DNA of 64,000 nucleotides from Pseudobutyrivibrio xylanivorans (GTDB lineage Bacteria > Bacillota > Clostridia > Lachnospirales > Lachnospiraceae): positions 2,324,501 to 2,388,500 of the forward strand of contig NZ_CP043028.1 in the NCBI RefSeq assembly GCF_008935055.1, read 5' to 3'. Below are positions 1 through 64,000 of this stretch, piece after piece. The first letter of the stretch is position 1. Every line of letters begins with the position of its first letter. The notes under the pieces were generated by a model. The model saw nothing but the letters and a program-made list of their open reading frames with translations. It did no database searches and was not told the origin of the DNA. Both the position numbers and the translations under genes were made by a program.

Positions 1-58
1 TTGTTCCACTTCTTTCCGGACTTTTCTAATCCGGCCTATCACCAACAAAAAATCAGGA

Positions 59-81
59 GGGGCAGTGTAACAAGCTGCCCT
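59..81 (+). other. Hairpin in the leader of the conjugation operon
   Basis: GGGCAG at 60-65 pairs with CTGCCC at 75-80 across a 9-base loop. A strong ribosome binding site (AAAGGAGG) follows before the TTG at 104. The same stem sequence recurs at 6557-6578 downstream of the DUF4366 gene. There is no T-run, so it is more likely a processing or attenuation structure between an off-window upstream gene and the TrbL-like gene than a terminator. Confidence 0.4.
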
Positions 82-103
82 TCCCTGAGAAAGGAGGCAA
101 TCG

Positions 104-970
104 TTGGAAAGTTTGTTAGAAAAACTGACTGATTGGCTCAAAGACATGCTGGTAGGTGGGATTATGGATAACCTCACATCTACATTTTCAACCTTGAATC
201 AGAAGATTGGAGAAGTAACAGCACAGGTAGCACAGACTCCGGACCAGTTCCAGCCTACGGTTTATAACCTTATCAGGAATCTGTCGGAGAATGTGATTTT
301 ACCCATAGCAGGAATCATCCTTACGTTTATTGCCTGCTATGAACTGATACAGCTGGTCATCGCTCACAATAACCTGGCAAACTTTGAAACCTGGATCTTT
401 TTCAAGTGGGTATTCAAGACCTTTGTAGCAGTAACGCTGATTACAAATACCTTTAATATCACCATGGCAGTCTTTGATGTAGCACAACATGTGGTCAGTC
501 AATCAGGATCACTTATTGCCGGAAGTACCGCAGTGGACGGTTCAACTCTGGCAACTATGCAAAGCACTTTGGAAGCAATGGATGTAGGGCCGCTGTTTGG
601 TATATTCCTGCAGTCCTTTGCCGTGAAGTTCTTATTCGAGATTTTATCGATTCTGATCTGGGCTATTGTCTATGGACGAATGATAGAGATCTATTTGACC
701 ATCAGCCTTGCTCCGATTCCTTTTGCGACTTTTGGCAATAGAGAACAGAGCATGATTGGACAGAACTACCTTAGATCCCTTTTTGCACTTGGCTTCCAGG
801 GATTCTTAATTATGGTATGCGTAGCAATCTATGCAGCCCTGGTTCAGACAGTTTCATTTTCATCAGATATCATGGGCTCTTTGTGGAATGTCCTTGGTAT
901 CACATTACTTCTTGCATTTACCTTGTTTAAGACAGGTTCTATTGCAAGATCTGTATTCCACGCACATTAA
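104..970 (+). CDS. TrbL/VirB6-like conjugal transfer membrane protein
   Basis: This 288-residue polytopic membrane protein should form part of the inner-membrane channel of the ICE type IV secretion system. After an amphipathic N-terminus, hydrophobic segments lie near residues 65-87, 100-125, 165-200 and 215-275. The start is TTG, chosen because AAAGGAGG lies just upstream and no ATG is well placed. It is followed 12 bases later by the PrgI-family gene with its own AAGGAGG, so this is the usual Tn1549/CTn order. Identification rests on size, hydropathy and context rather than a catalytic motif. Confidence 0.8.
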   Translation: MESLLEKLTDWLKDMLVGGIMDNLTSTFSTLNQKIGEVTAQVAQTPDQFQPTVYNLIRNLSENVILPIAGIILTFIACYELIQLVIAHNNLANFETWIFFKWVFKTFVAVTLITNTFNITMAVFDVAQHVVSQSGSLIAGSTAVDGSTLATMQSTLEAMDVGPLFGIFLQSFAVKFLFEILSILIWAIVYGRMIEIYLTISLAPIPFATFGNREQSMIGQNYLRSLFALGFQGFLIMVCVAIYAALVQTVSFSSDIMGSLWNVLGITLLLAFTLFKTGSIARSVFHAH

Positions 971-982
971 GGAGGAAAAGAA

Positions 983-1441
983 ATGGCATCTTATATTCCG
1001 GTGCCTCGTGATCTCACGAAGGTAAAGAGTAAAGTGGCATTCAACCTCACCAAGCGTCAGCTCATCTGCTTCTGTATAGCTGCAGCTATTGGTGTTCCTA
1101 CCTTTTTCCTTTTGAAAAAGATCGGAGACTCAACCTTTGCAGCTATGGGCATGATGATTGTAATGATGCCGCTGTTTTTCTTTGCAATGTATGAAAAGAA
1201 CGGACAGCCGCTTGAGGTATTCTTGCATCACTTTATTCAGGCAACATTTATCAGGCCGAAGATAAGGCCTTACAAAACAGATAATTATTACGCTGCCCTG
1301 ATGAGGCAGGAGAAAGCAGAGAAGGAGGTAGAAAAAATTGTTTCTGAAAGCGAAAAAAAGAGACATCGCAATGCCGGCAGGGTTATCGAGAGCAGACCAG
1401 AAAAGAGTAAGAGCCGTCATCAAAGAAGCTCAGAAAAATGA
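983..1441 (+). CDS. PrgI-family T4SS membrane protein
   Basis: A 152-residue protein with two adjacent membrane helices (about residues 27-47 and 52-72) and a basic, charged tail. PrgI-family proteins in Gram-positive conjugation systems sit directly before the VirB4 ATPase and are the VirB3-like partner of it. A ribosome binding site (AAGGAGG) precedes the ATG. The last 104 bases overlap the VirB4-like gene in another frame, which points to translational coupling of the two partners. Confidence 0.85.
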   Translation: MASYIPVPRDLTKVKSKVAFNLTKRQLICFCIAAAIGVPTFFLLKKIGDSTFAAMGMMIVMMPLFFFAMYEKNGQPLEVFLHHFIQATFIRPKIRPYKTDNYYAALMRQEKAEKEVEKIVSESEKKRHRNAGRVIESRPEKSKSRHQRSSEK

Positions 1442-3761
1442 TGGTGTTCCCAGAACAGCTCAGCAGAGCATTCCTTTTGACAGGATGTTTAAGGATGGCA
1501 TTTGCAGAATAGGCAGCGATTATTATACAAAGACGATTCAGTTTCAGGATATCAATTATCAGCTGGCACAGCAGGAAGATCAGACAGAGATTTTCGAGGA
1601 ATGGTGCAGCTTCCTGAATTTCTTTGACAGCTCGGTTCACTTTGAACTCAGCTTCATGAACATGGCTACGGATGCTGAGAAGTTTGAAAAGTCCATTGCC
1701 ATACCACATCAGAATGATGGTTTCAATGAAGTTAGGGATGAGTATACCGGTATGTTAAAGCGTCAGATGGAAGCTGGAAACAATGGTCTAACCAAGACCA
1801 AGTATTTATCCTTTGGTATTCATGCAGAGTCCATGAAAGCAGCAAAACCGAGACTTATTCATATCGAGATGGATCTTCTTAACAACTTCAAGAGACTTGG
1901 TGTTCAGGCAAATACGCTAAACGGCGCAGAACGCTTAGAGCTGATTCACCAGCAGTTTCATATGGGAGATGATGAGAAGTTCTTCTTCGACTGGAAATGG
2001 CTTGTAGGAAGCGGACTTTCAGTAAAGGACTTTGTAGCACCTGCAGGACTCAATTTTAAGAATGGCAGATTATTCCAGATGGGTAATCTGTATGGAGCTA
2101 TGAGCTTCCTTAGTATCACAGCTTCTGATATCTCAGACAGAATGCTGGCAGACTTCCTTGGTATGGAGTCCAGTCAGATTGTTACAATGCATGTTCAGTC
2201 TGTAGATCAGACAGAGGCAATTAAGACGGTAAAACACACCATTACAGAACTTGATCGAAGCAAGATTGAGGAGCAGAAGAAGGCTGTTAGAGCCGGTTAC
2301 GATATGGATATTATTCCTTCAGACCTCGCTACCTATGGAAAGGATGCGAAGGCTCTCTTAAAGGAGTTACAGAGCCAGAATGAGCGTATGTTTCTTCTGA
2401 CTTTCCTAGTGCTCAATACCGGTAAGACAGAGCAGGAGCTTGAGAATAATGTCTTTCAGGCAAATTCCATTGCTCAGAAGCATAACTGCAATCTGGTAAG
2501 ACTTAATTTTCAGCAGGAGCAGGGGCTTATGAGCTCCCTTCCGCTTGCTTACAACGAGATCGAAATCCAGCGTGGAATGACTACAAGCTCCACAGCTATT
2601 TTTGTTCCATTTACAACGCAGGAATTATTCCAGGCAGGAGATGAGGCTTTGTACTATGGCTTGAATGCTCTTTCCAATAACCTGATTATGGTGGACAGAA
2701 AGAAGCTTAAGAACCCTAACGGTCTTATCCTTGGTACACCTGGTGCCGGTAAATCGTTCTCGGCAAAAAGAGAAATCGCAAATGCGTTTCTTGTTACGGA
2801 TGATGATGTTATCATCTCAGATCCTGAGTCAGAGTACAGCGCTTTGGTAAAAAGGTTTGGCGGTCAGGTTATTAAGATTAGCCCTACCAGCAGTCAGTAC
2901 ATCAATCCGATGGATATCAATATGAACTATTCCGATGATGATAATCCGATTGCCTTAAAGGCAGATTTTATCCTGTCTTTGTGTGAGCTTATTGTCGGTG
3001 GAAAGGAAGGACTTAAGCCTGTTGAGAAGACTGTCATTGACCGTTGTATTCATCAGATTTATCAGCAGTACTTCCTGAATCCTGTGCCTGAGAATATGCC
3101 GCTTCTTGAGGACCTTTACAATGCACTCTTGAAGCAGGATGAGCCGGAAGCAAAGAATGTGGCAACAGCCCTTGAAATCTATGTCACAGGTTCTCTGAAT
3201 GTGTTTAATCACAGAACTAACGTGGATATCACAAACAGACTTGTATGCTATGACATCAAAGACCTCGGAAAGCAGCTGAAGAAAATCGGAATGTTGGTTG
3301 TTCAGGATCAGGTCTGGGGCAGAGTTACAGAGAATAGAAGCCAGGGAAAATCCACTAGATACTACATGGATGAGATGCACCTTCTTCTTCGTGAGGAGCA
3401 GACAGCAGCTTATACCGTAGAAATCTGGAAGCGTTTTAGAAAGTGGGGCGGTATTCCTACCGGTATCACTCAGAACGTAAAGGACTTACTTGCTTCTAAG
3501 GAAGTTGAGAATATCTTTGAAAACTCAGATTTTATCTATATGTTGAATCAGGCAGTAGGAGATCGAGCTATCCTTGCCAAGCAGCTGAATATCAGCCCTC
3601 ATCAGCTCTCGTATGTAACACATTCGGGAGAAGGTGAAGGGCTTTTATTTTATGGCAATGTCATCCTTCCGTTTGTGGATCGTTTCCCTAAGGATCTGGA
3701 ACTTTATCGTATCATGACCACCAAGCTTGATGAGGTGGCACAGCCTCAGGAGGAGATGTAA
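1338..3761 (+). CDS. VirB4-like conjugation ATPase (TraE family)
   Basis: This 807-residue ATPase powers the conjugative type IV secretion channel. The Walker A motif GTPGAGKS is at residues 466-473 and the Walker B run ending MDEMH is near residue 678, both normal for VirB4. The N-terminal half matches the non-ATPase domain typical of the family. The TTG start at 1338 is preferred because GGAGGT lies 9 bases upstream, inside the PrgI gene; the next ATG is 12 codons in and lacks such a site. Length is normal and no lesion is visible. Confidence 0.93.
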   Translation: MFLKAKKRDIAMPAGLSRADQKRVRAVIKEAQKNDGVPRTAQQSIPFDRMFKDGICRIGSDYYTKTIQFQDINYQLAQQEDQTEIFEEWCSFLNFFDSSVHFELSFMNMATDAEKFEKSIAIPHQNDGFNEVRDEYTGMLKRQMEAGNNGLTKTKYLSFGIHAESMKAAKPRLIHIEMDLLNNFKRLGVQANTLNGAERLELIHQQFHMGDDEKFFFDWKWLVGSGLSVKDFVAPAGLNFKNGRLFQMGNLYGAMSFLSITASDISDRMLADFLGMESSQIVTMHVQSVDQTEAIKTVKHTITELDRSKIEEQKKAVRAGYDMDIIPSDLATYGKDAKALLKELQSQNERMFLLTFLVLNTGKTEQELENNVFQANSIAQKHNCNLVRLNFQQEQGLMSSLPLAYNEIEIQRGMTTSSTAIFVPFTTQELFQAGDEALYYGLNALSNNLIMVDRKKLKNPNGLILGTPGAGKSFSAKREIANAFLVTDDDVIISDPESEYSALVKRFGGQVIKISPTSSQYINPMDINMNYSDDDNPIALKADFILSLCELIVGGKEGLKPVEKTVIDRCIHQIYQQYFLNPVPENMPLLEDLYNALLKQDEPEAKNVATALEIYVTGSLNVFNHRTNVDITNRLVCYDIKDLGKQLKKIGMLVVQDQVWGRVTENRSQGKSTRYYMDEMHLLLREEQTAAYTVEIWKRFRKWGGIPTGITQNVKDLLASKEVENIFENSDFIYMLNQAVGDRAILAKQLNISPHQLSYVTHSGEGEGLLFYGNVILPFVDRFPKDLELYRIMTTKLDEVAQPQEEM

Positions 3762-5411
3762 ATGAATGAAGATAAGAAGTTTTCGAAGGAAAAGTCACGG
3801 AAGAGAACCTCCGGCAAGTACAGACAAAAAAGCCAGGGTGAGAAGCTGAAAAGTGAAACCGCTGCTAAGAAGGCATATGGAAAGAAGTTCCGTCATGGCA
3901 AAAAGAACCTTGAGCTTACTGCAGAAGAAAAGAAAAAAATTAAAAAGCTTCAGGTACAGGGGCGGCATAAAATCCGCCGTGAGGTAGCTGAAAACGTATC
4001 TGTTCATCGTCAGATTGACAGAACAAATGAAGATCGGAATGTGGGTACAGAGGCTTTGAATAAGACTACAGCGACTGCTGAAAATACCGCAAGAACACTT
4101 CATCAGAGCCGGTATTCTAAGAAGCTTCAGAAGGATGTCAAAAAGGGTGCTGAGGAGACCACATCCACAAAGGCAGTTCAAAAGAATTATATGAAAAAGG
4201 AATTCCAGAGAGCTGCTTATAAGAAATCACAGAAGGAAGCAGCCAATCAGGTTGGAAGCATATCAAAGAAATTTGTCGATCAGGCAGAAGACTTGGTTGG
4301 AAGATTCGCAGAATGGATTCGCGAGAAGATTATGGATAATCCATTAGTAATTATCATGGCACTTGTGATTCTTATTCTGATTTTGATGCTTTCCGGCAGT
4401 GCCGGTCTTGCAGGAGGAATGCTTGGTTCCTTTAGTGATACTACAGTAGCTACTTCCTATACAGCGGATGACAATGATATTAAGGCTGTAGAGCAGGATT
4501 ATAAGAGTAAGGAGTCTGACTTACAGACGCAGGTAAATAATATCCCTACAACGTATCCCGGCTATGATGAGTATCGTTATAACCTGGCTGAAATCAATCA
4601 TAATCCTTATCAGCTGGCAGCTCTTTTGACAGTACTATATGAGGATTATACGCAGGCAGAAGCGGAAGCTAAGCTTACAGAAATCTTCAATGCACAGTAT
4701 AAGCTTACGACCAGGGAAGTCATTGAAAAGAAAACCAGAACAGAAAGAAGAACCGGTCATTATACAGATGAGGAGGGACACGTGCATTCCTATATCTATA
4801 CGGTGGAAGTTGAGTATGACTGGCATGTTCTTGTGACAACTCTTACCAACAACACTATGGATTCTGTTGTAAGAAATATGGGACTGACTGAGGATCAGAT
4901 GAGCCGTTATGAGCTTCTGTTAGAGACTAGAGGCAACAAGGCTTATCTCTTTGAGGGTGATCCTTATTCCAATCCTGATCCAGGTGAGTATCAGGATTAT
5001 GATATTCCACCTGAAGCTCTTACAGATACCAGATTCGCCAATATGATTCGTGAGGCAGAAAAGTATCTTGGTTATCCGTATGTGTGGGGAGGAAGCAGTC
5101 CTAGTACCAGCTTCGACTGTTCAGGTTTTGTAAGCTACGTCATCAACCACTGTGGTAATGGATGGAGCTATGGTAGACAGACTGCTGATGGACTTCTCAA
5201 TAACTGCTGTACTAGGGTTTCAAAACAGGATGCAAAACCTGGAGATCTTATTTTCTTCCAGGGAACCTATGATACGGCAGGGGCCAGTCATGTAGGAATC
5301 TATGTTGGTAATGGCATGATGATTCATTGCGGCAACCCGATTCAGTACACATCCATCAATACCAACTATTGGCAAAATCATTTTTATACATTTGGAAGAA
5401 TTAAGAACTAG
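3762..5411 (+). CDS. T4SS cell-wall hydrolase, NlpC/P60 domain
   Basis: A 549-residue protein that should locally open peptidoglycan for the conjugation pore. Residues 1-185 are very rich in Lys/Arg and Gln, followed by a single membrane helix near 195-218, then an extracytoplasmic region and a C-terminal NlpC/P60 peptidase. The catalytic Cys is C453 in the FDCSGF motif and the His is H510 in ASHVGIY. The ATG directly follows the VirB4 stop codon with no gap. The CD1111-type proteins of related ICEs have the same layout, some with an additional lysozyme domain that is absent here. Confidence 0.9.
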   Translation: MNEDKKFSKEKSRKRTSGKYRQKSQGEKLKSETAAKKAYGKKFRHGKKNLELTAEEKKKIKKLQVQGRHKIRREVAENVSVHRQIDRTNEDRNVGTEALNKTTATAENTARTLHQSRYSKKLQKDVKKGAEETTSTKAVQKNYMKKEFQRAAYKKSQKEAANQVGSISKKFVDQAEDLVGRFAEWIREKIMDNPLVIIMALVILILILMLSGSAGLAGGMLGSFSDTTVATSYTADDNDIKAVEQDYKSKESDLQTQVNNIPTTYPGYDEYRYNLAEINHNPYQLAALLTVLYEDYTQAEAEAKLTEIFNAQYKLTTREVIEKKTRTERRTGHYTDEEGHVHSYIYTVEVEYDWHVLVTTLTNNTMDSVVRNMGLTEDQMSRYELLLETRGNKAYLFEGDPYSNPDPGEYQDYDIPPEALTDTRFANMIREAEKYLGYPYVWGGSSPSTSFDCSGFVSYVINHCGNGWSYGRQTADGLLNNCCTRVSKQDAKPGDLIFFQGTYDTAGASHVGIYVGNGMMIHCGNPIQYTSINTNYWQNHFYTFGRIKN

Positions 5412-5423
5412 GAGGAAAACGGC

Positions 5424-5741
5424 ATGTTTGAGAAATTAGATAAGCTTCGTGAAGAAGTCAGGCGCTGTGAAAAGCGTAGAGATGAAGCCAATGAGCGATT
5501 AAAAGCAGCTCAGGCAAAATTAAAGGATGCAGAGGCCAGTCAGATTTTGTCTGATGTTGGTGCACTTAAACTTTCTCCGGAAGAGGTGGCAAAGCTTTTA
5601 CAGCTTGCAGCATCCGGACAGCTTTCTGTTCCAACAGCAGAGAATAAGACGGAACCTACAACTACTGAAGCAACGTCATCCATCTATGGAGATGATGACA
5701 GTGATGATAATAAGGAGGAATCAGAGGATGAAGATTACTAA
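5424..5741 (+). CDS. DUF4315 family small coiled-coil protein
   Basis: A 105-residue protein with a charged coiled coil (about residues 1-45) and a Ser/Thr/Asp/Glu-rich tail. It sits between the NlpC/P60 and DUF4366 genes, where DUF4315 proteins are regularly found in Tn1549-like ICEs. Role unknown; presumably an accessory factor of the secretion channel. It overlaps the next gene by 14 bases. Confidence 0.75.
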
Positions 5742-6537
5742 ATTAAATAAGCGACTTACTGGAGCTGTGGCATGTGCTGCAGCTCTTTTTATTGGGATGA
5801 CTCCCATGACAGCTTTTGCGCATACAGGTCCTGAAGCAGAATGTACCTGCGAAACGAAATGCAGTGAAGACTCTGTAAATGAAGATTGCCCTGTATGCAA
5901 AGAGGACATTTCTATCTGTCAGGGTGAAGAAAAGCCTGCAGAACCAGAGGAAAAGGAAGATGAGAAGATGGGGCCTCTTACACCGGATGGAAATCTTACT
6001 CTGGTAGATGATTATGGTTCGGTAGAAGCCGGTGGCAAGCAGTTTATCACTGTTGTTACCAAGAAAGGGAATTACTTCTATATCATCATTGATCGTGATG
6101 ATAACGGCACAGAAACCGTTCATTTCTTGAATATGGTGGATGAAGCTGATCTCTTGTCACTAATGGATGAGGATGAGCAGAAAGCGCTTCAGGAATCATT
6201 GGAGAGTGCAGAAAAGGAAGATGCTGCTAAGGAGACGATAGAGGAGCCTTCGACTGAACCGGAGCCTGAGGTAAAGGAAGAAAAGAAGAAACCTTCTGTT
6301 GGTCCTGCAGCTATTGTGGCACTTATTATTTTCCTCGGTGCAGGTGGATACATGGGCTTTAAGTATTTGAAGGAAAAGAAGCCTAAGAAAGTATCGACAT
6401 CACCTGATCCTGATGAAGATTACTTAGAGGATGAAGAGGACGATTATCTTGAAGATGCAGAAGAGGAACCTGATGAAGAAGTTCCTGAGGCTGAGGAAGA
6501 TATATCGGAAGAACCTGATTCTGAAGAGGATGAGTAA
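5728..6537 (+). CDS. DUF4366 family secreted/membrane protein
   Basis: A 269-residue protein with a signal peptide (basic start, hydrophobic core, cut near TAFAHT), a Cys-rich patch with six Cys near residues 38-63, a soluble domain (about 85-150), a C-terminal membrane helix near residues 192-212 and a long Asp/Glu tail. The ATG at 5728 is chosen because AAGGAGG lies 10 bases upstream and the signal peptide begins there; an open frame extends further back without such support. DUF4366 proteins are standard in this position of the conjugation operon. Function not established. Confidence 0.82.
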
Positions 6538-6556
6538 TTGAATAATTGATTCTAAG

Positions 6557-6592
6557 GGGCAGTCCATAAGGGCTGCCCTGGTTTGTTTTGGA
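6557..6592 (+). terminator. Hairpin after the DUF4366 gene
   Basis: GGGCAG at 6557-6562 pairs with CTGCCC at 6573-6578, followed by a T/G-rich stretch rather than a pure T-run. It sits between the secretion genes and the ArdC/topoisomerase block and repeats the stem seen at 59-81. Partial termination or RNA processing are both possible. Confidence 0.45.
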
Positions 6593-6601
6593 GGACAAGT
6601 T

Positions 6602-6748
6602 ATGGCAAGAAAATCAAGATATATGGGATACGTGGAAGGCTTGGAACAGCTGAAAGCCAAGCATGAGAAGCGCAGAAAAATCGAAATGGAAAAGTCTCTT
6701 ACCAGGAAACTGAATCAGTACAAGAAGGAGGTGAGGGAGAATGGGTAA
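6602..6748 (+). CDS. Small basic protein (48 aa)
   Basis: A 48-residue reading frame with ATG 6602, preceded by GGAGG at 6590-6594, and ending inside the next gene (8-base overlap with ATG 6741). It is Lys/Arg/Glu-rich and predicted helical throughout. Small basic proteins occur before the ArdC-like gene in related ICEs. No motif recognised; it may be a DNA- or RNA-binding accessory. Confidence 0.6.
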   Translation: MARKSRYMGYVEGLEQLKAKHEKRRKIEMEKSLTRKLNQYKKEVRENG

Positions 6749-8075
6749 AACCACAAATTTTGATCCTGAGAAGGCAGCTGAGCAGCGAAAAGCTGAAATG
6801 AAGGATATTACAGAAAAGCTGGAAAAGGGTGTGCAGGATGTCTTTGGTTCAGAGCAGTTTCAAAACCTACTGGATACCATGGCAAAGTTTCCGCATTACT
6901 CGGTGAATAACAACATCCTGATTATGATGCAAAAGCCGGATGCGACTCTAGTTCAATCCTATACCGGATGGAAGAAGATGGGACGCTTTGTAAAGAAGGG
7001 TGAGAAGGGAATCCGTATCCTTGCTCCGGCTCCTTTTAAGTTGGAAAAAGAACAGGAAAAACTAGATGAGACCGGCAAAGTCATTCTTGATAAAGATGGC
7101 GAAGCTGTAAAGGAAAAGGTGGAAATCAATCTTACTGCATTTAAGCCTGTAAGTACTTTTGATATCTCTCAGACAGAAGGTGAACCACTTCCATCCATCG
7201 GTGTAGATGAGCTTACCGGAAGTGTGGAAGGATATCAGACATTCTTTGAAGCAATCAAGGCAGCAAGTCCTGTATCTATCGGATTTGAGGATATCAATTC
7301 CGGTGCCAAGGGATATTTTCATGTTGAAGATAATCGCATTGCTATCAATAAAGGCATGAGTGAGATTCAGACAATAAAGACTGCAATTCATGAAATGGCT
7401 CACGCCAAGCTTCATAATCTGGAAGCCCAGAAAGATAACAAGCAGTCCAAAAACAGTAAAGAGGTTGAAGCGGAGAGTGTTGCCTATACCGTGTGTCAGC
7501 ATTATGGCATTGATACTTCTGATTACAGTTTCGCCTATGTGGCGACCTGGTCTCAGGGAAAAGAGATGCCTGAGTTAAAAGAATCACTTAATACGATTCG
7601 TGAGGCAGCAGCTGATCTCATTACGAAGATTGATGAGAAGGTGCAGGAGCTTACTGCAGAGAAAGAACCTATCAGTTTTTATGTTGCAGAATGTGGTGAG
7701 TTTCATTCCATGGGCGAGTTCCATGAGAACCTAACCTTGCAGCAGGTAGTAGATATTTATAAGTCGATTCCGTCTGACAGGATGAATGGTGTAAAGACAA
7801 TTGGTTTTGTCATCAAAGATGATCAGCTTCTTGCTAATGAATATGATCTGGTTGTTGGCAACAGATTGAATATGCAGGAGATGAAAGATATACTTCCTGA
7901 TCTGGCAGCACATCCTCTTGTTGTGAAAGCAGCTGATGAAATCACAAAGCTTTTACCTGAACTTAATGGAACTGAAAAAGAAGAATCTGTATCCAAAAAG
8001 ATTAAGGAAAAGGCGAAGACTGCAAGGTCTAAGAAAGCCAAAACATCAAAGAAGAAGGAGGAAGTTGCTATATGA
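6741..8075 (+). CDS. ArdC-like antirestriction/ssDNA-binding protein with zincin motif
   Basis: A 444-residue protein. The N-terminal region (about 15-130) resembles the ArdC N-terminal ssDNA-binding domain (SVNNNILI, YTGWKKMGR patterns). A metallopeptidase motif HEMAH starts at residue 217, as in ArdC. A YodL-like domain follows (about 310-395) and the tail is Lys-rich. ArdC proteins protect incoming single-stranded element DNA from host restriction. The final ATGA overlaps the topoisomerase start, so the two are translationally coupled. Confidence 0.82.
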   Translation: MGKTTNFDPEKAAEQRKAEMKDITEKLEKGVQDVFGSEQFQNLLDTMAKFPHYSVNNNILIMMQKPDATLVQSYTGWKKMGRFVKKGEKGIRILAPAPFKLEKEQEKLDETGKVILDKDGEAVKEKVEINLTAFKPVSTFDISQTEGEPLPSIGVDELTGSVEGYQTFFEAIKAASPVSIGFEDINSGAKGYFHVEDNRIAINKGMSEIQTIKTAIHEMAHAKLHNLEAQKDNKQSKNSKEVEAESVAYTVCQHYGIDTSDYSFAYVATWSQGKEMPELKESLNTIREAAADLITKIDEKVQELTAEKEPISFYVAECGEFHSMGEFHENLTLQQVVDIYKSIPSDRMNGVKTIGFVIKDDQLLANEYDLVVGNRLNMQEMKDILPDLAAHPLVVKAADEITKLLPELNGTEKEESVSKKIKEKAKTARSKKAKTSKKKEEVAI

Positions 8076-9958
8076 AGTTAGTGATTGCAGAAAAGCCTTC
8101 GGTAGCTCAGTCTCTGGCGAAGGTCATTGGAGCAAATCAAAAGAAAGATGGCTATCTTGAAGGCAATGGTTATATTGTCAGCTGGTGCGTAGGGCATCTG
8201 ATCGAGCTGGCAAACCCGGAATATTACGATGAGAAATATAAGAAGTGGCGCAAGGAAGATTTACCGATTTTCCCTGCGCCTTTTTCATATCAGGTAACAG
8301 CTTCCACGAAAAAGCAGTATCAGGTTTTAAAGGATCTCATGAAGCGTTCTGATGTAGACAGTCTTGTGGAAGCAACCGATGCAGGGCGTGAAGGAGAACT
8401 TATCTTTCGTCTTGTTTATAAGCAGGCAGGATGTAAAAAGCCTTTTGAGAGACTTTGGATTTCATCCATGGAAGATAAAGCAATCAAGGAAGGCTTTGAG
8501 AATTTGAGCCCAAGTGCTGACTATGATGATCTTTATGAAGCTGCTCTTTGTCGTGAACGTGCGGACTGGCTTGTAGGTATAAATGCTACAAGATTCTTTT
8601 CTGCAGTTTATGGTCAGACCTTAAATGTTGGACGTGTTATGACTCCTACACTTGCAATGATTGTAGAGCGTGAAGCTGAGATTAAAGGCTTTAAGCCTGA
8701 AAACTTCTATACCGTTCAGATGATGGTTTCCGGTGTTGTTGTTACCTCAAAGCGCTTTAAAACAAAGCAGGAGGCTGAGGAACTTGTAGAGAAAATCAAT
8801 GCAGCTGATAAGGCGAAAATTTCTAAAATGGAGACCACTACGAAAACTGAGAAGCCACCACTTCTTTATGACCTTACAAGTCTTCAGAGGGATGCCAATA
8901 AGTATTATGGCTTTACCGCTCAGCAGACTCTCGACTATACCCAGAGTTTATATGAGAAGAAGCTTGTTACTTATCCAAGAACAGACAGCAGATATCTGAC
9001 AGATGATATGGATGACAGTACAGCTCGTCTTTGCTGCCTGATGAAAGATAAATACGGTTATACGAAGATGGTTCCTATTTCTACAAAGCAGGTTCTAAAC
9101 AGCAGAAAAGTATCAGATCACCACGCGATTATTCCTACAGAAAATGTTTCGGATGCTGATTACTCAGAAATCCCATCCGGTGAACAAAAGATTCTTGGTC
9201 TTGTAACTGCAAGGCTTCTTTCTTCTGTTGGAGATCCGGCTGAGATTACAGAGTATGCCCTGGAAGTGGAATGTGCCGGTGAAGTTTTTAAGGCAAAGAG
9301 TAAGTGCATCACAAGTCCTGGCTGGCATCTATTGGAAGACTGGATCCTTGGAAAAAAGCAGGACGATGAGGAAGAAGACTCTGGTAAAAAAGATGATGGT
9401 GGTTCACATGGCATTTTGGAAATCTTGGAAGCGGATGCTTCTCTTTTATCTGAAGGGCGTGAGCTTCCGGCCAGAGATCCTAAGGTAAAGGAAGGAAAGA
9501 CAACTCCTAAGAAACGTTTTACAGAGGACTCTTTACTTTCTGCTATGGAATCAGCAGGAGCAAAGAAAACACCTGACGAAGTAGAGCGTAAAGGTCTTGG
9601 TACTCCTGCAACACGCGCTGGTGTAATTGAAAAGCTGGTTCGTATCGGTTTTGTAGAACGACAGGGAAATAAGAAGACCAAATATCTAGTTCCAACTGAT
9701 AAGGGAACTTCTCTTATTACTGTCATGCCGGAACAGATTCAGTCGGCATCTATGACAGCTGAGTGGGAGCAGAAACTTCTGGAAGTGGAAAAACAGGATA
9801 TTGCATCGGAAGACTTTATGGCGGAAATCAAGGATATGATTGTTGATCTGATCGAGACCTATGAGCCTGTAAAGGGTGCAGATAAACTCTTTCCACCTCG
9901 TCAGTACAAACAGTATAAAAAGTATCCGAAGAAAGGAGCGTCCAGATGGCAAAGATGA
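8072..9958 (+). CDS. topB: DNA topoisomerase III
   Basis: A 628-residue type IA topoisomerase. The Toprim region starts at residue 1 (VIAEKPS) with the acidic EATDAGREGE motif near 105-114, and the active-site Tyr is Y301 in YPRTDSRYL. Such enzymes are routinely carried in Tn1549-like elements and probably resolve DNA intermediates during transfer. It overlaps the gene before it by 4 bases and the gene after it by 13. Length is normal for ICE TopB proteins. Confidence 0.95.
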   Translation: MKLVIAEKPSVAQSLAKVIGANQKKDGYLEGNGYIVSWCVGHLIELANPEYYDEKYKKWRKEDLPIFPAPFSYQVTASTKKQYQVLKDLMKRSDVDSLVEATDAGREGELIFRLVYKQAGCKKPFERLWISSMEDKAIKEGFENLSPSADYDDLYEAALCRERADWLVGINATRFFSAVYGQTLNVGRVMTPTLAMIVEREAEIKGFKPENFYTVQMMVSGVVVTSKRFKTKQEAEELVEKINAADKAKISKMETTTKTEKPPLLYDLTSLQRDANKYYGFTAQQTLDYTQSLYEKKLVTYPRTDSRYLTDDMDDSTARLCCLMKDKYGYTKMVPISTKQVLNSRKVSDHHAIIPTENVSDADYSEIPSGEQKILGLVTARLLSSVGDPAEITEYALEVECAGEVFKAKSKCITSPGWHLLEDWILGKKQDDEEEDSGKKDDGGSHGILEILEADASLLSEGRELPARDPKVKEGKTTPKKRFTEDSLLSAMESAGAKKTPDEVERKGLGTPATRAGVIEKLVRIGFVERQGNKKTKYLVPTDKGTSLITVMPEQIQSASMTAEWEQKLLEVEKQDIASEDFMAEIKDMIVDLIETYEPVKGADKLFPPRQYKQYKKYPKKGASRWQR

Positions 9959-10320
9959 AAAAAATCAGAAAATGGGATGAAGTCACAGGTAATGCAGTAG
10001 AGGAACAGATTCCTGAGTCCATTGATCCAATCGAAGATGTGGGAGCTGGCCCATCTATCAGCAGAAATCATATGCGCGGTATCGAAGATATGGTGGAGCA
10101 GAATGATAATTCCTTTGATGGAATCATCAATAATGTGCCAGCAGCTCCTGTTCCTAATTTTGCTGAAATCAATGAGAAAGCAGATCAGGAGGATATTATT
10201 GCTGATACCAAAGCTTCCGTGATGGAAAAGATAAAAGAGCAGCAGGAAAAAGTGAAGCTGGCTCCAATACCGGAACCTGAGAAGAAGACTCCTGTGATTT
10301 GTCCCTGCAGGGAGATGTAA
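9946..10320 (+). CDS. Conserved ICE hypothetical protein (124 aa)
   Basis: A 124-residue acidic, mostly disordered protein lying between topB and the MobC-like gene; translation is coupled to topB by overlap and uses AAAGGAG inside it. No fold or motif recognised. A pair of Cys near the C-terminus (CPC) is the only distinctive feature. Its invariable place between topB and mobC in similar elements would suggest a mobilisation role, but that is inference. Confidence 0.6.
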   Translation: MAKMKKIRKWDEVTGNAVEEQIPESIDPIEDVGAGPSISRNHMRGIEDMVEQNDNSFDGIINNVPAAPVPNFAEINEKADQEDIIADTKASVMEKIKEQQEKVKLAPIPEPEKKTPVICPCREM

Positions 10321-10322
10321 TC

Positions 10323-10652
10323 ATGAATAACAGAACGGAGCAGTTTCATTTCTTTGCAACTCCTGAGGAAGCTAAACTGATTCGTGACAGGGAGAAAGAA
10401 ATCGGCATCTTAAATGAGAGTGCTTATCTTCGCAAAATGGCGATTGATGGTTATCTCATCCAGATGGATTTAAGTGATGTTAAAGAGGCTGTAAGGCTTC
10501 TTGGCATCACATCTTCCAATATGAATCAGTATGCAAAGAAAGCAAATGAAACCGGAAGTATCTACAAAGAAGATATCGATGATATCAGACTTCATCAGGA
10601 AGAACTTTGGAAAGTGATGAAAGAAATACTAAAGCGCCTGTCTACGATTTAG
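10323..10652 (+). CDS. mobC: MobC-like relaxosome accessory protein
   Basis: A 109-residue protein with the ribbon-helix-helix type opening of MobC proteins (RTEQFHFFATPEEAKLI) and a helical second half with the SSNMNQYAKKANETGS stretch typical of the family. It should bind oriT and help the relaxase open the strands. ATG 10323 follows GGGAG at the end of the previous gene. The relaxase gene follows directly. Confidence 0.85.
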   Translation: MNNRTEQFHFFATPEEAKLIRDREKEIGILNESAYLRKMAIDGYLIQMDLSDVKEAVRLLGITSSNMNQYAKKANETGSIYKEDIDDIRLHQEELWKVMKEILKRLSTI

Positions 10653-10670
10653 GGAAGGAGGTGAATGCGT

Positions 10671-12104
10671 ATGGCGGCTACAAGACTTATCACGATGCAT
10701 CAGAATAAAGGTAAAAGCGTAGCGAAGTCTCTTAGCGACAGAACAGATTATGCCAAGAATGGAGAGAAGACGGACCATGGTCAATATATCAGTTCCTACG
10801 CTTGCCAGGCTGAGAGCGTTGATGAAGAATTCATGCTATCAAAAAGAGAATATGAGCGCCTGACAGGAAGACATCCCCGGGGCAATATTATCGCTTATCA
10901 GATCAGGCAATCCTTTAAGCCGGGAGAAATCACACCGGAGGAAGCGAATCAGGTAGGCTATGAAACCGCCATGCGATTTACCAAAGGCAATCATGCTTTT
11001 ATCGTAGCAACTCATACGGATAAGGCGCATATTCATAATCACATTATCTTTAATTCTACGAGTCTTGACTGCACCCATAAGTTTAGAGATTTCTTTTTTG
11101 TTGGTCTTGCTTTGCAGAGATTATCAGATATCATCTGCTTAGAGCATGGCTTGTCTGTCATAGAAAAGAAGAAGCCAAGTGAGCGTGTTAAACGAACGAC
11201 TTATCCTGAGAAGAAATCTTTCCGCGATGATATCAGAGATGCGATTGATCAGGTTCTTAAGGAGGGCAGCGCAAAAGATTTTGATGAGCTGCTTTATAAA
11301 CTGGAAGATGCCGGATACGAGATTAAGCGTGGAAAGCATACTTCTCTAAAAGGAAAAGATCAGAAACGCTTCATACGGCTACGTTCCCTGGGTGATGGTT
11401 ATACAGAAGATGACCTTAAGAAGATTCTTGCTGGTGAGATGGAGCATGCATTTGAAGATAATGAAAAAGCTGAGAAACAGCCAAAGACTTACCAGCGAAA
11501 AAAGGAAGATCATGAGTTTGACCTTCTTATCGATATTCAAAAGAAGCTGGCTCAGGGCAAAGGAAATTATTATGTCCGCTTTGCCAAGAACTTTAATACA
11601 AAGCAGGTGGCCAAGGCAGTTTTATATCTGAAGCAGCATGACATCCGAAGCTACGATGATCTGGAGAAAAATGTGAAAACAGCAACAGAGCGATTTACGA
11701 AAATTTCAGCTTCCATTAAAGAAAAGGAGAAGCGGCTTGCTGAGATTCAGGTTTTGAAGAAATATATCTTTGATTACTTCAAGACCAAAGACGTATATGC
11801 GGATTATCGTAAATGCGGATACAGCAAGAAGTTCTTAGAAGAGCATAGACAGGAAATCCTGATTCATAAGGCAGCCAAGAGTGCTTTTGATGAGCTTCAT
11901 TTGAAGAAGCTTCCTAAGGTAAAAGATCTCAGTGCAGAGTATGCCGAAATCCTTGCAGAAAAGAAAAAGCTGTACGGTGAATATCGTCAGGTTAAGAAAG
12001 ATATGCAGGAGATTCAAAGAGCAAAATACGATATCGACCAGTTCCTTAAAAGCGATGAAGAGCAGAAGAAGGAACGTGTCAGAAAACACAATATTACTCG
12101 ATAA
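10671..12104 (+). CDS. MobP-type relaxase (VirD2-like)
   Basis: A 477-residue relaxase that should nick oriT and pilot the DNA strand. The metal-binding triad H120-x-H122-x-H124 lies in the sequence AHIHNHIIFNS, and an upstream FTKGNH segment matches the family. The C-terminal half is a Lys/Glu-rich helical region. ATG 10671 is preferred over ATG 10665 because AGGAGG at 10656-10661 is 9 bases from the former and only 3 from the latter. It ends the core operon and is followed by a strong terminator. Confidence 0.93.
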   Translation: MAATRLITMHQNKGKSVAKSLSDRTDYAKNGEKTDHGQYISSYACQAESVDEEFMLSKREYERLTGRHPRGNIIAYQIRQSFKPGEITPEEANQVGYETAMRFTKGNHAFIVATHTDKAHIHNHIIFNSTSLDCTHKFRDFFFVGLALQRLSDIICLEHGLSVIEKKKPSERVKRTTYPEKKSFRDDIRDAIDQVLKEGSAKDFDELLYKLEDAGYEIKRGKHTSLKGKDQKRFIRLRSLGDGYTEDDLKKILAGEMEHAFEDNEKAEKQPKTYQRKKEDHEFDLLIDIQKKLAQGKGNYYVRFAKNFNTKQVAKAVLYLKQHDIRSYDDLEKNVKTATERFTKISASIKEKEKRLAEIQVLKKYIFDYFKTKDVYADYRKCGYSKKFLEEHRQEILIHKAAKSAFDELHLKKLPKVKDLSAEYAEILAEKKKLYGEYRQVKKDMQEIQRAKYDIDQFLKSDEEQKKERVRKHNITR

Positions 12105-12112
12105 TTCTATTT

Positions 12113-12155
12113 GGGGAATCTGTAGGTTTAATACTTATGGATTCCCCTCTTTTTT
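12113..12155 (+). terminator. Terminator after the relaxase gene
   Basis: GGGGAATC at 12113-12120 pairs perfectly with GATTCCCC at 12140-12147, followed by TCTTTTTT. This is a standard rho-independent terminator ending the conjugation operon and separating it from cargo 1. Confidence 0.85.
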
Positions 12156-12189
12156 CATTTCTGAAGAAAATTCCAACGGAAGAAAATAG

Positions 12190-12370
12190 TGATTCGTAAG
12201 AATTGCGTAGCCAAGCGTTTAGCTTGTTCAAGGGGATTGGGGATGTGCCACCAACGAGCGGATAATAGCTTTTTGTACAAAAAAGCACTGCTCGCCACTT
12301 TGCGAAGACGCGCCCTAACACCATCGAAGATGGTGCCGCGCGAAGAGCGGAAAGAGGAAAAAACTATTAT
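12190..12370. other. Structured non-coding region, candidate oriT
   Basis: No gene is supported in this stretch. It contains a near-perfect palindrome (GCTTTTT, GTAC, AAAAAAGC at 12268-12286) and a nested hairpin: CACCATC at 12319-12325 with GATGGTG at 12329-12335, inside CGCGC at 12309-12313 with GCGCG at 12338-12342. Lying beside the relaxase gene and rich in inverted repeats, it is a reasonable oriT or cis-acting site. The nick site cannot be assigned by eye. Confidence 0.4.
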
Positions 12371-12378
12371 ATATAAAT

Positions 12379-12407
12379 TGACGCTTTTGTGCATTGGCGT
12401 TAGCATA
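12379..12407 (+). promoter_or_regulatory. Candidate promoter of cargo 1 (SNF2 gene)
   Basis: TTGACG at 12379-12384 and TAGCAT at 12402-12407 are 17 bases apart. TTGGCGTT at 12395-12402 lies in the spacer and recurs twice just upstream of the promoter at 18640, so both may share a repressor. The gene starts at 12444 after AGGAG. Confidence 0.5.
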
Positions 12408-12443
12408 TAAAATGACGATTTTTTTATGAGAGGAGCTCATAAT

Positions 12444-15400
12444 ATGAATGAAATAAATGTTGGAGATGTTGTTAAAGTTGTTTCAAATAATGCCATTGGT
12501 GCTGTTATAAATATCTTGAGAAATTCAAGAACAACAAACTCATATGCATATGAGGTTTTGGTTAATGGAGAAAAACTGATTTTAGATGTTACACAGTTAG
12601 TTAAAGCAGATAGCAATAATAAAAGCTTTGATTCAAGAAAAGAATTTGATGCATATTTATCTTCGTTAGCCATTAGCAATCCTGGTAAAGATTTGTATTC
12701 AATCAAGTCGGCTAATATAGATTTTATTCCTTATCAATATAGACCTGTTTTAAAAATGATTAAATCAGATCAGCCACGTATCCTTATTGCAGATGATGTT
12801 GGTGTGGGTAAGACAATAGAGGCTGGATTAATTGTTAAGGAATTGACCGCAAGACAATCAATGAAGAATATAATGATTTTTTGCCCAAGACCTTTGGTCG
12901 CAGAAGGTAAATGGCAAAATGAAATGAAAAATAAATTTGGAGAAAAGTTTACTCACATTGATAGAAGCAAGCTTAGGGCGGCTATTAAAGAATGTGATTA
13001 TGATGGAGAATGGCCAGATGAATACGGAAGATGTATTATTCCGTATTCTATTTTGGATGAGCAACTTCTTGGTGGTATGGATGAACCAGGAAAAAGGAAG
13101 GAATTAGGTCTTTTAGATTTAAATCCTTCTCCTAAATTTGATTTGGTAATTGTTGATGAGGCACATCATATTAGAAATCAGAATACTCAAGCTTATCAAG
13201 TAATACAATATTTTTGCATGCATGCTGAAGCAGTAGTTTTTCTTACTGCTACTCCTATTCAGCTTGGTGATAGAGATTTATTCGTTTTACTTAACCTTTT
13301 GAGACCGGATTATATTATTGATGAAGATACATATAAATCAATGGCAGAACCTAATCCGTATATTAATAAAGCGATTGATATCGTTAGGGGACGACAAGCT
13401 GAATGGAGAGATAATGCTATTTCTATTCTTACTTCAGCTCAAGCACTAGAGTGGAGTAATAGAACGGCATTAGGACAACAGTTAGTTGAACTTTGCGAAA
13501 AAATAAGTTGTGCTTCTGATGATTCCAAAGATAGAGTGGAGATTATATCAAGGCTTGAGAAGTTACACACATTTAGCAATATTATTAATCGAACACGTAA
13601 AAGAGATATTGGAAATTTTACAACTAGAAAACCAATTACAGTTCGCTGTGATTTCACACCGCAACAGCAAAAACTGTATGATGAATTAATTGAAGTGCAG
13701 TCTAAAATTTTATCTACATATTATAAGGACTCAATGATTAAGTTTTTAATGTCTACTTTATTTAGGCAAGCAGCAAGCTGTATTTTTGGATTGGCGCCAA
13801 GTATAGAAGACATTTTGACAAGACATATTTCTTTGGAGGGGATAGAAGAAAATTTTGATAATTTCGAGTCGGAAGATGGGTTTAAAATAACTGTTTCTGA
13901 TGAAATAAAGAAAGAAATAATCCAAGTAGTTAATGATGCTAGAACTATTGATGTTAAGGATAATAAATTAGATGCACTGATTAAAATTATTCGTGAAAAA
14001 AATACATTTGAAAACAACAAAATAATGATTTTTAGTGCATTTAGACATACATTAAATTACTTGTATGAGCATTTGAAAGAAGAAGGTTATAGAGTAGGCC
14101 TGGTAACTGGTAGTACTAAGGATGAGGACCGAATTCTGCAAAGAGAGCGGTTTATGAAGAAAAAAGAAGATGAAATGTCTTTGGATATTTTATTGTTTTC
14201 TGAAGTAGGGTGTGAAGGCCTTGATTATCAGTTTTGCGATTGTATGATAAATTATGATCTTCCGTGGAATCCGATGCGTATAGAACAACGTATAGGAAGA
14301 ATTGATCGTAACGGTCAAAAAAGCGATTCAGTACTTATTTACAATATGATAACTGACGGTACAATCGATGCTGATATTTATGACAGATGCTTAACACGAA
14401 TTGGTGTATTTAATGAGTCATTAGGTTGCGGGGAACTTATACTTGGTGAATTGACAAAAGAAATCCAGAATATAGCGGTTGATTATAAACTTACAGAAGA
14501 AGAAAAGAAAGATAAGTTAGTTCAGCTTTCTGATAATAAGATTCGTCTGCTTAATGAAAATAGAATTATGGAAGAGAATCAATATGATTTTCTTAGTATT
14601 AGAATGCCTTTTGATGATGATAAAGAAAATATCAGAAATAATACTGGCAATTGGATGACAGTAGAAAAAGTAGAAAACCTTATCAATGAATGGTTAAAGA
14701 AGAATTATTCAAAAGAACTAGTCAGAAAAAATGAAAGTATATTTGTTTCTTTGTCTAAGATAGAAAGAACTGAATTGCTTTCAAAATATAAAAAAATGAA
14801 ATATAAACTTTCGTTCTATGATAAAGAGTGGGTAAATTACCTTAAAGGAACAGAAGATAAGTATGTTTTTTCTTTTGATGCAGAGCTGGCAAAAAGAATT
14901 GAGGTTAATTACGTTGGCTTAACACATCCGATGACGATTATGGCCAGTTATGATTTGGTTGAATCTGATAAAAAATTTATTAGATTAAAAGCTAGACCAG
15001 ATATGCATTTAGATAAAAAAATTGATTTTGCGATTTACGAATGGAGATATATTGGTGAGCACAATAATAGTCAATTAAAAATAATTGCTGATGAAGAATA
15101 CTCCGATGTTATTGAAAAATTAATTTTGGAGAGCTCTGTTATAACGGGAGGAATTCCTGTAGAGATTGACAAGTTTTATGAACGTCAGCAAGCATTATGG
15201 AGTGAAGAACGACAAGAGTTTATTGAAAAGCAAAAAGAAATTTTTAATAGACGAGAAGAGAGCTTGAAGATTAGTTATCAACATAGACTGGAAACCATAA
15301 AAAGACAAGAACTTCTGGCAGACAATGCAAACATTACAAGAATGAAAAAGAAAGAATATGAAAATGTTATGCGAGATCTCGAAGCAAGGTTAGATGAGCA

Positions 15401-15473
15401 AGAAAATAAAAAAATGAAAGTTGATCTTCTATCCAAGTTCGTTTGTGCCGGAAGTATAGAGGTGAGTGAATGA
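12444..15473 (+). CDS. SNF2-family DNA helicase/translocase
   Basis: A 1009-residue superfamily 2 ATPase of the SNF2/RapA/DrmD type. Motif I (DDVGVGKT) is near residues 117-124, the DEAH box at 238-241, TATP near 270, and motif VI (QRIGRIDRNGQ) closes the second RecA domain near 620. The C-terminal 350 residues are Lys/Glu-rich and helical. ATG 12444 is preferred to an in-frame ATG 18 bases earlier because AGGAG sits 8 bases upstream. Its stop overlaps the next start (ATGA). Such translocases drive defence systems such as DISARM; here the partners differ. AT-rich compared with the conjugation core. Confidence 0.9.
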   Translation: MNEINVGDVVKVVSNNAIGAVINILRNSRTTNSYAYEVLVNGEKLILDVTQLVKADSNNKSFDSRKEFDAYLSSLAISNPGKDLYSIKSANIDFIPYQYRPVLKMIKSDQPRILIADDVGVGKTIEAGLIVKELTARQSMKNIMIFCPRPLVAEGKWQNEMKNKFGEKFTHIDRSKLRAAIKECDYDGEWPDEYGRCIIPYSILDEQLLGGMDEPGKRKELGLLDLNPSPKFDLVIVDEAHHIRNQNTQAYQVIQYFCMHAEAVVFLTATPIQLGDRDLFVLLNLLRPDYIIDEDTYKSMAEPNPYINKAIDIVRGRQAEWRDNAISILTSAQALEWSNRTALGQQLVELCEKISCASDDSKDRVEIISRLEKLHTFSNIINRTRKRDIGNFTTRKPITVRCDFTPQQQKLYDELIEVQSKILSTYYKDSMIKFLMSTLFRQAASCIFGLAPSIEDILTRHISLEGIEENFDNFESEDGFKITVSDEIKKEIIQVVNDARTIDVKDNKLDALIKIIREKNTFENNKIMIFSAFRHTLNYLYEHLKEEGYRVGLVTGSTKDEDRILQRERFMKKKEDEMSLDILLFSEVGCEGLDYQFCDCMINYDLPWNPMRIEQRIGRIDRNGQKSDSVLIYNMITDGTIDADIYDRCLTRIGVFNESLGCGELILGELTKEIQNIAVDYKLTEEEKKDKLVQLSDNKIRLLNENRIMEENQYDFLSIRMPFDDDKENIRNNTGNWMTVEKVENLINEWLKKNYSKELVRKNESIFVSLSKIERTELLSKYKKMKYKLSFYDKEWVNYLKGTEDKYVFSFDAELAKRIEVNYVGLTHPMTIMASYDLVESDKKFIRLKARPDMHLDKKIDFAIYEWRYIGEHNNSQLKIIADEEYSDVIEKLILESSVITGGIPVEIDKFYERQQALWSEERQEFIEKQKEIFNRREESLKISYQHRLETIKRQELLADNANITRMKKKEYENVMRDLEARLDEQENKKMKVDLLSKFVCAGSIEVSE

Positions 15474-18400
15474 GCGATTTTAGAAATTTTATAGATGATT
15501 TACCTAGTGTAGAAGAGGCTGATTTTGAGGAATATGCAAATCTAATGCAAATGTATGTAGTTGCTGCCAAAAAGAGTAATTCTTTTGAAGGGACCAAGCG
15601 ACTTTTAACGGAGCTATATCCAGATAATGCACATTTTATATATGAGCTATTGCAAAACTCGGAGGATGCTTGTGCCAGAAATGTCAGCTTTTATTTAAAA
15701 AGTGATTGTTTAATTATGTCACATGATGGAAGTAAAATATTTACTTTAAATGATGTAAAGGGAATTACAAATATTGGTAATAGCACAAAGAAAAATGATT
15801 CTACAAGTGTGGGGAAGTTTGGCGTTGGCTTTAAGTCTGTGTTCTCATTTACTGATGCGCCGCGAGTGTATTCACAGGATTATAATTTTGAGATAGTTGA
15901 TATGCTCATGCCTCGAAGGATTGAGAATTTAAATGAGCGAAAAGCAGGCGATACCGTTTTTGTCTTTCCTTTTAAAGGTGAACAAAATGAACAGAAAAAG
16001 TATTACGAGCAGATATCAGAAGAATTAAAAAGTCTTTCAGACAGCACAATTATGTTTTTAAATAATATTCATCAAATATCATATGATATCGATGATAGTG
16101 AAAGCGGTACAATTACCAAAGAAAAAGTGGAAGACTATATATATAGAATTGTTTCGTCTAGCAAGTCTACAGATAATTATTGGATGATTTTTGGTAAAGG
16201 AGTAGACGAATTAAAAGCAGAAAAAAACAAGCTTCGTGTTAATGTTGCTTATTTTTTGAACAATTATGGTGATAGATATGAGGTTTCTTCTGTTAAGGGG
16301 TCTGTTAATATTTTCTTTCCAGCAGTAAAAGAGCATTCTAATTTGAGATTTATTATTAATGGGCCTTTCGCATCTACAGTTGCTAGAGATAGTGTTCGAG
16401 ATTGTGAAGAGAATGATCTCCTGTTTGAAAAAATTTTTGAATTGATGGTAGAATCTATCGATGTTATCAAGGAAAAAGGTCTTCTAGATATTTCCGTTTA
16501 TAATATGCTTCCTAATAACATAGATGAATTAGAAGGAAGATATGCGCTTCTTAGAGACAAGCTAATAGAAGAATTTGATCAACATAAATGGCTACTGGGT
16601 GCCAATGGGGATTATTACTCTGTCTCAGAGTTGGTTAGAACAACACCTAACATCCAAGGATTATTTGATTTTAAATTACTGAAGGAAGCATTGGGGTTAG
16701 ATCAAAAGGATTGGTTATGCATGGCTCCTTTGCGTAAGAAGAATTGTATTAATCTTTTTGATTCGCTACCTTTTTTTAAAGCATCGTACAAGTCATTAAC
16801 GGGATTGTTCATTAGTGAAAAAAGGTACATGATCGAATCATATATTAAAAAGAGCACTCCTGATTGGCTAAATAATTTCTATATGTTTTTAATTGATTAT
16901 TGCAATTCGTTTCAAGAACCTAGGATGACATTACACTTAGATGAAGTAATTAGTAATTTACGTGAAACAAAAATTTTGTTGTCTAATAAAGGAGATTATA
17001 TAGAACCTAAAAACATGTATTTGCCGGGAGATAGTATTTTAGAAAACATAAATTATTTAAACTCTGATTTCGTGAGGCAAGACAATTTACAGGTGTTATG
17101 GCACTTGTTAAAAATACAGCCTTTTAACGATGCCGCAAGTGCAAAATTATTAATTAAAGCAATAAAAGCGTATAAAGAAGTTTCGAGTGAGTATTTAAAA
17201 TCTATTTTCCAATTGGTCGGAACTTTACAGGAATCGGACTTTTCTTGGGCTAAGGATGAAAAAATATGGTTTACAAGTACAGAAAGACAAAAAGTTAGTA
17301 TAAATGAACTATATCTTGATGAGCCGTACGAGCAAACTGGATATGAAGCAATTGCTTGTTCCCTTCAAGGTATATATGGATTATCGGATGATTATTATGA
17401 TTTCTTTTCTAAAAATAATAAACTTGAAGAGTTTTGTGATTTCGTGAAAAGATTAGGAATTAATTATGAGTTATCCATAATTAAAGCAGATGTAAAGAAA
17501 AATCCATTATATCAAACTGCATTATATAATTATAGTGATAATGTGACGAGTCACTCAACAAGTGAAGATTATACAATTGCAGGATTGGAAGAAATTGTAA
17601 TGAGTCCAAGTGAATACACTTCAAAAACCATATGGAATTATATGATAGGTTTAAAATCATTGCCAAGGTATTGCAAGGCTACTTTTTCACCTAATAGAAC
17701 AAGTCCTTCTAGAAAGTGTGATTCGACATTAATTCTATTACTAAGAGATAACGAGTGGATTCCAAGTAATGAAGATGGTTCCTTTTACAAGCCTGCAGAT
17801 ATTTCTAAAGAACAGCTTCCGGAAGGCTTTATTTGGGAAGATAATAGTTTATTTTTAAAACTTGTTCTTTTTGGTACAAACAAAAATCGTATAAAAATTC
17901 AAAGTGAAAAACTGATTTCGGAATGGGGAGTATCTGAGGATTCGGAACAGGCTAAGGCATTGCGTGCATTATTAACTAATCCGCAGGTTGCTGCAGGTAT
18001 CCTGAAGATGGTCAATGAAGAAGAAAAAAAATATGACTTAAGTGAAGCACTATCTGCTCAGAATAAAAGTCAGATGGATGAGGTTGATGATGAGGCATTA
18101 ATTTCCGGAAGTGTGAAAAATGTCACCAGAAGAAAAGGAAAGATCATTGAAGAACTTGAAGAAGGAGTTAAACGTCCGAAGGGGCTAAAAAAGCTAGCAA
18201 TCATAAGCAGACAGAAAGCAGAGCCTAGCGAAAGGGAATTCCTATATAGTCAATATCATGGTCGATGTCAGATATGTGATTCTACAATAACAAAATGGAA
18301 TGGGCAAAAGTATTTTGAAGGAATTAATCTATTAAATACTAGTACACTTGATGATAAATTAAAGAGAACGTTAACAACAGGCTGGAATTCCATATGTTTT

Positions 18401-18616
18401 TGCCCAAATCACGCAGCTGAGTACAAGTTTTGTTCAATTGACTTATCAACTCTTGCAAAGCAAATTGAGGATATTGAAATTGAAGAGGGTGATGATGAAT
18501 TAATTGGACTAGAAATAGAAATGCAGGGCCTAAAACAGACAATAAAATATACACCGAAGCATTTTTTGGCATTAAAGACTGCGTTTGAATATTTCTTGGA
18601 TAAAGAAGATAAGTAA
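15470..18616 (+). CDS. GHKL (sacsin-like) ATPase with C-terminal zinc cluster
   Basis: A 1048-residue protein, translationally coupled to the SNF2 gene by a 4-base overlap. The Bergerat ATP-binding fold is clear: E59-x3-N63 (YELLQNSEDA), D86-G87, and the G-rich SVGKFGVGFKSVF segment at 113-125. The middle 600 residues are not recognised. Near the C-terminus C933 and C936 (CQIC) and a later CFCPNH form a probable zinc-binding, HNH-like or McrA-like module. GHKL proteins of this kind accompany helicases and methylases in several bacterial conflict systems; a DNA-sensing or gating role is inference. Confidence 0.8.
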   Translation: MSDFRNFIDDLPSVEEADFEEYANLMQMYVVAAKKSNSFEGTKRLLTELYPDNAHFIYELLQNSEDACARNVSFYLKSDCLIMSHDGSKIFTLNDVKGITNIGNSTKKNDSTSVGKFGVGFKSVFSFTDAPRVYSQDYNFEIVDMLMPRRIENLNERKAGDTVFVFPFKGEQNEQKKYYEQISEELKSLSDSTIMFLNNIHQISYDIDDSESGTITKEKVEDYIYRIVSSSKSTDNYWMIFGKGVDELKAEKNKLRVNVAYFLNNYGDRYEVSSVKGSVNIFFPAVKEHSNLRFIINGPFASTVARDSVRDCEENDLLFEKIFELMVESIDVIKEKGLLDISVYNMLPNNIDELEGRYALLRDKLIEEFDQHKWLLGANGDYYSVSELVRTTPNIQGLFDFKLLKEALGLDQKDWLCMAPLRKKNCINLFDSLPFFKASYKSLTGLFISEKRYMIESYIKKSTPDWLNNFYMFLIDYCNSFQEPRMTLHLDEVISNLRETKILLSNKGDYIEPKNMYLPGDSILENINYLNSDFVRQDNLQVLWHLLKIQPFNDAASAKLLIKAIKAYKEVSSEYLKSIFQLVGTLQESDFSWAKDEKIWFTSTERQKVSINELYLDEPYEQTGYEAIACSLQGIYGLSDDYYDFFSKNNKLEEFCDFVKRLGINYELSIIKADVKKNPLYQTALYNYSDNVTSHSTSEDYTIAGLEEIVMSPSEYTSKTIWNYMIGLKSLPRYCKATFSPNRTSPSRKCDSTLILLLRDNEWIPSNEDGSFYKPADISKEQLPEGFIWEDNSLFLKLVLFGTNKNRIKIQSEKLISEWGVSEDSEQAKALRALLTNPQVAAGILKMVNEEEKKYDLSEALSAQNKSQMDEVDDEALISGSVKNVTRRKGKIIEELEEGVKRPKGLKKLAIISRQKAEPSEREFLYSQYHGRCQICDSTITKWNGQKYFEGINLLNTSTLDDKLKRTLTTGWNSICFCPNHAAEYKFCSIDLSTLAKQIEDIEIEEGDDELIGLEIEMQGLKQTIKYTPKHFLALKTAFEYFLDKEDK

Positions 18617-18620
18617 AAAA

Positions 18621-18668
18621 GCGTTTTGGCGTTTTGGCGTTGACTGTGGTAATAATACAAAGTATAAT
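18621..18668 (+). promoter_or_regulatory. Promoter with direct repeats before the RHH/methylase genes
   Basis: TTGACT at 18640-18645 and TATAAT at 18663-18668 are exactly 17 bases apart, a near-consensus sigma-A promoter. Immediately upstream are 8-base direct repeats GCGTTTTG at 18621-18628 and 18629-18636, giving TTGGCGTT at 18626 and 18634. The arrangement suits a ribbon-helix-helix operator for the protein encoded just downstream. Confidence 0.7.
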
Positions 18669-18684
18669 AAAGGAGATCTAAAAA

Positions 18685-18843
18685 ATGGAAGATGTAAGAG
18701 TAAGTGTGAGACTAACACCTGAAATGCATGAGAAACTGAAGATTATAGCAATTAAGAGAAAAACTAATATGAATCAGATTCTTGTGGAATACATCAGAAG
18801 AATAATTGAAGAAGAGGAACAAAATAATGCCAAAGGACATTAA
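18685..18843 (+). CDS. Ribbon-helix-helix (Arc/MetJ-type) small regulator
   Basis: A 52-residue protein starting at ATG 18685 after AGGAG. It begins with a beta strand (VRVSVRLT), then EMHEKLKIIAIKRKTNMN and a second helix, the classic Arc-type layout. It overlaps the first methyltransferase start by 17 bases. With repeats directly before its promoter it is likely autoregulatory and may delay or balance methylase and helicase expression. Confidence 0.75.
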   Translation: MEDVRVSVRLTPEMHEKLKIIAIKRKTNMNQILVEYIRRIIEEEEQNNAKGH

Positions 18844-19978
18844 AGCATTATCATTGTTTGCAAATGTTGGTATAGCTGAAACATATTTGGATGAGATTGG
18901 TATAAAAGTTGTCTTAGCTAATGAACTTGAACCAGATAGAGCGAGTTTTTACCAGCACTTGTATCCTCAATCAGAGATGATTGTAGGAGATATTACAGAT
19001 AAAAAGAATAAAGAATTGGTAATATCAAAAGCAAAGGAAAAAAAAGTAGATTTAATAATCGCGACACCTCCTTGCCAAGGAATGAGTACTGCTGGGAAAA
19101 AAGACGTATTAGATCCACGTAATGCATTAATATGCGATGCATTAGAAGTAATTAAGAATATAAAACCTTCATTTATCATGCTTGAAAACGTTCCAGAACA
19201 ACTTAAAACATGGCTTTTAATTGATGAAAAGGAAGTTCTAATACCTGATTATATCTGCAACGAACTTGGGCAAGATTATTATATCGATTATGAGGTAGTA
19301 AATGCTGCTGATTACGGTGTACCACAAACAAGGGAACGTGCAATTTTTTTGATGACGAGAAAAGACCATGAGGTCAAATGGCATTTTCCAAATAAAGAGG
19401 AGAATCAATTAACCATGAGGGATGCAATTGGCGATTTGCCAATTCTTGATCCTTTGATAAAAGACGTACCATTTGAAAAACAATTGGAAATTTTTCCGGA
19501 ATATGAAAAACGAAAAGCTGAAGCTGCCGCAATTTCAAAATGGCATACTCCACCAGTGCATGTTTATAGACAGGTATATGCTATGATGCATACTCCAACT
19601 GGAAAGAGTGCATTTGAAAATATAGATGAATTTAAACCTAAAAAGCAGGATGGCAATATAGTAAGAGGATATAAGAATACTTATAAAAGACAAGAATGGG
19701 ATAAACCTGCATTTACAGTAACTATGTATAATAGAACAATTGGTTCTCAAAATAACGTTCATCCTGGTAGGATGATTGGAAGGGATGAAGATGGTTTTGA
19801 GTTATATTCAGATCCAAGAGTTCTTACTATTTTTGAATTAATGAGAATTATGTCATTGCCTGATAACTGGGATATTCCGATTGGGTATAGTGATAATTTT
19901 ATTCGTTCTGTAATTGGAGAAGGTATTCCGCCATTGCTTGTAAAAAAAATAATGGAGGCATTACCAAATGAAATTTAA
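18827..19978 (+). CDS. C5-cytosine DNA methyltransferase 1
   Basis: A 383-residue Dcm-type enzyme. Motif I is LSLFANVGIAE (a variant of FxGxG), motif IV PPCQG carries the catalytic C83, motif VI is LENVPE, motif VIII is QTRER, and motif X is GEGIPPLLV. ATG 18827 with AGAGG upstream is favoured over an in-frame TTG seven codons earlier. It is followed by a paralogue with an 11-base overlap. It probably modifies the host sequence recognised by the cargo 1 system; the target is unknown. Confidence 0.92.
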   Translation: MPKDIKALSLFANVGIAETYLDEIGIKVVLANELEPDRASFYQHLYPQSEMIVGDITDKKNKELVISKAKEKKVDLIIATPPCQGMSTAGKKDVLDPRNALICDALEVIKNIKPSFIMLENVPEQLKTWLLIDEKEVLIPDYICNELGQDYYIDYEVVNAADYGVPQTRERAIFLMTRKDHEVKWHFPNKEENQLTMRDAIGDLPILDPLIKDVPFEKQLEIFPEYEKRKAEAAAISKWHTPPVHVYRQVYAMMHTPTGKSAFENIDEFKPKKQDGNIVRGYKNTYKRQEWDKPAFTVTMYNRTIGSQNNVHPGRMIGRDEDGFELYSDPRVLTIFELMRIMSLPDNWDIPIGYSDNFIRSVIGEGIPPLLVKKIMEALPNEI

Positions 19979-21113
19979 AGGATTATCTCTGTTTTCTAAT
20001 GTTGGAATAGCAGAGACCTATCTCAAAGATGTTGGGATAGATATTGTTGTTGCGAACGAATTAATAGAAGAAAGGGCCGAATTTTATAAACATCTTTATC
20101 CAGATACGGATATGGTAATAGGTGATATTACGGATGAAGAAGTTTTTAATACGGTAATGGAAAAATCGAAGGCTGCTGGAGTTGATTTTTTGATTGCTAC
20201 ACCACCTTGTCAAGGAATGAGCTTAGCTGGAAAGATGGATCCGAAAGATGTTAGAAATCAACTAATCTATTATGCGGTTAAGGCTATAAAAGAGCTAAAG
20301 CCAAAGTATGTTTTACTTGAAAATGTTCCGCAGCAGCTGAGAACTATAGTAAATATTGATGGTGAGGATGTATTAATTCCGGAATATTTACATAGAGAGT
20401 TTGCAGATGATTATTTTTTTGCAAAAGAGAGTTTAGTTAGCGCAAGAGATTACGGTGTACCGCAGATGCGCAAGCGAAATATCGTTTTATTAACTAGATA
20501 CGATCAAAAATATAGATGGGAAATGCCAAAGCCTTTTGAAAAGGAAATAACATTGCGTGATATTCTTTGGGATGTTCCATCTCTTGATCCTTTTCTTATG
20601 GAGGGAGAAGAAGAAACACTAAAGCTTTTCCCTGATTACTTAAAGAAAAAAGAAGAGGGCCTGAAAGTATCTAAATGGCATTATCCGCCAAGACATTCAA
20701 AAAAACTTGTAGTAACAATGATGCATACACCAAGTGGATGTACAGCCTTTGATAATGATTTCTACTATCCAAAGAAAAAGGATGGAACAAAGGTAAACGG
20801 ACATTACAATACATACAGAAGACATGCTTGGGATAAACCTTGTAGGACTATTACTCAGAATAGTGGAGTTATTTCCTCATTATGTTGTGTTCATCCTGGG
20901 AAACCTATTGTTGAAAGTGATGATGATACAAAAAGAATCTATTCAGATGCTAGATGTTTTTCGATTTATGAACTAATGTTAGTTACTTCTTTGCCTAAGG
21001 ATTGGAACATTCCTGAATGGGCGACTGAGAAGCTTATAAGATCGGTTATCGGAGAGGGAATTCCTCCAGTATTAGTTAAAAATATCGTTAAATCGTTAGT
21101 TGATAATGTATAA
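19968..21113 (+). CDS. C5-cytosine DNA methyltransferase 2
   Basis: A 381-residue paralogue of the preceding methyltransferase, alike along its full length: LSLFSNVGIAE, PPCQG with C81, LENVPQ, QMRKR and GEGIPPVLV. Two tandem C5 enzymes of the same subfamily suggest either one per strand of an asymmetric target or a heterodimer. It ends in front of a terminator shared with the convergent HNH gene. Confidence 0.92.
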   Translation: MKFKGLSLFSNVGIAETYLKDVGIDIVVANELIEERAEFYKHLYPDTDMVIGDITDEEVFNTVMEKSKAAGVDFLIATPPCQGMSLAGKMDPKDVRNQLIYYAVKAIKELKPKYVLLENVPQQLRTIVNIDGEDVLIPEYLHREFADDYFFAKESLVSARDYGVPQMRKRNIVLLTRYDQKYRWEMPKPFEKEITLRDILWDVPSLDPFLMEGEEETLKLFPDYLKKKEEGLKVSKWHYPPRHSKKLVVTMMHTPSGCTAFDNDFYYPKKKDGTKVNGHYNTYRRHAWDKPCRTITQNSGVISSLCCVHPGKPIVESDDDTKRIYSDARCFSIYELMLVTSLPKDWNIPEWATEKLIRSVIGEGIPPVLVKNIVKSLVDNV

Positions 21114-21119
21114 AAGAAT

Positions 21120-21148
21120 GGCAGCCTCAGATAAGAGGCTGCCGTTTT
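21120..21148. terminator. Terminator between methyltransferase 2 and the HNH gene
   Basis: GGCAGCCTC at 21120-21128 pairs with GAGGCTGCC at 21135-21143 across a 6-base loop, followed by GTTTT. The convergent gene ends at 21153, so it may serve both strands. Confidence 0.85.
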
Positions 21149-21152
21149 AGTT

Positions 21153-22403
21153 TCACTGATAGTATTTGTTAAATAAATCATTAAATGAAATGTTTAATCC
21201 TACACTAGATAACTCTTCCTGACGCTCATTATAGAGTTTTAATAAAACTTTTTTACGATCGGTATCATTACCATAGTGAATAGCACTATGGCAATTTGGG
21301 CATAGTGATACTATATTTTCAATACGATCAAGATTAATGTCAAAATCTTTTTGAGCTGTCATAGGAATTAGATGATGTCCCTCCATAAACTGTTCCTCAT
21401 TTTTACCGGTGAAGGTTTTATGGCTTGCATCAAATTCACATAAATAGCCTGAAAGCATTAAAGCGGTCTTGGCCAATCTTGTATCGGTTGGGTATCGATA
21501 ATTACTCTTTCCCTCAGGATTTGCTGCCGGAATACGTTCGTTTTGTGATTTAAATGTTAAACTATGAATATCGTATGCTACTGTTTTCGATACATTTTCT
21601 TTATAGTTTGCGTTACAATCTGTATCTTTTGTATCTGTTGATGTATCATCAAACAAAATAGGATTAGAACTTTTTATAACTGGTGGTTCTTCATTATAGA
21701 TATTTAGATTTTTAATCCTATCCTTGTACATTCGCTCAACATATGCAGAAAGACGATATTTACGTTCGTCATCTTGAACTAAAAAGCCTATGTTCTGTAA
21801 AAATGAAGCAAATTTTGTGTCACTGTATTTGTTCACTTTTTCAGGAGTGATAATAATTGAAATGTCGTCACTTTTGGCTCTATATCGATTTAATTCTACA
21901 CCTGCATCATCATATGAAAGCTCCATATCATGCGTTAAATAGAGGAGTAAAGCTAAATCCTTTCTACTTATTCCATCAAAATCGACAACAGCCTTTGTTA
22001 AAAGCTTAGGTGGATCTATGTAGGAATCACTTGTTTTTATCGCAGTGTTATTTCTTCCAAATGTATCGTTTTCTAATGATTCAATTATTAAATCCATACA
22101 TTTGTTTGTGTCGGAATCTTTATTTGCAAGATAAAAATCAATTCCGCGATCAGTTATGGTTGTTGTGTTGTTGGCATAGCTGTGATATGCAAAACCAAAA
22201 TATCTAGTCATCTCTGACTGTTTTACTATTTTTGCACCGTCGTTTCTTTCGCGTAAATCTTCAAAATGATTTGTGATTTGTCTTTTGAAGTCTTCGTTTG
22301 TTACGTCTGGGTCATTATTCTGATAAGCTTTATAGAATATTTCCAAGGAGTAAAAAAAACGATCAAGAGCAGCTGTCTGTTTAGGCATGATTAAATTACC
22401 CAT
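21153..22403 (-). CDS. HNH endonuclease, candidate restriction nuclease of cargo 1
   Basis: A 416-residue protein with an HNH domain near residues 318-385: EGHHLIPM, then NIVSLCPNCHSAIHYG. The N-terminal 300 residues are not recognised and may recognise DNA. It is convergent with the two methyltransferases, a common arrangement for restriction-modification pairs, and its ATG follows GGAGGTG. Which motif it cuts, and whether it acts alone or with the helicase and GHKL protein, is unknown. Confidence 0.8.
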   Translation of the reverse strand: MGNLIMPKQTAALDRFFYSLEIFYKAYQNNDPDVTNEDFKRQITNHFEDLRERNDGAKIVKQSEMTRYFGFAYHSYANNTTTITDRGIDFYLANKDSDTNKCMDLIIESLENDTFGRNNTAIKTSDSYIDPPKLLTKAVVDFDGISRKDLALLLYLTHDMELSYDDAGVELNRYRAKSDDISIIITPEKVNKYSDTKFASFLQNIGFLVQDDERKYRLSAYVERMYKDRIKNLNIYNEEPPVIKSSNPILFDDTSTDTKDTDCNANYKENVSKTVAYDIHSLTFKSQNERIPAANPEGKSNYRYPTDTRLAKTALMLSGYLCEFDASHKTFTGKNEEQFMEGHHLIPMTAQKDFDINLDRIENIVSLCPNCHSAIHYGNDTDRKKVLLKLYNERQEELSSVGLNISFNDLFNKYYQ

Positions 22404-22433
22404 GATACACCTCCGTATTGTTGCTATTTACGC

Positions 22434-22467
22434 TATATTATATCAAAAAATGATATGATATAATATA
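22434..22467. promoter_or_regulatory. Divergent promoter region with inverted repeat
   Basis: TATATTATATCA at 22434-22445 is inversely repeated as TGATATAATATA at 22456-22467, between the minus-strand HNH gene and the plus-strand gene at 22506. Each arm contains a TATAAT-like hexamer for one direction, so a single regulator could control both. Confidence 0.55.
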
Positions 22468-22505
22468 AAAAAAGTTAGAACATAGGTTTATGGGAGGGGA
22501 ATGTA

Positions 22506-22808
22506 ATGAAGAAAGTTGAGTTTAAAGAGTGGTTAGAAAATAATTCTAATCTTCAGCATCGAGCTATAAGTGACACAGCATCTAGATGTAAAAGGATAGA
22601 AAAAGCATTCGATGTTGACATTGAGAAGGCATATAAGAAAGACAAATGTGTATCGTTGCTTAAAAAAGTATCGTATGGGAAGAAGGATCAGGATAAAGGT
22701 TTGTTACCACCTAAAGAATTAAACCTTGGTTCCAAGAATGTTGTAACTAATATCTCACAGCTTCGATATGCACTTAGAAGATATATTGATTATATTGAAA
22801 AAAGATAA
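22506..22808 (+). CDS. Hypothetical protein (100 aa)
   Basis: A 100-residue basic, mostly helical protein with GGGAGGGG upstream of ATG 22506. Its pattern (KEWLENN, then SRCKRIEKAFDVD, and a closing RYALRRYIDYIEK) resembles the N-terminal module seen before nuclease or methylase domains in some restriction proteins, but here it stands alone. It is the first gene of a short operon with the next one. Confidence 0.5.
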   Translation: MKKVEFKEWLENNSNLQHRAISDTASRCKRIEKAFDVDIEKAYKKDKCVSLLKKVSYGKKDQDKGLLPPKELNLGSKNVVTNISQLRYALRRYIDYIEKR

Positions 22809-22832
22809 ATGAGTAGAAGGAGCTTTGATAAT

Positions 22833-23018
22833 ATGGATTATAATATAGACATGAACGAGCTTCGTAGAGATTTAGAAATCCATTATGGTTCTGAAATGGT
22901 TACATTTTCTGGTGTGTTAGGTTTCTCGGATATGATGAGCATAGATTCTTTATCTGATGCAGAGATAGTACAACAGGCCATAGAACAGGGGTTCAATTTA
23001 GATAAGTACAGATTATAG
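22833..23018 (+). CDS. Hypothetical small acidic protein (61 aa)
   Basis: A 61-residue acidic protein. ATG 22833 is chosen because AAGGAG lies at 22817-22822; the frame is open eight codons further back. It has a helical N-terminus and a short C-terminal helix (SDAEIVQQAIEQGF). It pairs with the preceding gene and is followed by a strong terminator. No family recognised. Confidence 0.5.
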   Translation: MDYNIDMNELRRDLEIHYGSEMVTFSGVLGFSDMMSIDSLSDAEIVQQAIEQGFNLDKYRL

Positions 23019-23065
23019 ATATTCAAATAGTGCTCAAATAGTCAATATTTGAAATGGTTATGTTT

Positions 23066-23095
23066 GCCTGTCCCTATATTGGGACAGGCTTTTTG
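23066..23095 (+). terminator. Terminator closing cargo 1
   Basis: GCCTGTCCC at 23066-23074 pairs perfectly with GGGACAGGC at 23081-23089, followed by TTTTT. It separates cargo 1 and its small genes from the ICE regulatory genes. Confidence 0.9.
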
Positions 23096-23176
23096 TTACC
23101 ATAGGTATCATAAAAGGGGGAGTGCACGATTTTCGCGGCTTATCGGTCATTTCAAAATTTTTGTAGATTGTTATTG

Positions 23177-23190
23177 CAAACGCACGTTCG
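23177..23190. promoter_or_regulatory. SOS box (DinR/LexA-type operator)
   Basis: The 14 bases match the Gram-positive LexA box (CGAACRNRYGTTYC, read on the minus strand) at 13 of 14 positions; only the last base differs. A TATACT hexamer lies 7 bases downstream at 23198, so the site overlaps the promoter region of the LexA-like gene at 23255. Confidence 0.7.
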
Positions 23191-23254
23191 AAGTATTATA
23201 CTTTTAATCAGGAAGTAACAAAAGCAGATTGCTTCCTTTAGAAAGGAGCGGCGT

Positions 23255-23857
23255 ATGAGACACAAATCTACAGAGCTTATGGGTACTATTAAGGCATTTG
23301 TAGAAGAATACTACAAGAATTATCGCCACTCACCGTCTACAACAGAGATTGCCAATGCGGTCGGTATTGCCAGAGGAACTGCATATAAATACCTGGTAGC
23401 CATGAATGAGAATGGCATGATCAGATATGATGGCCAGCAGATTTCTACTGAACAGACCGAGAAGGTTCAGACAGAGTTTACAAGTGTGGCACTACTTGGT
23501 ACTGTTTCCTGCGGCGTTCCTACGCTGGAGGAAGAGTATATAGAGGAATACGTGTCATTGCCTGCTTCGATGTTTGGCAAAGGGACTTTTTTCTTACTTA
23601 GAGCAAAAGGCGAGTCTATGATTGAAGCCGGAATATCTCCGGGAGATCTGGTACTTGTCAGAAAGCAGTCAGAAGCCAAGGATGGCGATATTGTTGTTGC
23701 CCTGGTAGCGAATGAGAACACGCTGAAGCGCTATTTTGTAGACAAAGAGAATCAGAAGATCAGACTTCATCCTGAGAATAAGACCATGAAGGACATCATT
23801 GTTTCGGACTGTAAGATTCAGGGTGTAGCCGTCAAGGTCATTAAGAACCTTGAATAA
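23255..23857 (+). CDS. LexA-like self-cleaving repressor
   Basis: A 200-residue protein with an N-terminal winged HTH (residues 5-60, LexA type) and a C-terminal S24 peptidase domain. The cleavage site is C86-G87 (VSCGVP), the catalytic Ser is S121 (GESMI) and the Lys is K158. A Cys-Gly cleavage site is seen in UmuD- and phage-type members; chromosomal LexA more often has Ala-Gly. AAAGGAG precedes the ATG and an SOS box lies 65 bases upstream, so the gene is probably self-regulated and links ICE functions to DNA damage. Confidence 0.88.
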   Translation: MRHKSTELMGTIKAFVEEYYKNYRHSPSTTEIANAVGIARGTAYKYLVAMNENGMIRYDGQQISTEQTEKVQTEFTSVALLGTVSCGVPTLEEEYIEEYVSLPASMFGKGTFFLLRAKGESMIEAGISPGDLVLVRKQSEAKDGDIVVALVANENTLKRYFVDKENQKIRLHPENKTMKDIIVSDCKIQGVAVKVIKNLE

Positions 23858-24026
23858 TGTGCGCTAAACAGTTTAAAAGATCAGAATAGTCATTGCAGTT
23901 GATAATGGCAGTGTTGACTACACTTACGGAAAGGTCATTGTCGGGAGAATTATGTACACTCATCATATCGGTTTCTTTCCCTTTTCCGAATGAGAGATAT
24001 CAACCTTGATAGTCAAAGGAGGCGTG

Positions 24027-24281
24027 ATGTTGGTGAGTTTTGAGGAGGAAAAAACTGGGGAATGTGTGGTATGTTGCCACAGATGTGGGGCATTTCTTAT
24101 GGAGTCAGCTAGTACAACTTCGTATATGGTTTGCCCGGAATGCGGTGCCCGCCTTGTTGTGTGCGTGAAGAAAGGCAAGGTATCCGTATTTAATGATACT
24201 AGATCTGAGGAGGAGCTTGCTAAGAAGAGACATGCTCGATTAACCGGATATGCTGCGAAGCTTAACAAGTTAGGCAAGTAG
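24027..24281 (+). CDS. Small zinc-ribbon protein
   Basis: An 84-residue protein with CxxC pairs (CHRC and CPEC) separated by about 20 residues, a typical zinc ribbon, and a basic tail. The start is uncertain: AAGGAGG lies only a few bases before ATG 24027, so GTG 24033 is also possible. It has no close operon partner; a DNA- or protein-binding role is likely but unproven. Confidence 0.6.
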   Translation: MLVSFEEEKTGECVVCCHRCGAFLMESASTTSYMVCPECGARLVVCVKKGKVSVFNDTRSEEELAKKRHARLTGYAAKLNKLGK

Positions 24282-24307
24282 CAATTAGATTTACAATTAA
24301 ATATTTA

Positions 24308-24545
24308 TGAGGATGCCAGGGAGATTGCTGGATTGGTCGTCAGTATGGCATTAAAGGACTTACAAATGAGTGACGTCTGGCATCCAAGAGTTTGTGAAGA
24401 GAGTCGTATTTACTACGGATAGATGCAGCAAGGGCGTAAGACATCTATTCAGATTAAAAAGGGCCTGCAAAACAGAAGCTAACTTGAAGTATGTTTTTAC
24501 ATACTAAGAGATTTAGTAGTTGTTTTGCAGTGCTCTTTTTATTTT
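24308..24545 (+). ncRNA. Structured RNA-like leader ending in a terminator
   Basis: This 319-base gap has no convincing gene. It holds GATGCCAG near 24313 with CTGGCATC near 24378, ATAGATG at 24419-24425 with CATCTAT at 24442-24448, AGTATGT at 24488-24494 with ACATACT at 24499-24505, and an outer stem CTGCAAAACA at 24465-24474 with TGTTTTGCAG at 24521-24530 followed by a T-run. Together this looks like a small structured RNA or an attenuator before the XRE gene. A short frame over 24282-24421 continues the preceding gene's frame after its stop but lacks a start. Confidence 0.35.
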
Positions 24546-24600
24546 TGCGCTCTTTTTCGGTTTGCTTCTGTTTTGGAAGGCACCGGAAAGGGTGTAGATT

Positions 24601-24960
24601 ATGAAGAAAGTAAACAGAAATAATAGAGCAATTGATGTAACAACAGTTGGGGGAAGAATTAAGAAGTTACGTACTGAAATGGGAATGAGCCAAGAGGAAT
24701 TAGGATTTGCTCTTCACATGGAGGGGAAAAGTGTTATCTATGGGTATGAATCAAATAGAAGAGGAATAAGTGGTGATATTCTTGTTGACCTTGCTAAGTT
24801 ATTACATTCTACCCCAGAATATATCATGAATGGAGAATCTCCAGCTGACGAGGACCCGTATATATCCGCTGTTGTTTCATTGATGAAAGGGATGAAAACG
24901 GATAAAAGAAGAAGTATAGCTCTTGAACATATAAAAATCGTTGCTGAAATGGAAGAATAG
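24601..24960 (+). CDS. XRE-family HTH repressor
   Basis: A 119-residue protein with an N-terminal Cro/CI-type HTH (about residues 14-70: GGRIKKLRTEMGMSQEELG) and a short helical tail. It stands just upstream of a promoter bracketed by inverted half-sites at 24965 and 25005, which it probably binds. This makes it a candidate switch for the downstream ICE genes. Confidence 0.82.
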   Translation: MKKVNRNNRAIDVTTVGGRIKKLRTEMGMSQEELGFALHMEGKSVIYGYESNRRGISGDILVDLAKLLHSTPEYIMNGESPADEDPYISAVVSLMKGMKTDKRRSIALEHIKIVAEMEE

Positions 24961-24962
24961 TC

Positions 24963-25016
24963 TTGACGATTGTTCAATCCCATGGTATCTTATATACAGA
25001 CGAATGAACAATCGTC
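24963..25016 (+). promoter_or_regulatory. Promoter bracketed by an inverted operator
   Basis: TTGACG at 24963-24968 and TATCTT at 24986-24991 are 17 bases apart. The 12-base half-site GACGATTGTTCA at 24965-24976 overlaps the -35 element and recurs inverted as TGAACAATCGTC at 25005-25016. The second copy is itself embedded in a longer palindrome (TATACAGACGA...TCGTCTGTATA). Binding of a dimeric repressor at both sites could loop or block the promoter of the gene at 25042. Confidence 0.75.
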
Positions 25017-25041
25017 TGTATATAGAAATGGAGGTTGAAAT

Positions 25042-25368
25042 ATGAGCTATAGAGTACAGTTCACGATATCTGATGAGCAGAAAATTAAGCTTGAAGAAGA
25101 TATGAGAAAAGACGGTTATCCTAATATATCAGAGCTATGTAAGGCTAGAGCGTGTGGTGATCGCTCGTATGCATCACTATACAAACAGCTAATAGAAAGA
25201 ATTGAAAAACTAGAACCAGGAACAACCTTTATTATTCGAGATTTGATTGATGCACCTCCTGCGCTTATTGGTCGTTGGCTGTATCAGAATGTTGACAGTG
25301 GCGAAGTAAAAAACGTTATACATGATGGTAAGGATTCTGTTGGTACTGAAAGGTATAAGAAGCTTTGA
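25042..25368 (+). CDS. DUF1413-type small protein
   Basis: A 108-residue protein. Residues 1-35 look like an Arc-type strand-helix opening (YRVQFTISDEQKIKLEEDM). The second half (RIEKLEPGTTFIIRDLI through IGRWLYQNV) matches DUF1413, a small domain common in ICE and plasmid regulators. It is the first gene under the operator-controlled promoter at 24963. Probably a DNA-binding regulator. Confidence 0.6.
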   Translation: MSYRVQFTISDEQKIKLEEDMRKDGYPNISELCKARACGDRSYASLYKQLIERIEKLEPGTTFIIRDLIDAPPALIGRWLYQNVDSGEVKNVIHDGKDSVGTERYKKL

Positions 25369-25409
25369 GCCAGTAGGTATGCTTAGTTTTTAGAAGGAGA
25401 GGATAAACA

Positions 25410-26195
25410 GTGCCTAGAGAGAGTAAAAATAAATTTGAAATAGTAAATGGTGATGTGCACATTATGAGAGAGGGGTGGCCTTTTGTTGCTCTTACTACAT
25501 ATCGTGAAGATTATTATGAGGAATTAACTTCAAGGACGTGGAGTCTCACAAATCCGAATAGTGATTCCGAAGATAAAGGTTACTTAAAAAATGGTTCTTT
25601 GGGATTACTACATAGATATATTGTTGCAAAATGGTATGGACAAGATGTACTCGATGATATGACAGAAAAGGGATATGTTGTTGACCACATGAACAATAAT
25701 CATGAGGATTGTAGAATATCAAATCTTGAATTTTTGAAGAAGGCATACAATACAGCGAAAGGGCAAGCTTTTGACGTGGATGCAAAGAATATGGAGCACA
25801 GAATTGCTCTTAAAATATTCAAGGATTTTACGACAGGCTGTTATCAAATTACAATTGGATGTAATGATAATATCATTGGCAGATCTCAAAATGGTGAGGA
25901 ATATCATCTTGCGGCTATTATGCTTCTTTATAATTGTGATTATTCGATAGTTATAAATGATGCAGAAAATATATTAAGACAATATGAAACACAGGGTATT
26001 ATAGAAGTAAATAAAACGCATGCTTGTGATGTTAGAACGCGTAGAACCATAGAATTGGAACTTACAGAGGAGGAAAAGAAAGGGGCTTTTGTTGTACGAG
26101 ATGGTGTTACATATATGATACTTGGTACAGGAAAAACATTTTTAAATTCTATTCATTACGAAGAAGGATGGCAACCACCAAAGCCAACATATTAA
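25410..26195 (+). CDS. HNH_3/homing-endonuclease-like protein
   Basis: A 261-residue protein starting at GTG 25410 after AAGGAGAGG. The central part (LHRYIVAKWYG, VVDHMNNNHEDCRISNLEFL, YNTAKG) is the HNH_3 pattern of free-standing homing-type nucleases that act on mobile DNA. Flanking regions are not recognised. It follows the DUF1413 gene, and a hairpin that once terminated it appears to have been split at the cargo 2 border just downstream. Confidence 0.65.
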   Translation: MPRESKNKFEIVNGDVHIMREGWPFVALTTYREDYYEELTSRTWSLTNPNSDSEDKGYLKNGSLGLLHRYIVAKWYGQDVLDDMTEKGYVVDHMNNNHEDCRISNLEFLKKAYNTAKGQAFDVDAKNMEHRIALKIFKDFTTGCYQITIGCNDNIIGRSQNGEEYHLAAIMLLYNCDYSIVINDAENILRQYETQGIIEVNKTHACDVRTRRTIELELTEEEKKGAFVVRDGVTYMILGTGKTFLNSIHYEEGWQPPKPTY

Positions 26196-26224
26196 TAGTA
26201 ATCAAATAGCTTATGTACTTATTA

Positions 26225-26249
26225 AAACGTCTGAAGAACTCAGACGTTT
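26225..26249 (+). repeat. 25-bp hairpin repeat, left copy at the cargo 2 border
   Basis: AAACGTCTGA, AGAAC, TCAGACGTTT form a perfect 10-bp stem with a 5-base loop. The identical 25 bases occur at 52349-52373, where a T-run follows. This copy has lost the T-run because IS1182 sequence starts right after it. It lies 30 bases after the HNH gene stop, as expected for that gene's original terminator. Confidence 0.8.
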
Positions 26250-27238
26250 CAGAAGTGTTTGTTGATGCGACCCATGTTAAAGCCAGAGCCAATAACAGAA
26301 AAATGCAGCACCGGATTGCAAAACAAGAAACTCTTTTCTATGAAGATATGCTAAAGAAAGAATTAAACGAAGACCGGGTTGAGCACGGAAAGAAGCCGCT
26401 AAAAGACAAGGATGATGACGATGATAAAGGGGCCGGTGGTCATGATGATTTCAGTGATTTCACGGATGACGTTCCCAAAGACACCAAGAAGATAAGATGT
26501 AGCACGACTGATCCCGAAAGCGGATGGTTCAGAAAAGGTGAGCATAAGCATGTATTCGCATATGGTATTGAAACAGTCTGTGATAAAAACGGATGGATTT
26601 TAGATTTTACTGTCAATCCAGGCAATGAACATGACAGCCGTACATTCAAAGGACTTTACGATAAGATTAAAGATATCGGTGTAAAAACAATCGTTGCCGA
26701 CGCAGGATACAAGACACCAGCCATAGCAAAGATGCTCATGGACGATGGCATAACACCGCTTCTTCCTTACAAAAGGCCAATGACCAAAAAAGGATTTTTC
26801 AGAAAGTACGAGTATGCATATGATGAATACAATGACTGCTACATATGTCCTAACAATCAGGTCTTGAAGTATTCAACAACCAATCGTGAAGGATACAGGG
26901 AATATAAGAGCTGTGGGACCACTTGTGAGAGCTGTCCATATCTTGAGCGGTGTACACTCAGCAAGAATCATGTAAAGATAATCACCCGGCATATATGGGA
27001 AGACTACATGGAACAGTGTGAAGACATCAGATGTACCCTTGGGATGAAAGACCTATATTCTCATAGAAAGGAAACGATAGAAAGAATCTTTGGAACAGCC
27101 AAGGAGAACCACGGATTCAGATACACGCAGATGTACGGTAAGGCGCGGATGAAAATGAAGGCGGCGCTTACTTTTGCGTGTATGAATCTCAAGAAGTTAG
27201 CAAAAATTAAGCATGAATGGAGGCTAGAGATGGCCTGA
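26250..27238 (+). pseudogene. IS1182-family transposase, N-terminally truncated
   Basis: The DDE transposase core is intact: the DATHVKA aspartate, the VADAGYKT aspartate and the ETIERIFG glutamate are all present, with a Cys cluster (CESCPYLERC) between. The N-terminal roughly 120-150 residues usual for IS1182 transposases are missing. The open frame now begins at ATG 26213 inside the hairpin-bearing flank, making a fused start. Loss of the N-terminal DNA-binding part makes transposition unlikely. It marks the left border of cargo 2. Confidence 0.8.
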
Positions 27239-27291
27239 GATAGGCCTTATCTAACTCCTTTTTGTAAAAATATATCCTGATATGAGAAAAA

Positions 27292-27360
27292 TCCGCGGCA
27301 ATCGCCGCGGACTTTGTCTGCACTCTGTAGCATGACAGCCATTTATGTGGCTGTCATGCT
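27292..27360. other. Two strong hairpins downstream of the IS1182 remnant
   Basis: TCCGCGGC at 27292-27299 pairs with GCCGCGGA at 27304-27311, and AGCATGACAGCCA at 27329-27341 pairs perfectly with TGGCTGTCATGCT at 27348-27360. They may be the 3' terminal structures of the insertion sequence, and the second could also end the minus-strand WYL transcript that stops at 27372. Confidence 0.6.
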
Positions 27361-27371
27361 TTGTCGCTTTG

Positions 27372-28367
27372 TTAATTTAGTATTTTATAGTAACTTAATG
27401 CTTTCTGAGCACTGCCTACGATATCTTGAATTAGCTCATGTGGTTCGATTACTGTTATTGATGAGCCATAGCTTCTAAGCCATCTTCTAAAATCTTGTAT
27501 TCCTAGAATATCATCTTCGTAAAAATAGTATTTACCTTCCTGATATAGGGCGCTTGTTTGGCTGCGTAGAGCGGTGTCTCGCTTTATTTTCTCTAATATA
27601 TTACTGGTCTCATTGGATATTCTAATCTTTACATGAACTGGTTCCCCATGATCCTTGTACTCTGTTCCCCAGAAATATTTGTGATATTTGTCAGCAACGT
27701 ACGTATTAATATCTGAAGAATCCTTTAGTATTTTGATAGAATCTTTTACCCTATCAAGCCGGTAGTAGTTATTCTGCGTATCCTTTATATAAAGAGTATG
27801 TGAAGTAATATTCTGTATCACTTCAACAGGACTACACTTTATTTTAAAGGTCCCATCACGAAGCGTTTTATACATGAATTCAATTTGTTTATTACGCATT
27901 ATGGCATCTTGAATGGTGTCTTGTCTTTCAAGAATTTGAGGGGGAATCGCATCAATGGAGTCTTTAGTTTCAAATAAGCTTGTCATGTGGTTTTTGAGAA
28001 GATTTGGGTATGCTGTCCTCAATGTGCTTATCTCTATTGGATTTACAGGGAGTAGTAAATATTCTTCTGTAAATGAATCCATATCTGTCAAGTAAATGAC
28101 AGCGTCATCACATTCTCCATTTACTAGTTTATCTAAAAAAAACCTAGCGCTTTCTAATGGATCATCATCTTCATCAGATATTTCCAAAGTTGAAGATAGG
28201 TGGCTAAGTAAAATTGGATTCTGAAACAGTGCAGAAATACATTTTCTTGTCTGCTGTATGGGTAGATTACATGAATCGGATAAGCTGTTTATAGTGGCAT
28301 CATACTTTTCAGAAATAATCAGTGAAAACATATATGCAATAATGTCTAATCTGTTATCTATTTTCAT
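27372..28367 (-). CDS. WYL-domain regulator 2
   Basis: A 331-residue protein. The WYL domain lies near residues 165-235, with IEFMYKTLRDG, SPVEVI and LYIKDTQNNYYRLDRV matching the family, and a WCX-type C-terminal region ends in RRWLRSYGSSITVIEPHEL. The N-terminal helical region is a weak HTH. Its ATG overlaps the stop of the WYL gene upstream, so the two are made together, like PafB and PafC. WYL proteins sense nucleic acid or other ligands and often control defence loci such as BREX and CBASS. Confidence 0.78.
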   Translation of the reverse strand: MKIDNRLDIIAYMFSLIISEKYDATINSLSDSCNLPIQQTRKCISALFQNPILLSHLSSTLEISDEDDDPLESARFFLDKLVNGECDDAVIYLTDMDSFTEEYLLLPVNPIEISTLRTAYPNLLKNHMTSLFETKDSIDAIPPQILERQDTIQDAIMRNKQIEFMYKTLRDGTFKIKCSPVEVIQNITSHTLYIKDTQNNYYRLDRVKDSIKILKDSSDINTYVADKYHKYFWGTEYKDHGEPVHVKIRISNETSNILEKIKRDTALRSQTSALYQEGKYYFYEDDILGIQDFRRWLRSYGSSITVIEPHELIQDIVGSAQKALSYYKILN

Positions 28368-29680
28368 TGGATACCCCTTTCGTAATTTGCTAATACATGT
28401 GAGAATGAATTTATTAGGTTATCTTGTAGCTCCTTTGGCTCGATCACTAATGCACTACTTCCAAAACTTCTAACGTATCTGGAAAAGGCTGATAGACCTC
28501 TAACATCGTCTTCGTAAACAAGAGTATGTGGTATACCTTCTATTGGAGATTCAAGCGTATATAGCTTGGAATTCTTTCGTCTCTTATGAAGGGATTTAAC
28601 CCTTTCTGGGATATTACCAAATTCCTGAAAGATGACTTTCACATGAGACAATGTAGGTGAGTATGATGCTGAGAACATCTCAGTATATATCCTCATTATC
28701 TCTAGAGAACGATATGAAGGATTCTTTTCCGGTAGTTCTGCAATATGGTCTATTCTATCTAATCGAAGCTGCGCAATCATATTCTCTGTAATGTTGAGAC
28801 ATAATAAATAGAAACAAGAGGTTTCCATACTATAAAAAATGAGTCCAGAATTGATTTGTATGGAAATAGGACCATTTATCCCTGTATATTCAATAATTAG
28901 AGCTTTTTCTTTATACTTATATGATGTGAACCTGTTAAGGGCAGATAACTGAGCCTTATCTATATGTGTTGATTTACCATAAATATGAGTAGCGGTATCG
29001 TATGTATCCCAATCATATATTTTAGAAGCTTTGGTTTGAATTGATTCTAGAGTAGAATCTTTGCAGTTATCATAGAATATCATAAAATCGTATAATTCAT
29101 CTTCGCTTTCAAAAAGAATACGCGGCGCCTTCTCTGTGAGGCTATATACAACGTGAATTCCGTCCTTATATTGAACTCTTTTTCTTTCTATTAGATCTAA
29201 TCCACATAATTCTGAAAGATCCTTTCTTAGTGTTGGTATTGAAAGGTATTGATTAATATCTTCAATAAGAGTCCTGTTATTACTATTTAAGTATTCAATG
29301 ATATCCATGTCGGAATAATTTTCGTCAAAATTGATATTCTCATACATGTAGCTACTATCAGCTAAAGACAAAAGTTTACCTATAATTTCGGAAAAAGTGG
29401 CTTGTAAATTTTTGGATAAAATAAGAAGAATCAGCCACTGACGTATGTGTTTGTTAGTAAAGCTATCTATAAGAATGTCACTGCTTTCAAGCCGAACAAT
29501 ACCACTCCTATTGGGTGTGGATATTTCATAACCGTCCGAGCGAAGTTCATTGATTAATTCGCTTAGGCGAGATTTTGATATGCCAGTATCTTTGATTATT
29601 GATTCTCTTAAAATATCGGATCCTTTGTTGGAAAGTAAGTAGTTTATCAATAGTTCTTTAGCATTATTCTTCTTGTTCAT
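28364..29680 (-). CDS. WYL-domain regulator 1
   Basis: A 438-residue protein with an N-terminal winged HTH (about residues 8-60), a WYL domain near 260-330 (ALIIEYTG through LRLDRIDHI) and the same C-terminal signature as its partner (SRYVRSFGSSALVIEPKEL). It is divergent from the glycine-zipper gene at 29780, and the 100-base gap between them contains the first copy of the TATAATTCGA promoter motif. It is therefore the best candidate to bind that motif. Confidence 0.78.
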   Translation of the reverse strand: MNKKNNAKELLINYLLSNKGSDILRESIIKDTGISKSRLSELINELRSDGYEISTPNRSGIVRLESSDILIDSFTNKHIRQWLILLILSKNLQATFSEIIGKLLSLADSSYMYENINFDENYSDMDIIEYLNSNNRTLIEDINQYLSIPTLRKDLSELCGLDLIERKRVQYKDGIHVVYSLTEKAPRILFESEDELYDFMIFYDNCKDSTLESIQTKASKIYDWDTYDTATHIYGKSTHIDKAQLSALNRFTSYKYKEKALIIEYTGINGPISIQINSGLIFYSMETSCFYLLCLNITENMIAQLRLDRIDHIAELPEKNPSYRSLEIMRIYTEMFSASYSPTLSHVKVIFQEFGNIPERVKSLHKRRKNSKLYTLESPIEGIPHTLVYEDDVRGLSAFSRYVRSFGSSALVIEPKELQDNLINSFSHVLANYERGIQ

Positions 29681-29696
29681 AAAAAATCTCCTGTTA

Positions 29697-29734
29697 TATA
29701 ATTCGAAAATTAACTGAACTTATAGTTATAGTAT
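29697..29734 (+). promoter_or_regulatory. Shared cargo 2 promoter motif, copy 1
   Basis: TATAATTCGA at 29697-29706 is followed 23 bases further by TAGTAT (TATAGT reads two bases earlier), a -10-like hexamer. Copies 2 (30721) and 3 (52323, minus strand) have the same element at the same distance. The position where a -35 box should be carries the motif instead, suggesting activator-dependent or repressor-overlapped transcription. Confidence 0.65.
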
Positions 29735-29779
29735 AAACCTATCAAAAGAAAACAACAAACAATTTCGGAGGTAAATGTT

Positions 29780-30709
29780 ATGGCAAGTAGTAAAAATAAC
29801 GGAAATCAGTTAGGAATTACAGCGGTGGTTGCGAGAGAAGGATATGAAGGGTCTGTGATGGGCAGGATGGCAGGTAGAGCGGGCGCCTATAGTCCTAAAG
29901 GAGCTCCGGGAAATGCACTTGAAATTATGGCAAATGATAAGTCGAATCTTTCTAATATCTTAAAACCAGATACTGTGACTAAGTTGACGAAGTCATCAAC
30001 GGCTACTCAGGTTGATGCAGTAACAACTAAGGCGGGCAAGGTTGTAGAACGTATTCAGTATAAGGACACAGTTAGTCCTGCTGGTGTACAGAAGACTCTC
30101 AATCAGGTTAAGGCAGGAAAGTACCAGCAGGCCCAGCTTCGTGGGACTGTCGAAGCTGCTGAGAAGTATAATGCAGCAGCAAAAACGAGTGGGGTGACAA
30201 AGACAATGAAATCAACAGGAATCTCTCATGACACTACACAGCGTATTGGAGATAAGTTTACTAAGCAGCCAATCAAGGTTGCAAGCTTAGGAGATGCAGT
30301 AAAGGGATCAACTGTAGCTGCAGTCGGAATCACTACAGCAATTGAGGTTGGAAAGTCAATTGTAAATGGAGATTCAATTGGTGAATGTACTAGTCATGTA
30401 GTTGCAAAGGGTACCGAAAGTGCAATTAGTGCAGCTGTTGCAACAGTTGCTGGTGAAGTAACAGCAGGTGCAGTTGGAGGATTATTAGCAACTTCTGCTA
30501 TTCCTGTGGCTGGTCCGGTTATTGCAGGTATTGGAGCAGCAGTGCTTGTAGGTAGTGCGGTAGGCGAAGTTACAGATGGTTTTTTTGATGATGTGGCTTC
30601 AGGGATTGGCGATACTGTTGAAAATATCGCATATGGAATTGGCGATGCTGTTTCCAGCATTGGAGAAGGTATTTCCGATTTCGTGGGTGGTCTCTTTTGG
30701 TGGGCTTAA
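29780..30709 (+). CDS. Glycine-zipper membrane-active protein (309 aa)
   Basis: A 309-residue protein not matched to a known family. Residues 1-180 are polar and Lys/Thr/Ala-rich. Residues 185-265 form hydrophobic Ala/Gly-rich helices with glycine-zipper spacing (AGAVGGLLATSA, GPVIAGIGAAVLVG). The tail repeats an IGD/IGE motif (SGIGDTVENIAYGIGDAVSSIG) and ends GGLFWWA, an amphipathic, Trp-ended segment. GGAGG precedes ATG 29780. The features suggest a pore-forming or membrane-disrupting effector, or a membrane anchor, but this is inference. Confidence 0.6.
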   Translation: MASSKNNGNQLGITAVVAREGYEGSVMGRMAGRAGAYSPKGAPGNALEIMANDKSNLSNILKPDTVTKLTKSSTATQVDAVTTKAGKVVERIQYKDTVSPAGVQKTLNQVKAGKYQQAQLRGTVEAAEKYNAAAKTSGVTKTMKSTGISHDTTQRIGDKFTKQPIKVASLGDAVKGSTVAAVGITTAIEVGKSIVNGDSIGECTSHVVAKGTESAISAAVATVAGEVTAGAVGGLLATSAIPVAGPVIAGIGAAVLVGSAVGEVTDGFFDDVASGIGDTVENIAYGIGDAVSSIGEGISDFVGGLFWWA

Positions 30710-30720
30710 ATCAATAATAG

Positions 30721-30758
30721 TATAATTCGAAAATGCAGTGAATAAGCAATGGTAAGAT
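30721..30758 (+). promoter_or_regulatory. Shared cargo 2 promoter motif, copy 2
   Basis: TATAATTCGA at 30721-30730, then 22 bases, then TAAGAT at 30753-30758. The first 15 bases are identical to copy 1, and the A-rich untranslated leader (ATCAAAAGAAAACAA) is also nearly the same. It drives the small-gene set from 30802. Confidence 0.65.
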
Positions 30759-30801
30759 TTATATATCAAAAGAAAACAAAAGAACAATGGAGGTAAGAAT
30801 T

Positions 30802-31071
30802 ATGTTATTTACAAGAATGGCAGAAGGTGCAGGAATTGGTGGAGTTCTCGGATCAGCAATTGGAACTCTCGTTGGAGGAGTTACGACAACAGCAGTTGTT
30901 GCATTAACAGCCCCAGTTTCAATTCCAGCATTGTTTGTAGGTAGTGCTGTAGCTGTTGGAACAACATTAACCGCAGCAGAACTTGGCGGAGCAATTGGAA
31001 CTGTAACTGGTGCAGGAGCAGGAGCTGTTGTGAATGCTGTGGAATCATCAAAGGAAAGAGGTGATCATTAA
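30802..31071 (+). CDS. Glycine-zipper small membrane protein (89 aa)
   Basis: An 89-residue protein made almost entirely of Gly/Ala/Val/Thr helices: GAGIGGVLGSAIGTLVGG, then a second hydrophobic stretch and GGAIGTVTGAGAGAVV. GxxxG repeats indicate tightly packed membrane helices. ATG 30802 is chosen because GGAGG lies 9 bases before it; an in-frame ATG at 30787 lacks a site. Its stop codon overlaps the start of the 24-residue peptide gene by one base. Related in character to the protein at 29780. Confidence 0.65.
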   Translation: MLFTRMAEGAGIGGVLGSAIGTLVGGVTTTAVVALTAPVSIPALFVGSAVAVGTTLTAAELGGAIGTVTGAGAGAVVNAVESSKERGDH

Positions 31072-31145
31072 TGGTAGGACCTATTATTTCGATTATTGGA
31101 CACGGAATTGTAGATATTATTGTAGCAGTTATTAAGGAAGATTAA
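31071..31145 (+). CDS. 24-aa hydrophobic peptide, copy 1
   Basis: A 24-codon frame starting at ATG 31071 overlapping the previous stop, with AGAGGTG upstream. The peptide is a single hydrophobic helix with one central GH (ISIIGHGIVDIIVAVI) and a charged C-terminus. A homologue of the same length is encoded at 51941-52015 with 11 of 24 identical residues and mostly conservative changes, which strongly supports that both are translated. It resembles phenol-soluble modulins or small membrane toxins in size and character only. Confidence 0.7.
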   Translation: MVGPIISIIGHGIVDIIVAVIKED

Positions 31146-31159
31146 TTGGAGGTTTTGAT

Positions 31160-31357
31160 ATGGCAAAGAGAACACAGGAAGCATACATTTCACAGATGGA
31201 AAAGACAGCAGCATATTGGAAGAAGAAGGCTGATCGTGAATATGCATATGCGAAGAATTCGAATGATGGATATCATTACGGATATGCAAAAAAGGCATAT
31301 GAAAAGGCAAAGGAATTTAATGAGCGCGCTGATAATGCAAGGCTTCATGGATACTAG
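31160..31357 (+). CDS. Small helical protein (65 aa)
   Basis: A 65-residue, highly charged helical protein rich in Ala, Lys, Glu and Tyr (YAKKAYEKAKEFNERADNARLHG), with GGAGG before ATG 31160. It follows the 24-residue peptide by 14 bases. Soluble, so possibly an immunity or chaperone partner of the peptide and zipper proteins; no family recognised. Confidence 0.6.
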   Translation: MAKRTQEAYISQMEKTAAYWKKKADREYAYAKNSNDGYHYGYAKKAYEKAKEFNERADNARLHGY

Positions 31358-31372
31358 CGAGGAGGTACACGT

Positions 31373-31609
31373 ATGAAGGGAAAGAAGTATTTTCGGGTTC
31401 TTTATATGTATGACCAGATGAAGGCTGGTAAGGTTGTTGTGACTACTGACGCTATTAACATGTTTGATGTTGATAGAAGAACGATACAGAGAGACCTGAA
31501 TGAGATAAGGTGTTATCTGGCTGATAGAAAAGTCTTAGACGGTACAGTTACAGATATGGTTGTGTATGACAAAAGTAAAGGTGGTTACATCCTTAAAGAA
31601 GTGGCTTAA
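31373..31609 (+). CDS. Stand-alone DeoR-type HTH protein
   Basis: A 78-residue protein matching the N-terminal HTH module of DeoR/WYL regulators: RVLYMYDQMKAGKVVVTTD, then FDVDRRTIQRDLNEIRCYL. It lacks any ligand domain. It may interact with, or compete for, the same operators as the two WYL proteins. GAGGAGG precedes its ATG. Confidence 0.7.
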   Translation: MKGKKYFRVLYMYDQMKAGKVVVTTDAINMFDVDRRTIQRDLNEIRCYLADRKVLDGTVTDMVVYDKSKGGYILKEVA

Positions 31610-31638
31610 AAACATAAGTAGGAAAGTGGAGGTAAGAT

Positions 31639-31935
31639 ATGAGTTCTTATGGAAGTGAAGTTGTAATTACAAAGCATGCGTATTCGCGTTTAAAGGAGCG
31701 CAATGGCTGGAACAAGAAAGCATCAGATCGTATGATTCCTAAAGTATATGTTAATGGACTGAGGCCTGAGCAGATAAAGGGATATCTTAAGAACTGGGTA
31801 ATTACAAAGTATGAATATAGTAATGAGCGAGATGAATACGTTCTGTTTGGAGATAAGCTGTATATCTTTAATAACAAGACTATGCTGACAGTTTTGCCTA
31901 CACCTGCTAGAAGTTACTTGTATCCAGCGGCATAA
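31639..31935 (+). CDS. DUF4258-like (RelE-fold type) small protein
   Basis: A 98-residue protein opening with VVITKHAYSRLKERNGW, the HA-x2-R-x2-ER pattern of DUF4258 and related RelE-fold families, and closing with strands YVLFGDKLYIFNN and MLTVLP. Such proteins can be toxins or nuclease-like, but conserved catalytic residues cannot be judged here. It lies directly before the DarT-like gene. Confidence 0.5.
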   Translation: MSSYGSEVVITKHAYSRLKERNGWNKKASDRMIPKVYVNGLRPEQIKGYLKNWVITKYEYSNERDEYVLFGDKLYIFNNKTMLTVLPTPARSYLYPAA

Positions 31936-31955
31936 TTTTACTTTGGGGTGATTAT

Positions 31956-32651
31956 ATGAAGCAGAACATTGAAACTGTATTAGCTGAACATAATATTAGA
32001 AGACTTTGTCATATGACACAGCTCGATAAGCTCTTTTCGATTTTATACGGCGGTACAGGTATCTGGGCTACTGATTTTTATGAGGGAACAGGTCTGTATA
32101 AAAATGATCCGGAAAGACGTGATGGATGTACAGATTATATTTCAACCTCTATTGAATATCCTAATGTGTGGTACTACAACGCTAAAAAGGATGTCAATCC
32201 TAAGGTTAATACTTGGGCTGTAATTTTTATTGATGCAAATATTTGTAGAGAAGAAAGTACATTGTTTTGTCCAATTAACTCAGCATCTTCCAAGGGACGT
32301 TATATTGGGAACCAGGCAGAGAACTTAAGTAAGTCATTTGATAGTGTTGTTGGTTATAGACATAGGAGCCCGTTAATGCTTGATCGCTGTCCAACGGATG
32401 ATCAGGCTGAGGTGTTGATTTATAGATACATTCCAGTAAGTGCAATATGTGGGGTGGCATTTGAATCAGCAGCGATTACTCGTTTAATGAAGGAATTGTT
32501 TGAGAAATATGGAGTAAGTTATCCAGATTTATATTCTGCAAAGGATTTATTTTCTACAAATATGAGTCATATGATAAGGCACGGTTACAAGCCGTGCGAA
32601 GACTTGATTGTCAAAGGAAACTTAAAGTTAGATTTTCAAAAGAGTGCGTAA
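31956..32651 (+). CDS. DarT-like (DUF4433) ADP-ribosyltransferase
   Basis: A 231-residue protein. RLCHMTQLDKLFSIL at the start and DQAEVLIYRYIPVSAI near residue 148-163 match the DarT pattern, in which the Glu of AEVL is catalytic. DarT enzymes ADP-ribosylate thymidine in ssDNA; some relatives act on other nucleic acids. No macrodomain (DarG) or NADAR antitoxin is adjacent, so control must come from elsewhere, for example from transcription or the kinase/phosphatase genes. Family assignment is fairly safe; the substrate is not known. Confidence 0.65.
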   Translation: MKQNIETVLAEHNIRRLCHMTQLDKLFSILYGGTGIWATDFYEGTGLYKNDPERRDGCTDYISTSIEYPNVWYYNAKKDVNPKVNTWAVIFIDANICREESTLFCPINSASSKGRYIGNQAENLSKSFDSVVGYRHRSPLMLDRCPTDDQAEVLIYRYIPVSAICGVAFESAAITRLMKELFEKYGVSYPDLYSAKDLFSTNMSHMIRHGYKPCEDLIVKGNLKLDFQKSA

Positions 32652-32685
32652 CAGAACGATTTTAAAAAGAATGTGAGGGAAAAAG

Positions 32686-32961
32686 ATGGGATTTTTTGAC
32701 AGACCTTTATTTGATTTTAATGGAGATGGACAGACCGACTTTATGGAGTGGTCAATTGGAATGCAGATGACTGCGAGCAGCAGGCAGGAAGCTATTGACT
32801 TAACAGGAGATGATACTTTTTATCTTGGAACAGATTCTCTGGAAGATGAAGATGAGGATGACCTTGAACTGTATGGCTTGGATAGAGACGAACTCGATAT
32901 GATGGACGAAGACGAGAGGAGAGAGGCTCTCGAAGAAGCAGGGTTAGATCCTGATGATTAG
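32686..32961 (+). CDS. Acidic protein with an EF-hand-like loop
   Basis: A 91-residue, very acidic protein. Residues 10-21 (DFNGDGQTDFME) have Asp, Asn, Asp, Gly, Asp and Glu at positions 1, 3, 5, 6, 9 and 12 of a canonical EF-hand calcium loop. Further on are runs of Asp/Glu (EDEDEDDLE). Only one loop is present, as in dockerin-type halves. Calcium binding is a reasonable prediction; its role with the TerY-P type genes is inference. Confidence 0.6.
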   Translation: MGFFDRPLFDFNGDGQTDFMEWSIGMQMTASSRQEAIDLTGDDTFYLGTDSLEDEDEDDLELYGLDRDELDMMDEDERREALEEAGLDPDD

Positions 32962-33028
32962 GATGACTATTATTAACAAAAGATATTGGTAAACATTAAC
33001 AAAATTGTCCATAATGCACAAATTGCGT

Positions 33029-33057
33029 TTGATATTGTTCGAATGATGGGCTATAAT
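33029..33057 (+). promoter_or_regulatory. Promoter of the long cargo 2 operon
   Basis: TTGATA at 33029-33034 and TATAAT at 33052-33057 with a 17-base spacer form a near-consensus sigma-A promoter in the 140-base gap before the HTH gene. It does not carry the TATAATTCGA motif of the other cargo 2 promoters, so this operon may be expressed constitutively. Confidence 0.75.
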
Positions 33058-33124
33058 CAAAGATAGATTGGAATACTATGCTTAGGTGTAGAGGTTATCT
33101 ATTTTGGCGCAAGGAGGGATTGCA

Positions 33125-33328
33125 TTGGAAGGTTACATTCAAATTAAAGAAGCTGCTAAAAAATGGGAAATTGGCGAGAGACGAATTAATGAGCTTTGCC
33201 TCAATGGTAGGATAGAAGGCGCTGTAAAATTTGGAAATACATGGGCTATTCCAGAAAATAGTGAAAAACCTGCAGATGCCAGAATTAAGAGTGGTAAATA
33301 CATAAAATGCCGAGGTGAAAATTTATGA
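33125..33328 (+). CDS. Excisionase/MerR-like winged-HTH protein
   Basis: A 67-residue HTH protein (GYIQIKEAAKKWEIGERRINELCLNG, then FGNTWAIPENSEKPADARI), a family common just before restriction and other defence genes in Firmicutes. The TTG at 33125 is preferred, with AGGAGG 7 bases upstream, over a TTG seven codons earlier. It overlaps the next start by 4 bases. Likely operon regulator. Confidence 0.7.
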   Translation: MEGYIQIKEAAKKWEIGERRINELCLNGRIEGAVKFGNTWAIPENSEKPADARIKSGKYIKCRGENL

Positions 33329-34713
33329 TTACATACACAACCAAATTTCCTGTTAATGGATCACTAACCAAAGAAGAATTCATTAAAACTGTAATTAAAT
33401 GGAATCAAGGAAGTCAACATGACAAGATTGAAGGTGTTGAATGGGATGGTGAATCATCTGATTTAAGGTGGAGCCAAGATAAAATCTCGCTTGAGTTCCA
33501 AGAGGTTAAAACAGATGAAATAATAGCGTCTCGTTTACAAAAGGAAGACGAGCATGGTCTTTGGACTACGGATTTTATACTTAATACCGAGAAGAAATGC
33601 TTATCAGTTTCTGTAGGATTGGTGACAACAGAATTTACAACAGATTTCGAACCGACATATTACCCACCATATTTTGTTAAGCTCATTGTTTATAGTGGTT
33701 ACTCAGGAGAAGATTTAGGGCTACAAGTATCTCAGAAAGCACATAAAGTTTCTGAGTGTGAAGAATTGCTTCAAAAGGTATGTGTAAACACGGCCAGAAC
33801 CTCTCTTCCTATCGTGTATATAACAAGTCTGAAAGGTGCAGATTCTGAAATTAATGTAGATGATTTAGCTTTTAGGTTACAAGGCGTTGCTCATGTAATA
33901 TACGAAGCTGGAAGTTGTGAAAAGAATATTTTAAATTTGCCAGATGAGGGTAATCATGATAATCGAGCAATTATTTTTTATCCGAGCACACAGAAAAAAG
34001 CAGATGTCATATGCTTCGAAGAAAAGAGCAAAGACTTTGTTGAAAGCAGAATAATAAATAGCGTTTATAGTTATATGATTCAGCGTATCCGAATGAACAT
34101 GGATACTTGGGAAGGTGTGCTGGGTGAACAATTGCACCTGAAGAATCTCGATCTTTTAAAAAGTAAAGAATCAGTAGAGGAAGAAAATGATTATCTTTAC
34201 GAGGAATTTGGTGATCAGTTAAAGAAAATGGAAGACACCAATGCAAAATTAAATAATGAAATTCAAAGATTGACGGCAGAGGTTCAGGGATTAAGAATGA
34301 AATTTTCCGGTAATTCTCAAACACCAATTATCATGGCTGGAGCAGAGCAAGATTTATACGAAGGAGAAATAAGGGAAATTGTTCTTGAAATACTTGAAGA
34401 GTATAGAAAGAGCTGCCATGAAGGAAGTAGAAGACAACATATTATTGACGATATTCTCCAATGCAATGAATATAAACATTTGCCCGAAAAGAAACGAGAG
34501 GTCCTAAAAAAAGCTCTTAAAGGATATCGAAGCTTGAATGGATCATTGAAGAATGAACTGGAATCACTAGGACTTGAAATCACAAGCGATGGCAAACACT
34601 ATAAATGGTCATATTTTGGTGATAATAGATATGTTGTGACAGCAGCGAAAACATCTAGTGATGCGAGATCAGGAATGAATTTAGCTGCAATAATGGAAAA
34701 ACTAATGCTTTAA
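33325..34713 (+). CDS. Unknown coiled-coil protein of the TerY-P-like operon
   Basis: A 462-residue protein with no recognised family. Residues 1-130 are beta-rich, 140-245 alpha/beta, about 275-335 a coiled coil (EEENDYLYEEFGDQLKKME and on), and 340-440 a helical region with EKKREVLKKALKGYRSLNG. It is coupled to the HTH gene by an ATGA overlap. Position at the head of the operon suggests a sensor or scaffold, but nothing in the sequence shows it directly. Confidence 0.6.
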   Translation: MITYTTKFPVNGSLTKEEFIKTVIKWNQGSQHDKIEGVEWDGESSDLRWSQDKISLEFQEVKTDEIIASRLQKEDEHGLWTTDFILNTEKKCLSVSVGLVTTEFTTDFEPTYYPPYFVKLIVYSGYSGEDLGLQVSQKAHKVSECEELLQKVCVNTARTSLPIVYITSLKGADSEINVDDLAFRLQGVAHVIYEAGSCEKNILNLPDEGNHDNRAIIFYPSTQKKADVICFEEKSKDFVESRIINSVYSYMIQRIRMNMDTWEGVLGEQLHLKNLDLLKSKESVEEENDYLYEEFGDQLKKMEDTNAKLNNEIQRLTAEVQGLRMKFSGNSQTPIIMAGAEQDLYEGEIREIVLEILEEYRKSCHEGSRRQHIIDDILQCNEYKHLPEKKREVLKKALKGYRSLNGSLKNELESLGLEITSDGKHYKWSYFGDNRYVVTAAKTSSDARSGMNLAAIMEKLML

Positions 34714-34747
34714 CGAAAGAATGACAATATATGTCGCATAATAACAA

Positions 34748-34769
34748 TATAATAGCAAGGGATTGCTAT
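34748..34769 (+). promoter_or_regulatory. -10 hexamer with an adjacent palindrome before the vWA gene
   Basis: TATAAT at 34748-34753 overlaps the perfect inverted repeat ATAGCAA, GGGA, TTGCTAT at 34752-34769. No good -35 element is visible at the right distance. The palindrome sits where a repressor would block an internal promoter for the vWA/phosphatase/kinase genes, or it may be an RNA hairpin in the 5' leader. Confidence 0.5.
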
Positions 34770-34798
34770 ATGCATTATTACAATGGAGGAAAAAAGAA

Positions 34799-35491
34799 AT
34801 GGCATTTAATCCTAATAACTACAAGGCACCTGAAGTTAAGAAGTTACCTGTGATTTTGCTCTTAGATGTAAGCGGTAGTATGCAGGGGGCTAAAATTGAT
34901 AGTTTATATAACGCTACATGTGATATGATTGATACTTTTGTTGGAGCGCAGCTTAAGGAACAGAGTATTGATGTCGCTATTATCACTTTTGGAAATGAAA
35001 TTAAGCTTCATACTCCATACACGCCTGTCAAGGAACTTCAGGACAAAGGTCTTGAACAGTTTAAAGCAGAGGGTATGACACCAATGGGCACTGCTATTCA
35101 GATGGCTAAAGATATGATTGATGATAAGAGTGTTACGCCTTCCAGAATTTATCGTCCGGCAGTTGTATTGGTTTCTGATGGAGAACCAAACGATGAATGG
35201 AGAGGACCAATGGCAATGTTTATTAACGATGGAAGATCTGCAAAGTGTCAGCGTTTTGCTGTTGCTATTGGCGATCAGGCAGATCGTACAGTATTGGAAA
35301 CATTTACTGAAAATCCTGATAATGTATTTTTTGCTGCAAATGCATCTGATTTGGCAGATTGTTTTAAGACCGTGAGTATGTCGGTTACCTCAACAGCAAC
35401 CAAACCAGATGCTCCGAAAACTGTTACTGATGATAAGGCTCCTGCACCAACACCAGTTAAGCAGGATGATGATGACGGAGACGATTGGTAA
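34799..35491 (+). CDS. TerY-like von Willebrand A protein 1
   Basis: A 230-residue vWA protein with a complete MIDAS: D23-x-S25-x-S27 (LDVSGSM), the Thr in GMTPMGTAI and the Asp in VSDGEPND. The C-terminal 40 residues are Pro/Lys then a run of Asp. ATG 34799 with GGAGG upstream is preferred over an earlier unsupported start. TerY proteins work with a PP2C phosphatase and a kinase (TerY-P triad), both of which follow here, and the triad has reported anti-phage activity. Confidence 0.88.
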   Translation: MAFNPNNYKAPEVKKLPVILLLDVSGSMQGAKIDSLYNATCDMIDTFVGAQLKEQSIDVAIITFGNEIKLHTPYTPVKELQDKGLEQFKAEGMTPMGTAIQMAKDMIDDKSVTPSRIYRPAVVLVSDGEPNDEWRGPMAMFINDGRSAKCQRFAVAIGDQADRTVLETFTENPDNVFFAANASDLADCFKTVSMSVTSTATKPDAPKTVTDDKAPAPTPVKQDDDDGDDW

Positions 35492-35509
35492 AATGGAGGC
35501 ATAAAATAT

Positions 35510-35938
35510 ATGGCCAAAGACATTAATGTTTTAATTGACACATCCGGAAGTATGGCTGAAGATTGCAAGAATGCTGCTGTTAAATACCTGTTAAACACGA
35601 TAGCGTCATATACTGCTGTAAATGTTAAAAACTATTATTTAGTTGGCGGGAAGTGTGAAAAAGCAGACGCTATAGATGGATTGAAAATTGCTTATGCAGG
35701 TCAAATATCTGTAAATGCCGTAAATGAGTACTTTCGGGAAGTTGTAGAAGGAAAAACTCTTTTGATTAGTGATGGTTGCTTTGATGTTGATACAGAAAGA
35801 GCTATATCTAAACACAGAGATAAGGTTGTATGTGTGGCAATAGGTGAAGATGCAATGCAAAGCAATCTACAGCATTGCTCAAAAAATAACAGGGCATATT
35901 TGGCAGAGGATATTATTGCTGCGATGTCAGCATGCTGA
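35510..35938 (+). CDS. Small vWA protein 2
   Basis: A 142-residue minimal vWA domain. The DTSGSM motif is at residues 10-15 and LLISDG provides the later Asp, but the middle Thr loop is shortened and no clear MIDAS Thr is seen. It may therefore bind metal differently from its neighbour. GGAGG precedes the ATG. Two vWA proteins in a row suggest a heteromeric adaptor for the phosphatase and kinase. Confidence 0.78.
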   Translation: MAKDINVLIDTSGSMAEDCKNAAVKYLLNTIASYTAVNVKNYYLVGGKCEKADAIDGLKIAYAGQISVNAVNEYFREVVEGKTLLISDGCFDVDTERAISKHRDKVVCVAIGEDAMQSNLQHCSKNNRAYLAEDIIAAMSAC

Positions 35939-35951
35939 TGAGGTGTAAATA

Positions 35952-36641
35952 TTGATAACAGATGGAGTGTCTTGCAGAGGTAGCTATCACGAGATTAATC
36001 AAGACTGTTTTGTATGCAAACCTGTAAAAAATGGGTATATTTTGGTGATTTCTGATGGAATGGGTAGTAAGAAATTTTCACAGTTTGGCTCAAGAGCTAT
36101 TTGCGAGATTTTATTACATGAGTTTGAAATTATAAGCGTGCCTTTAGAAGAACTAGATTGGCTTGTGTATCTTAAGAATTGCCATGAAAAATGGTTGGAA
36201 AGTCTTAAGGAATATGATATCACACAATGCTATAGTACAATGCTGGTTCTTCTGGTACAGGATAAACATTTGAAAGCTGCTCGATTAGGAGATGGCTTTC
36301 TTTCAATTTTAGTTGATGATGCAGACTACATATTAATGGACCAGAAAGAGGATTATTTTGCTAATGAAACTGATTGTTTGATGGCTGAGTTTGATGAGGC
36401 ATGCCTTGAAGTATTGGAATTAAATTTTGAAAGATTATTGGGGGCAGTGGCATGTTCTGACGGAATAGAAATTGGTGTAATGAAGGAAGAAGAAATTCGC
36501 TTATTTACAAAAGATTTCATAGGCGAGTATTCTAAAATTTCTGCAAATGACGGTAAAAAGGATATAGAGGGATGGGTTTCGTCATGGCCAGGGATGGATG
36601 ATAAAACTATCGCCTACATGATTGAGGAGGTTGATGCTTAG
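35952..36641 (+). CDS. PP2C-type Ser/Thr protein phosphatase
   Basis: A 229-residue PP2C phosphatase starting at TTG 35952 after GAGGTG. Metal-binding motifs are visible: INQD near residue 17, SDGMGS near 35, and CSDGIE and a closing DKTIAY segment further on. It presumably reverses the action of the kinase encoded next; their genes overlap by one base. It is on the short side for PP2C but all core motifs are present. Confidence 0.85.
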   Translation: MITDGVSCRGSYHEINQDCFVCKPVKNGYILVISDGMGSKKFSQFGSRAICEILLHEFEIISVPLEELDWLVYLKNCHEKWLESLKEYDITQCYSTMLVLLVQDKHLKAARLGDGFLSILVDDADYILMDQKEDYFANETDCLMAEFDEACLEVLELNFERLLGAVACSDGIEIGVMKEEEIRLFTKDFIGEYSKISANDGKKDIEGWVSSWPGMDDKTIAYMIEEVDA

Positions 36642-38029
36642 TGAATCAACAGTATGAAGATATATATGGTAATGTCTTTAGTCTTGATAAAGAGTTAAGT
36701 AGTGGAGGCCAAGGAATTGTATATAAGACCAAAGAGCCGAATGTACTTTTGAAAATAGAGTGGAATCCGCAAACAAAAAGGATAAATCTTGATGTTGTTG
36801 CAAATGAAAAGTTTGATGCAATTCGTCTGTTACCAATTCCTAGCAATACAAATATTACGCTTCCTCAATCCGTGTTAAAGGATTGTGTTGGATATTCGAT
36901 GCGAATGTTGGATGATATGATTTCATTCGAGGAAGCATTTAGATATGGTGATATAGAGTATAGAAATGCTTGGCTAGAAAGCTTTGGAGACAGCAATCCT
37001 GAATTTGTAAAAGGTTTTGGAAATTATATAAGCACTGGTGGAAAAAGAAGAAGAATAGCAGCATTTTTAAAAGTTGCAGGAATTTTGTCTACTATACATG
37101 CAAGAGGTTTAGTATATTGCGATTTGTCTGATAAGAATATGTACATATCGAGCGCACAGGATAGAGATGTTGTCTGGATGATAGATGTGGATAACATTAA
37201 CTTTATAACTGTTACAAGCAAAAGAGATGGTATATTTTCGCCAGGATATGTAGCTCCGGAAATATTAAAAGGGAAAGGGAATACTTTCTATTCTGATATT
37301 TTTTCTTTTGCAATAGCATTGTTCTGGAATTTGACAGGGCAGCATCCGTATGTGGGGCCGCAATTAGAGGACAAGCTGGAGGAGGAAGATTTTCTTTCAG
37401 AGACAGAAGAAACATTTGCATGTGGATGTGATGTTGAATGGATAAGAGATGATGAAGATGATTCAAACTATTCGGAAACACCTATACCTTATGATCTTTT
37501 AGTTGGCGAAAAGTTGAATAATTGTTTCAAAAGAACCTTTTCTAGAGCTGGACGTCATAAGAGATTGACTAGACCTACAATGATTGAATGGGGAGAAGCT
37601 CTAGCTTATGAATTAGATAATTCAATTAAATGCCATAAGTGCGAAATGGAATATAATCCTACGATAAGTGATACATGTCCGTGGTGTGATGAAAAAAACA
37701 CTTATGTCTCTCTTTCTTGTAAGGGAGTTAACGGAGAAAATCCTGTGGTCACACATATGCAAGAAATTGGAACTGTAATTAAAGTGCCACTAAGACTTAT
37801 TAATGGATTTAGTGTTTCAGAATTAGATGATGTCCTTTTTGAAATTGAATCGTCAAAGAAGGAAGTGGTTATTCGTAGCTTTAATAACCATTTTGACTTT
37901 GAATGCAGTTATGATGGCATATTTCAGAGAATATTTGGTAAATGCGTGATTGACAGAGATACTCAGATAAAAGTTACGGATAAATCAACTGGTGAGAAAT
38001 ATCTTGTTGATTATGTATTGAAAGGTTGA
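36641..38029 (+). CDS. Ser/Thr protein kinase with zinc ribbon
   Basis: A 462-residue kinase from GTG 36641. The glycine loop SSGGQGIVYK spans residues 20-29 with K38 as the ATP lysine; the catalytic loop is YCDLSDKN with D161, and the metal Asp is D182 in IDVDN in place of DFG. A PEI motif follows the activation segment. The C-terminal part has a zinc ribbon (CHKC and CPWC) and a beta-rich domain of unknown role. With the vWA proteins and the PP2C it forms a TerY-P triad. Confidence 0.86.
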   Translation: MNQQYEDIYGNVFSLDKELSSGGQGIVYKTKEPNVLLKIEWNPQTKRINLDVVANEKFDAIRLLPIPSNTNITLPQSVLKDCVGYSMRMLDDMISFEEAFRYGDIEYRNAWLESFGDSNPEFVKGFGNYISTGGKRRRIAAFLKVAGILSTIHARGLVYCDLSDKNMYISSAQDRDVVWMIDVDNINFITVTSKRDGIFSPGYVAPEILKGKGNTFYSDIFSFAIALFWNLTGQHPYVGPQLEDKLEEEDFLSETEETFACGCDVEWIRDDEDDSNYSETPIPYDLLVGEKLNNCFKRTFSRAGRHKRLTRPTMIEWGEALAYELDNSIKCHKCEMEYNPTISDTCPWCDEKNTYVSLSCKGVNGENPVVTHMQEIGTVIKVPLRLINGFSVSELDDVLFEIESSKKEVVIRSFNNHFDFECSYDGIFQRIFGKCVIDRDTQIKVTDKSTGEKYLVDYVLKG

Positions 38030-38033
38030 TTAT

Positions 38034-41000
38034 ATGAAAATATCAGAAATCAAAATAGATGGACAAAGCGAATTAAAAGATGTTTCATGCCATGTTCTTG
38101 GGGCCAGGGATATAGTGTCTAAAAGTGGGCATGTTGCTTATTTGGGTGAAAATTCATTTGAGCTTGTCACAAAGGATAATGCCATACCTTTTTCAATTGA
38201 TGATTTAAGTGATTGCAAAATGGTAACAGATTTTATTAATAGGCATTATTATTGCTTGGCAGAAATCACTTCTACATCGAGTAATAAGGAATCTGGGGTT
38301 ATTTTTCTGCATTTTGTATTTTTTTGCAATTGCAAGAGGATGGGAAGGATGCCTTTGATATTGAGTGAAAATGCTTTGCAATATCTTTTTAAGTTTTGGA
38401 AAGTTGATAACAAAGTAGATAAGGTATATGCGCATCTGCAAGAGCAGTTTGAGTTGACAAATGGTTTAGAGTCTTGTTTTGCTTTTGAGAGTAGCGAGAA
38501 AAATATAAAAGCCTTTTCAAATGTCGAACAAACGGAAAATGATGCTGACGAAGAAGATGATGAGGACACATCTGGCGAGAAAAGTAGGGTGTTGGTTCTT
38601 CATGGAAAATCCATTAAGTTGTATGTAACTCTTCGCGGAAAGGCTTTTGAAGAGAAACTGTATGTGGAGCGTGTTATAAAAAATAGTAATAGAAAACCAG
38701 CGAATCTAATGCTTGGAATAGGTTCTCTGGAATTTACTGATACGGGTGCTGTTTTATCCTTAAATGCCAAGAAGTTTTATGATGAAAATAAAGGATATCT
38801 TGATCTTTGGAATGAATATTCAGAAAAAGAAGGTAATTTCATATTAGCTAACGCTAGAGCTGTAGGACTAATCACACTTAGCAAAAAGAGTTTATCTTTT
38901 GAAACCGCAGGTGGAGTATATGTGGGTGTCAGCGATTATGAGAGGTTGTGCAAATTAATTAGCGATAATTCCTATTTGGTGTTTGCTGATGAGAAGCCAG
39001 TATATTTAGAAGACCCTGATATGACCTGGAAGGAATATGATGATTACCAGGAAGAAAGGCGCAGATTAAGAATAAAGCCTGAACATGGAACAGTAGTCAA
39101 GTTATTAAGAAAAAAGAATGGAGGATTTGTATTAGATCTTTCTCAACTTTCACTTCCTGATTCTAGGTATGTATATTTGTCTATATATGGAGATGAGAAA
39201 CAGATTCAGAGAAGGAAAGATGCCAGACGTAGAATTGCCAGCGGTGAGTCGGCTAATAGATCTTTAGGATTAATTCTTGAGGGCGAGTTGCCTGATGTTT
39301 TTGAGGATACTAAAAATAGAGTGAAAGTAGATCCACTTTCATCTTTTGTGGCTGAAAAAATATTCAAAAACCCCCCAACTGAAACCCAGAAAAATGCAAT
39401 TGATATAGCATTAAACACACCAGATATTGCTATTATTCAAGGACCTCCTGGAACCGGAAAAACAACTGTAATTACCGCTATAATTGAAAGACTCAATGAG
39501 ATAAGCAATAAAAAGACAGTGAACAATGGTCAAGTTTTGATAACTAGTTTCCAACATGATGCGGTCCGCAATGTAATTGAAAGGTTGAGTGTCAATTCTT
39601 TACCTACTGTGAAGTTTGGAAAACAGGAGAAGGATGGGGAAGAAGACCGAACAAAAGAAGTTATCATAGAAAAATGGTGTACCAATTACGCTGAAGCCTT
39701 AAAAAATTCCAATCCAGATTTAATTCAGTCAAAAGACATGAGAGATTTGGCTAAAGCGTATAACTTTTATCAAGCATACCCAAGCGATTCTAAAGCGGTA
39801 GAGTTCCTTGAGTGTGCAAAACGTCTTAACAATGAACAAGCATTGAATGAAATAATAGAAAGGCTTCTTGAAGAGTATTCTCAAAATGTTTCTAATGATA
39901 AAAATGATTTCATTGATTTTGTGAGAAGACTTAGAGTAACAAAGGAAGGATTTTCAGATGATGGAGCTGACAATGCGTATGATTTGTTGCAAGAATTAGA
40001 GTCTTTAGGTTTGGACAGAAAAAAGAGAGATATTGAGTGGCTTCTTTCTGTTTTAGAAGAAGCATCAGATTGCTTTGATAATGAACCCAATGACGAACTG
40101 CTTAATGAACTTGTCAAAGTTAAGAAATTCTTGTTAGGCAAGTGTATGCCTAGAATCACATACTCTGAGAAAAAAGCTAACCATGAAATTACTGATATCT
40201 ATTTGGCTTTGCAGGAACATTTGAAAAAACGAGAAAATAAAGAAATTGAGATATTGTCAGAACTTCTAAAAGAAGTTGAAGGTAACAGTGATGAGGTAGA
40301 GCGTACATTAAATAATTATCTATACGTGTATTCTGCTACGACCCAGCAGAGTGAAGGAAGTGAAATAAAAGACGCTAAAGGAGTTGAATTGTGGGAACAT
40401 CCTGAATACGAAACTGTAATTGTTGATGAGGCAGCCAGAGTAAGTCCTATAGACCTAATGATTCCTTTAGCACAGGGCAAACGAAGAATTATTTTGGTGG
40501 GGGATCATCGACAACTACCACATATCTATAATGAAGAGGTTCTTGAAAGTATTGATGTTTCCAAATTAGAGAATTTGGAAATGGATAACATTAAGAAAAG
40601 TATGTTTGAGTACCTTCTAGGTAAAGCAAAGAAGTTAGAAGAACAAGACCATATTCCAAGAACGATAGTTTTAGATGCTCAGTATAGAATGCATCCTATG
40701 CTTGGTAACTTTATTAATGAAACATTTTATGCACCACATAACGAAAGTTTTACGTCACCCTTAGAGGAGTCTTTTTATAGGCAAGGCCTATATAAAAAGC
40801 CTGTGATGTGGGTAAATATGCCTAATGATAAAGGCCCTGAAAGAAAAGAGGGGACCAGTAGAGCTAGAGATTGTGAAGCAAGATGCATTGTTGAACTTAT
40901 AAAAAAACATATAAAGTCCTCCGAGGGAAAAGCTTTATCATATGGAGTTATATCATTCTACAGTGAACAAGTTAGACTCATAAAACGTCTTCTAAAGGCT

Positions 41001-41456
41001 GATGATGAACTGAAAGAATATCAAGATAAAGTAAAAGAAATTAGAGTGGGAAGTGTTGACGCATTTCAAGGTATGGAGTTTGATGTCATTTATTTGTCTG
41101 TCGTAAGAACAAATAAAAAAGATCCGATGTATACCGATTTAGAAACAAGAAAACAGGAACCGGTAGATTTTTCTATATTAAGTCAAGACGAGATTGAATT
41201 AGAAAAAGATAAGAAAGCTTTAAAAATATACAGAGACTACAAAGAACAGGTTGGACTACAAAACTATGGTTTTTTGATTTCAGAGAATAGATTATGTGTA
41301 TCTTTGAGTAGACAGAAAAAATTATTAATTGTAGTTGGAGACCGTAATATCTTTTGCGAAGGCAAATGGGACAAGCTTGCAGAAGTATGTGTTCCGGGGA
41401 TGTGGAAATTGCTAAGACTCTGTGAAAGAGAGGGGGTTGTTGTAGATGGCACTTGA
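38034..41456 (+). CDS. UPF1-like superfamily 1 helicase
   Basis: A 1140-residue protein. The first roughly 430 residues are unique to this family and include an acidic linker near 160-180. The helicase core has motif I GPPGTGKTT at about 470-478, DEAA (motif II) at about 798, GDHRQLP (motif III), DAQYRMHP (motif IV), VDAFQGMEFD (motif V) and LSRQKKLLIVVGD (motif VI). This is the AAA_11/AAA_12 type found in UPF1, SenX and defence helicases such as ZorD-like and Hna relatives. It overlaps the next gene by 11 bases. Nuclease motifs were not seen. Confidence 0.88.
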   Translation: MKISEIKIDGQSELKDVSCHVLGARDIVSKSGHVAYLGENSFELVTKDNAIPFSIDDLSDCKMVTDFINRHYYCLAEITSTSSNKESGVIFLHFVFFCNCKRMGRMPLILSENALQYLFKFWKVDNKVDKVYAHLQEQFELTNGLESCFAFESSEKNIKAFSNVEQTENDADEEDDEDTSGEKSRVLVLHGKSIKLYVTLRGKAFEEKLYVERVIKNSNRKPANLMLGIGSLEFTDTGAVLSLNAKKFYDENKGYLDLWNEYSEKEGNFILANARAVGLITLSKKSLSFETAGGVYVGVSDYERLCKLISDNSYLVFADEKPVYLEDPDMTWKEYDDYQEERRRLRIKPEHGTVVKLLRKKNGGFVLDLSQLSLPDSRYVYLSIYGDEKQIQRRKDARRRIASGESANRSLGLILEGELPDVFEDTKNRVKVDPLSSFVAEKIFKNPPTETQKNAIDIALNTPDIAIIQGPPGTGKTTVITAIIERLNEISNKKTVNNGQVLITSFQHDAVRNVIERLSVNSLPTVKFGKQEKDGEEDRTKEVIIEKWCTNYAEALKNSNPDLIQSKDMRDLAKAYNFYQAYPSDSKAVEFLECAKRLNNEQALNEIIERLLEEYSQNVSNDKNDFIDFVRRLRVTKEGFSDDGADNAYDLLQELESLGLDRKKRDIEWLLSVLEEASDCFDNEPNDELLNELVKVKKFLLGKCMPRITYSEKKANHEITDIYLALQEHLKKRENKEIEILSELLKEVEGNSDEVERTLNNYLYVYSATTQQSEGSEIKDAKGVELWEHPEYETVIVDEAARVSPIDLMIPLAQGKRRIILVGDHRQLPHIYNEEVLESIDVSKLENLEMDNIKKSMFEYLLGKAKKLEEQDHIPRTIVLDAQYRMHPMLGNFINETFYAPHNESFTSPLEESFYRQGLYKKPVMWVNMPNDKGPERKEGTSRARDCEARCIVELIKKHIKSSEGKALSYGVISFYSEQVRLIKRLLKADDELKEYQDKVKEIRVGSVDAFQGMEFDVIYLSVVRTNKKDPMYTDLETRKQEPVDFSILSQDEIELEKDKKALKIYRDYKEQVGLQNYGFLISENRLCVSLSRQKKLLIVVGDRNIFCEGKWDKLAEVCVPGMWKLLRLCEREGVVVDGT

Positions 41457-43527
41457 AAATGCCTTTAGTTTATTTGAGGATTCAAGATATGAAGAATTGT
41501 TTCCTAATGTTCGACTCCTTGGCAATCCGGTGGATTATTTCATTCAATGTAATACTTATGAAGTATTGGTTCCTTCACAGGCTGCAACGGAACAACGTTT
41601 GGATATGTTTGAAGATGCAGTATTAAAGCTATTAGAATATAAACCTTATACCAAGGAGGAGTTGGCAGATACACTTTGCTTACCTAAGGATATTATTAGC
41701 TTTATTAAGATTAGGTTGAAAGAACTTGGACTACTAGAAAAAGATGAATTTACTGTAAGTGAATTGGGAAAGAACTATTTAAGTGGATTAACTAGTAGCA
41801 ATAAAAGTGTTGTTTATAGGCAGGCAAAGCTTTTTGTCATTAAAGATACAGGAGAGATTTTGCCTTATGTACATTACGGAGAATTAGAATTTGCAAATAT
41901 AAAAAAGACTTCCAAAAATTTCACCACTATAGAATATGGATCTGCTGGAAGACCTTCAACTATTACTGGGGAAAACATTTGGGCTAAATCTCTACAAGGT
42001 GCATTGGGCGGAAAAATGCTGAAGTCCAATGATATTAAGGAAACTTTGTATTTATACAATAAGATATCCTCAAATTCAACTAGATTTGCCCCGATTGAGA
42101 TTTTTAGTAATTATGCTATTGAAAACACTTCGTCAGAGGATTGCTTGCTGCATGTTAAAGCTGCTATCCAAGAGGGAAGTGCAGATGAGTTGATTGTATC
42201 GGATGGATTTGTTGCCAATAATGATTTTTTAGCGAGATATCTTAAGAAAGAACATCCAGAAATTATTAGTGAAGTTAAGACTCAGGCTGTTCGGGTTAAT
42301 TCTCAAGAACCAGATGAGGAATCCAATTTTGATTTTGCAAAAGCTAATGAAGGACGTTATAGAAGTCTATATCAGCCTATGTATAGTATAAATTCTGCAT
42401 ATGAAAAGATTATGGCAGAAGAGTCTGGTTCATCCCAGGATGAATATGTTGAAGAGCAGTATGATCAAAAGCAGTTTCTGCTTAACTGTTATGCGGTAAT
42501 AGAACATACTCTTTATAATTACTTGTTGGGTAGCCCACTGGGGCAAAATCGTCTGAAGTTACTTTATCGACAGGATACGTATTTGAATCAGGAATTGATT
42601 TTAACGCTGTCTGAGCAATTAGGGCTGGAATATATTAGACAATATGATTATTTATTTGGAATCGTAAGTAGAAGTAATATCACTAAAATGTATAATTCTA
42701 AAACTCCCAATATGTATATTGTTTTGCCGCTGGTTTTGATAGAAGCTTTTGACAATAAAAGCAGCTTATTTAGAGTGATGATTGAAAAGTATCCTGGGGT
42801 TATACATACAATTAATAAGTTGCACAATAAATGTAAAGACTTGAGACATAAGACATATGCTGATGATATCAATGTAGATTACGTAGACCAGATATACTAC
42901 TTTACAACATTGCTTATAGAATGCCTTTTGCCAGATTTTATTTACAGTGGAAAGGGAGATGTTAATACCATTCCTTCAGATGTAAAGCAAAATCAGAGGC
43001 TGCTAGTTGATGTTAATTTAGCAGAAGTGTTTGGCCCTATGTACTATTATAATGTGATGGATGAATCTCTAAAAAACGAGTGGAAATTGGTAGCACCAGG
43101 GAAAACAGACTATCCGGCACCATATGAGTATGTGAATACATTGTACAGAATTTTACAAGAAACAATTTATGAGCAAGTATTCTATATGAAGAAGAAGCAA
43201 CTTCCTAAGGAACAGATAGTAGAATTGGCTAGAAATCGTTGGGGGAAAGAACTTGAACGTGGATTAACAGGTGTTCATAAAGACTATGTTAAGGACACTT
43301 TGGGAAGCAAGAGTACTACACTGGGTGCTCAAGCATTGGTGTATCTTTGCTTTTGTCCGGATGAAAAACTATTGAAACTTAGAGAATATAAATTTGATGA
43401 AGTTGTATCTCTTGTGACTAAATATCGTGAACACGGGAATAATGTAGCTTTGCAACTTGATACAAGAGATTTAGAAGAACTTAGAGATAAAGTGATTAAT
43501 GTAACCAAGGTGATAGGGGGCATATAA
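41446..43527 (+). CDS. Unknown protein with winged-helix region (693 aa)
   Basis: A 693-residue protein not recognised as a whole. Residues 55-110 (LEYKPYTKEELADTLCL, KIRLKELGLLEKD) look like a winged helix. The rest is mainly helical, with a polar linker near 285-345. Translation is coupled to the helicase gene by an 11-base overlap and the next gene starts one base after its stop, so it is a fixed part of the complex encoded by the operon. Confidence 0.6.
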   Translation: MALENAFSLFEDSRYEELFPNVRLLGNPVDYFIQCNTYEVLVPSQAATEQRLDMFEDAVLKLLEYKPYTKEELADTLCLPKDIISFIKIRLKELGLLEKDEFTVSELGKNYLSGLTSSNKSVVYRQAKLFVIKDTGEILPYVHYGELEFANIKKTSKNFTTIEYGSAGRPSTITGENIWAKSLQGALGGKMLKSNDIKETLYLYNKISSNSTRFAPIEIFSNYAIENTSSEDCLLHVKAAIQEGSADELIVSDGFVANNDFLARYLKKEHPEIISEVKTQAVRVNSQEPDEESNFDFAKANEGRYRSLYQPMYSINSAYEKIMAEESGSSQDEYVEEQYDQKQFLLNCYAVIEHTLYNYLLGSPLGQNRLKLLYRQDTYLNQELILTLSEQLGLEYIRQYDYLFGIVSRSNITKMYNSKTPNMYIVLPLVLIEAFDNKSSLFRVMIEKYPGVIHTINKLHNKCKDLRHKTYADDINVDYVDQIYYFTTLLIECLLPDFIYSGKGDVNTIPSDVKQNQRLLVDVNLAEVFGPMYYYNVMDESLKNEWKLVAPGKTDYPAPYEYVNTLYRILQETIYEQVFYMKKKQLPKEQIVELARNRWGKELERGLTGVHKDYVKDTLGSKSTTLGAQALVYLCFCPDEKLLKLREYKFDEVVSLVTKYREHGNNVALQLDTRDLEELRDKVINVTKVIGGI

Positions 43528-43528
43528 A

Positions 43529-46144
43529 ATGGACGAAAAAAAGATTATTGAAGAATCAACGGAATCTAAAGAAATAACAGATACCCCGGTGGATTTGAAT
43601 GCATCTACAGAGACAAGTGCTATGACTGACGAAAATGGCTTAAATGATGGTGGGGTTACAGAAGAAAAGAGCTATAAAGCAAGAGTTGAGGAACTTCTTA
43701 AGTGGCAGATGAAATTGGCTGACGAGCAAGCAAAGTTAGAGGCTTATAGAACATCAACATTTCAGCAAATGGGTGAGCTTGAACAACAGAAGAGAATTGC
43801 TAGTTCTGAACAGCAGGCAGCTTTACAAGAAGAGCGCCAGAAGTTTGAGGCCGATTTAGCTTCGATAAGAGCAAAGAAAGACGCTGAAACAATTGCTATG
43901 ATTGCAGGTGAATGGAGTAAGTTTGAAAAGGAAAAAGAGGCTCAAATTATAGCATTAAAGAAAGAACTTGAGGGAATGCGTACCCAAACTCAAAAGGAGA
44001 TGGATGCTCTTCGCTCTCAAGTTAGTAAGGAGTTGGATGAAGCCCGTTCATTGGCTGCAAAAGAAATACAGGTGATGAAATCTGAAGCGCAGAAAGAGAT
44101 AGATAAGGCTCAGGCTGATAGCAAAAAAGAGATTATCGCAGCAAAACAAGAATCAATAAAAGCTGCTGAAATTGAAATTGAGCAGAGAACTCGCGAACTC
44201 ACCGAGGCAGAAAAGAGAACAGAGCGTGAAGCTGGTCGACTTGCTGAATTGGATAAGAAGCTTCAGCAGCTTGAAATCGAATTAGAAGCGCGAGAGGCTC
44301 AGGTAAATGATGATAAAAGCGATAATATTCGAGAAAGAAGACGATTGGATCGAGAAAAGCAAAGAATTAACGGGGCAAGCGATAATTTGGAACAAGAGAT
44401 TCAAGAACGTTTCTCTGATAGAATTGATTCGTATGAGCGAAAACTTGACAGTAAAGATGATGAGCTAGAGAGATTGAGATCGGAACTAGCTTCTTTGATG
44501 GCAACTAGTGAGTCAATACAAAGCTTAAGAGCCGCTTACGGAATGGACCCTGAGAAAATAAAAGCGAGAATTGCTGACCTGGAAGCTAGAAATAAAGCTC
44601 TTTTAGATGAAGCTGCTAATAGTACGACAAGGATTGAGTATGACCGTGTTAGTAGTGAGAAGAGAGCACTGGAAACAAAGTTTGCACAGGCCCAGGAGGA
44701 AATAAGACGTATTTCAGTAACTGATGGTGAAGTGCAGACTTTAAGGTCAGAAATACGAAGACTTGAGTCAACAAATGAAAATCTTAAAGTTGAGGCGGAA
44801 GAAGCTAGAAATATTCAGAAGTCACTGCAGAATGAGCTATTAAGATTATCTACTCCGGCAGAAAGAGAACTTGATAGAGAAGCAAGAATTGCATCTATAA
44901 AACGAGAGATTATGTCCCCTGAAGAACTTGAGTGGGAAACACATCCTGTTGATATGAATGAAATTGATTGGCTCGAGGATATAAAAAAGCAATGTGATAA
45001 CTACGGCATTAAGTTCCAGAGAAGGATTTTATATGCTTTCCATACAGCATTAAAGATTAATGACTGGTCGATTATTACTGTGCTTGCTGGTGTTAGTGGT
45101 ACTGGTAAATCTGAACTCCCAAAATTGTATTCTTTTTTTGGTGGATTGAATTTTATTTCGGTTGCAGTGCAGCCAAACTGGGATAGTCAGGAATCTATGC
45201 TTGGATTTTTCAACTCAATTGATAATCAATTCCAGCCAGAGGATTTGCTGAGCTTTCTAGTACAGTGCTCTGATAAAGACAGTGGTTTTAAGCTGTATCC
45301 AAGTGTTGTCCTTTTGGATGAAATGAACCTTGCATATGTTGAACATTATTTCGCTGAATTTTTGAGTAAGCTTGAAGAGCGAAGAGGAAAGACAAAGAAA
45401 GACCTGCCGGAGGTTAAGGTTAACCTTGGCGCAGGTGTCGCACCTTACGAGTTACCTCTTGTAAGAAACGTATTATGGACTGGTACTATGAATCAGGATG
45501 AAACTACGAAGTCTCTTTCCGATAAAGTAATTGATAGAAGTATGGTAATAAATTTCCCTAGACCTAAGCATCTTGCTGAAAGAACTAAGATGGAGAAGCT
45601 CAAGAAAACAGAGAAGAAATTATTATATGATACATGGAGATCTTGGATTACTGTTGATTTGGAAAGTGATTTTACAAGTGAACAAAGAGAGATCTTTAAG
45701 GAATATAAAAGAATTATCGAAAAGATCAATGATTGTTTAGAGGAAGTAGGAAGAGCTCTTGGTCATAGAGTATGGCAGTCAATAGAATACTATATTGCTA
45801 ATTACCCTACAGTAATAAATGCCTTGAAAAATTCTCAAGGAGAAGTAACCGAGGAGTTAAAAGCTGAAATGAGGACAGCCTTTGAGGATCAGCTTGTTCA
45901 AAAAGTAATGCCAAAACTTAGAGGTATTGAAACTCGTGGCAAAGGTCGTCAAAGCTTACAGAACATAGAAGATCTTTTGGCCGAGGAAGGCTTCGAGAAT
46001 CTTAAAGATGACTTTGAAATTGCATGTGAACAGGGTTATGGTCAGTTCGTATGGAGCAGTGCAAAATATCTCGGTGACGATGAGGACATTTTATCTTCAG
46101 ATGATAACGCTGAGAAAGACACTGAAAATAACTCTGAAGAGTAG
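43529..46144 (+). CDS. McrB-like AAA+ protein with long coiled coil
   Basis: An 871-residue protein. Residues 50-450 form a long coiled coil of Glu/Lys/Arg/Ala repeats. The AAA+ domain follows with Walker A GVSGTGKSEL near 520, Walker B VVLLDEMNLA near 595 and the sensor segment GTMNQDETT near 655, as in McrB-type ATPases (which use GTP in E. coli). In McrBC the ATPase drives a nuclease subunit encoded next; here the next gene is a large DUF2357 protein. The coiled coil takes the place of a DNA-recognition domain. Confidence 0.85.
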   Translation: MDEKKIIEESTESKEITDTPVDLNASTETSAMTDENGLNDGGVTEEKSYKARVEELLKWQMKLADEQAKLEAYRTSTFQQMGELEQQKRIASSEQQAALQEERQKFEADLASIRAKKDAETIAMIAGEWSKFEKEKEAQIIALKKELEGMRTQTQKEMDALRSQVSKELDEARSLAAKEIQVMKSEAQKEIDKAQADSKKEIIAAKQESIKAAEIEIEQRTRELTEAEKRTEREAGRLAELDKKLQQLEIELEAREAQVNDDKSDNIRERRRLDREKQRINGASDNLEQEIQERFSDRIDSYERKLDSKDDELERLRSELASLMATSESIQSLRAAYGMDPEKIKARIADLEARNKALLDEAANSTTRIEYDRVSSEKRALETKFAQAQEEIRRISVTDGEVQTLRSEIRRLESTNENLKVEAEEARNIQKSLQNELLRLSTPAERELDREARIASIKREIMSPEELEWETHPVDMNEIDWLEDIKKQCDNYGIKFQRRILYAFHTALKINDWSIITVLAGVSGTGKSELPKLYSFFGGLNFISVAVQPNWDSQESMLGFFNSIDNQFQPEDLLSFLVQCSDKDSGFKLYPSVVLLDEMNLAYVEHYFAEFLSKLEERRGKTKKDLPEVKVNLGAGVAPYELPLVRNVLWTGTMNQDETTKSLSDKVIDRSMVINFPRPKHLAERTKMEKLKKTEKKLLYDTWRSWITVDLESDFTSEQREIFKEYKRIIEKINDCLEEVGRALGHRVWQSIEYYIANYPTVINALKNSQGEVTEELKAEMRTAFEDQLVQKVMPKLRGIETRGKGRQSLQNIEDLLAEEGFENLKDDFEIACEQGYGQFVWSSAKYLGDDEDILSSDDNAEKDTENNSEE

Positions 46145-46178
46145 TTTGTAATAATATGTATCAAAGGGGGATCCTATA

Positions 46179-49100
46179 GTGAAGGAAATAGATAGCTACG
46201 AAAAATATTGTAAGTCCTTTACTGATGATACAAACAGTGGAGCCAAGGCAGAGGCTTTGCTTATGCTTTATATTCAAAATTGGATAATAAAGTTGCAAAG
46301 TAATACTGAAAAGGAATTCACAGATTATAGTCTTAGTCAATTTATTGAGGATAACTTATATAAGCAGAGAAGAGAAGAGTCACGAGAAGATGCGCTATCA
46401 AATATAGTCGATAGTGCAATAGATGCTTTTAGGATAATTTCAAAAAATATGAGGGAAAGAATAATACGTGAGAATGTTATGATGCCCTCATATAAAGTAA
46501 AGGAAATTAATAGTCAAGGATTAAATTGGTTAAGTAGACAATCTGGAAGAAATATAAAACAGAAGGTTTCATCAGCTGGAAATAATGTGTTAGCTGTTCA
46601 ACGTAGAATGAGCTATGATACGGGTGAAAATCGACTTTTTGTAGAGTTTGTTAGGGAATTATTGGAAATTCTGACAGTAAAGTTGAAATATATTCCGGAG
46701 GCTAACAGACCAGTAGGAGAGAAGGATATATGTAATGAATTGGCTTCATTTTTGTATAGAACCGACTTAAAAGAGATTCGTAGATGGGAAAATTTGCCAC
46801 CAAATAACACTCTTTTGTCGGATCAGAATTACAAAAAGATATGGACTGCCTGGAATTCTTTAAAATCACTAGATGAGTTGATTCTTGCAGATAGTCAAAA
46901 TGCTGATGCGCGCCTTGCGACAATCTTTTATTTTGAGTTTTTGACTCAAATACAGGGGCGTGTAAAAATTGTGCAAATGCCTTTGGAAATTGATTACGAT
47001 AATTATCTAATTCACTATGGAAGTGAAAAGGTAAAATTTTTAGATTCCAAGGGTAAGGCATATAGTATAGCTATATCTGGACAAACCATAACGATGACTG
47101 TCGATACTAAAGAAGTTTTGGCTGAAATAAAAGATGGTAGAATTGCGATTTTTGTAGCTGGTGAGGACAAAGGAAATAGTTTTTCAGTAAATGTAGGTAA
47201 TATATATAAATACACATTATTGTATGCGTCGAAAATTGGATTGCCAAAAGAAGGTGCTTCGCTAGAACAAACTGTGACCAATGAGAAATGTGATAATGTT
47301 GTAATTGATCTGTTTGCTTTACATCCTAATTATTTAGTGGATGGAGAAGAACTAAGATATTTAGAGGAACGAGTATTACAGCAAACATACTATACTGAGG
47401 ATATCTACGGGGATAAGAGAAAATTTTACTTGCCATGCGATACCACAAGGGCTATTAGTATGATGCATGGTGTGACACAAACATATACTATTCCTTATGC
47501 GGTGGACAGTGAATCATTTGATCAATTGCAACGATTGATGCATATGATGGAGGGCTATATCTCTGCAAAACAGTTTTCATATGTTTTTCCGGATGTATAT
47601 AATGAATTTCAGCTTAGTAAAATATATAAGGCTGCTAGAATGGCATATAGAAATGTTAGTAGTATGCCAATGAGCATAGGTGTAGCTTTTGACTACATGG
47701 TAACCGATGATTTTGCTGAATATTTCGAACCCGATGATTTCTTGTTAATAGTGAATTTGTTAGATGATGAACTTACTATGACTTTGATTAAGGGTGAATA
47801 TGATGAGAAATTATCATATGATATTCCTGAATATAAAGGTGTCGTATGGGAAAGACATCCAACCGCAACCATTTCCGTTAAAAGTAAGATCAGTGACAAA
47901 ATAATCGATTGCCTTGAAAAGGCTGGTTGTGATAAAGCACGAAAATTATATCAGCTTTTTGGACTTGAAGGTTTAATCTCAGAAACTAGAATGTTATCTG
48001 TATTGATTGATGATTCCTCATGGTTCACTGTTAGTGAAGAATTATCGGAAATACTTCAAAACATGATCTTTAATATAGATGATGAGATTAGTTTGTTTTT
48101 AAGTAAGCAGCAAGGAATTATTGGAGATGCGCAGATACATATTCTTTCTTTAGTTGATAATTTAACTGGAAAGGATAATTTTATCCAGTATATTGATAAG
48201 TGTAGTGCTTTGTATGGCGTGAGTATTTACGAAAGTCTAAAGTTGGATACGGATGTATCGTTATGGCACGATCACTTGCCAAATCTTTCGATTAAACTTT
48301 TGTATGATAAATTCGACTTAATCAAGGATGCTACTGTTCTACCTATATTTGAACCACAAAAAATTGAAATATCCAATACATTCGTTTTGCCTAAGGGAGA
48401 AGCAGAATACCACTTCAGACTTGTACAGGAAGATAGTGCAAGAAAGATGCAATATGAAGCGGTTGTTAAGAATTCAAAGTTTCCTCTAGAACAGGATGCA
48501 GAATGCGTGTTGGATATGGTATATCATTATGGTGCAGAGGAACCATTTACACTTATATTTAGGCCGATCGATCCTATAATGGCTAAGTTTGCGGAGGCAA
48601 AAGTAGAATGGAAGAATTTTGAGGAATATGAGTGGATGAATAATCCAGTTCCGGCGTTTCCACGTAAATTGTCATGGGAAGAACTTAGAACATACATTGG
48701 AAGAAACAACGAAAATATTGACGTGATAAATATATTAACTGAAAAATTCGAACTGATTGGCAAAGGATATGAAACTCATGATTTGACCAATGAGAAGGTA
48801 GAAAGTAATTGGAAAGGGCAGAAGTGCGGTGAGTTTTATCATGTAACCAATGAAGGGGAGAAGGTTTTAGTTAGATGGAGTGAATGGGATTGGGAAAAAG
48901 GATCTCAAAAACCTCGTTATTGGGATGGAATTTCTTTTCTGTTAGAGGATTCTACAGATCAACAAGTTACACGATACAAAATAGATGATGTTTGGGCAGC
49001 AAGAACACGCGACAGTGTATGGTTTACAAATAATCAAGGATCGGTAATGGCAGTTTTGGAGTTTGAGTATGAGGGTGAAGAAACAACAATTGCCGTATTA

Positions 49101-50132
49101 GCAGATAAGTTTGATAATCCAGATGAATTTGATGAGAATCTTGATTCTATATCTTTTGAGGTCATCAGAAATAAGAAAACGGGAAAATTGTCTGCGATAA
49201 ACATTCATAATGAGGACTATGGTCCGTATAGGCCTAAAAAGTATAAGGTGGCTAAGAGAATTCATATAGCAGGCACTCCACCAAAGCATTTTGTGAATTC
49301 CTTCTATAATCGTTGGATGCGAGTGTTATTTGCTAATAATAGATCACTTGCGGAGGACGGTTGCCCAGATGAGTTTAGAAGGGCGTTCTTGAGTAATCAA
49401 GAAGCGTGGTTGTCTTTATTCCATGAATATGATGATCCAAAGGATAAGAACAAGGCCTTTATTGATTATTCATTAGCAGCAACAAATGTAGGAAAAGAGT
49501 ATTTCCCTATTGCAGCTGAATATCTAAGAATGTACTTTAATGGTGAAATACGCTTGGAGTATGAAATTGGATGTGCTCTTGGAAATATGACGACAGATAT
49601 GCAGAAGTCCTTTCTTAAGGTAATGGTAGAAAGAATTACTGATAAAAAAATCGTCATAGGTATACTTGCTAAGGCGCTATGGCATGACGAACAGTTTGTA
49701 TTCAACTTTTACGAATATGACTCTGAACTATTGTTGGATTTCTTTGATTATGCAGTAGAGTTTATAGGTACATGCCTAGAGGATGTGGAATATGATAGGT
49801 TAAATAAGGATGACTTGAGTGATATTAGATATTGCTTAGAATATATTCTTGGAATTCTACGGTTGAGAGCCTTAGAGAATGAAACACTTAACAAAAAATA
49901 TTTGTCGTTAAATAATACGAATTTATTAAAGTTGTATAGATACTTAGAAATTATGATTAGTAATCATACAAAATTATATTCGTTCTTAAAATTGGAAATA
50001 ACCAACAAAGGTGGGTATGATTTTATTCCAGACTTTATGTATGCGTTACTGGTATATATTTCAGGGTATAACACTGATAGTGAAATTAAGATTTCAGGAA
50101 TCAACACAGATTTTAATGACGATGAAGATTAA
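46179..50132 (+). CDS. Giant DUF2357-type protein (McrC-like partner)
   Basis: A 1317-residue protein starting at GTG 46179 after GGGGG. The segment around residues 85-165 (LNWLSRQSGRNIKQKVSS, then RRMSYDTGENRLFVEFVRELLE) matches DUF2357, a family that pairs with McrB-like ATPases and usually ends in a PD-(D/E)XK nuclease domain. It is about twice the usual length. I could not locate a clear nuclease active site by eye. The C-terminal 250 residues are helical. It ends the operon at a bidirectional terminator. Confidence 0.72.
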   Translation: MKEIDSYEKYCKSFTDDTNSGAKAEALLMLYIQNWIIKLQSNTEKEFTDYSLSQFIEDNLYKQRREESREDALSNIVDSAIDAFRIISKNMRERIIRENVMMPSYKVKEINSQGLNWLSRQSGRNIKQKVSSAGNNVLAVQRRMSYDTGENRLFVEFVRELLEILTVKLKYIPEANRPVGEKDICNELASFLYRTDLKEIRRWENLPPNNTLLSDQNYKKIWTAWNSLKSLDELILADSQNADARLATIFYFEFLTQIQGRVKIVQMPLEIDYDNYLIHYGSEKVKFLDSKGKAYSIAISGQTITMTVDTKEVLAEIKDGRIAIFVAGEDKGNSFSVNVGNIYKYTLLYASKIGLPKEGASLEQTVTNEKCDNVVIDLFALHPNYLVDGEELRYLEERVLQQTYYTEDIYGDKRKFYLPCDTTRAISMMHGVTQTYTIPYAVDSESFDQLQRLMHMMEGYISAKQFSYVFPDVYNEFQLSKIYKAARMAYRNVSSMPMSIGVAFDYMVTDDFAEYFEPDDFLLIVNLLDDELTMTLIKGEYDEKLSYDIPEYKGVVWERHPTATISVKSKISDKIIDCLEKAGCDKARKLYQLFGLEGLISETRMLSVLIDDSSWFTVSEELSEILQNMIFNIDDEISLFLSKQQGIIGDAQIHILSLVDNLTGKDNFIQYIDKCSALYGVSIYESLKLDTDVSLWHDHLPNLSIKLLYDKFDLIKDATVLPIFEPQKIEISNTFVLPKGEAEYHFRLVQEDSARKMQYEAVVKNSKFPLEQDAECVLDMVYHYGAEEPFTLIFRPIDPIMAKFAEAKVEWKNFEEYEWMNNPVPAFPRKLSWEELRTYIGRNNENIDVINILTEKFELIGKGYETHDLTNEKVESNWKGQKCGEFYHVTNEGEKVLVRWSEWDWEKGSQKPRYWDGISFLLEDSTDQQVTRYKIDDVWAARTRDSVWFTNNQGSVMAVLEFEYEGEETTIAVLADKFDNPDEFDENLDSISFEVIRNKKTGKLSAINIHNEDYGPYRPKKYKVAKRIHIAGTPPKHFVNSFYNRWMRVLFANNRSLAEDGCPDEFRRAFLSNQEAWLSLFHEYDDPKDKNKAFIDYSLAATNVGKEYFPIAAEYLRMYFNGEIRLEYEIGCALGNMTTDMQKSFLKVMVERITDKKIVIGILAKALWHDEQFVFNFYEYDSELLLDFFDYAVEFIGTCLEDVEYDRLNKDDLSDIRYCLEYILGILRLRALENETLNKKYLSLNNTNLLKLYRYLEIMISNHTKLYSFLKLEITNKGGYDFIPDFMYALLVYISGYNTDSEIKISGINTDFNDDED

Positions 50133-50136
50133 ATAA

Positions 50137-50175
50137 AAAGAACGCTCCTAGCCAATGTGTTATGGGGCGTTCTTT
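50137..50175. terminator. Bidirectional terminator between convergent operons
   Basis: AAAGAACGCTCC at 50137-50148 pairs with GGGGCGTTCTTT at 50164-50175 (one G-T pair). T-rich sequence follows the stem on the plus strand and A-rich sequence precedes it, giving a T-run on the minus strand. The last codons of the minus-strand MYG1-like gene lie inside the stem. Confidence 0.75.
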
Positions 50176-50984
50176 ATTGCAGTTTCACAAGCTTTGATAG
50201 CTGCGTCGATAGATTTTGTTGCTACTAAATAACCACTTGAATGGCAGAAGGTTAAATCGGGAATACCGGTAATACTTGATAATGATTCTGTTTGTCCTCG
50301 CCAGGTTTCCGGAAAGTAGATTTTGCATTCATTTGACTCAATGCTTATAGGGACAGCCTGAGCATTAAAACCGCCTCTGGTTGAAGGGTAAATGACAAAG
50401 TATACTGGTTCGGGAATCAAAATTGACTTCCATGGAACACCAATGGAAAGAGTTACAATTCCGTTATGCTGTTTTGATAGGGCGTCTTTGACGATTTTGG
50501 CTGCATGGTCAGTGCTTTTCATACTTTCAATTTCGTTCTGAAGGATGAATTTAGCCATGTCTACAGCCTTAAAAAAGCACTTATCTGGATCATCAGAACT
50601 GTCCCACTTGGGATTAGCCTGTGTTATAGCACGACAGAGCATATTATTTCCACCGTAGTTATCTTGTGTGTCGAGCGGCTGAATGAAAGATTCATCAAAG
50701 GTGCGAGCTGCATTTTCTCCGACTAAAGATGGACCAAACTTTTTCCATAATAAGCCAAAAGATGCATACGGAACTCCGTTTTCACGATATTTCAAATTTG
50801 TAGAATGATGGTCATATTCGCCATCTGATAAATCAAATACGAGACCCTTATAATGAGGTGGAACAGCGGGCATTCTTTTTATTGAAATCTCTGGATTCAA
50901 AATTTTCAACAATGCTGCTGAAAAAACATCATCTGTATGAAACCGCCCATTATGGGTAAGAGCTTCACTTGGAAGGCTTTCCAT
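50160..50984 (-). CDS. MYG1-like (UPF0160, DHH superfamily) hydrolase
   Basis: A 274-residue protein. The opening THNGRFHTDDVFSAALL and later DLSDGEYDHHST match the metal-binding motifs of the MYG1 family, a DHH-like exonuclease known from eukaryotes and many bacteria. ATG 50984 with AAGGAGG is preferred to a start eight codons upstream. As a mobile-element gene beside helicase and McrB-like genes it could degrade RNA or DNA ends, but this is inference. Last gene of the minus-strand operon. Confidence 0.8.
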   Translation of the reverse strand: MESLPSEALTHNGRFHTDDVFSAALLKILNPEISIKRMPAVPPHYKGLVFDLSDGEYDHHSTNLKYRENGVPYASFGLLWKKFGPSLVGENAARTFDESFIQPLDTQDNYGGNNMLCRAITQANPKWDSSDDPDKCFFKAVDMAKFILQNEIESMKSTDHAAKIVKDALSKQHNGIVTLSIGVPWKSILIPEPVYFVIYPSTRGGFNAQAVPISIESNECKIYFPETWRGQTESLSSITGIPDLTFCHSSGYLVATKSIDAAIKACETAIKNAP

Positions 50985-51058
50985 GATATGCCTCCTTTCT
51001 AGTATCATGTACTAATTATCGGTTTAATTCTATATTCTGTCAATTTGATTAGATGGAT

Positions 51059-51217
51059 TTAGAATGGCCAATGGGGTGGTCTTTTCTTTCCAGGTGTAGG
51101 AATATGTTTTGGTAACATTAAGCAATAAGGGCATGTAAATAAACCCATTCCGCTATTTGCATCGTAAATCTGCTTACATTTTGGACACCTCTTAAACTGT
51201 GCTACGATTCCACTCAT
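51059..51217 (-). CDS. Small zinc-ribbon protein (52 aa)
   Basis: A 52-residue protein with CPKC and CPYC pairs 14 residues apart, a compact zinc ribbon, and a Pro-rich tail ending HWPF. ATG 51217 is preceded by AGGAGGTG. It is the gene just before the MYG1-like one, and could act as its nucleic-acid-binding partner. Confidence 0.6.
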   Translation of the reverse strand: MSGIVAQFKRCPKCKQIYDANSGMGLFTCPYCLMLPKHIPTPGKKRPPHWPF

Positions 51218-51229
51218 GTGAACACCTCC

Positions 51230-51448
51230 TTAAAACTTAATAATGTCGATATTACCTCTGTGCACCTGCTTATGACAGTTATGACAAAGGGTAACAATGT
51301 TGTCGATATGGGCATTACCTCCATACTGAAAATTGATGATGTGATGCCCCTCGGGAGAGACAGTACTTCCGCAGGCCTGGCAAATATTCATGTCGCGGAT
51401 CTTGCCAAGCCGCTGAATCTGTGTGTGTGAACTATCACGCTTTGCCAT
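51230..51448 (-). CDS. Mini HNH nuclease (72 aa)
   Basis: A 72-residue protein that is almost only an HNH domain: CQACG, then PEGHHIINFQYGG, then NIVTLCHNCHKQVHRG. Both zinc pairs and the HH-N-H residues are present, so it may be an active nuclease, or a binding module used by larger partners. AGGAGG precedes its ATG. Confidence 0.75.
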   Translation of the reverse strand: MAKRDSSHTQIQRLGKIRDMNICQACGSTVSPEGHHIINFQYGGNAHIDNIVTLCHNCHKQVHRGNIDIIKF

Positions 51449-51459
51449 GGCTATACCTC

Positions 51460-51690
51460 CTAGAAATTTACGATGTGAACGCCAGACTCGGTGTCATAAC
51501 TTTCAATGACAGGAGTTTCTGTTTCGGGGGTATATCCAATAGTAGTAGGATTGTTAATATCCAAATGGATTCCGTCAGGTTCAACCGTAACCTTGAAAAG
51601 GTCAACTGAACCATCATCACGTTCAATTGCGATAAAATCAGAATTGATATTTATAACACGGTCACCTAAGTTTAATAATTCGTAATTCAT
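51460..51690 (-). CDS. Small beta-rich protein (76 aa)
   Basis: A 76-residue acidic protein predicted to be mostly beta strands (DRVININSDFIAIERDDGSVDLFKV). No family recognised. It lies between the 69-residue gene and the mini HNH gene with 11-13 base gaps, so the set is clearly co-transcribed. Confidence 0.55.
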   Translation of the reverse strand: MNYELLNLGDRVININSDFIAIERDDGSVDLFKVTVEPDGIHLDINNPTTIGYTPETETPVIESYDTESGVHIVNF

Positions 51691-51703
51691 ATTTCCTCAC
51701 TTC

Positions 51704-51913
51704 CTACGCATGTCTTGCGATGCGCTTATTTGCTGTTGAATTTGACTGAATAAGAACACCCACATTTTCACGAGTTCCTGTTGCGATAGTTCCACGACCA
51801 TGTGGTGCGTACTTACTCTTTGCGACTACAATCTGCTTCTGTAATTCGGCAGCCTGATTCGGTGTAAGATCTCCGATGACTGCTACAACTACATTATCCT
51901 TCTTTCCAGCCAT
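51704..51913 (-). CDS. Small basic protein (69 aa)
   Basis: A 69-residue basic protein (VVVAVIGDLTPNQAAELQKQI and a Gly/Thr/Arg-rich second half). AAGGAGG precedes the ATG. It directly follows the 24-residue peptide gene on this strand, the same relative place the 65-residue protein has on the left side. Role unknown. Confidence 0.55.
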   Translation of the reverse strand: MAGKKDNVVVAVIGDLTPNQAAELQKQIVVAKSKYAPHGRGTIATGTRENVGVLIQSNSTANKRIARHA

Positions 51914-51940
51914 AAAAAGCCTCCTTTACATATTGGGTAA

Positions 51941-52015
51941 TCACTTCTTTGTAATGATTACAACGATAACATCTACAACTGCATGTCCAATTACTGATAA
52001 TAATGTTCCTGCCAT
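51941..52015 (-). CDS. 24-aa hydrophobic peptide, copy 2
   Basis: A 24-codon frame at ATG 52015, preceded by AGGAGGTGATCCT. The helix SVIGHAVVDVIVVII is followed by a basic end, where copy 1 ends in acidic residues. Eleven of 24 positions, including the central GH and VD, are identical to copy 1 at 31071-31145. Too short for routine gene finding. A membrane-active or toxin-like peptide is likely. Confidence 0.7.
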   Translation of the reverse strand: MAGTLLSVIGHAVVDVIVVIITKK

Positions 52016-52055
52016 AGGATCACCTCCTGTCTAATGTGTGTGGGTTGGGTGGCGA

Positions 52056-52229
52056 TTAATCCCAATCGCCACCACCATCTTCGTATGCATCATCAAACCC
52101 ATCTTCTACGCCATCAGCATACAGTGAATCCTTACTGTACCTAACATCGTCAAAGTCACCATCCTCAAATGCATCTTCATAACCATCGTCGTATGAGTTC
52201 CAACTGTGCTTCTTCTTGTCTCCAAACAT
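52056..52229 (-). CDS. Small Asp-rich protein (57 aa)
   Basis: A 57-residue acidic protein (about a third Asp/Glu) with repeated DGxxDxF/Y patterns (DDGYEDAFEDGDFDD, ADGVEDGFDDAYEDG). ATG 52229 follows AAGGAGGG. First gene of the minus-strand operon, directly after the shared promoter motif. The repeats recall calcium- or metal-binding tails and parallel the acidic EF-hand gene on the left side. Confidence 0.6.
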   Translation of the reverse strand: MFGDKKKHSWNSYDDGYEDAFEDGDFDDVRYSKDSLYADGVEDGFDDAYEDGGGDWD

Positions 52230-52285
52230 GATTTGTACCCTCCTTGTTGAAGAAAACTTAATTTGTTGTTTTTGTTTGTGAGATA

Positions 52286-52323
52286 AATATACAAAGCTTT
52301 ATTCACCAAAGAATCGAATTATA
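52286..52323 (-). promoter_or_regulatory. Shared cargo 2 promoter motif, copy 3
   Basis: On the minus strand TATAATTCGA (52323 to 52314) is followed 23 bases further by TATATT (52291 to 52286), the same spacing as copies 1 and 2, and by a similar A/C-rich leader (ACAAACAAAAACAACAAA). GTGAATAA in the spacer is also shared with copy 2. It drives the minus-strand small-gene operon. Confidence 0.65.
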
Positions 52324-52348
52324 ATCCGAGATATTTAATTAAAATCTG

Positions 52349-52373
52349 AAACGTCTGAAGAACTCAGACGTTT
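52349..52373 (+). repeat. 25-bp hairpin repeat, right copy, with T-run
   Basis: Identical to 26225-26249 and followed by TTTT, so on the plus strand it is a complete terminator. No plus-strand gene lies just upstream; the nearest ended at 50132 with its own terminator. It is best read as the displaced terminator of the HNH gene at 25410. Confidence 0.75.
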
Positions 52374-52515
52374 TTTGTTTTGTCAAATTGCACACTTTAA
52401 GTGTTCATTATGCAGACGAAAGATAATAGTTCATCTTTTATCATGTTTATTGTAAAGAGTTACGAAGCGGCGCGCAGCCTAGTGACATAAGCACAACTGA
52501 ATATAGGAGGTGTAT

Positions 52516-53076
52516 ATGGCCACTATGGTTAATATCTATGAAAGCTACGGTGACAAGTCAGCGAGGGAGAGGGCCGAGCTGATATATTCCAATTACTCTT
52601 CCTTCCAGGGAATCATCGAGGATTGCAAGATGAGACTGATCTACGAAATCAAGGCAGAGAAGGAAAGGAAGCGTAGCAATCACAAAGATGAACTTGGAGT
52701 CCGTATTCAGAATTTGGGTAACTATAGTAATCCTACAGCGGATGAAGCGGTTCTTGATGTAATGCTTGAGGGAGCTATCAAAGGACTGAATTCAGCAGAG
52801 GATGCTTTATCAGATCCGGCTCTGGTACAGGAATTCAAAAGAAGAGAGTATGTCATTGTGATGATGGCTGATGAATACGCTTCTTTCAGAAGACACCTGC
52901 ATGCACTTAGTGTGAAGGAACAGGAACTTATCATTCCGCTTCTTAAGCAGGAGAAGGACTACTACACACTGGCAGAGGAAGCTGGTGTATCTGTTCCGGT
53001 TGTCAGAAGAAAGGCAAGCCGTATTCATTGTGAGCTGATTTCTTATATGGAAAACTATTTCGTTGAAAAGCTATAG
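52516..53076 (+). CDS. Sigma-factor-like/HTH regulatory protein of the ICE right end
   Basis: A 186-residue helical protein. The C-terminal part (LSVKEQELIIPLLKQEKDYYTLAEEAGVSVPVVRRKASRI) has the layout of a sigma-70 region 4 HTH, as in phage RinA/ArpU-type regulators. AGGAGG lies 5 bases before ATG 52516. The preceding 140 bases hold no gene. Genes of this type sit just upstream of the recombinase in related elements and may control excision genes. Confidence 0.65.
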   Translation: MATMVNIYESYGDKSARERAELIYSNYSSFQGIIEDCKMRLIYEIKAEKERKRSNHKDELGVRIQNLGNYSNPTADEAVLDVMLEGAIKGLNSAEDALSDPALVQEFKRREYVIVMMADEYASFRRHLHALSVKEQELIIPLLKQEKDYYTLAEEAGVSVPVVRRKASRIHCELISYMENYFVEKL

Positions 53077-53087
53077 GAGGAGTGACC

Positions 53088-53246
53088 ATGAAAGAGTTAA
53101 AAGAGCTTACATTTCCTCCGGAAGCTGAGGAAATGGCTATTAAATATGCTGCTTTTGACATTATGAAGCAGCTTAACAAAGAAGGAAAGATAACTGACGA
53201 AGAACTGCGGTATATCGCGAAAAAACGCAATATACCCGTTGAGTAA
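53088..53246 (+). CDS. Small conserved ICE protein (52 aa)
   Basis: A 52-residue helical protein (MAIKYAAFDIMKQLNKEGKITDEELRYIAKKRNI), with AGGAGG before ATG 53088 and the gene 11 bases after its neighbour. The GKITDEELRYI pattern resembles short SHOCT-type helices. It precedes the recombinase gene; role unknown, possibly a recombination directionality factor. Confidence 0.6.
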   Translation: MKELKELTFPPEAEEMAIKYAAFDIMKQLNKEGKITDEELRYIAKKRNIPVE

Positions 53247-53323
53247 ACAAGATAATAATTATATAATTAAGCTGTGTCTAGATCTCATCTAGTACAGCTT
53301 GATTGAGGAATGCGAGGTGCGAT

Positions 53324-55012
53324 ATGGCGAGAAAAGTTGCCATCTACGCCCGTGTTTCTACAGAGCATGAGGCGCAGATATCTGCATTGGAAAATCAGGT
53401 GCAGTACTATGATGATATTTTGAGCAGGCATGCAGACTGGACGTTAGTAGATAGATATATTGATGAAGGTATTACCGGTACATCTATTCATAAGCGTGAG
53501 TCTTTTATGCGAATGCTCAAGGATGCAAAAGAAAAGAAGTTTGATCTAATTGTTACCAGAGAGGTATCTAGGTTTGCAAGAAACACAGTGGATACACTGC
53601 AGCAGACCAGAACCCTCAAAACATATGGTGTGGAGGTGTGGTTCACAGAAGATAATATCTGGACAATGAATGATGAGGATGGAGAGCTTAGACTTTCTAT
53701 CATGGCTACCTTGGCCCAGAATGAAAGCAAGAAGATTTCTCAGAGAGTAAAAGCCGGTCAGATGATTTCGTTTAAGAATGGAGTCCTATATGGCAATGGC
53801 AATATTCTTGGGTATGACAGAGTTGGTGATAAGCTTGTTGTAAATAAGGAACAAGCTGACACTGTAAAAAGAATCTTTGAACTTTACCTGGCAGGTAATG
53901 GTGTTCGTAAGATTCAGGACATCATGGAGCAGGAAGGGCGTAAGACAGCCACAGGCCTTACCAGATGGCAGTCTGGCAATATCAACAGAGTTCTTAGAAA
54001 TCCTTTTTATTGCGGCAGAATCGTATACCGTAAGCAATACGTTCCGGATTATCTGGTTCAAAAGAAAATCAATAATCATGGGGCAGTTGATAAGGTATAT
54101 GTAGAAGGTTCGCATGAGAAGCTGGTTTCGCCGGAAGATTTTGACAGAGCACAGGAGTTAAGAGAAAAACACAAGTCCGTGAAAACAGACAAGAATGGCA
54201 AAGCAATTGGGCAGTCGCCTTGCAAGCATCTGTGGGGCAATAAACTTGTTTGTACTTGTGGTCATGCAATGAATCGAAGGATTGCTCATAAGGCTAATGA
54301 TGGAACACTTAGCTATATCTATCAGTGCTACGGTCAGTTACGAACAGGAACTCCTGCAGGAAGACTGAAAAAAGGTCTTGATATCGAAGGTATTTGTGAT
54401 AACTCATCATTTATGGAATGGAAATTAGAGGTTCAGGCGGATTTCGTTTTCAAGAAGCTTCTTGGTAATAAAGAAGCAATCTATAAGGAAGCTATGGCTA
54501 TGGCACAGGATGTTGCTGAAGTAAAGGCTCCTGAGAGAAACGATAAAGAAAGGCTTGAAGCAAACAATCGTCAGATCGAGAAGTTGAATAGACAGCTGGC
54601 GAATCTGGTTGATATGTGTGCAGATGGAGATATTTCCAGAGAGGTCTTCCGCAGTAAGAAAAAGAAATTAGAAGATCAGATTTCAAACTTAGAGAAATTA
54701 AATGATGAATGCAGACAACGGGTTTTAGAATTGGAAGATAATGGCGCAAAGGACAGACGCATTGATAGCCTTTCTGAGTTTATCAAGATGACTGCCTTTG
54801 ATGCCAGGGCTAAGATACCTGATACTGTGATTGATAATTTCGTTGATCAGATTGTTTTTGATCACGGAGCATTTATCTGGTATTTGAATCCAGTATTCGG
54901 TAATGAGGTATATAAGCAAGACGCTTCCGATTGGAAAAAAAAACAGCATCTGCAATCTTTAAGTGATAAATGTACGTTACAGGCCTGTCCCAGCACAGGC
55001 TGCAATCGCTAA
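53324..55012 (+). CDS. Large serine recombinase (TndX-type integrase)
   Basis: A 562-residue site-specific recombinase that should integrate and excise the ICE. The catalytic Ser is S12 in YARVSTEHE, with the resolvase domain to about 150 (VSRFARNTVDT), the recombinase domain 170-290, a zinc ribbon (CKHLWGNKLVCTCGHAM) near 305-325 and a C-terminal coiled coil near 400-450. ATG 53324 with GAGGTG is favoured over a start seven codons earlier. The last codons and following bases recur in degenerate form at 62375. Confidence 0.93.
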   Translation: MARKVAIYARVSTEHEAQISALENQVQYYDDILSRHADWTLVDRYIDEGITGTSIHKRESFMRMLKDAKEKKFDLIVTREVSRFARNTVDTLQQTRTLKTYGVEVWFTEDNIWTMNDEDGELRLSIMATLAQNESKKISQRVKAGQMISFKNGVLYGNGNILGYDRVGDKLVVNKEQADTVKRIFELYLAGNGVRKIQDIMEQEGRKTATGLTRWQSGNINRVLRNPFYCGRIVYRKQYVPDYLVQKKINNHGAVDKVYVEGSHEKLVSPEDFDRAQELREKHKSVKTDKNGKAIGQSPCKHLWGNKLVCTCGHAMNRRIAHKANDGTLSYIYQCYGQLRTGTPAGRLKKGLDIEGICDNSSFMEWKLEVQADFVFKKLLGNKEAIYKEAMAMAQDVAEVKAPERNDKERLEANNRQIEKLNRQLANLVDMCADGDISREVFRSKKKKLEDQISNLEKLNDECRQRVLELEDNGAKDRRIDSLSEFIKMTAFDARAKIPDTVIDNFVDQIVFDHGAFIWYLNPVFGNEVYKQDASDWKKKQHLQSLSDKCTLQACPSTGCNR

Positions 55013-55033
55013 CAAGTAATCTGAGATTATTTG
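54992..55033 (+). repeat. ICE right-end sequence, copy A
   Basis: These 42 bases span the end of the recombinase gene (Ser-Thr-Gly-Cys-Asn-Arg-stop) and the next 20 bases. They match 62375-62416 at 35 positions (26 of the first 29). Both copies are followed by a terminator within 60 bases. attR of the ICE should lie in or just beyond this segment, but the exact core cannot be fixed without the left end. Confidence 0.55.
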
Positions 55034-55058
55034 AATGCGTTGCATAATATGAAAATTT

Positions 55059-55088
55059 GCCCAGTCCCTTTTGGAGACTGGGCTTTTT
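55059..55088 (+). terminator. Terminator after the serine recombinase
   Basis: GCCCAGTC at 55059-55066 pairs with GACTGGGC at 55076-55083, followed by TTTTT. Confidence 0.85.
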
Positions 55089-55356
55089 ATGTATTAATAT
55101 TCTCTTAAAATACGAAATAAATAATAATGTTTCTTTAAAAGTGATAAGCTGGACGGCGCTAGAGAGAAAAAATGTATCTGGCACTGATTGAAAAGCTGAT
55201 ATGTGGCATTACCGAAACGCGAGATTGTAAACGTACAGTTATTTTTTTAGAAATGAAAATATAACTGTATGATTGATAAAAATACTGTATCAGTGCCACG
55301 AAAATATCGGGATTTTTATTCTGTGATGATTCAGGATTCTGTATTTAACGCTATGC
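55089..55356. other. Intergenic stretch after the recombinase
   Basis: No gene is supported in this interval. At 55151-55192 a degenerate copy of the 52-bp repeat of 62502-62801 can be aligned, best with the last repeat unit (CTAG, AAAAATG, ATCT and ACTG blocks in the same order). The rest is AT-rich and unassigned, and could include the ICE/chromosome or ICE/older-element junction. Confidence 0.4.
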
Positions 55357-55743
55357 AGCCCGAATATGGATTCCCAGTTGTTCCTGGGAAGTACAGAGCC
55401 AACAACGCTGAAGGATTTATCTCAGTTCCTTGGAAAGGAAACCATCGACATGTATAACACCGGCGCAAGTAGGGGTAACAATCCTTCCTACTCCATGAAC
55501 TATCAGAAGAGTGGAAAGGACCTCATGACCGTGGATGAAATCGCAGTAATGGATGGTGACAAGTGCATCCTGCAGCTTCGAGGTGTACGTCCATTTTTGT
55601 CGGACAAATATGATGTCACCCAGCATCCACTTTATAAGGAGACTGGCGAGTATGATGAGAGGAATAAGTTGGATATACAACGGTTTTTGCATCAAGGGAT
55701 TAAGGTGAAAAGTGGAGAAATGTTTGATGTGGTGAGGGTTTAA
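55357..55743 (+). pseudogene. VirD4/TraG coupling protein, C-terminal fragment
   Basis: The frame from about 55357 encodes the C-terminal 125 residues of an ICE coupling protein: DSQLFLGSTEPTTLKDLSQ, ETIDMYNTGASRG, MNYQKSGKDLMTVDEI, GDKCILQLRGVRPFLSDKYD. The ATPase domain with Walker motifs is missing. In intact elements this gene lies upstream of the TrbL-like gene, so this is debris of another ICE or a recombination scar, and it lies outside the recombinase end. Confidence 0.82.
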
Positions 55744-55845
55744 GTGAATTTAATAGCTTATTATAGAGCTAAATGATGTATAATAAATCTACGGTTGGGG
55801 TAGGAATATTGTATTTGTACAATTAAGAATTACAAGGTATGTCAA

Positions 55846-55876
55846 AGCCTCTGAAATTAAAATTTCAGGGGCTTTC
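55846..55876 (+). terminator. Hairpin before the HEPN-type gene
   Basis: AGCCTCTGAAATT at 55846-55858 pairs with AATTTCAGGGGCT at 55861-55873 (one G-T pair), followed by only TT then CATAT. It may end the TraG-fragment transcript or be a leader structure of the next gene. Confidence 0.5.
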
Positions 55877-55893
55877 ATATATAAAAGAATGTT

Positions 55894-56735
55894 TTGCGAG
55901 GGCTTATTTTGGAAAAACATATTAAATCAATTCATGAAATGTTGTTTGTCTGCGACACTATAACTATTGGTAACGAGAACTGTACTATCGATGCGGCGAT
56001 GCTCGTAGGAAATGCAGAACATAGCATTGTTGAGCTCCAATGCAAAAAAAGAAAGAATATTAGCTATTATACTGTAGATTATTTATCAAAAAATACTATT
56101 GGAATCACACAAAACCAACATTCGGCGTTTAGAAGTCTTGAAAGAATACTGTGGCAAAGACTAAAGAATACTGATTCTTCAAATAAGATAATATATAAAG
56201 AGAGTTTTAATGAGAAAGATTATTTAAATGCAATTAATGTCCTTACAGAATGTGAGATATCTACTGTGAAAGCTGCATTTTATGTGAGCGATATTAAGTG
56301 TAAATTATTGAATTATTGTGTTTGTGTTGGCCGTAACGGCGATGGAATGATTGTGTATATAGGCGAAGATGAGAATATGGAATTAATTACGAAAATGAGT
56401 TTGTATACACAGTGCTCACTTGAAGTTGAATTAAGAAATGAAATTGCTAAATACAACGGAAATATAGTTCGATTTATTGCGTTAGAAGAGGGGGCACTTT
56501 TGTTTATTCAGCCATACCCAATGGAAATAATGCAATCAACATATATGGGAGCTCTTACTTGTGAGAAGGGGGTGCATCCATTTAAATTAGTAGATTTTTT
56601 AGTTAATAATGCGGATAGTGATGTCAACGGACTGAGATATCCGGGAATAGATAATAAGAAAATAGAAGATTATTTAATAGTTGGCATAATTAGGAATTTG
56701 CAAGTCAATATAGAAATGGTCCTGTGTCAAGATTT
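55894..56735 (+). pseudogene. HEPN-type gene, 5' part, cut by an IS3 element
   Basis: The first 281 codons of a gene whose remainder starts at 58036. The reading frame begins at TTG 55894, or more likely TTG 55909 after GAGGG, and runs to the IS border within a Leu codon. Removing the IS and one copy of ATTT restores an open frame of 609 residues across QDL/DANTKN. The 5' part is alpha/beta with no known motif. It currently reads 11 codons into the IS before a stop at 56769. Confidence 0.85.
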
Positions 56736-56765
56736 AGTACAAATTAAAATGAGAGGTTCTGCCAG

Positions 56766-57590
56766 TTAAGCAACTGACGGAGACTTCACCCTTTCATACA
56801 ACCTTTCATATTCATCAGGAGACATATAGTTACAATGACTATGAATCCTGACGGTGTTATAGAATGCTTCAATGTATTCAAAAACAAGCATGTATGCATG
56901 CCTGTAATCGGTAATGGTAAATCTGTTAAGCCATTCTCTTTTTATTAGTGAATGGAAGGATTCGATGCAGGCGTTATCATAAGGATAGCCACTATGAGAG
57001 TAGCTACGCTGCATCTTTGCAGTAGCTTCTTGCCAGGCCTTTGAAACATACTGACTACCACGGTCAGAGTGGATAATCAAAGGTAAATCAGTGTCTCGAT
57101 TAGCCTTAGCTTTTTCAATAGTTTCAATAACAGTAGAAACCTCCATGGTTTCTGCGAGGGTCCAGGCAATGATTTTCCTGGCAAATAAGTCCATGACGCA
57201 GTTCAGATAAACAAATCCGTTCTGAGTCCAAATATATGTGATATCAGTACACCAAACAGCATTTGGTCTATCTGGATTGAATTGTTCATCAAGGATGTTG
57301 TGAAGCTCTTTGCTAAAATCAGAGTCTCTGGTTGTGGTAGTCCAAGGCTTCACCCACTGGGCTTTAATGCCCATTTCACGCATGTATAAACCTACAGTGC
57401 GGTCGGATATAGTTTCTCCAGAATTGCGAAGAGTCTGTGCTATTTTAGGGGCTCCGTAGTTCTGTTTAGAATCATCATAGATGGTCTGGATTTTCTTTTT
57501 AACCGCTTCTTTACGTTGCTTAGTAGCAGAAACCTTGCGATTAAGAAAAGAGCGATATCCAGAGCGAGAAACACCTAAAAATTTCAGCAT
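56766..57590 (-). CDS. IS3-family transposase OrfB (DDE integrase domain)
   Basis: At least 274 residues with the DDE triad: CTDITYIW, IIHSDRGSQY and ACIESFHSLIK, plus the N-terminal HTH_21 part (NYGAPKIAQTL). The frame is open upstream to about 57670 without a start codon, and joins orfA through a probable -1 frameshift at GGGGAAAAA just before the orfA stop, giving the OrfAB transposase usual for IS150-like elements. Confidence 0.9.
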   Translation of the reverse strand: MLKFLGVSRSGYRSFLNRKVSATKQRKEAVKKKIQTIYDDSKQNYGAPKIAQTLRNSGETISDRTVGLYMREMGIKAQWVKPWTTTTRDSDFSKELHNILDEQFNPDRPNAVWCTDITYIWTQNGFVYLNCVMDLFARKIIAWTLAETMEVSTVIETIEKAKANRDTDLPLIIHSDRGSQYVSKAWQEATAKMQRSYSHSGYPYDNACIESFHSLIKREWLNRFTITDYRHAYMLVFEYIEAFYNTVRIHSHCNYMSPDEYERLYERVKSPSVA

Positions 57591-57667
57591 TCCAGAAGTA
57601 GAAACACGGTGTCCAGTAACTTTAGATGCCTCTACCTTTGCGGAAACTTCAGTATAGATAGCTTCCG

Positions 57668-57967
57668 TTAATTTTTCCCCAGAATGCTGATGGCTTTTTT
57701 TAACACATCAAGTGCATCCTGAGCATCGCGTAACTCACGTTTCAATCTAGCGATTTCCTTCGCTTCATCTGATTCGTAATTACCCGAACCACGAACAGGA
57801 ATATCGCCATCGTGGTCTCTGTACTGAGATTCCCAACGGGCCAAGGTGCTGACACCTATTCCTAGGTTCTTGGCACACTCTGATTGAGTGAGATCAGGAT
57901 GCTCCTTACGATAGTTGATGGCATCCAACTTGAATTGCTTGCTGTGTTGTTTTCTTTGACGTGACAT
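57668..57967 (-). CDS. IS3-family OrfA (HTH protein)
   Basis: A 99-residue protein with an HTH_28-type domain (FKLDAINYRKEHPDLTQSECAKNLGIG, then LARWESQY) and a leucine-zipper-like tail ending in ISILGKN. ATG 57967 follows GGAGG. The stop falls right after GGGGAAAAAT, the likely slip site for the OrfAB fusion. Confidence 0.88.
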   Translation of the reverse strand: MSRQRKQHSKQFKLDAINYRKEHPDLTQSECAKNLGIGVSTLARWESQYRDHDGDIPVRGSGNYESDEAKEIARLKRELRDAQDALDVLKKAISILGKN

Positions 57968-58035
57968 AATGAGTTCCTCCATTTGTTGATTATACAATAC
58001 TTGAAGGGAATATCTCATTTTGTTTTGTACTATTT

Positions 58036-59023
58036 AGATGCTAACACTAAAAATCTAGTGATTGGTGCGGTGCGATTTGGTGAAGAGATAAATACATCTG
58101 ATAATTTTATGAAAGATTATTCCAAGGTTATAGGGGATAAAACTTTGGTTTGGGTGAATGTAAAAGAAGAATCATTGTTTAAAGCCTTTGAAAAGGGAAA
58201 ACAACTGCTAAACTCTGCATGTGACTTTATTACATTGGCCTTGAAAAATGATGTATTTATTGACTGGTATGGTACAAGTGAAAAAGAGAAAACTGTTTGG
58301 GATATAAAAAGTCATACGCCCAATATATTTGTTGACACACTATTCTATGTTGAAAACTGCAGTTCAGGTGATGCAATAACCTTTAGAGATAATAATATGT
58401 TAACGCCAAATGCAGTGCAGTTAGATGATCATACGGGATATTTATTTGATGAGGATTGGATAGAACTTTTCTTTCGAAAAATACACGATTCAGATGAGAA
58501 AATACTTAGGTTGCAACATGCAATTAAGTGGATAGTTCGAGCTTGGCGGGCAAAGGATAAGTACGACAGATTAATATATTGCTCAACAGCGTTGGAGTTT
58601 ATTATTAATGGAGAAAAAGGATACAATATTTTTAATGAGTATGCGTTGAAAGAGAAAAGGAAGGAGTTTACTAAGAAAGAGAAAAATAGTCTTATTGATG
58701 ATTTAGTAAATAAAATTGGTTTTGAGATTATCGAGGGCATTTCTCCGGAGGGCATTAAAGATTTGAATGATAGTATTTCTAAAATGGTAAAAGCAAAACT
58801 ATCGGAGTATAGCTTTAATTCAAAGTTAGATATGTTGATAAGACGATTGGATATTCCAATTTCAGAAGAAGAAAAGCAACTATTGATAAATGCGAGGGAT
58901 GCAAGAAATAAATTAATACATGGTCGTGAAATGTGTTACATTTCCACATTAGACGTAAAAAGATTGTGTGGAATTACTTCAAGAGTGTTGATATATAAAA
59001 TTATAGAGAAAACTAAGGAATGA
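58036..59023 (+). pseudogene. HEPN-type gene, 3' part (ApeA-like C-terminus)
   Basis: The 3' part of the split gene. The helical C-terminal domain ends with ARDARNKLIHGREM, where R571-N-x3-H576 (joined numbering) is the RN-x3-H motif of HEPN RNases. ApeA-type abortive infection proteins have this C-terminal domain after an unrelated N-terminal part. The IS supplies an ATG at 57983 in frame, so a truncated HEPN protein could still be made. Confidence 0.75.
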
Positions 59024-59026
59024 TAA

Positions 59027-59995
59027 ATGAACGTATTAGATTATTCGATAAAGGTTGGTCGTTTACTGAGAAAAACAAATGAGGGGCGAAACTTTATAGA
59101 AATACAAAATAGAATAGAGGAAAGATATGGCGAGGAAGTTATATATAGTTTGTTTACTCAGCTAGTTAACAACCAAGAAACGAAGTTTTATTTTGCCGCA
59201 TGGGCGATGGCTTATGATACATATCGTGGAATATTAGAGGATGAAACATTTGAAGATAGGGAGATGTTTATTCGAACAGCTGAGCTTGTAAATAATGATG
59301 AGGATTTCAAGAAGTTAGCAGAGGCATCAATAGAACTAGAAAACGTTTTTCAAGTTGTTTCTTCAGGAGCTCTATCTGGACAAGATATGGATCAAATGCT
59401 TCCTAAAGAATGGAAATTTAGAATGAGAAATTCAATTTCAGATATTCAACTTGCAGTTAAAAGAACTCTTATGGGAAAATACTTTGATTTATATAATGCT
59501 AAGAAAAGGGGATTCATTAGTACTGATGCTGCAAAGAAATATTTAGATATGCGAGAAAAGTGTCGTTTTTTACCGTTTACTAAAGAAGCAATTTCGATGA
59601 TTCATGATAATAAAGAATTGCCCGAAGAGGAAAAGGAACTATATGAGAAAATGTACTTAATTCGAGAGGCAATTAATAAGGGAATATATTATGGATTCAG
59701 AGGTAAAATTAATGAAATAAATAAAGAGGAAATATCAACAGAGTTAAGTGATATAGAAGGCAAGTTTCTACAAGAAACTACGATAGCTCATAATAATATA
59801 AAGGCTACAGTAAGCGATGGTTGGTTGTATAAGATTTATCACGATAACGAGTATTTTTATTATATGGTTCATTCAAAGGAAGTTCGTTTTGAAAATGGTT
59901 TAGGAAATGCCACGATTATAGGTGTTTTATATCCAAAAGATGATAGAAGGATTTTCGAAACACAATTTATAATGAAAAAAAGTGACGAAGATTAA
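59027..59995 (+). CDS. Hypothetical partner of the HEPN-type gene (322 aa)
   Basis: A 322-residue protein with a helical N-terminal two thirds and a beta-rich C-terminus (DGWLYKIYHDNEYFYYMVHS, IIGVLYPKDDRRIF). It starts three bases after the HEPN-type stop, so the two were one operon. No family recognised. It may have been an antitoxin or sensor for the HEPN protein. Confidence 0.6.
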   Translation: MNVLDYSIKVGRLLRKTNEGRNFIEIQNRIEERYGEEVIYSLFTQLVNNQETKFYFAAWAMAYDTYRGILEDETFEDREMFIRTAELVNNDEDFKKLAEASIELENVFQVVSSGALSGQDMDQMLPKEWKFRMRNSISDIQLAVKRTLMGKYFDLYNAKKRGFISTDAAKKYLDMREKCRFLPFTKEAISMIHDNKELPEEEKELYEKMYLIREAINKGIYYGFRGKINEINKEEISTELSDIEGKFLQETTIAHNNIKATVSDGWLYKIYHDNEYFYYMVHSKEVRFENGLGNATIIGVLYPKDDRRIFETQFIMKKSDED

Positions 59996-60384
59996 GAAAT
60001 AATAACGAACCTTACATAGACCAGTACCTCTGGGTACATATCAAATTCGTACTGGTCTATTATTATGTCCATTTTTAGCGCAAGGAATGGACATGAGCGT
60101 AACTATCAATTCATTTTCAAGAAAGGAAAATTCGGGAGAAGCTACTTACGAATGAAGGTACGATGATGAAGAAGCAATGAAGAACGTGAGCGAGCAAATG
60201 AACATAGTGCACTTGAACGACATCTTAAAATACAGCAGACAAGAACGCATAGTTATCTTGACAGGTAATTGCGCTTTTTTATAGTGTAGATGTGCATTTT
60301 ACACATATTAAGTTTGCATTAAATCGGCCCTTTGCTAATTGTTTTGGGTGTGGTATGATGCTATTATTAATGTGAGGAGTAGGT
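59996..60384. other. Intergenic stretch with a perfect hairpin
   Basis: TAGACCAGTAC at 60017-60027 pairs perfectly with GTACTGGTCTA at 60049-60059, a likely terminator of the HEPN operon although the T-run is weak. The remaining 320 bases hold only short frames and look like decayed coding DNA. A TATGAT hexamer at about 60353 may belong to the promoter of the Rpn-type gene. Confidence 0.5.
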
Positions 60385-61236
60385 ATGGCTAAGAAAAAGG
60401 TTACAGAGGATGAATCCTCTAGAAATGAGCTCAGTGCCCAAATTAACGCTGAGCTTGATAAAGCGATTGATGATTTAACTTTATTCGATGATGACCTTAT
60501 GAGCAAGGTTTTTGATGGAAACATTGAAGCCACAGAACTTTTATTGCAGATTATTCTTGAACGTAAGGATGTCAAGGTTGTCAGAGTTAAAGGTCAGGTT
60601 GAACTTAAGAGCCCATATCCAGGTGGAAGAAATATCAAGCTTGATATTGATGCTGTAGATGAAAATGGTGTAGAGTTTGATGTAGAGGTTCAGCGTAATA
60701 CAAAGGGTTCCCATATTAGAAGACCAAGATTTCATCAAAGTATGATGGATTCAAGGCTTTTAAAGAAGAATCAAGATTTTAAGGAACTGAAAGACACTTA
60801 TGTTATTTTCATTTGTCAACATGACAAATTCAAAGAAAACAGGCCGATATATCATGTAGATAAGATTATCAGAGAAACAGGTAAAGCTTTTGATGATGGA
60901 GCTCACATTATTTACGTTAATGGTAAGTATAGGGGCGAAGATGATTTCGGTAAGTTAGCACATGACTTTAATTGCAAGAAGGCTGATAACATTTATTTTA
61001 AACCGCTTGCAGATGGAGTCAGACATTTTAAAGAAACTGAGAAAGGACGTGATGCTATGTGTGAATCATTTACAAAGTTAGCTGATAAAGTTGCAGATGA
61101 ACGAGCTGAGCAGACTAAAGTTGATATTGTTAAGTCCTTGATGAAAAATATGAAATGGACGTTGGATCAGGCTCTTACAGCTAGTGGTATACAAGGTAAA
61201 GAGCGTGCAATCATAGCAAAGCAGCTCCAGAAGTAA
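60385..61236 (+). CDS. Rpn-family/PD-(D/E)XK recombination-promoting nuclease
   Basis: A 283-residue protein of the family annotated as PD-(D/E)XK nuclease family transposase. The core has LKSPYPGGRNIKLDIDAVDENGVEFDVEVQR, giving D and E-x-Q residues of a PD-(D/E)XK site, followed by a His/Arg-rich segment and a helical C-terminus with repeated Ala/Lys. GAGGAG precedes the ATG. These are common in Lachnospiraceae in many copies. It stands alone with its own terminator. Confidence 0.8.
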   Translation: MAKKKVTEDESSRNELSAQINAELDKAIDDLTLFDDDLMSKVFDGNIEATELLLQIILERKDVKVVRVKGQVELKSPYPGGRNIKLDIDAVDENGVEFDVEVQRNTKGSHIRRPRFHQSMMDSRLLKKNQDFKELKDTYVIFICQHDKFKENRPIYHVDKIIRETGKAFDDGAHIIYVNGKYRGEDDFGKLAHDFNCKKADNIYFKPLADGVRHFKETEKGRDAMCESFTKLADKVADERAEQTKVDIVKSLMKNMKWTLDQALTASGIQGKERAIIAKQLQK

Positions 61237-61264
61237 AAACTTAATTATAGCTACAAAGCACAGT

Positions 61265-61296
61265 AAAGCAGTGGACTTATGTCTGCTGCTTTTTTC
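61265..61296 (+). terminator. Terminator after the Rpn-type gene
   Basis: AAAGCAG at 61265-61271 pairs with CTGCTTT at 61286-61292, with inner GAC/GTC pairing, followed by more T. The next 290 bases to 61582 are AT-rich with no supported gene. Confidence 0.7.
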
Positions 61297-61582
61297 GTGC
61301 AAATTTTTCAACCGATAACTACAGTGATTCTAATGTTTTTGCCCTAGAATTATTTAGTAACGTCTAATCATTACGATTGGGCGTTTTTCTGGGGACTGGG
61401 GATTTTTGTATTTGAGGGAGTGTTTCCCTCTATTATTGATATAAGGGGTAGAATTCTACATTGACATTTAAAGATTATGCGCTGAAAAATTATGCTAAAA
61501 TATATTTTAGTAAAAGACATTTTAGTAGAGTGATTTTTTGTAGTAGAGAGAAGTATTTTCATAGGAAGAGAACATGAAATGA

Positions 61583-61849
61583 GTATATTGGGGGAAGCAT
61601 ATAATCAGCAATGCTTTCATATCTATTTCTTCAAATAAGGAAGCGGCTAAAGAGGCTAGCGATCAAAAGAAGTTATCAGATAGAGAGCAGGCTATTTATA
61701 ATTTAATCTGTGAGAATAAACATTTGACTGTAGAGCAGGTTATGGCTGAGTTTGATATTTCAGGGGCAACAGTATTTAGAGACTATGCTAAGATAAAGAA
61801 AATCACAGGTGCTGTTTATGATAAAAATGAATCTGTGTGGAAATTATAA
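61583..61849 (+). pseudogene. HTH fragment of an AlbA_2-type regulator or similar
   Basis: The frame from 61583 has no start codon but encodes a clean winged HTH: LSDREQAIYNLICENKHLTV, then VMAEFDISGATVFRDYAKI and KNESVWKL before the stop. This looks like the C-terminal HTH of a longer ATP-binding regulator whose 5' part is lost. A stop codon at 61580 lies directly upstream in frame. Confidence 0.65.
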
Positions 61850-61855
61850 TACTGA

Positions 61856-61992
61856 GTCTCATATCAGTCTCATCAAAATGAGACTATGTATTAATTGAAA
61901 AATGCTGAATGGTGGGATTTATATAGGAAAGTCTCATTGCAGTCTCACCATAGTCTCACTGAGTCTCATGCATAAATGAGACTTTATGAGAC
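61856..61992. repeat. Array of nine GTCTCA/TGAGAC sites
   Basis: GTCTCA occurs at 61856, 61867, 61931, 61942, 61953 and 61963, and its inverse TGAGAC at 61879, 61977 and 61987. Within each cluster neighbours are 10-14 bases apart, mostly 10-12, so sites fall on one face of the helix. No gene lies in the interval. This resembles a regulator-binding array controlling the (now broken) downstream gene. Confidence 0.7.
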
Positions 61993-62019
61993 TTAGTTAT
62001 AAAATCTATAACTACAAAT

Positions 62020-62307
62020 GTAGGAAAATGGTGGGGGATGGGACATGATCGTATTCCAACGGATATTGATGTTGTTGTAATTGATGAAATTGGAAAGAAG
62101 GCAATTCTTGGAGAGTGCAAGTTCAAAAATGAACAGATAGATAAGCCAGTTTATGAAGACCTGATGAACAGAAAGGGGCTCATTGATAGAAAATTCGAGG
62201 AAGTTCAGTATATGTATTTTTCTTTGTCAGGTTTTTCTAAGTGGGTTGTTGAGAACGCTGATGCTGAGAAGGTATCATTGCTAACATTAGATGATTTGTA
62301 CAGCTGA
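62020..62307 (+). pseudogene. DUF234-family ATPase, C-terminal fragment
   Basis: From about 62020 the frame reads VGKWWG, then DIDVVVIDEIGKKAILGECKFKNE and a closing LLTLDDLYS, the C-terminal DUF234 domain (a restriction-endonuclease-like fold) of the AAA ATPase/DUF234 family. The N-terminal ATPase of some 350 residues is absent. The D-x-D and E-C-K residues of the nuclease-like core are kept. Confidence 0.75.
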
Positions 62308-62374
62308 ATGCGAAATCCCATTAGGTGATAGAGACTTTTTAGGGATTGCAAAAAGTGTCGTAGTTTTGCATAAC

Positions 62375-62416
62375 AGCACAGGCAGCTATCGCTAATAAGT
62401 AATTGGCGATAATTTG
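62375..62416 (+). repeat. ICE right-end-like sequence, copy B
   Basis: Matches the end of the serine recombinase gene and its downstream sequence (54992-55033) at 35 of 42 positions; the translated end reads Ser-Thr-Gly-Ser-Tyr-Arg-stop. The rest of the recombinase gene is absent here. It probably marks the right end of an older related element. Confidence 0.6.
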
Positions 62417-62443
62417 TAGAACTAACATAATTAGATTTTTAAT

Positions 62444-62479
62444 CCAGGTTTTCCGTTTTTGGAAGACCTGGATTTTTTT
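62444..62479 (+). terminator. Terminator after the copy B end sequence
   Basis: CCAGGTTTTCC at 62444-62454 pairs with GGAAGACCTGG at 62461-62471 (one G-T pair), followed by ATTTTTTT. It has the same position relative to copy B as the terminator at 55059 has to the recombinase. Confidence 0.8.
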
Positions 62480-62501
62480 GTAGGGAGTATATTGTGTGTA
62501 T

Positions 62502-62801
62502 GGGCAGTGCTAGAAGAATTTTTGCATGTGGTACTGCCTGGGTGGAGAGTTTTGGGCAGTACTAGAAGAGATTTTGCATATGGTACTGCCTGGGTGGAGA
62601 GTTTTGGGCAGTACTAGAAGAATTTTTGCATGTGGTACTGCCTGGGTGAAGAGTTTTGGGCAGTACTAGAAGAATTTTTGCATGTGGTACTGCCTGGGTG
62701 GAGAGTTTTGGGCAGTACTAGAAGAGATTTTGCATGTGGTACTGCCTTGGTGAAGAGTTTTGGGCAGTACTAGGAAGAAAAATGCATCTAGAACTGCCTG
62801 A
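62502..62801. repeat. Tandem repeat array, 52-bp period, about six units
   Basis: Units start at 62502, 62554, 62606, 62658, 62710 and 62762, exactly 52 bases apart. Units 1-5 differ at only a few positions; unit 6 is degenerate. Each unit contains GGCAGTAC and its inverse GTACTGCC about 20 bases later, so each RNA or single strand would fold into a hairpin. No reading frame is supported. Confidence 0.88.
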
Positions 62802-62905
62802 GAGAGTGTTGGTACTATCTGCTGAGATGTGGTCTTTTATGCATGAAATAGATTCGCTATAATTATAAAAGAAATAGATAATCTTTAGGATTGTGAGGGG
62901 GGCGA

Positions 62906-63064
62906 ATGAAAATCATATATAAGAAGCTTACTGCTTCAGAATTAGATGTATTTATTGATATGAGAATTACACAGCTTACTGAGGAATATGTTTCATCAGG
63001 GCGAATTGTGCCAACTGATGTCGAACTGCAACCTGCATTGAAAGATTATTATAATAGACATTAA
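62906..63064 (+). pseudogene. GNAT acetyltransferase, N-terminal remnant
   Basis: A 52-residue frame with GAGGGGGG before ATG 62906. IIYKKLTASELDVFIDMRITQL and the ending PALKDYYNRH match the first 50 residues of a common Clostridia GNAT family, which continues for another 100 residues. A stop follows directly, so this is a truncated gene at the edge of the mobile region. Confidence 0.65.
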
Positions 63065-63091
63065 AGACGCTGATTCATGAAATCGCTCACT

Positions 63092-63646
63092 CTACATTGC
63101 AGTGGTATTGATATTATGGCAGCAATTGAAGATAAGATTTGCCAATTCAGGTAGTGGCATATCAAAGTCAGTTTTTATCCATGAACGAAGCACACTCATG
63201 GAGCCTTGCATGATAAATGTAAAAATATAGCGATCGTGTGGTGTCTGTTCAATATCAGGAATAGATTCCATTACATGGGCTTCGACCTTTTTAATAATAG
63301 CATTTTGGAAATCTTCGGTGTCTGCCTGGCAGAATAATACGCCGAAAGTTTCTTTATTTGATTTAACATAGTTAAGGAAGGCTTCAATAGATTCAATTGT
63401 ATTGAAGTCGCTTCCTACATCTTTAAGAGCTTCAAATGATTTTTCTAAAACTTCATTTTCAATATCCTTTAATAACTCAAACTGATCTTGATAATGCAGG
63501 TAGAAGGTTGAGCGACTCATTTCTGAAATCTCACAGATTTCCTTTATAGATATCTTTGAAATAGGCTTTTCTTCCATCAATTGGAGAAGAGATTCCTTGA
63601 GAATTCTTTTGGTTACCAAAGTTCTTCGATTGTTTTTTACTGCCAT
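63092..63646 (-). CDS. TetR-family transcriptional repressor
   Basis: A 184-residue protein with an N-terminal TetR HTH (TKRILKESLLQLMEE, ISKISIKEICEISEMSRSTFYLHY) and a C-terminal ligand domain of the TetR_C_8 type. ATG 63646 with AAGGAG is chosen over a start nine codons earlier. It is divergent from an oxidoreductase gene and probably represses it through the palindrome at 63793. Confidence 0.88.
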   Translation of the reverse strand: MAVKNNRRTLVTKRILKESLLQLMEEKPISKISIKEICEISEMSRSTFYLHYQDQFELLKDIENEVLEKSFEALKDVGSDFNTIESIEAFLNYVKSNKETFGVLFCQADTEDFQNAIIKKVEAHVMESIPDIEQTPHDRYIFTFIMQGSMSVLRSWIKTDFDMPLPELANLIFNCCHNINTTAM

Positions 63647-63792
63647 TTTATTTCTCCTTAAGACATTTAACAAATTTTTAAGATTTTAAACAATTCGCAT
63701 TTGGATACTTATGTTCTTAACACTACACATTATTCGAAAGTGTATTAAACAATACGTTCTAAAAAATATTGCAAGTTGTAAACCGTACACTG

Positions 63793-63816
63793 TGTCTATA
63801 TTATACGACATAGACA
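63793..63816. promoter_or_regulatory. Palindromic operator between tetR-type gene and oxidoreductase
   Basis: TGTCTAT at 63793-63799 and ATAGACA at 63810-63816 form a 24-bp inverted repeat with a 10-base centre (ATTATACGAC), overlapping a TATACG/TATATT -10-like region. This is the usual size for a TetR-family operator. Confidence 0.7.
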
Positions 63817-63870
63817 GATAAATGAAAACAAAACTCTTGTGCAAGAATCAAATTATAAGGAGTTTACAAC

Positions 63871-64000
63871 ATGAGTAATAGAAAGAAAGTTTTATTAACA
63901 GGTGCCGCTGGAGGTATGGGCTTAGAGTCACTTAAACAGATGGTAGAGGATAATGGCAATTATGAGATTGTTGCACTTGATTTACCAAACAATAAGACAA
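63871..64000 (+). CDS. NAD(P)-dependent epimerase/oxidoreductase, 5' end
   Basis: The first 43 codons of a Rossmann-fold protein: VLLTGAAGGMGLESL (TGxxGxxG) and IVALDLP, with the Asp that ends strand 2 as in NAD-preferring SDR/epimerase enzymes. AAGGAG precedes ATG 63871. It runs off the window. Likely a chromosomal gene regulated by the divergent TetR protein. Confidence 0.8.
   Translation, partial: MSNRKKVLLTGAAGGMGLESLKQMVEDNGNYEIVALDLPNNKT

Follow-up and report, generated by a model that had tools for sequence, protein, structure and literature searches.

A Type III-A-like CoCoNuT operon of Pseudobutyrivibrio xylanivorans and the MYG1-family gene that adjoins it

What kind of system is encoded by an operon that holds a VWA, phosphatase and kinase triad (TerY-P), a UPF1-like helicase and an McrB-like protein with a DUF2357 partner, and what is the gene just beyond its end doing there? 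The window, which is the whole stretch of 64,000 nucleotides analysed here, had been described in an earlier note, and the ten operon genes of that description are all intact open reading frames on the forward strand at the claimed positions. They overlap or abut as described, CnuH and CnuE by 11 bp and the phosphatase and kinase genes by 1 bp. The operon interval of that reading ends 27 bp before the gene in the last line below.

33125-33328, + strand: HTH ORF, 67 aa, TTG start, excisionase/regulator-like (Pfam HTH_17, E 0.002, below cut-off)
33325-34713, + strand: P0006, accessory protein of 462 aa (PADLOC HEC-07, 5.9e-10)
34763-35491, + strand: VWA 1, TerY-like (VWA profile, 5e-17; MIDAS residues present); the start is probably ATG at 34799, behind GGAGG, rather than TTG at 34763
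35510-35938, + strand: VWA 2, short (weak VWA match, 0.016, below cut-off)
35952-36641, + strand: PP2C-type phosphatase of TerY-P (Pfam PP2C_2, 2e-21)
36641-38029, + strand: Ser/Thr kinase (Pkinase, 2.7e-11; catalytic D161)
38034-41456, + strand: CnuH, UPF1-like SF1 helicase (AAA_12, 7e-38; PADLOC MkoA, 2e-89)
41446-43527, + strand: CnuE, 693 aa, predicted wHTH and two HEPN regions (PADLOC MkoB, 1e-6; alignment with CnuE genes)
43529-46144, + strand: CnuB, coiled coil and McrB-like GTPase (Walker A and B; AAA_5, 0.0046, below cut-off; PADLOC PDC-M26A, 4e-31)
46179-50132, + strand: CnuCD, DUF2357 protein (PF09823, 5e-8, 32.9 bits against a cut-off of 23.3; DUF2357 at residues 76-188)
50160-51008, - strand: P0007, MYG1/UPF0160 exonuclease family (PF03690, 4.5e-39, 135 bits against a cut-off of 22.1)

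By its sequence, this gene set looks like a Type III-A CoCoNuT (coiled-coil nuclease tandem). The joining of the triad with the McrB/DUF2357 pair, singled out in the earlier note, had already been described (Bell et al., 2024, PMC11090510). Common to the window and the published type are the order TerY-P, cnuH, cnuE, cnuB, cnuCD, with the UPF1-like CnuH upstream of CnuE, the NxD GTPase and a duplicated VWA, the short VWA 2 resembling the short internal copy of extended systems. The triad is frequent in Type III-A and does not belong to its core (PMC11090510); it is present in the window, where the kinase has a zinc-ribbon-like CHKC...CPWC at residues 331-349, judged by eye only. Unlike the published systems, the window has neither an ATPase nor a CARF gene between the VWAs or directly behind them, carries a cysteine for the arginine in the first HEPN motif, and adds P0006 upstream and MYG1 downstream. 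CoCoNuTs are predicted to be RNA-targeting defence systems on the basis of sequence and structure prediction (PMC11090510). The phosphorylation-controlled destruction of nucleic acid that the earlier note proposed comes close to the published hypothesis, with its target to be read as RNA, as predicted there.

Do these genes belong together? Five loci were opened around relatives of CnuCD (L005, L006, L133, L110 and L066/L067), three of them among the 19 plasmid records found and two in genomes of the window's own bacterial order, and all five keep the core genes in the same order. The proposal of a single system is therefore supported, since the genes for the triad, the helicase, the 693-residue protein and the McrB-like/DUF2357 pair co-occur in every opened relative. 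The HTH ORF and the 462-residue P0006, which had been counted with the core, do not follow: no P0006 match lies 5' of the triad in any of the five loci. Inserts separate the VWAs in two of the five, CARF genes occur in L005 and L006 but did not show up in the operon of the window, and CnuH and CnuE of L066/L067 are spread over more than one frame. L133, on plasmid p1 of Photobacterium damselae, has adjacent VWA1 and VWA2 (VWA 2 of the window matches the latter weakly, 28%, E 6e-4), then PP2C, kinase, CnuH, CnuE, CnuB and CnuCD as in the window, but a HerA-like ATPase gene (PADLOC HerA 1e-18, mad8 3e-21) follows CnuCD in the place where the window has MYG1. Its operon contains neither a CARF gene nor MYG1; a gene annotated as Csm6 occurs downstream, 6.5 kb from CnuCD. 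Viral contigs gave no relatives of CnuB, CnuCD or MYG1.

Which of the core proteins would cut? The DUF2357 protein, suspected in the earlier note, is probably the wrong candidate: no nuclease profile matched CnuCD, although a missing match falls short of proof, no relative was found among solved structures at E<=1, and the PD-(D/E)xK nuclease of CnuC is described as lost in Type III-A (PMC11090510). The present reading revises that view, and the predicted HEPN part of CnuE is the likely effector. CnuCD of the window aligns with those of L005, L006 and L133, and its C-terminal regions appear to correspond to the Hsp70-like (NBD/SBD), CSD and HEAT parts that Type III-A proteins carry; hhalign placed residues 467-539 on residues 139-207 of DnaK with only 0.1% probability and gave nothing with A2, and a single-sequence model (pLDDT 32) is too low for use. 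CnuE, formerly an "unknown" protein, has relatives in MkoB (residues 42-146, a wHTH-like match) and in the CnuE genes, all five aligning along their length. Its second HEPN region has REH at 661-663, and RxH is kept in five of five aligned CnuE; the first has CKDLRH at 463-468, without the arginine of the RxxxxH that the other four rows keep. It is how many HEPN domains are present that distinguishes the CoCoNuT types, and RxxxxH is mostly conserved in Type II (PMC11090510); the state of the first motif is not treated as defining here. CnuE and CnuH of G152, a genome of the window's order, were left out of the HEPN and CnuH comparisons, except for the largest CnuH piece.

CnuB has Walker motifs and an NxD motif (TMNQDE from residue 653), kept in eight of eight aligned rows. 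Its coiled coil is seen by eye and in an SMC-like match at 1e-3, and neither single sequence nor profile found a solved structure at 0.01. An NxD scan of 19 McrB-like loci (L017-L035), made with a narrow pattern on short loci, gave no match. CnuH aligns full-length with CnuH of L005 and L006, and NAM7/UPF1 are its top-scoring solved structures. In the published type the N-terminus of CnuH carries SPB and RTL domains (PMC11090510). A UPF1-like helicase gene with a gene for a wHTH-effector protein behind it also recalls Mokosh, as the MkoA and MkoB matches above indicate. Mokosh consists of a helicase fused to a kinase, plus MkoB. In the window, by contrast, the helicase is unfused and the kinase is a separate gene alongside TerY-P and McrBC-like genes, so this locus is not counted as Mokosh.

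Then, why is a MYG1 gene found beside CnuCD? In the window it is convergent with CnuCD across the 27-bp gap, on the opposite strand. In G1110 and G152, both of the window's order, it directly follows CnuCD on the same strand, with a stop/start overlap (TAATG) in the former and a gap of 2 nt in the latter. Thus, MYG1 adjoins CnuCD in all three CoCoNuT loci found in this order. It is to be noted that G1110 was located through MYG1 itself and G152 via CnuCD; in the family of G152, only one of 48 genomes has MYG1 (E<=1e-15), namely the one with the CoCoNuT. The three linked MYG1s are 59-65% identical to each other and form one clade (99/93; tree of 34 rows, from which the second piece of G1208 MYG1, L108, was left out). 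The window protein has the motifs HNGRFHTDD and YDHH, which are intact in 34 of 34 rows, and chains entered in the PDB under the name MYG1 exonuclease match it at 5e-17. MYG1 also has other settings, because 21 loci of the window's own family outside the linked clade showed no CoCoNuT gene in the flanks examined, one of them following JetABC. Among these 21 (neighbour annotation: G110), the commonest neighbour family, an ABC-type ATPase, occurs at six and others at two or fewer, so MYG1 is not regarded as a general defence-island gene. In H30, the one record opened of 68 plasmid records with MYG1, it sits among ordinary chromosomal-type genes. The three opened proteobacterial Type III-A loci have neither MYG1 nor P0006; therefore neither is required.

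MYG1 of eukaryotes is a 3'-5' RNA exonuclease (PMC10089162; PMC11167044), and that of yeast restricts L-A virus jointly with other systems (PMC10089162). The bacterial UPF0160 proteins share with it the Pfam family and the H-x-G-x-FH-x-DD and DHH motifs, but the window gene differs in lying beside a defence operon, and its activity is predicted. It likely acts either as a 3'-5' RNA exonuclease completing HEPN cleavage or in removal of a nucleotide signal. The main text of PMC11090510 makes no mention of MYG1, DHH, UPF0160 or exonuclease, and a MYG1 gene beside an apparent Type III-A CoCoNuT, at three loci, is what the present comparison adds.

The core of the window is nearer to that of Klebsiella (CnuB 41%, CnuCD 30%) than to those of G1110 and G152 (31-32% and 19%). 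In the rooted CnuB tree the window groups with proteobacterial rows (88/92), the AU p for a clade of window, G1110 and G152 being 0.051, and in an unrooted tree of six genes these three lie on one side (90/95). It is tempting to suppose that two core lineages recruited MYG1 independently, because the core of the window is nearer Klebsiella while its MYG1 is 60-65% identical to those of G1110 and G152; the trees do not settle this, and it is not claimed.

P0006 matches HEC-07, a profile without curated cut-off, at residues 13-193, and the remainder has no match. Its model suggests a thioredoxin-like fold at 136-251, a coiled coil and a C-terminal winged-helix-like end, and Foldseek found nothing at E<=1e-3. 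At 30 of 30 genome loci carrying relatives of P0006, the DNA examined shows no TerY-P or CoCoNuT gene (flanks longer than 3 kb on both sides in 15 of them), which speaks against P0006 as a core component. It is taken as an accessory gene because its nearest relative lies within the CoCoNuT operon of G1110, after MYG1. It is thus present in two of the three MYG1-linked loci, and the linked P0006s form one clade (100/100; tree of 32 rows, without the four loci in pieces, L041, L051, L063 and L065). Phage records contained no P0006.

We give a probability of roughly 0.6 to the reading that this is a Type III-A CoCoNuT on an ICE, of which the variant in the window's order has recruited MYG1 and, in two of three loci, P0006, and that works as follows. 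CnuB would assemble into a GTPase ring, with the DUF2357 part of CnuCD acting as its stimulator, and the other domains of CnuCD would bind foreign or aberrant RNA, which the UPF1-like CnuH might unwind or remodel. CnuE would dock on CnuH via its wHTH region and cut RNA with HEPN, here probably by the second (RxH) site only, at an activation threshold set by the kinase, phosphatase and VWA of TerY-P. The cut RNA may then be digested 3'-5' by MYG1, as UPF1-driven decay couples a helicase to nucleases. The comparison itself establishes gene content and order, orthology, the NxD motif, the intact MYG1 motifs and a linkage of MYG1 and P0006 that is specific to their clades; the biochemistry, the RNA target and defence itself are inferred, mostly from the predictions of PMC11090510.

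Could MYG1 instead be a brake in the same CoCoNuT, a DHH-family phosphoesterase that clears away a signal made of a small nucleotide or short RNA, in the place of the CARF/ring nuclease of extended Type III-A? Among DHH proteins are nanoRNases as well as phosphodiesterases of cyclic dinucleotides, the CARF genes of L005 and L006 have no counterpart seen in the window operon, and the separate strand in the window would fit separate control. This is nevertheless unlikely in our view, as L133 does without both CARF gene in its operon and MYG1, and the Pfam family MYG1 is an RNA exonuclease in eukaryotes (PMC10089162).

Slightly less probable still is an ordinary Type III-A CoCoNuT with MYG1 and P0006 as unrelated cargo, brought together by chance in shared defence islands. 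Most P0006 and MYG1 loci do stand alone, window and G1110 differ in gene order and strand, and the linked loci are only three, with none among the three proteobacterial ones. Yet the tight junctions of CnuCD and MYG1 in G1110 and G152, the single clade formed by each linked gene and the lone MYG1 in the family of G152 all speak for a real association. A triad-controlled system that destroys DNA by a nuclease in the DUF2357 protein has a precedent in McrBC, where McrC joins DUF2357 to a nuclease, and a methylase/helicase cluster lies on the same ICE; with no nuclease profile in CnuCD and the loss reported for Type III-A CnuC (PMC11090510), it is very improbable.

Going further with the recruited exonuclease, Clostridia Type III-A CoCoNuTs might make up a subtype of their own, with a dedicated MYG1 clade supplying the operon-encoded 3'-5' exoribonuclease of an immune complex that also has the UPF1-like helicase and HEPN endonuclease. 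Such a complex would be a bacterial counterpart both to the RNA decay that UPF1 drives and to the antiviral action of yeast MYG1; this we hold as tentative. If an exonuclease whose family is antiviral in yeast is a regular partner, the prediction of RNA as the CoCoNuT target would gain strength, an easily assayed component would be at hand, and one more antiviral gene of eukaryotes would be linked to bacterial defence.

What remains are the borders of the operon. Membership of the HTH ORF in the CoCoNuT system is doubtful, its relatives numbering zero in the 30 P0006 genome loci (1e-4) and in L005, L006, L133, L110 and L066 (1e-3). Upstream of it lies a promoter-like TTGATA-17-TATAAT at 33029-33057 (11 of 12 positions), in a scan that gave 66 matches overall against 66.2 in shuffles. 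The ICE setting given in the earlier note is supported by TrbL, PrgI, TraG/VirB4-like, NlpC/P60, CD1107-like, ArdC-like, topoisomerase and relaxase genes at 0.1-12 kb, and the CoCoNuT would be a multi-gene defence system of Type IV-restriction-like kind carried as its cargo. A gene for a large serine recombinase lies near the operon, at 53303-55012.

The ten genes between 33125 and 50132 that the earlier note had read as one operon are all open reading frames, close-packed on a common strand of the window, and its domain calls are borne out, with the matches of the second VWA, the AAA and the HTH lying under the Pfam cut-offs. In profile searches, the helicase matches PADLOC MkoA (2e-89), the 693-residue protein MkoB (1e-6), and the GTPase protein PDC-M26A (4e-31), while DUF2357 is assigned by Pfam in the last protein. 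The main text on coiled-coil nuclease tandems, CoCoNuTs (Bell et al., 2024; PMC11090510), describes Type III-A as the TerY-P triad (VWA, PP2C phosphatase and kinase), a CnuH helicase, CnuE carrying two HEPN domains, CnuB marked by an NxD motif, and CnuCD, in which DUF2357 is fused to Hsp70-like and HEAT parts and the nuclease is lost. Judged from sequence, the window operon agrees with this type at the features tested. NAM7/UPF1 are the best-scoring solved structures for CnuH, and CnuB carries TMNQDE as the N-x-D motif. Against two plasmid loci, from Klebsiella (L005) and Caballeronia (L006), identity is 34-36% for CnuH and 40-41% for CnuB; CnuE (21-23%) and CnuCD (25-29%) align full-length with plasmid-locus relatives. 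The Hsp70-like part of CnuCD found no confirmation: hhalign against E. coli DnaK gave 0.1%, and residues 380-831, modelled from the single sequence, yielded a structure too poor for use. The operon itself is a further example of an already published kind of system.

CoCoNuT is rare in the phylum and order of the window, yet its gene set is stable. CnuCD was matched in two of 295 genomes of the order, the window's own and G152; with its profile (E<=1e-10), the window's genome was the single match in 398 genomes of the phylum, and it was again the single match to the CnuB of G1110 (E<=1e-40) in 146 genomes of the order. G1110, the third locus of the order, was found via MYG1, not CnuCD. By tblastn, CnuCD relatives occur in 19 plasmid records, and three neighbourhoods were examined:

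L005, Klebsiella: VWAs separated by AAA ATPase and CARF genes
L006, Caballeronia: CARF, and an insert of WXG100/FtsK type
L133, Photobacterium: two VWAs side by side; the 3' end holds a HerA-like ATPase

The earlier note had made its idea of one system depend on these genes being kept together, a check which the idea withstands: the triad with cnuH-cnuE-cnuB-cnuCD, in the same order, is common to all five loci (L005, L006, L133, G152 and G1110), CnuH and CnuE of G152 being spread over more than one frame. In the window the two VWAs adjoin, and the ATPase described in PMC11090510 between or behind them is missing; that paper regards such VWA duplicates as a possible vestige. In a five-row CnuE alignment leaving out G152, the first HEPN motif of the window is CKDLRH, against RxxxxH in the other four, and RxH of the second is kept in all five. 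Probably, the second HEPN is the cutting site, if CnuE cuts RNA here.

The genes of the earlier interval stand, but its end falls 27 bp short of a further gene:

50160-51008, minus strand, MYG1/UPF0160 (PF03690, 4.5e-39)

Its motifs are intact, and chains that the PDB lists as MYG1 exonuclease match it at 5e-17. In G152 and G1110, MYG1 lies directly 3' of CnuCD on the same strand, with a 2-nt gap and a stop/start overlap, respectively, and identity among the three is 59-65%. They form a single clade among 34 rows of a tree (support 99/93). PF03690 occurs in 11 of 146 genomes of the order. MYG1 is found in 23 of 180 genomes of the window's own family (E<=1e-15); at the other 22 loci CoCoNuT accompanies it once (G1110) and was not seen at 21, 17 of which have >3 kb of sequence on both sides. 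In the family of G152, the only MYG1 among 48 genomes is that of the CoCoNuT-bearing one. The main weakness of the linkage is its sample, three loci of which one was found through MYG1 itself.

MYG1 and P0006, the 462-residue accessory protein (33325-34713, plus strand), are absent from all three proteobacterial loci. The main text of the CoCoNuT paper (PMC11090510), whose supplements may hold an entry, makes no mention of MYG1, DHH, UPF0160 or exonuclease, and literature naming both MYG1 and phage held nothing on bacterial defence, judged by title or abstract start. What is new is the addition of MYG1 and P0006 to a published operon type, and the window operon is therefore a new variant.

How might such a variant work? 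The published text (PMC11090510) predicts a GTPase ring stimulated by DUF2357, RNA held by Hsp70-like and cold-shock parts, coupling between a UPF1-like helicase and the HEPN nuclease, and TerY-P as a switch by phosphorylation. Here, HEPN1 would be impaired and HEPN2 cutting, MYG1 might digest the HEPN2 products 3'-5', and P0006 may be an adaptor or regulator. Another possibility is that MYG1 removes a nucleotide signal instead of digesting RNA products. As to digestion, yeast MYG1, a 3'-5' RNA exonuclease, is reported to have antiviral action on L-A (PMC10089162).

Behind the G152 CoCoNuT (L066 2703-9040), MYG1 is followed by a gene for an exonuclease of the RNase T family (Pfam 1.3e-17) and, further along, by genes for a WYL regulator and for a helicase-HNH protein. 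In G110, a long MYG1 (410 aa), with a weak Csx20 match at the protein end, directly follows JetA, JetB and JetC (L082 4972-11655); the genes tested at that locus gave no PADLOC match to JetD. The P0006 locus of G575, of the window's class, is identical to one in a Mageeibacillus record. A second P0006 relative in the window's own genome, G000 (C1:3411683-3412850; L014, L132), lies in two frames at a contig end, with no CoCoNuT gene found in 17 kb of sequence there. Another P0006 relative (L007 641-2062) is a stand-alone gene on ColRNAI plasmids of Klebsiella, which are 5.9 kb long and carry few genes besides.

The ICE setting proposed earlier is borne out by conjugation genes 0.1-12 kb off and a large serine recombinase (53303-55012). 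A probable second defence cluster lies on the same ICE:

within 12426-22403, SNF2 helicase (PADLOC DrmD, 6e-112)
within 12426-22403, sacsin/HATPase protein (TmtA, 3e-60)
within 12426-22403, two C5 cytosine methylases
within 12426-22403, opposite strand, HNH nuclease (REase_II, 8e-15)

Between the two clusters is a pair of WCX-domain, WYL-type regulator-like genes (27372-29680, minus strand), the second WCX match being slightly below the Pfam cut-off. Just before the operon lies a DarT-like ADP-ribosyltransferase gene (31956-32651), whose product scores far below the NCBIfam DarT cut-off and matches Pfam DarT at 3e-15.
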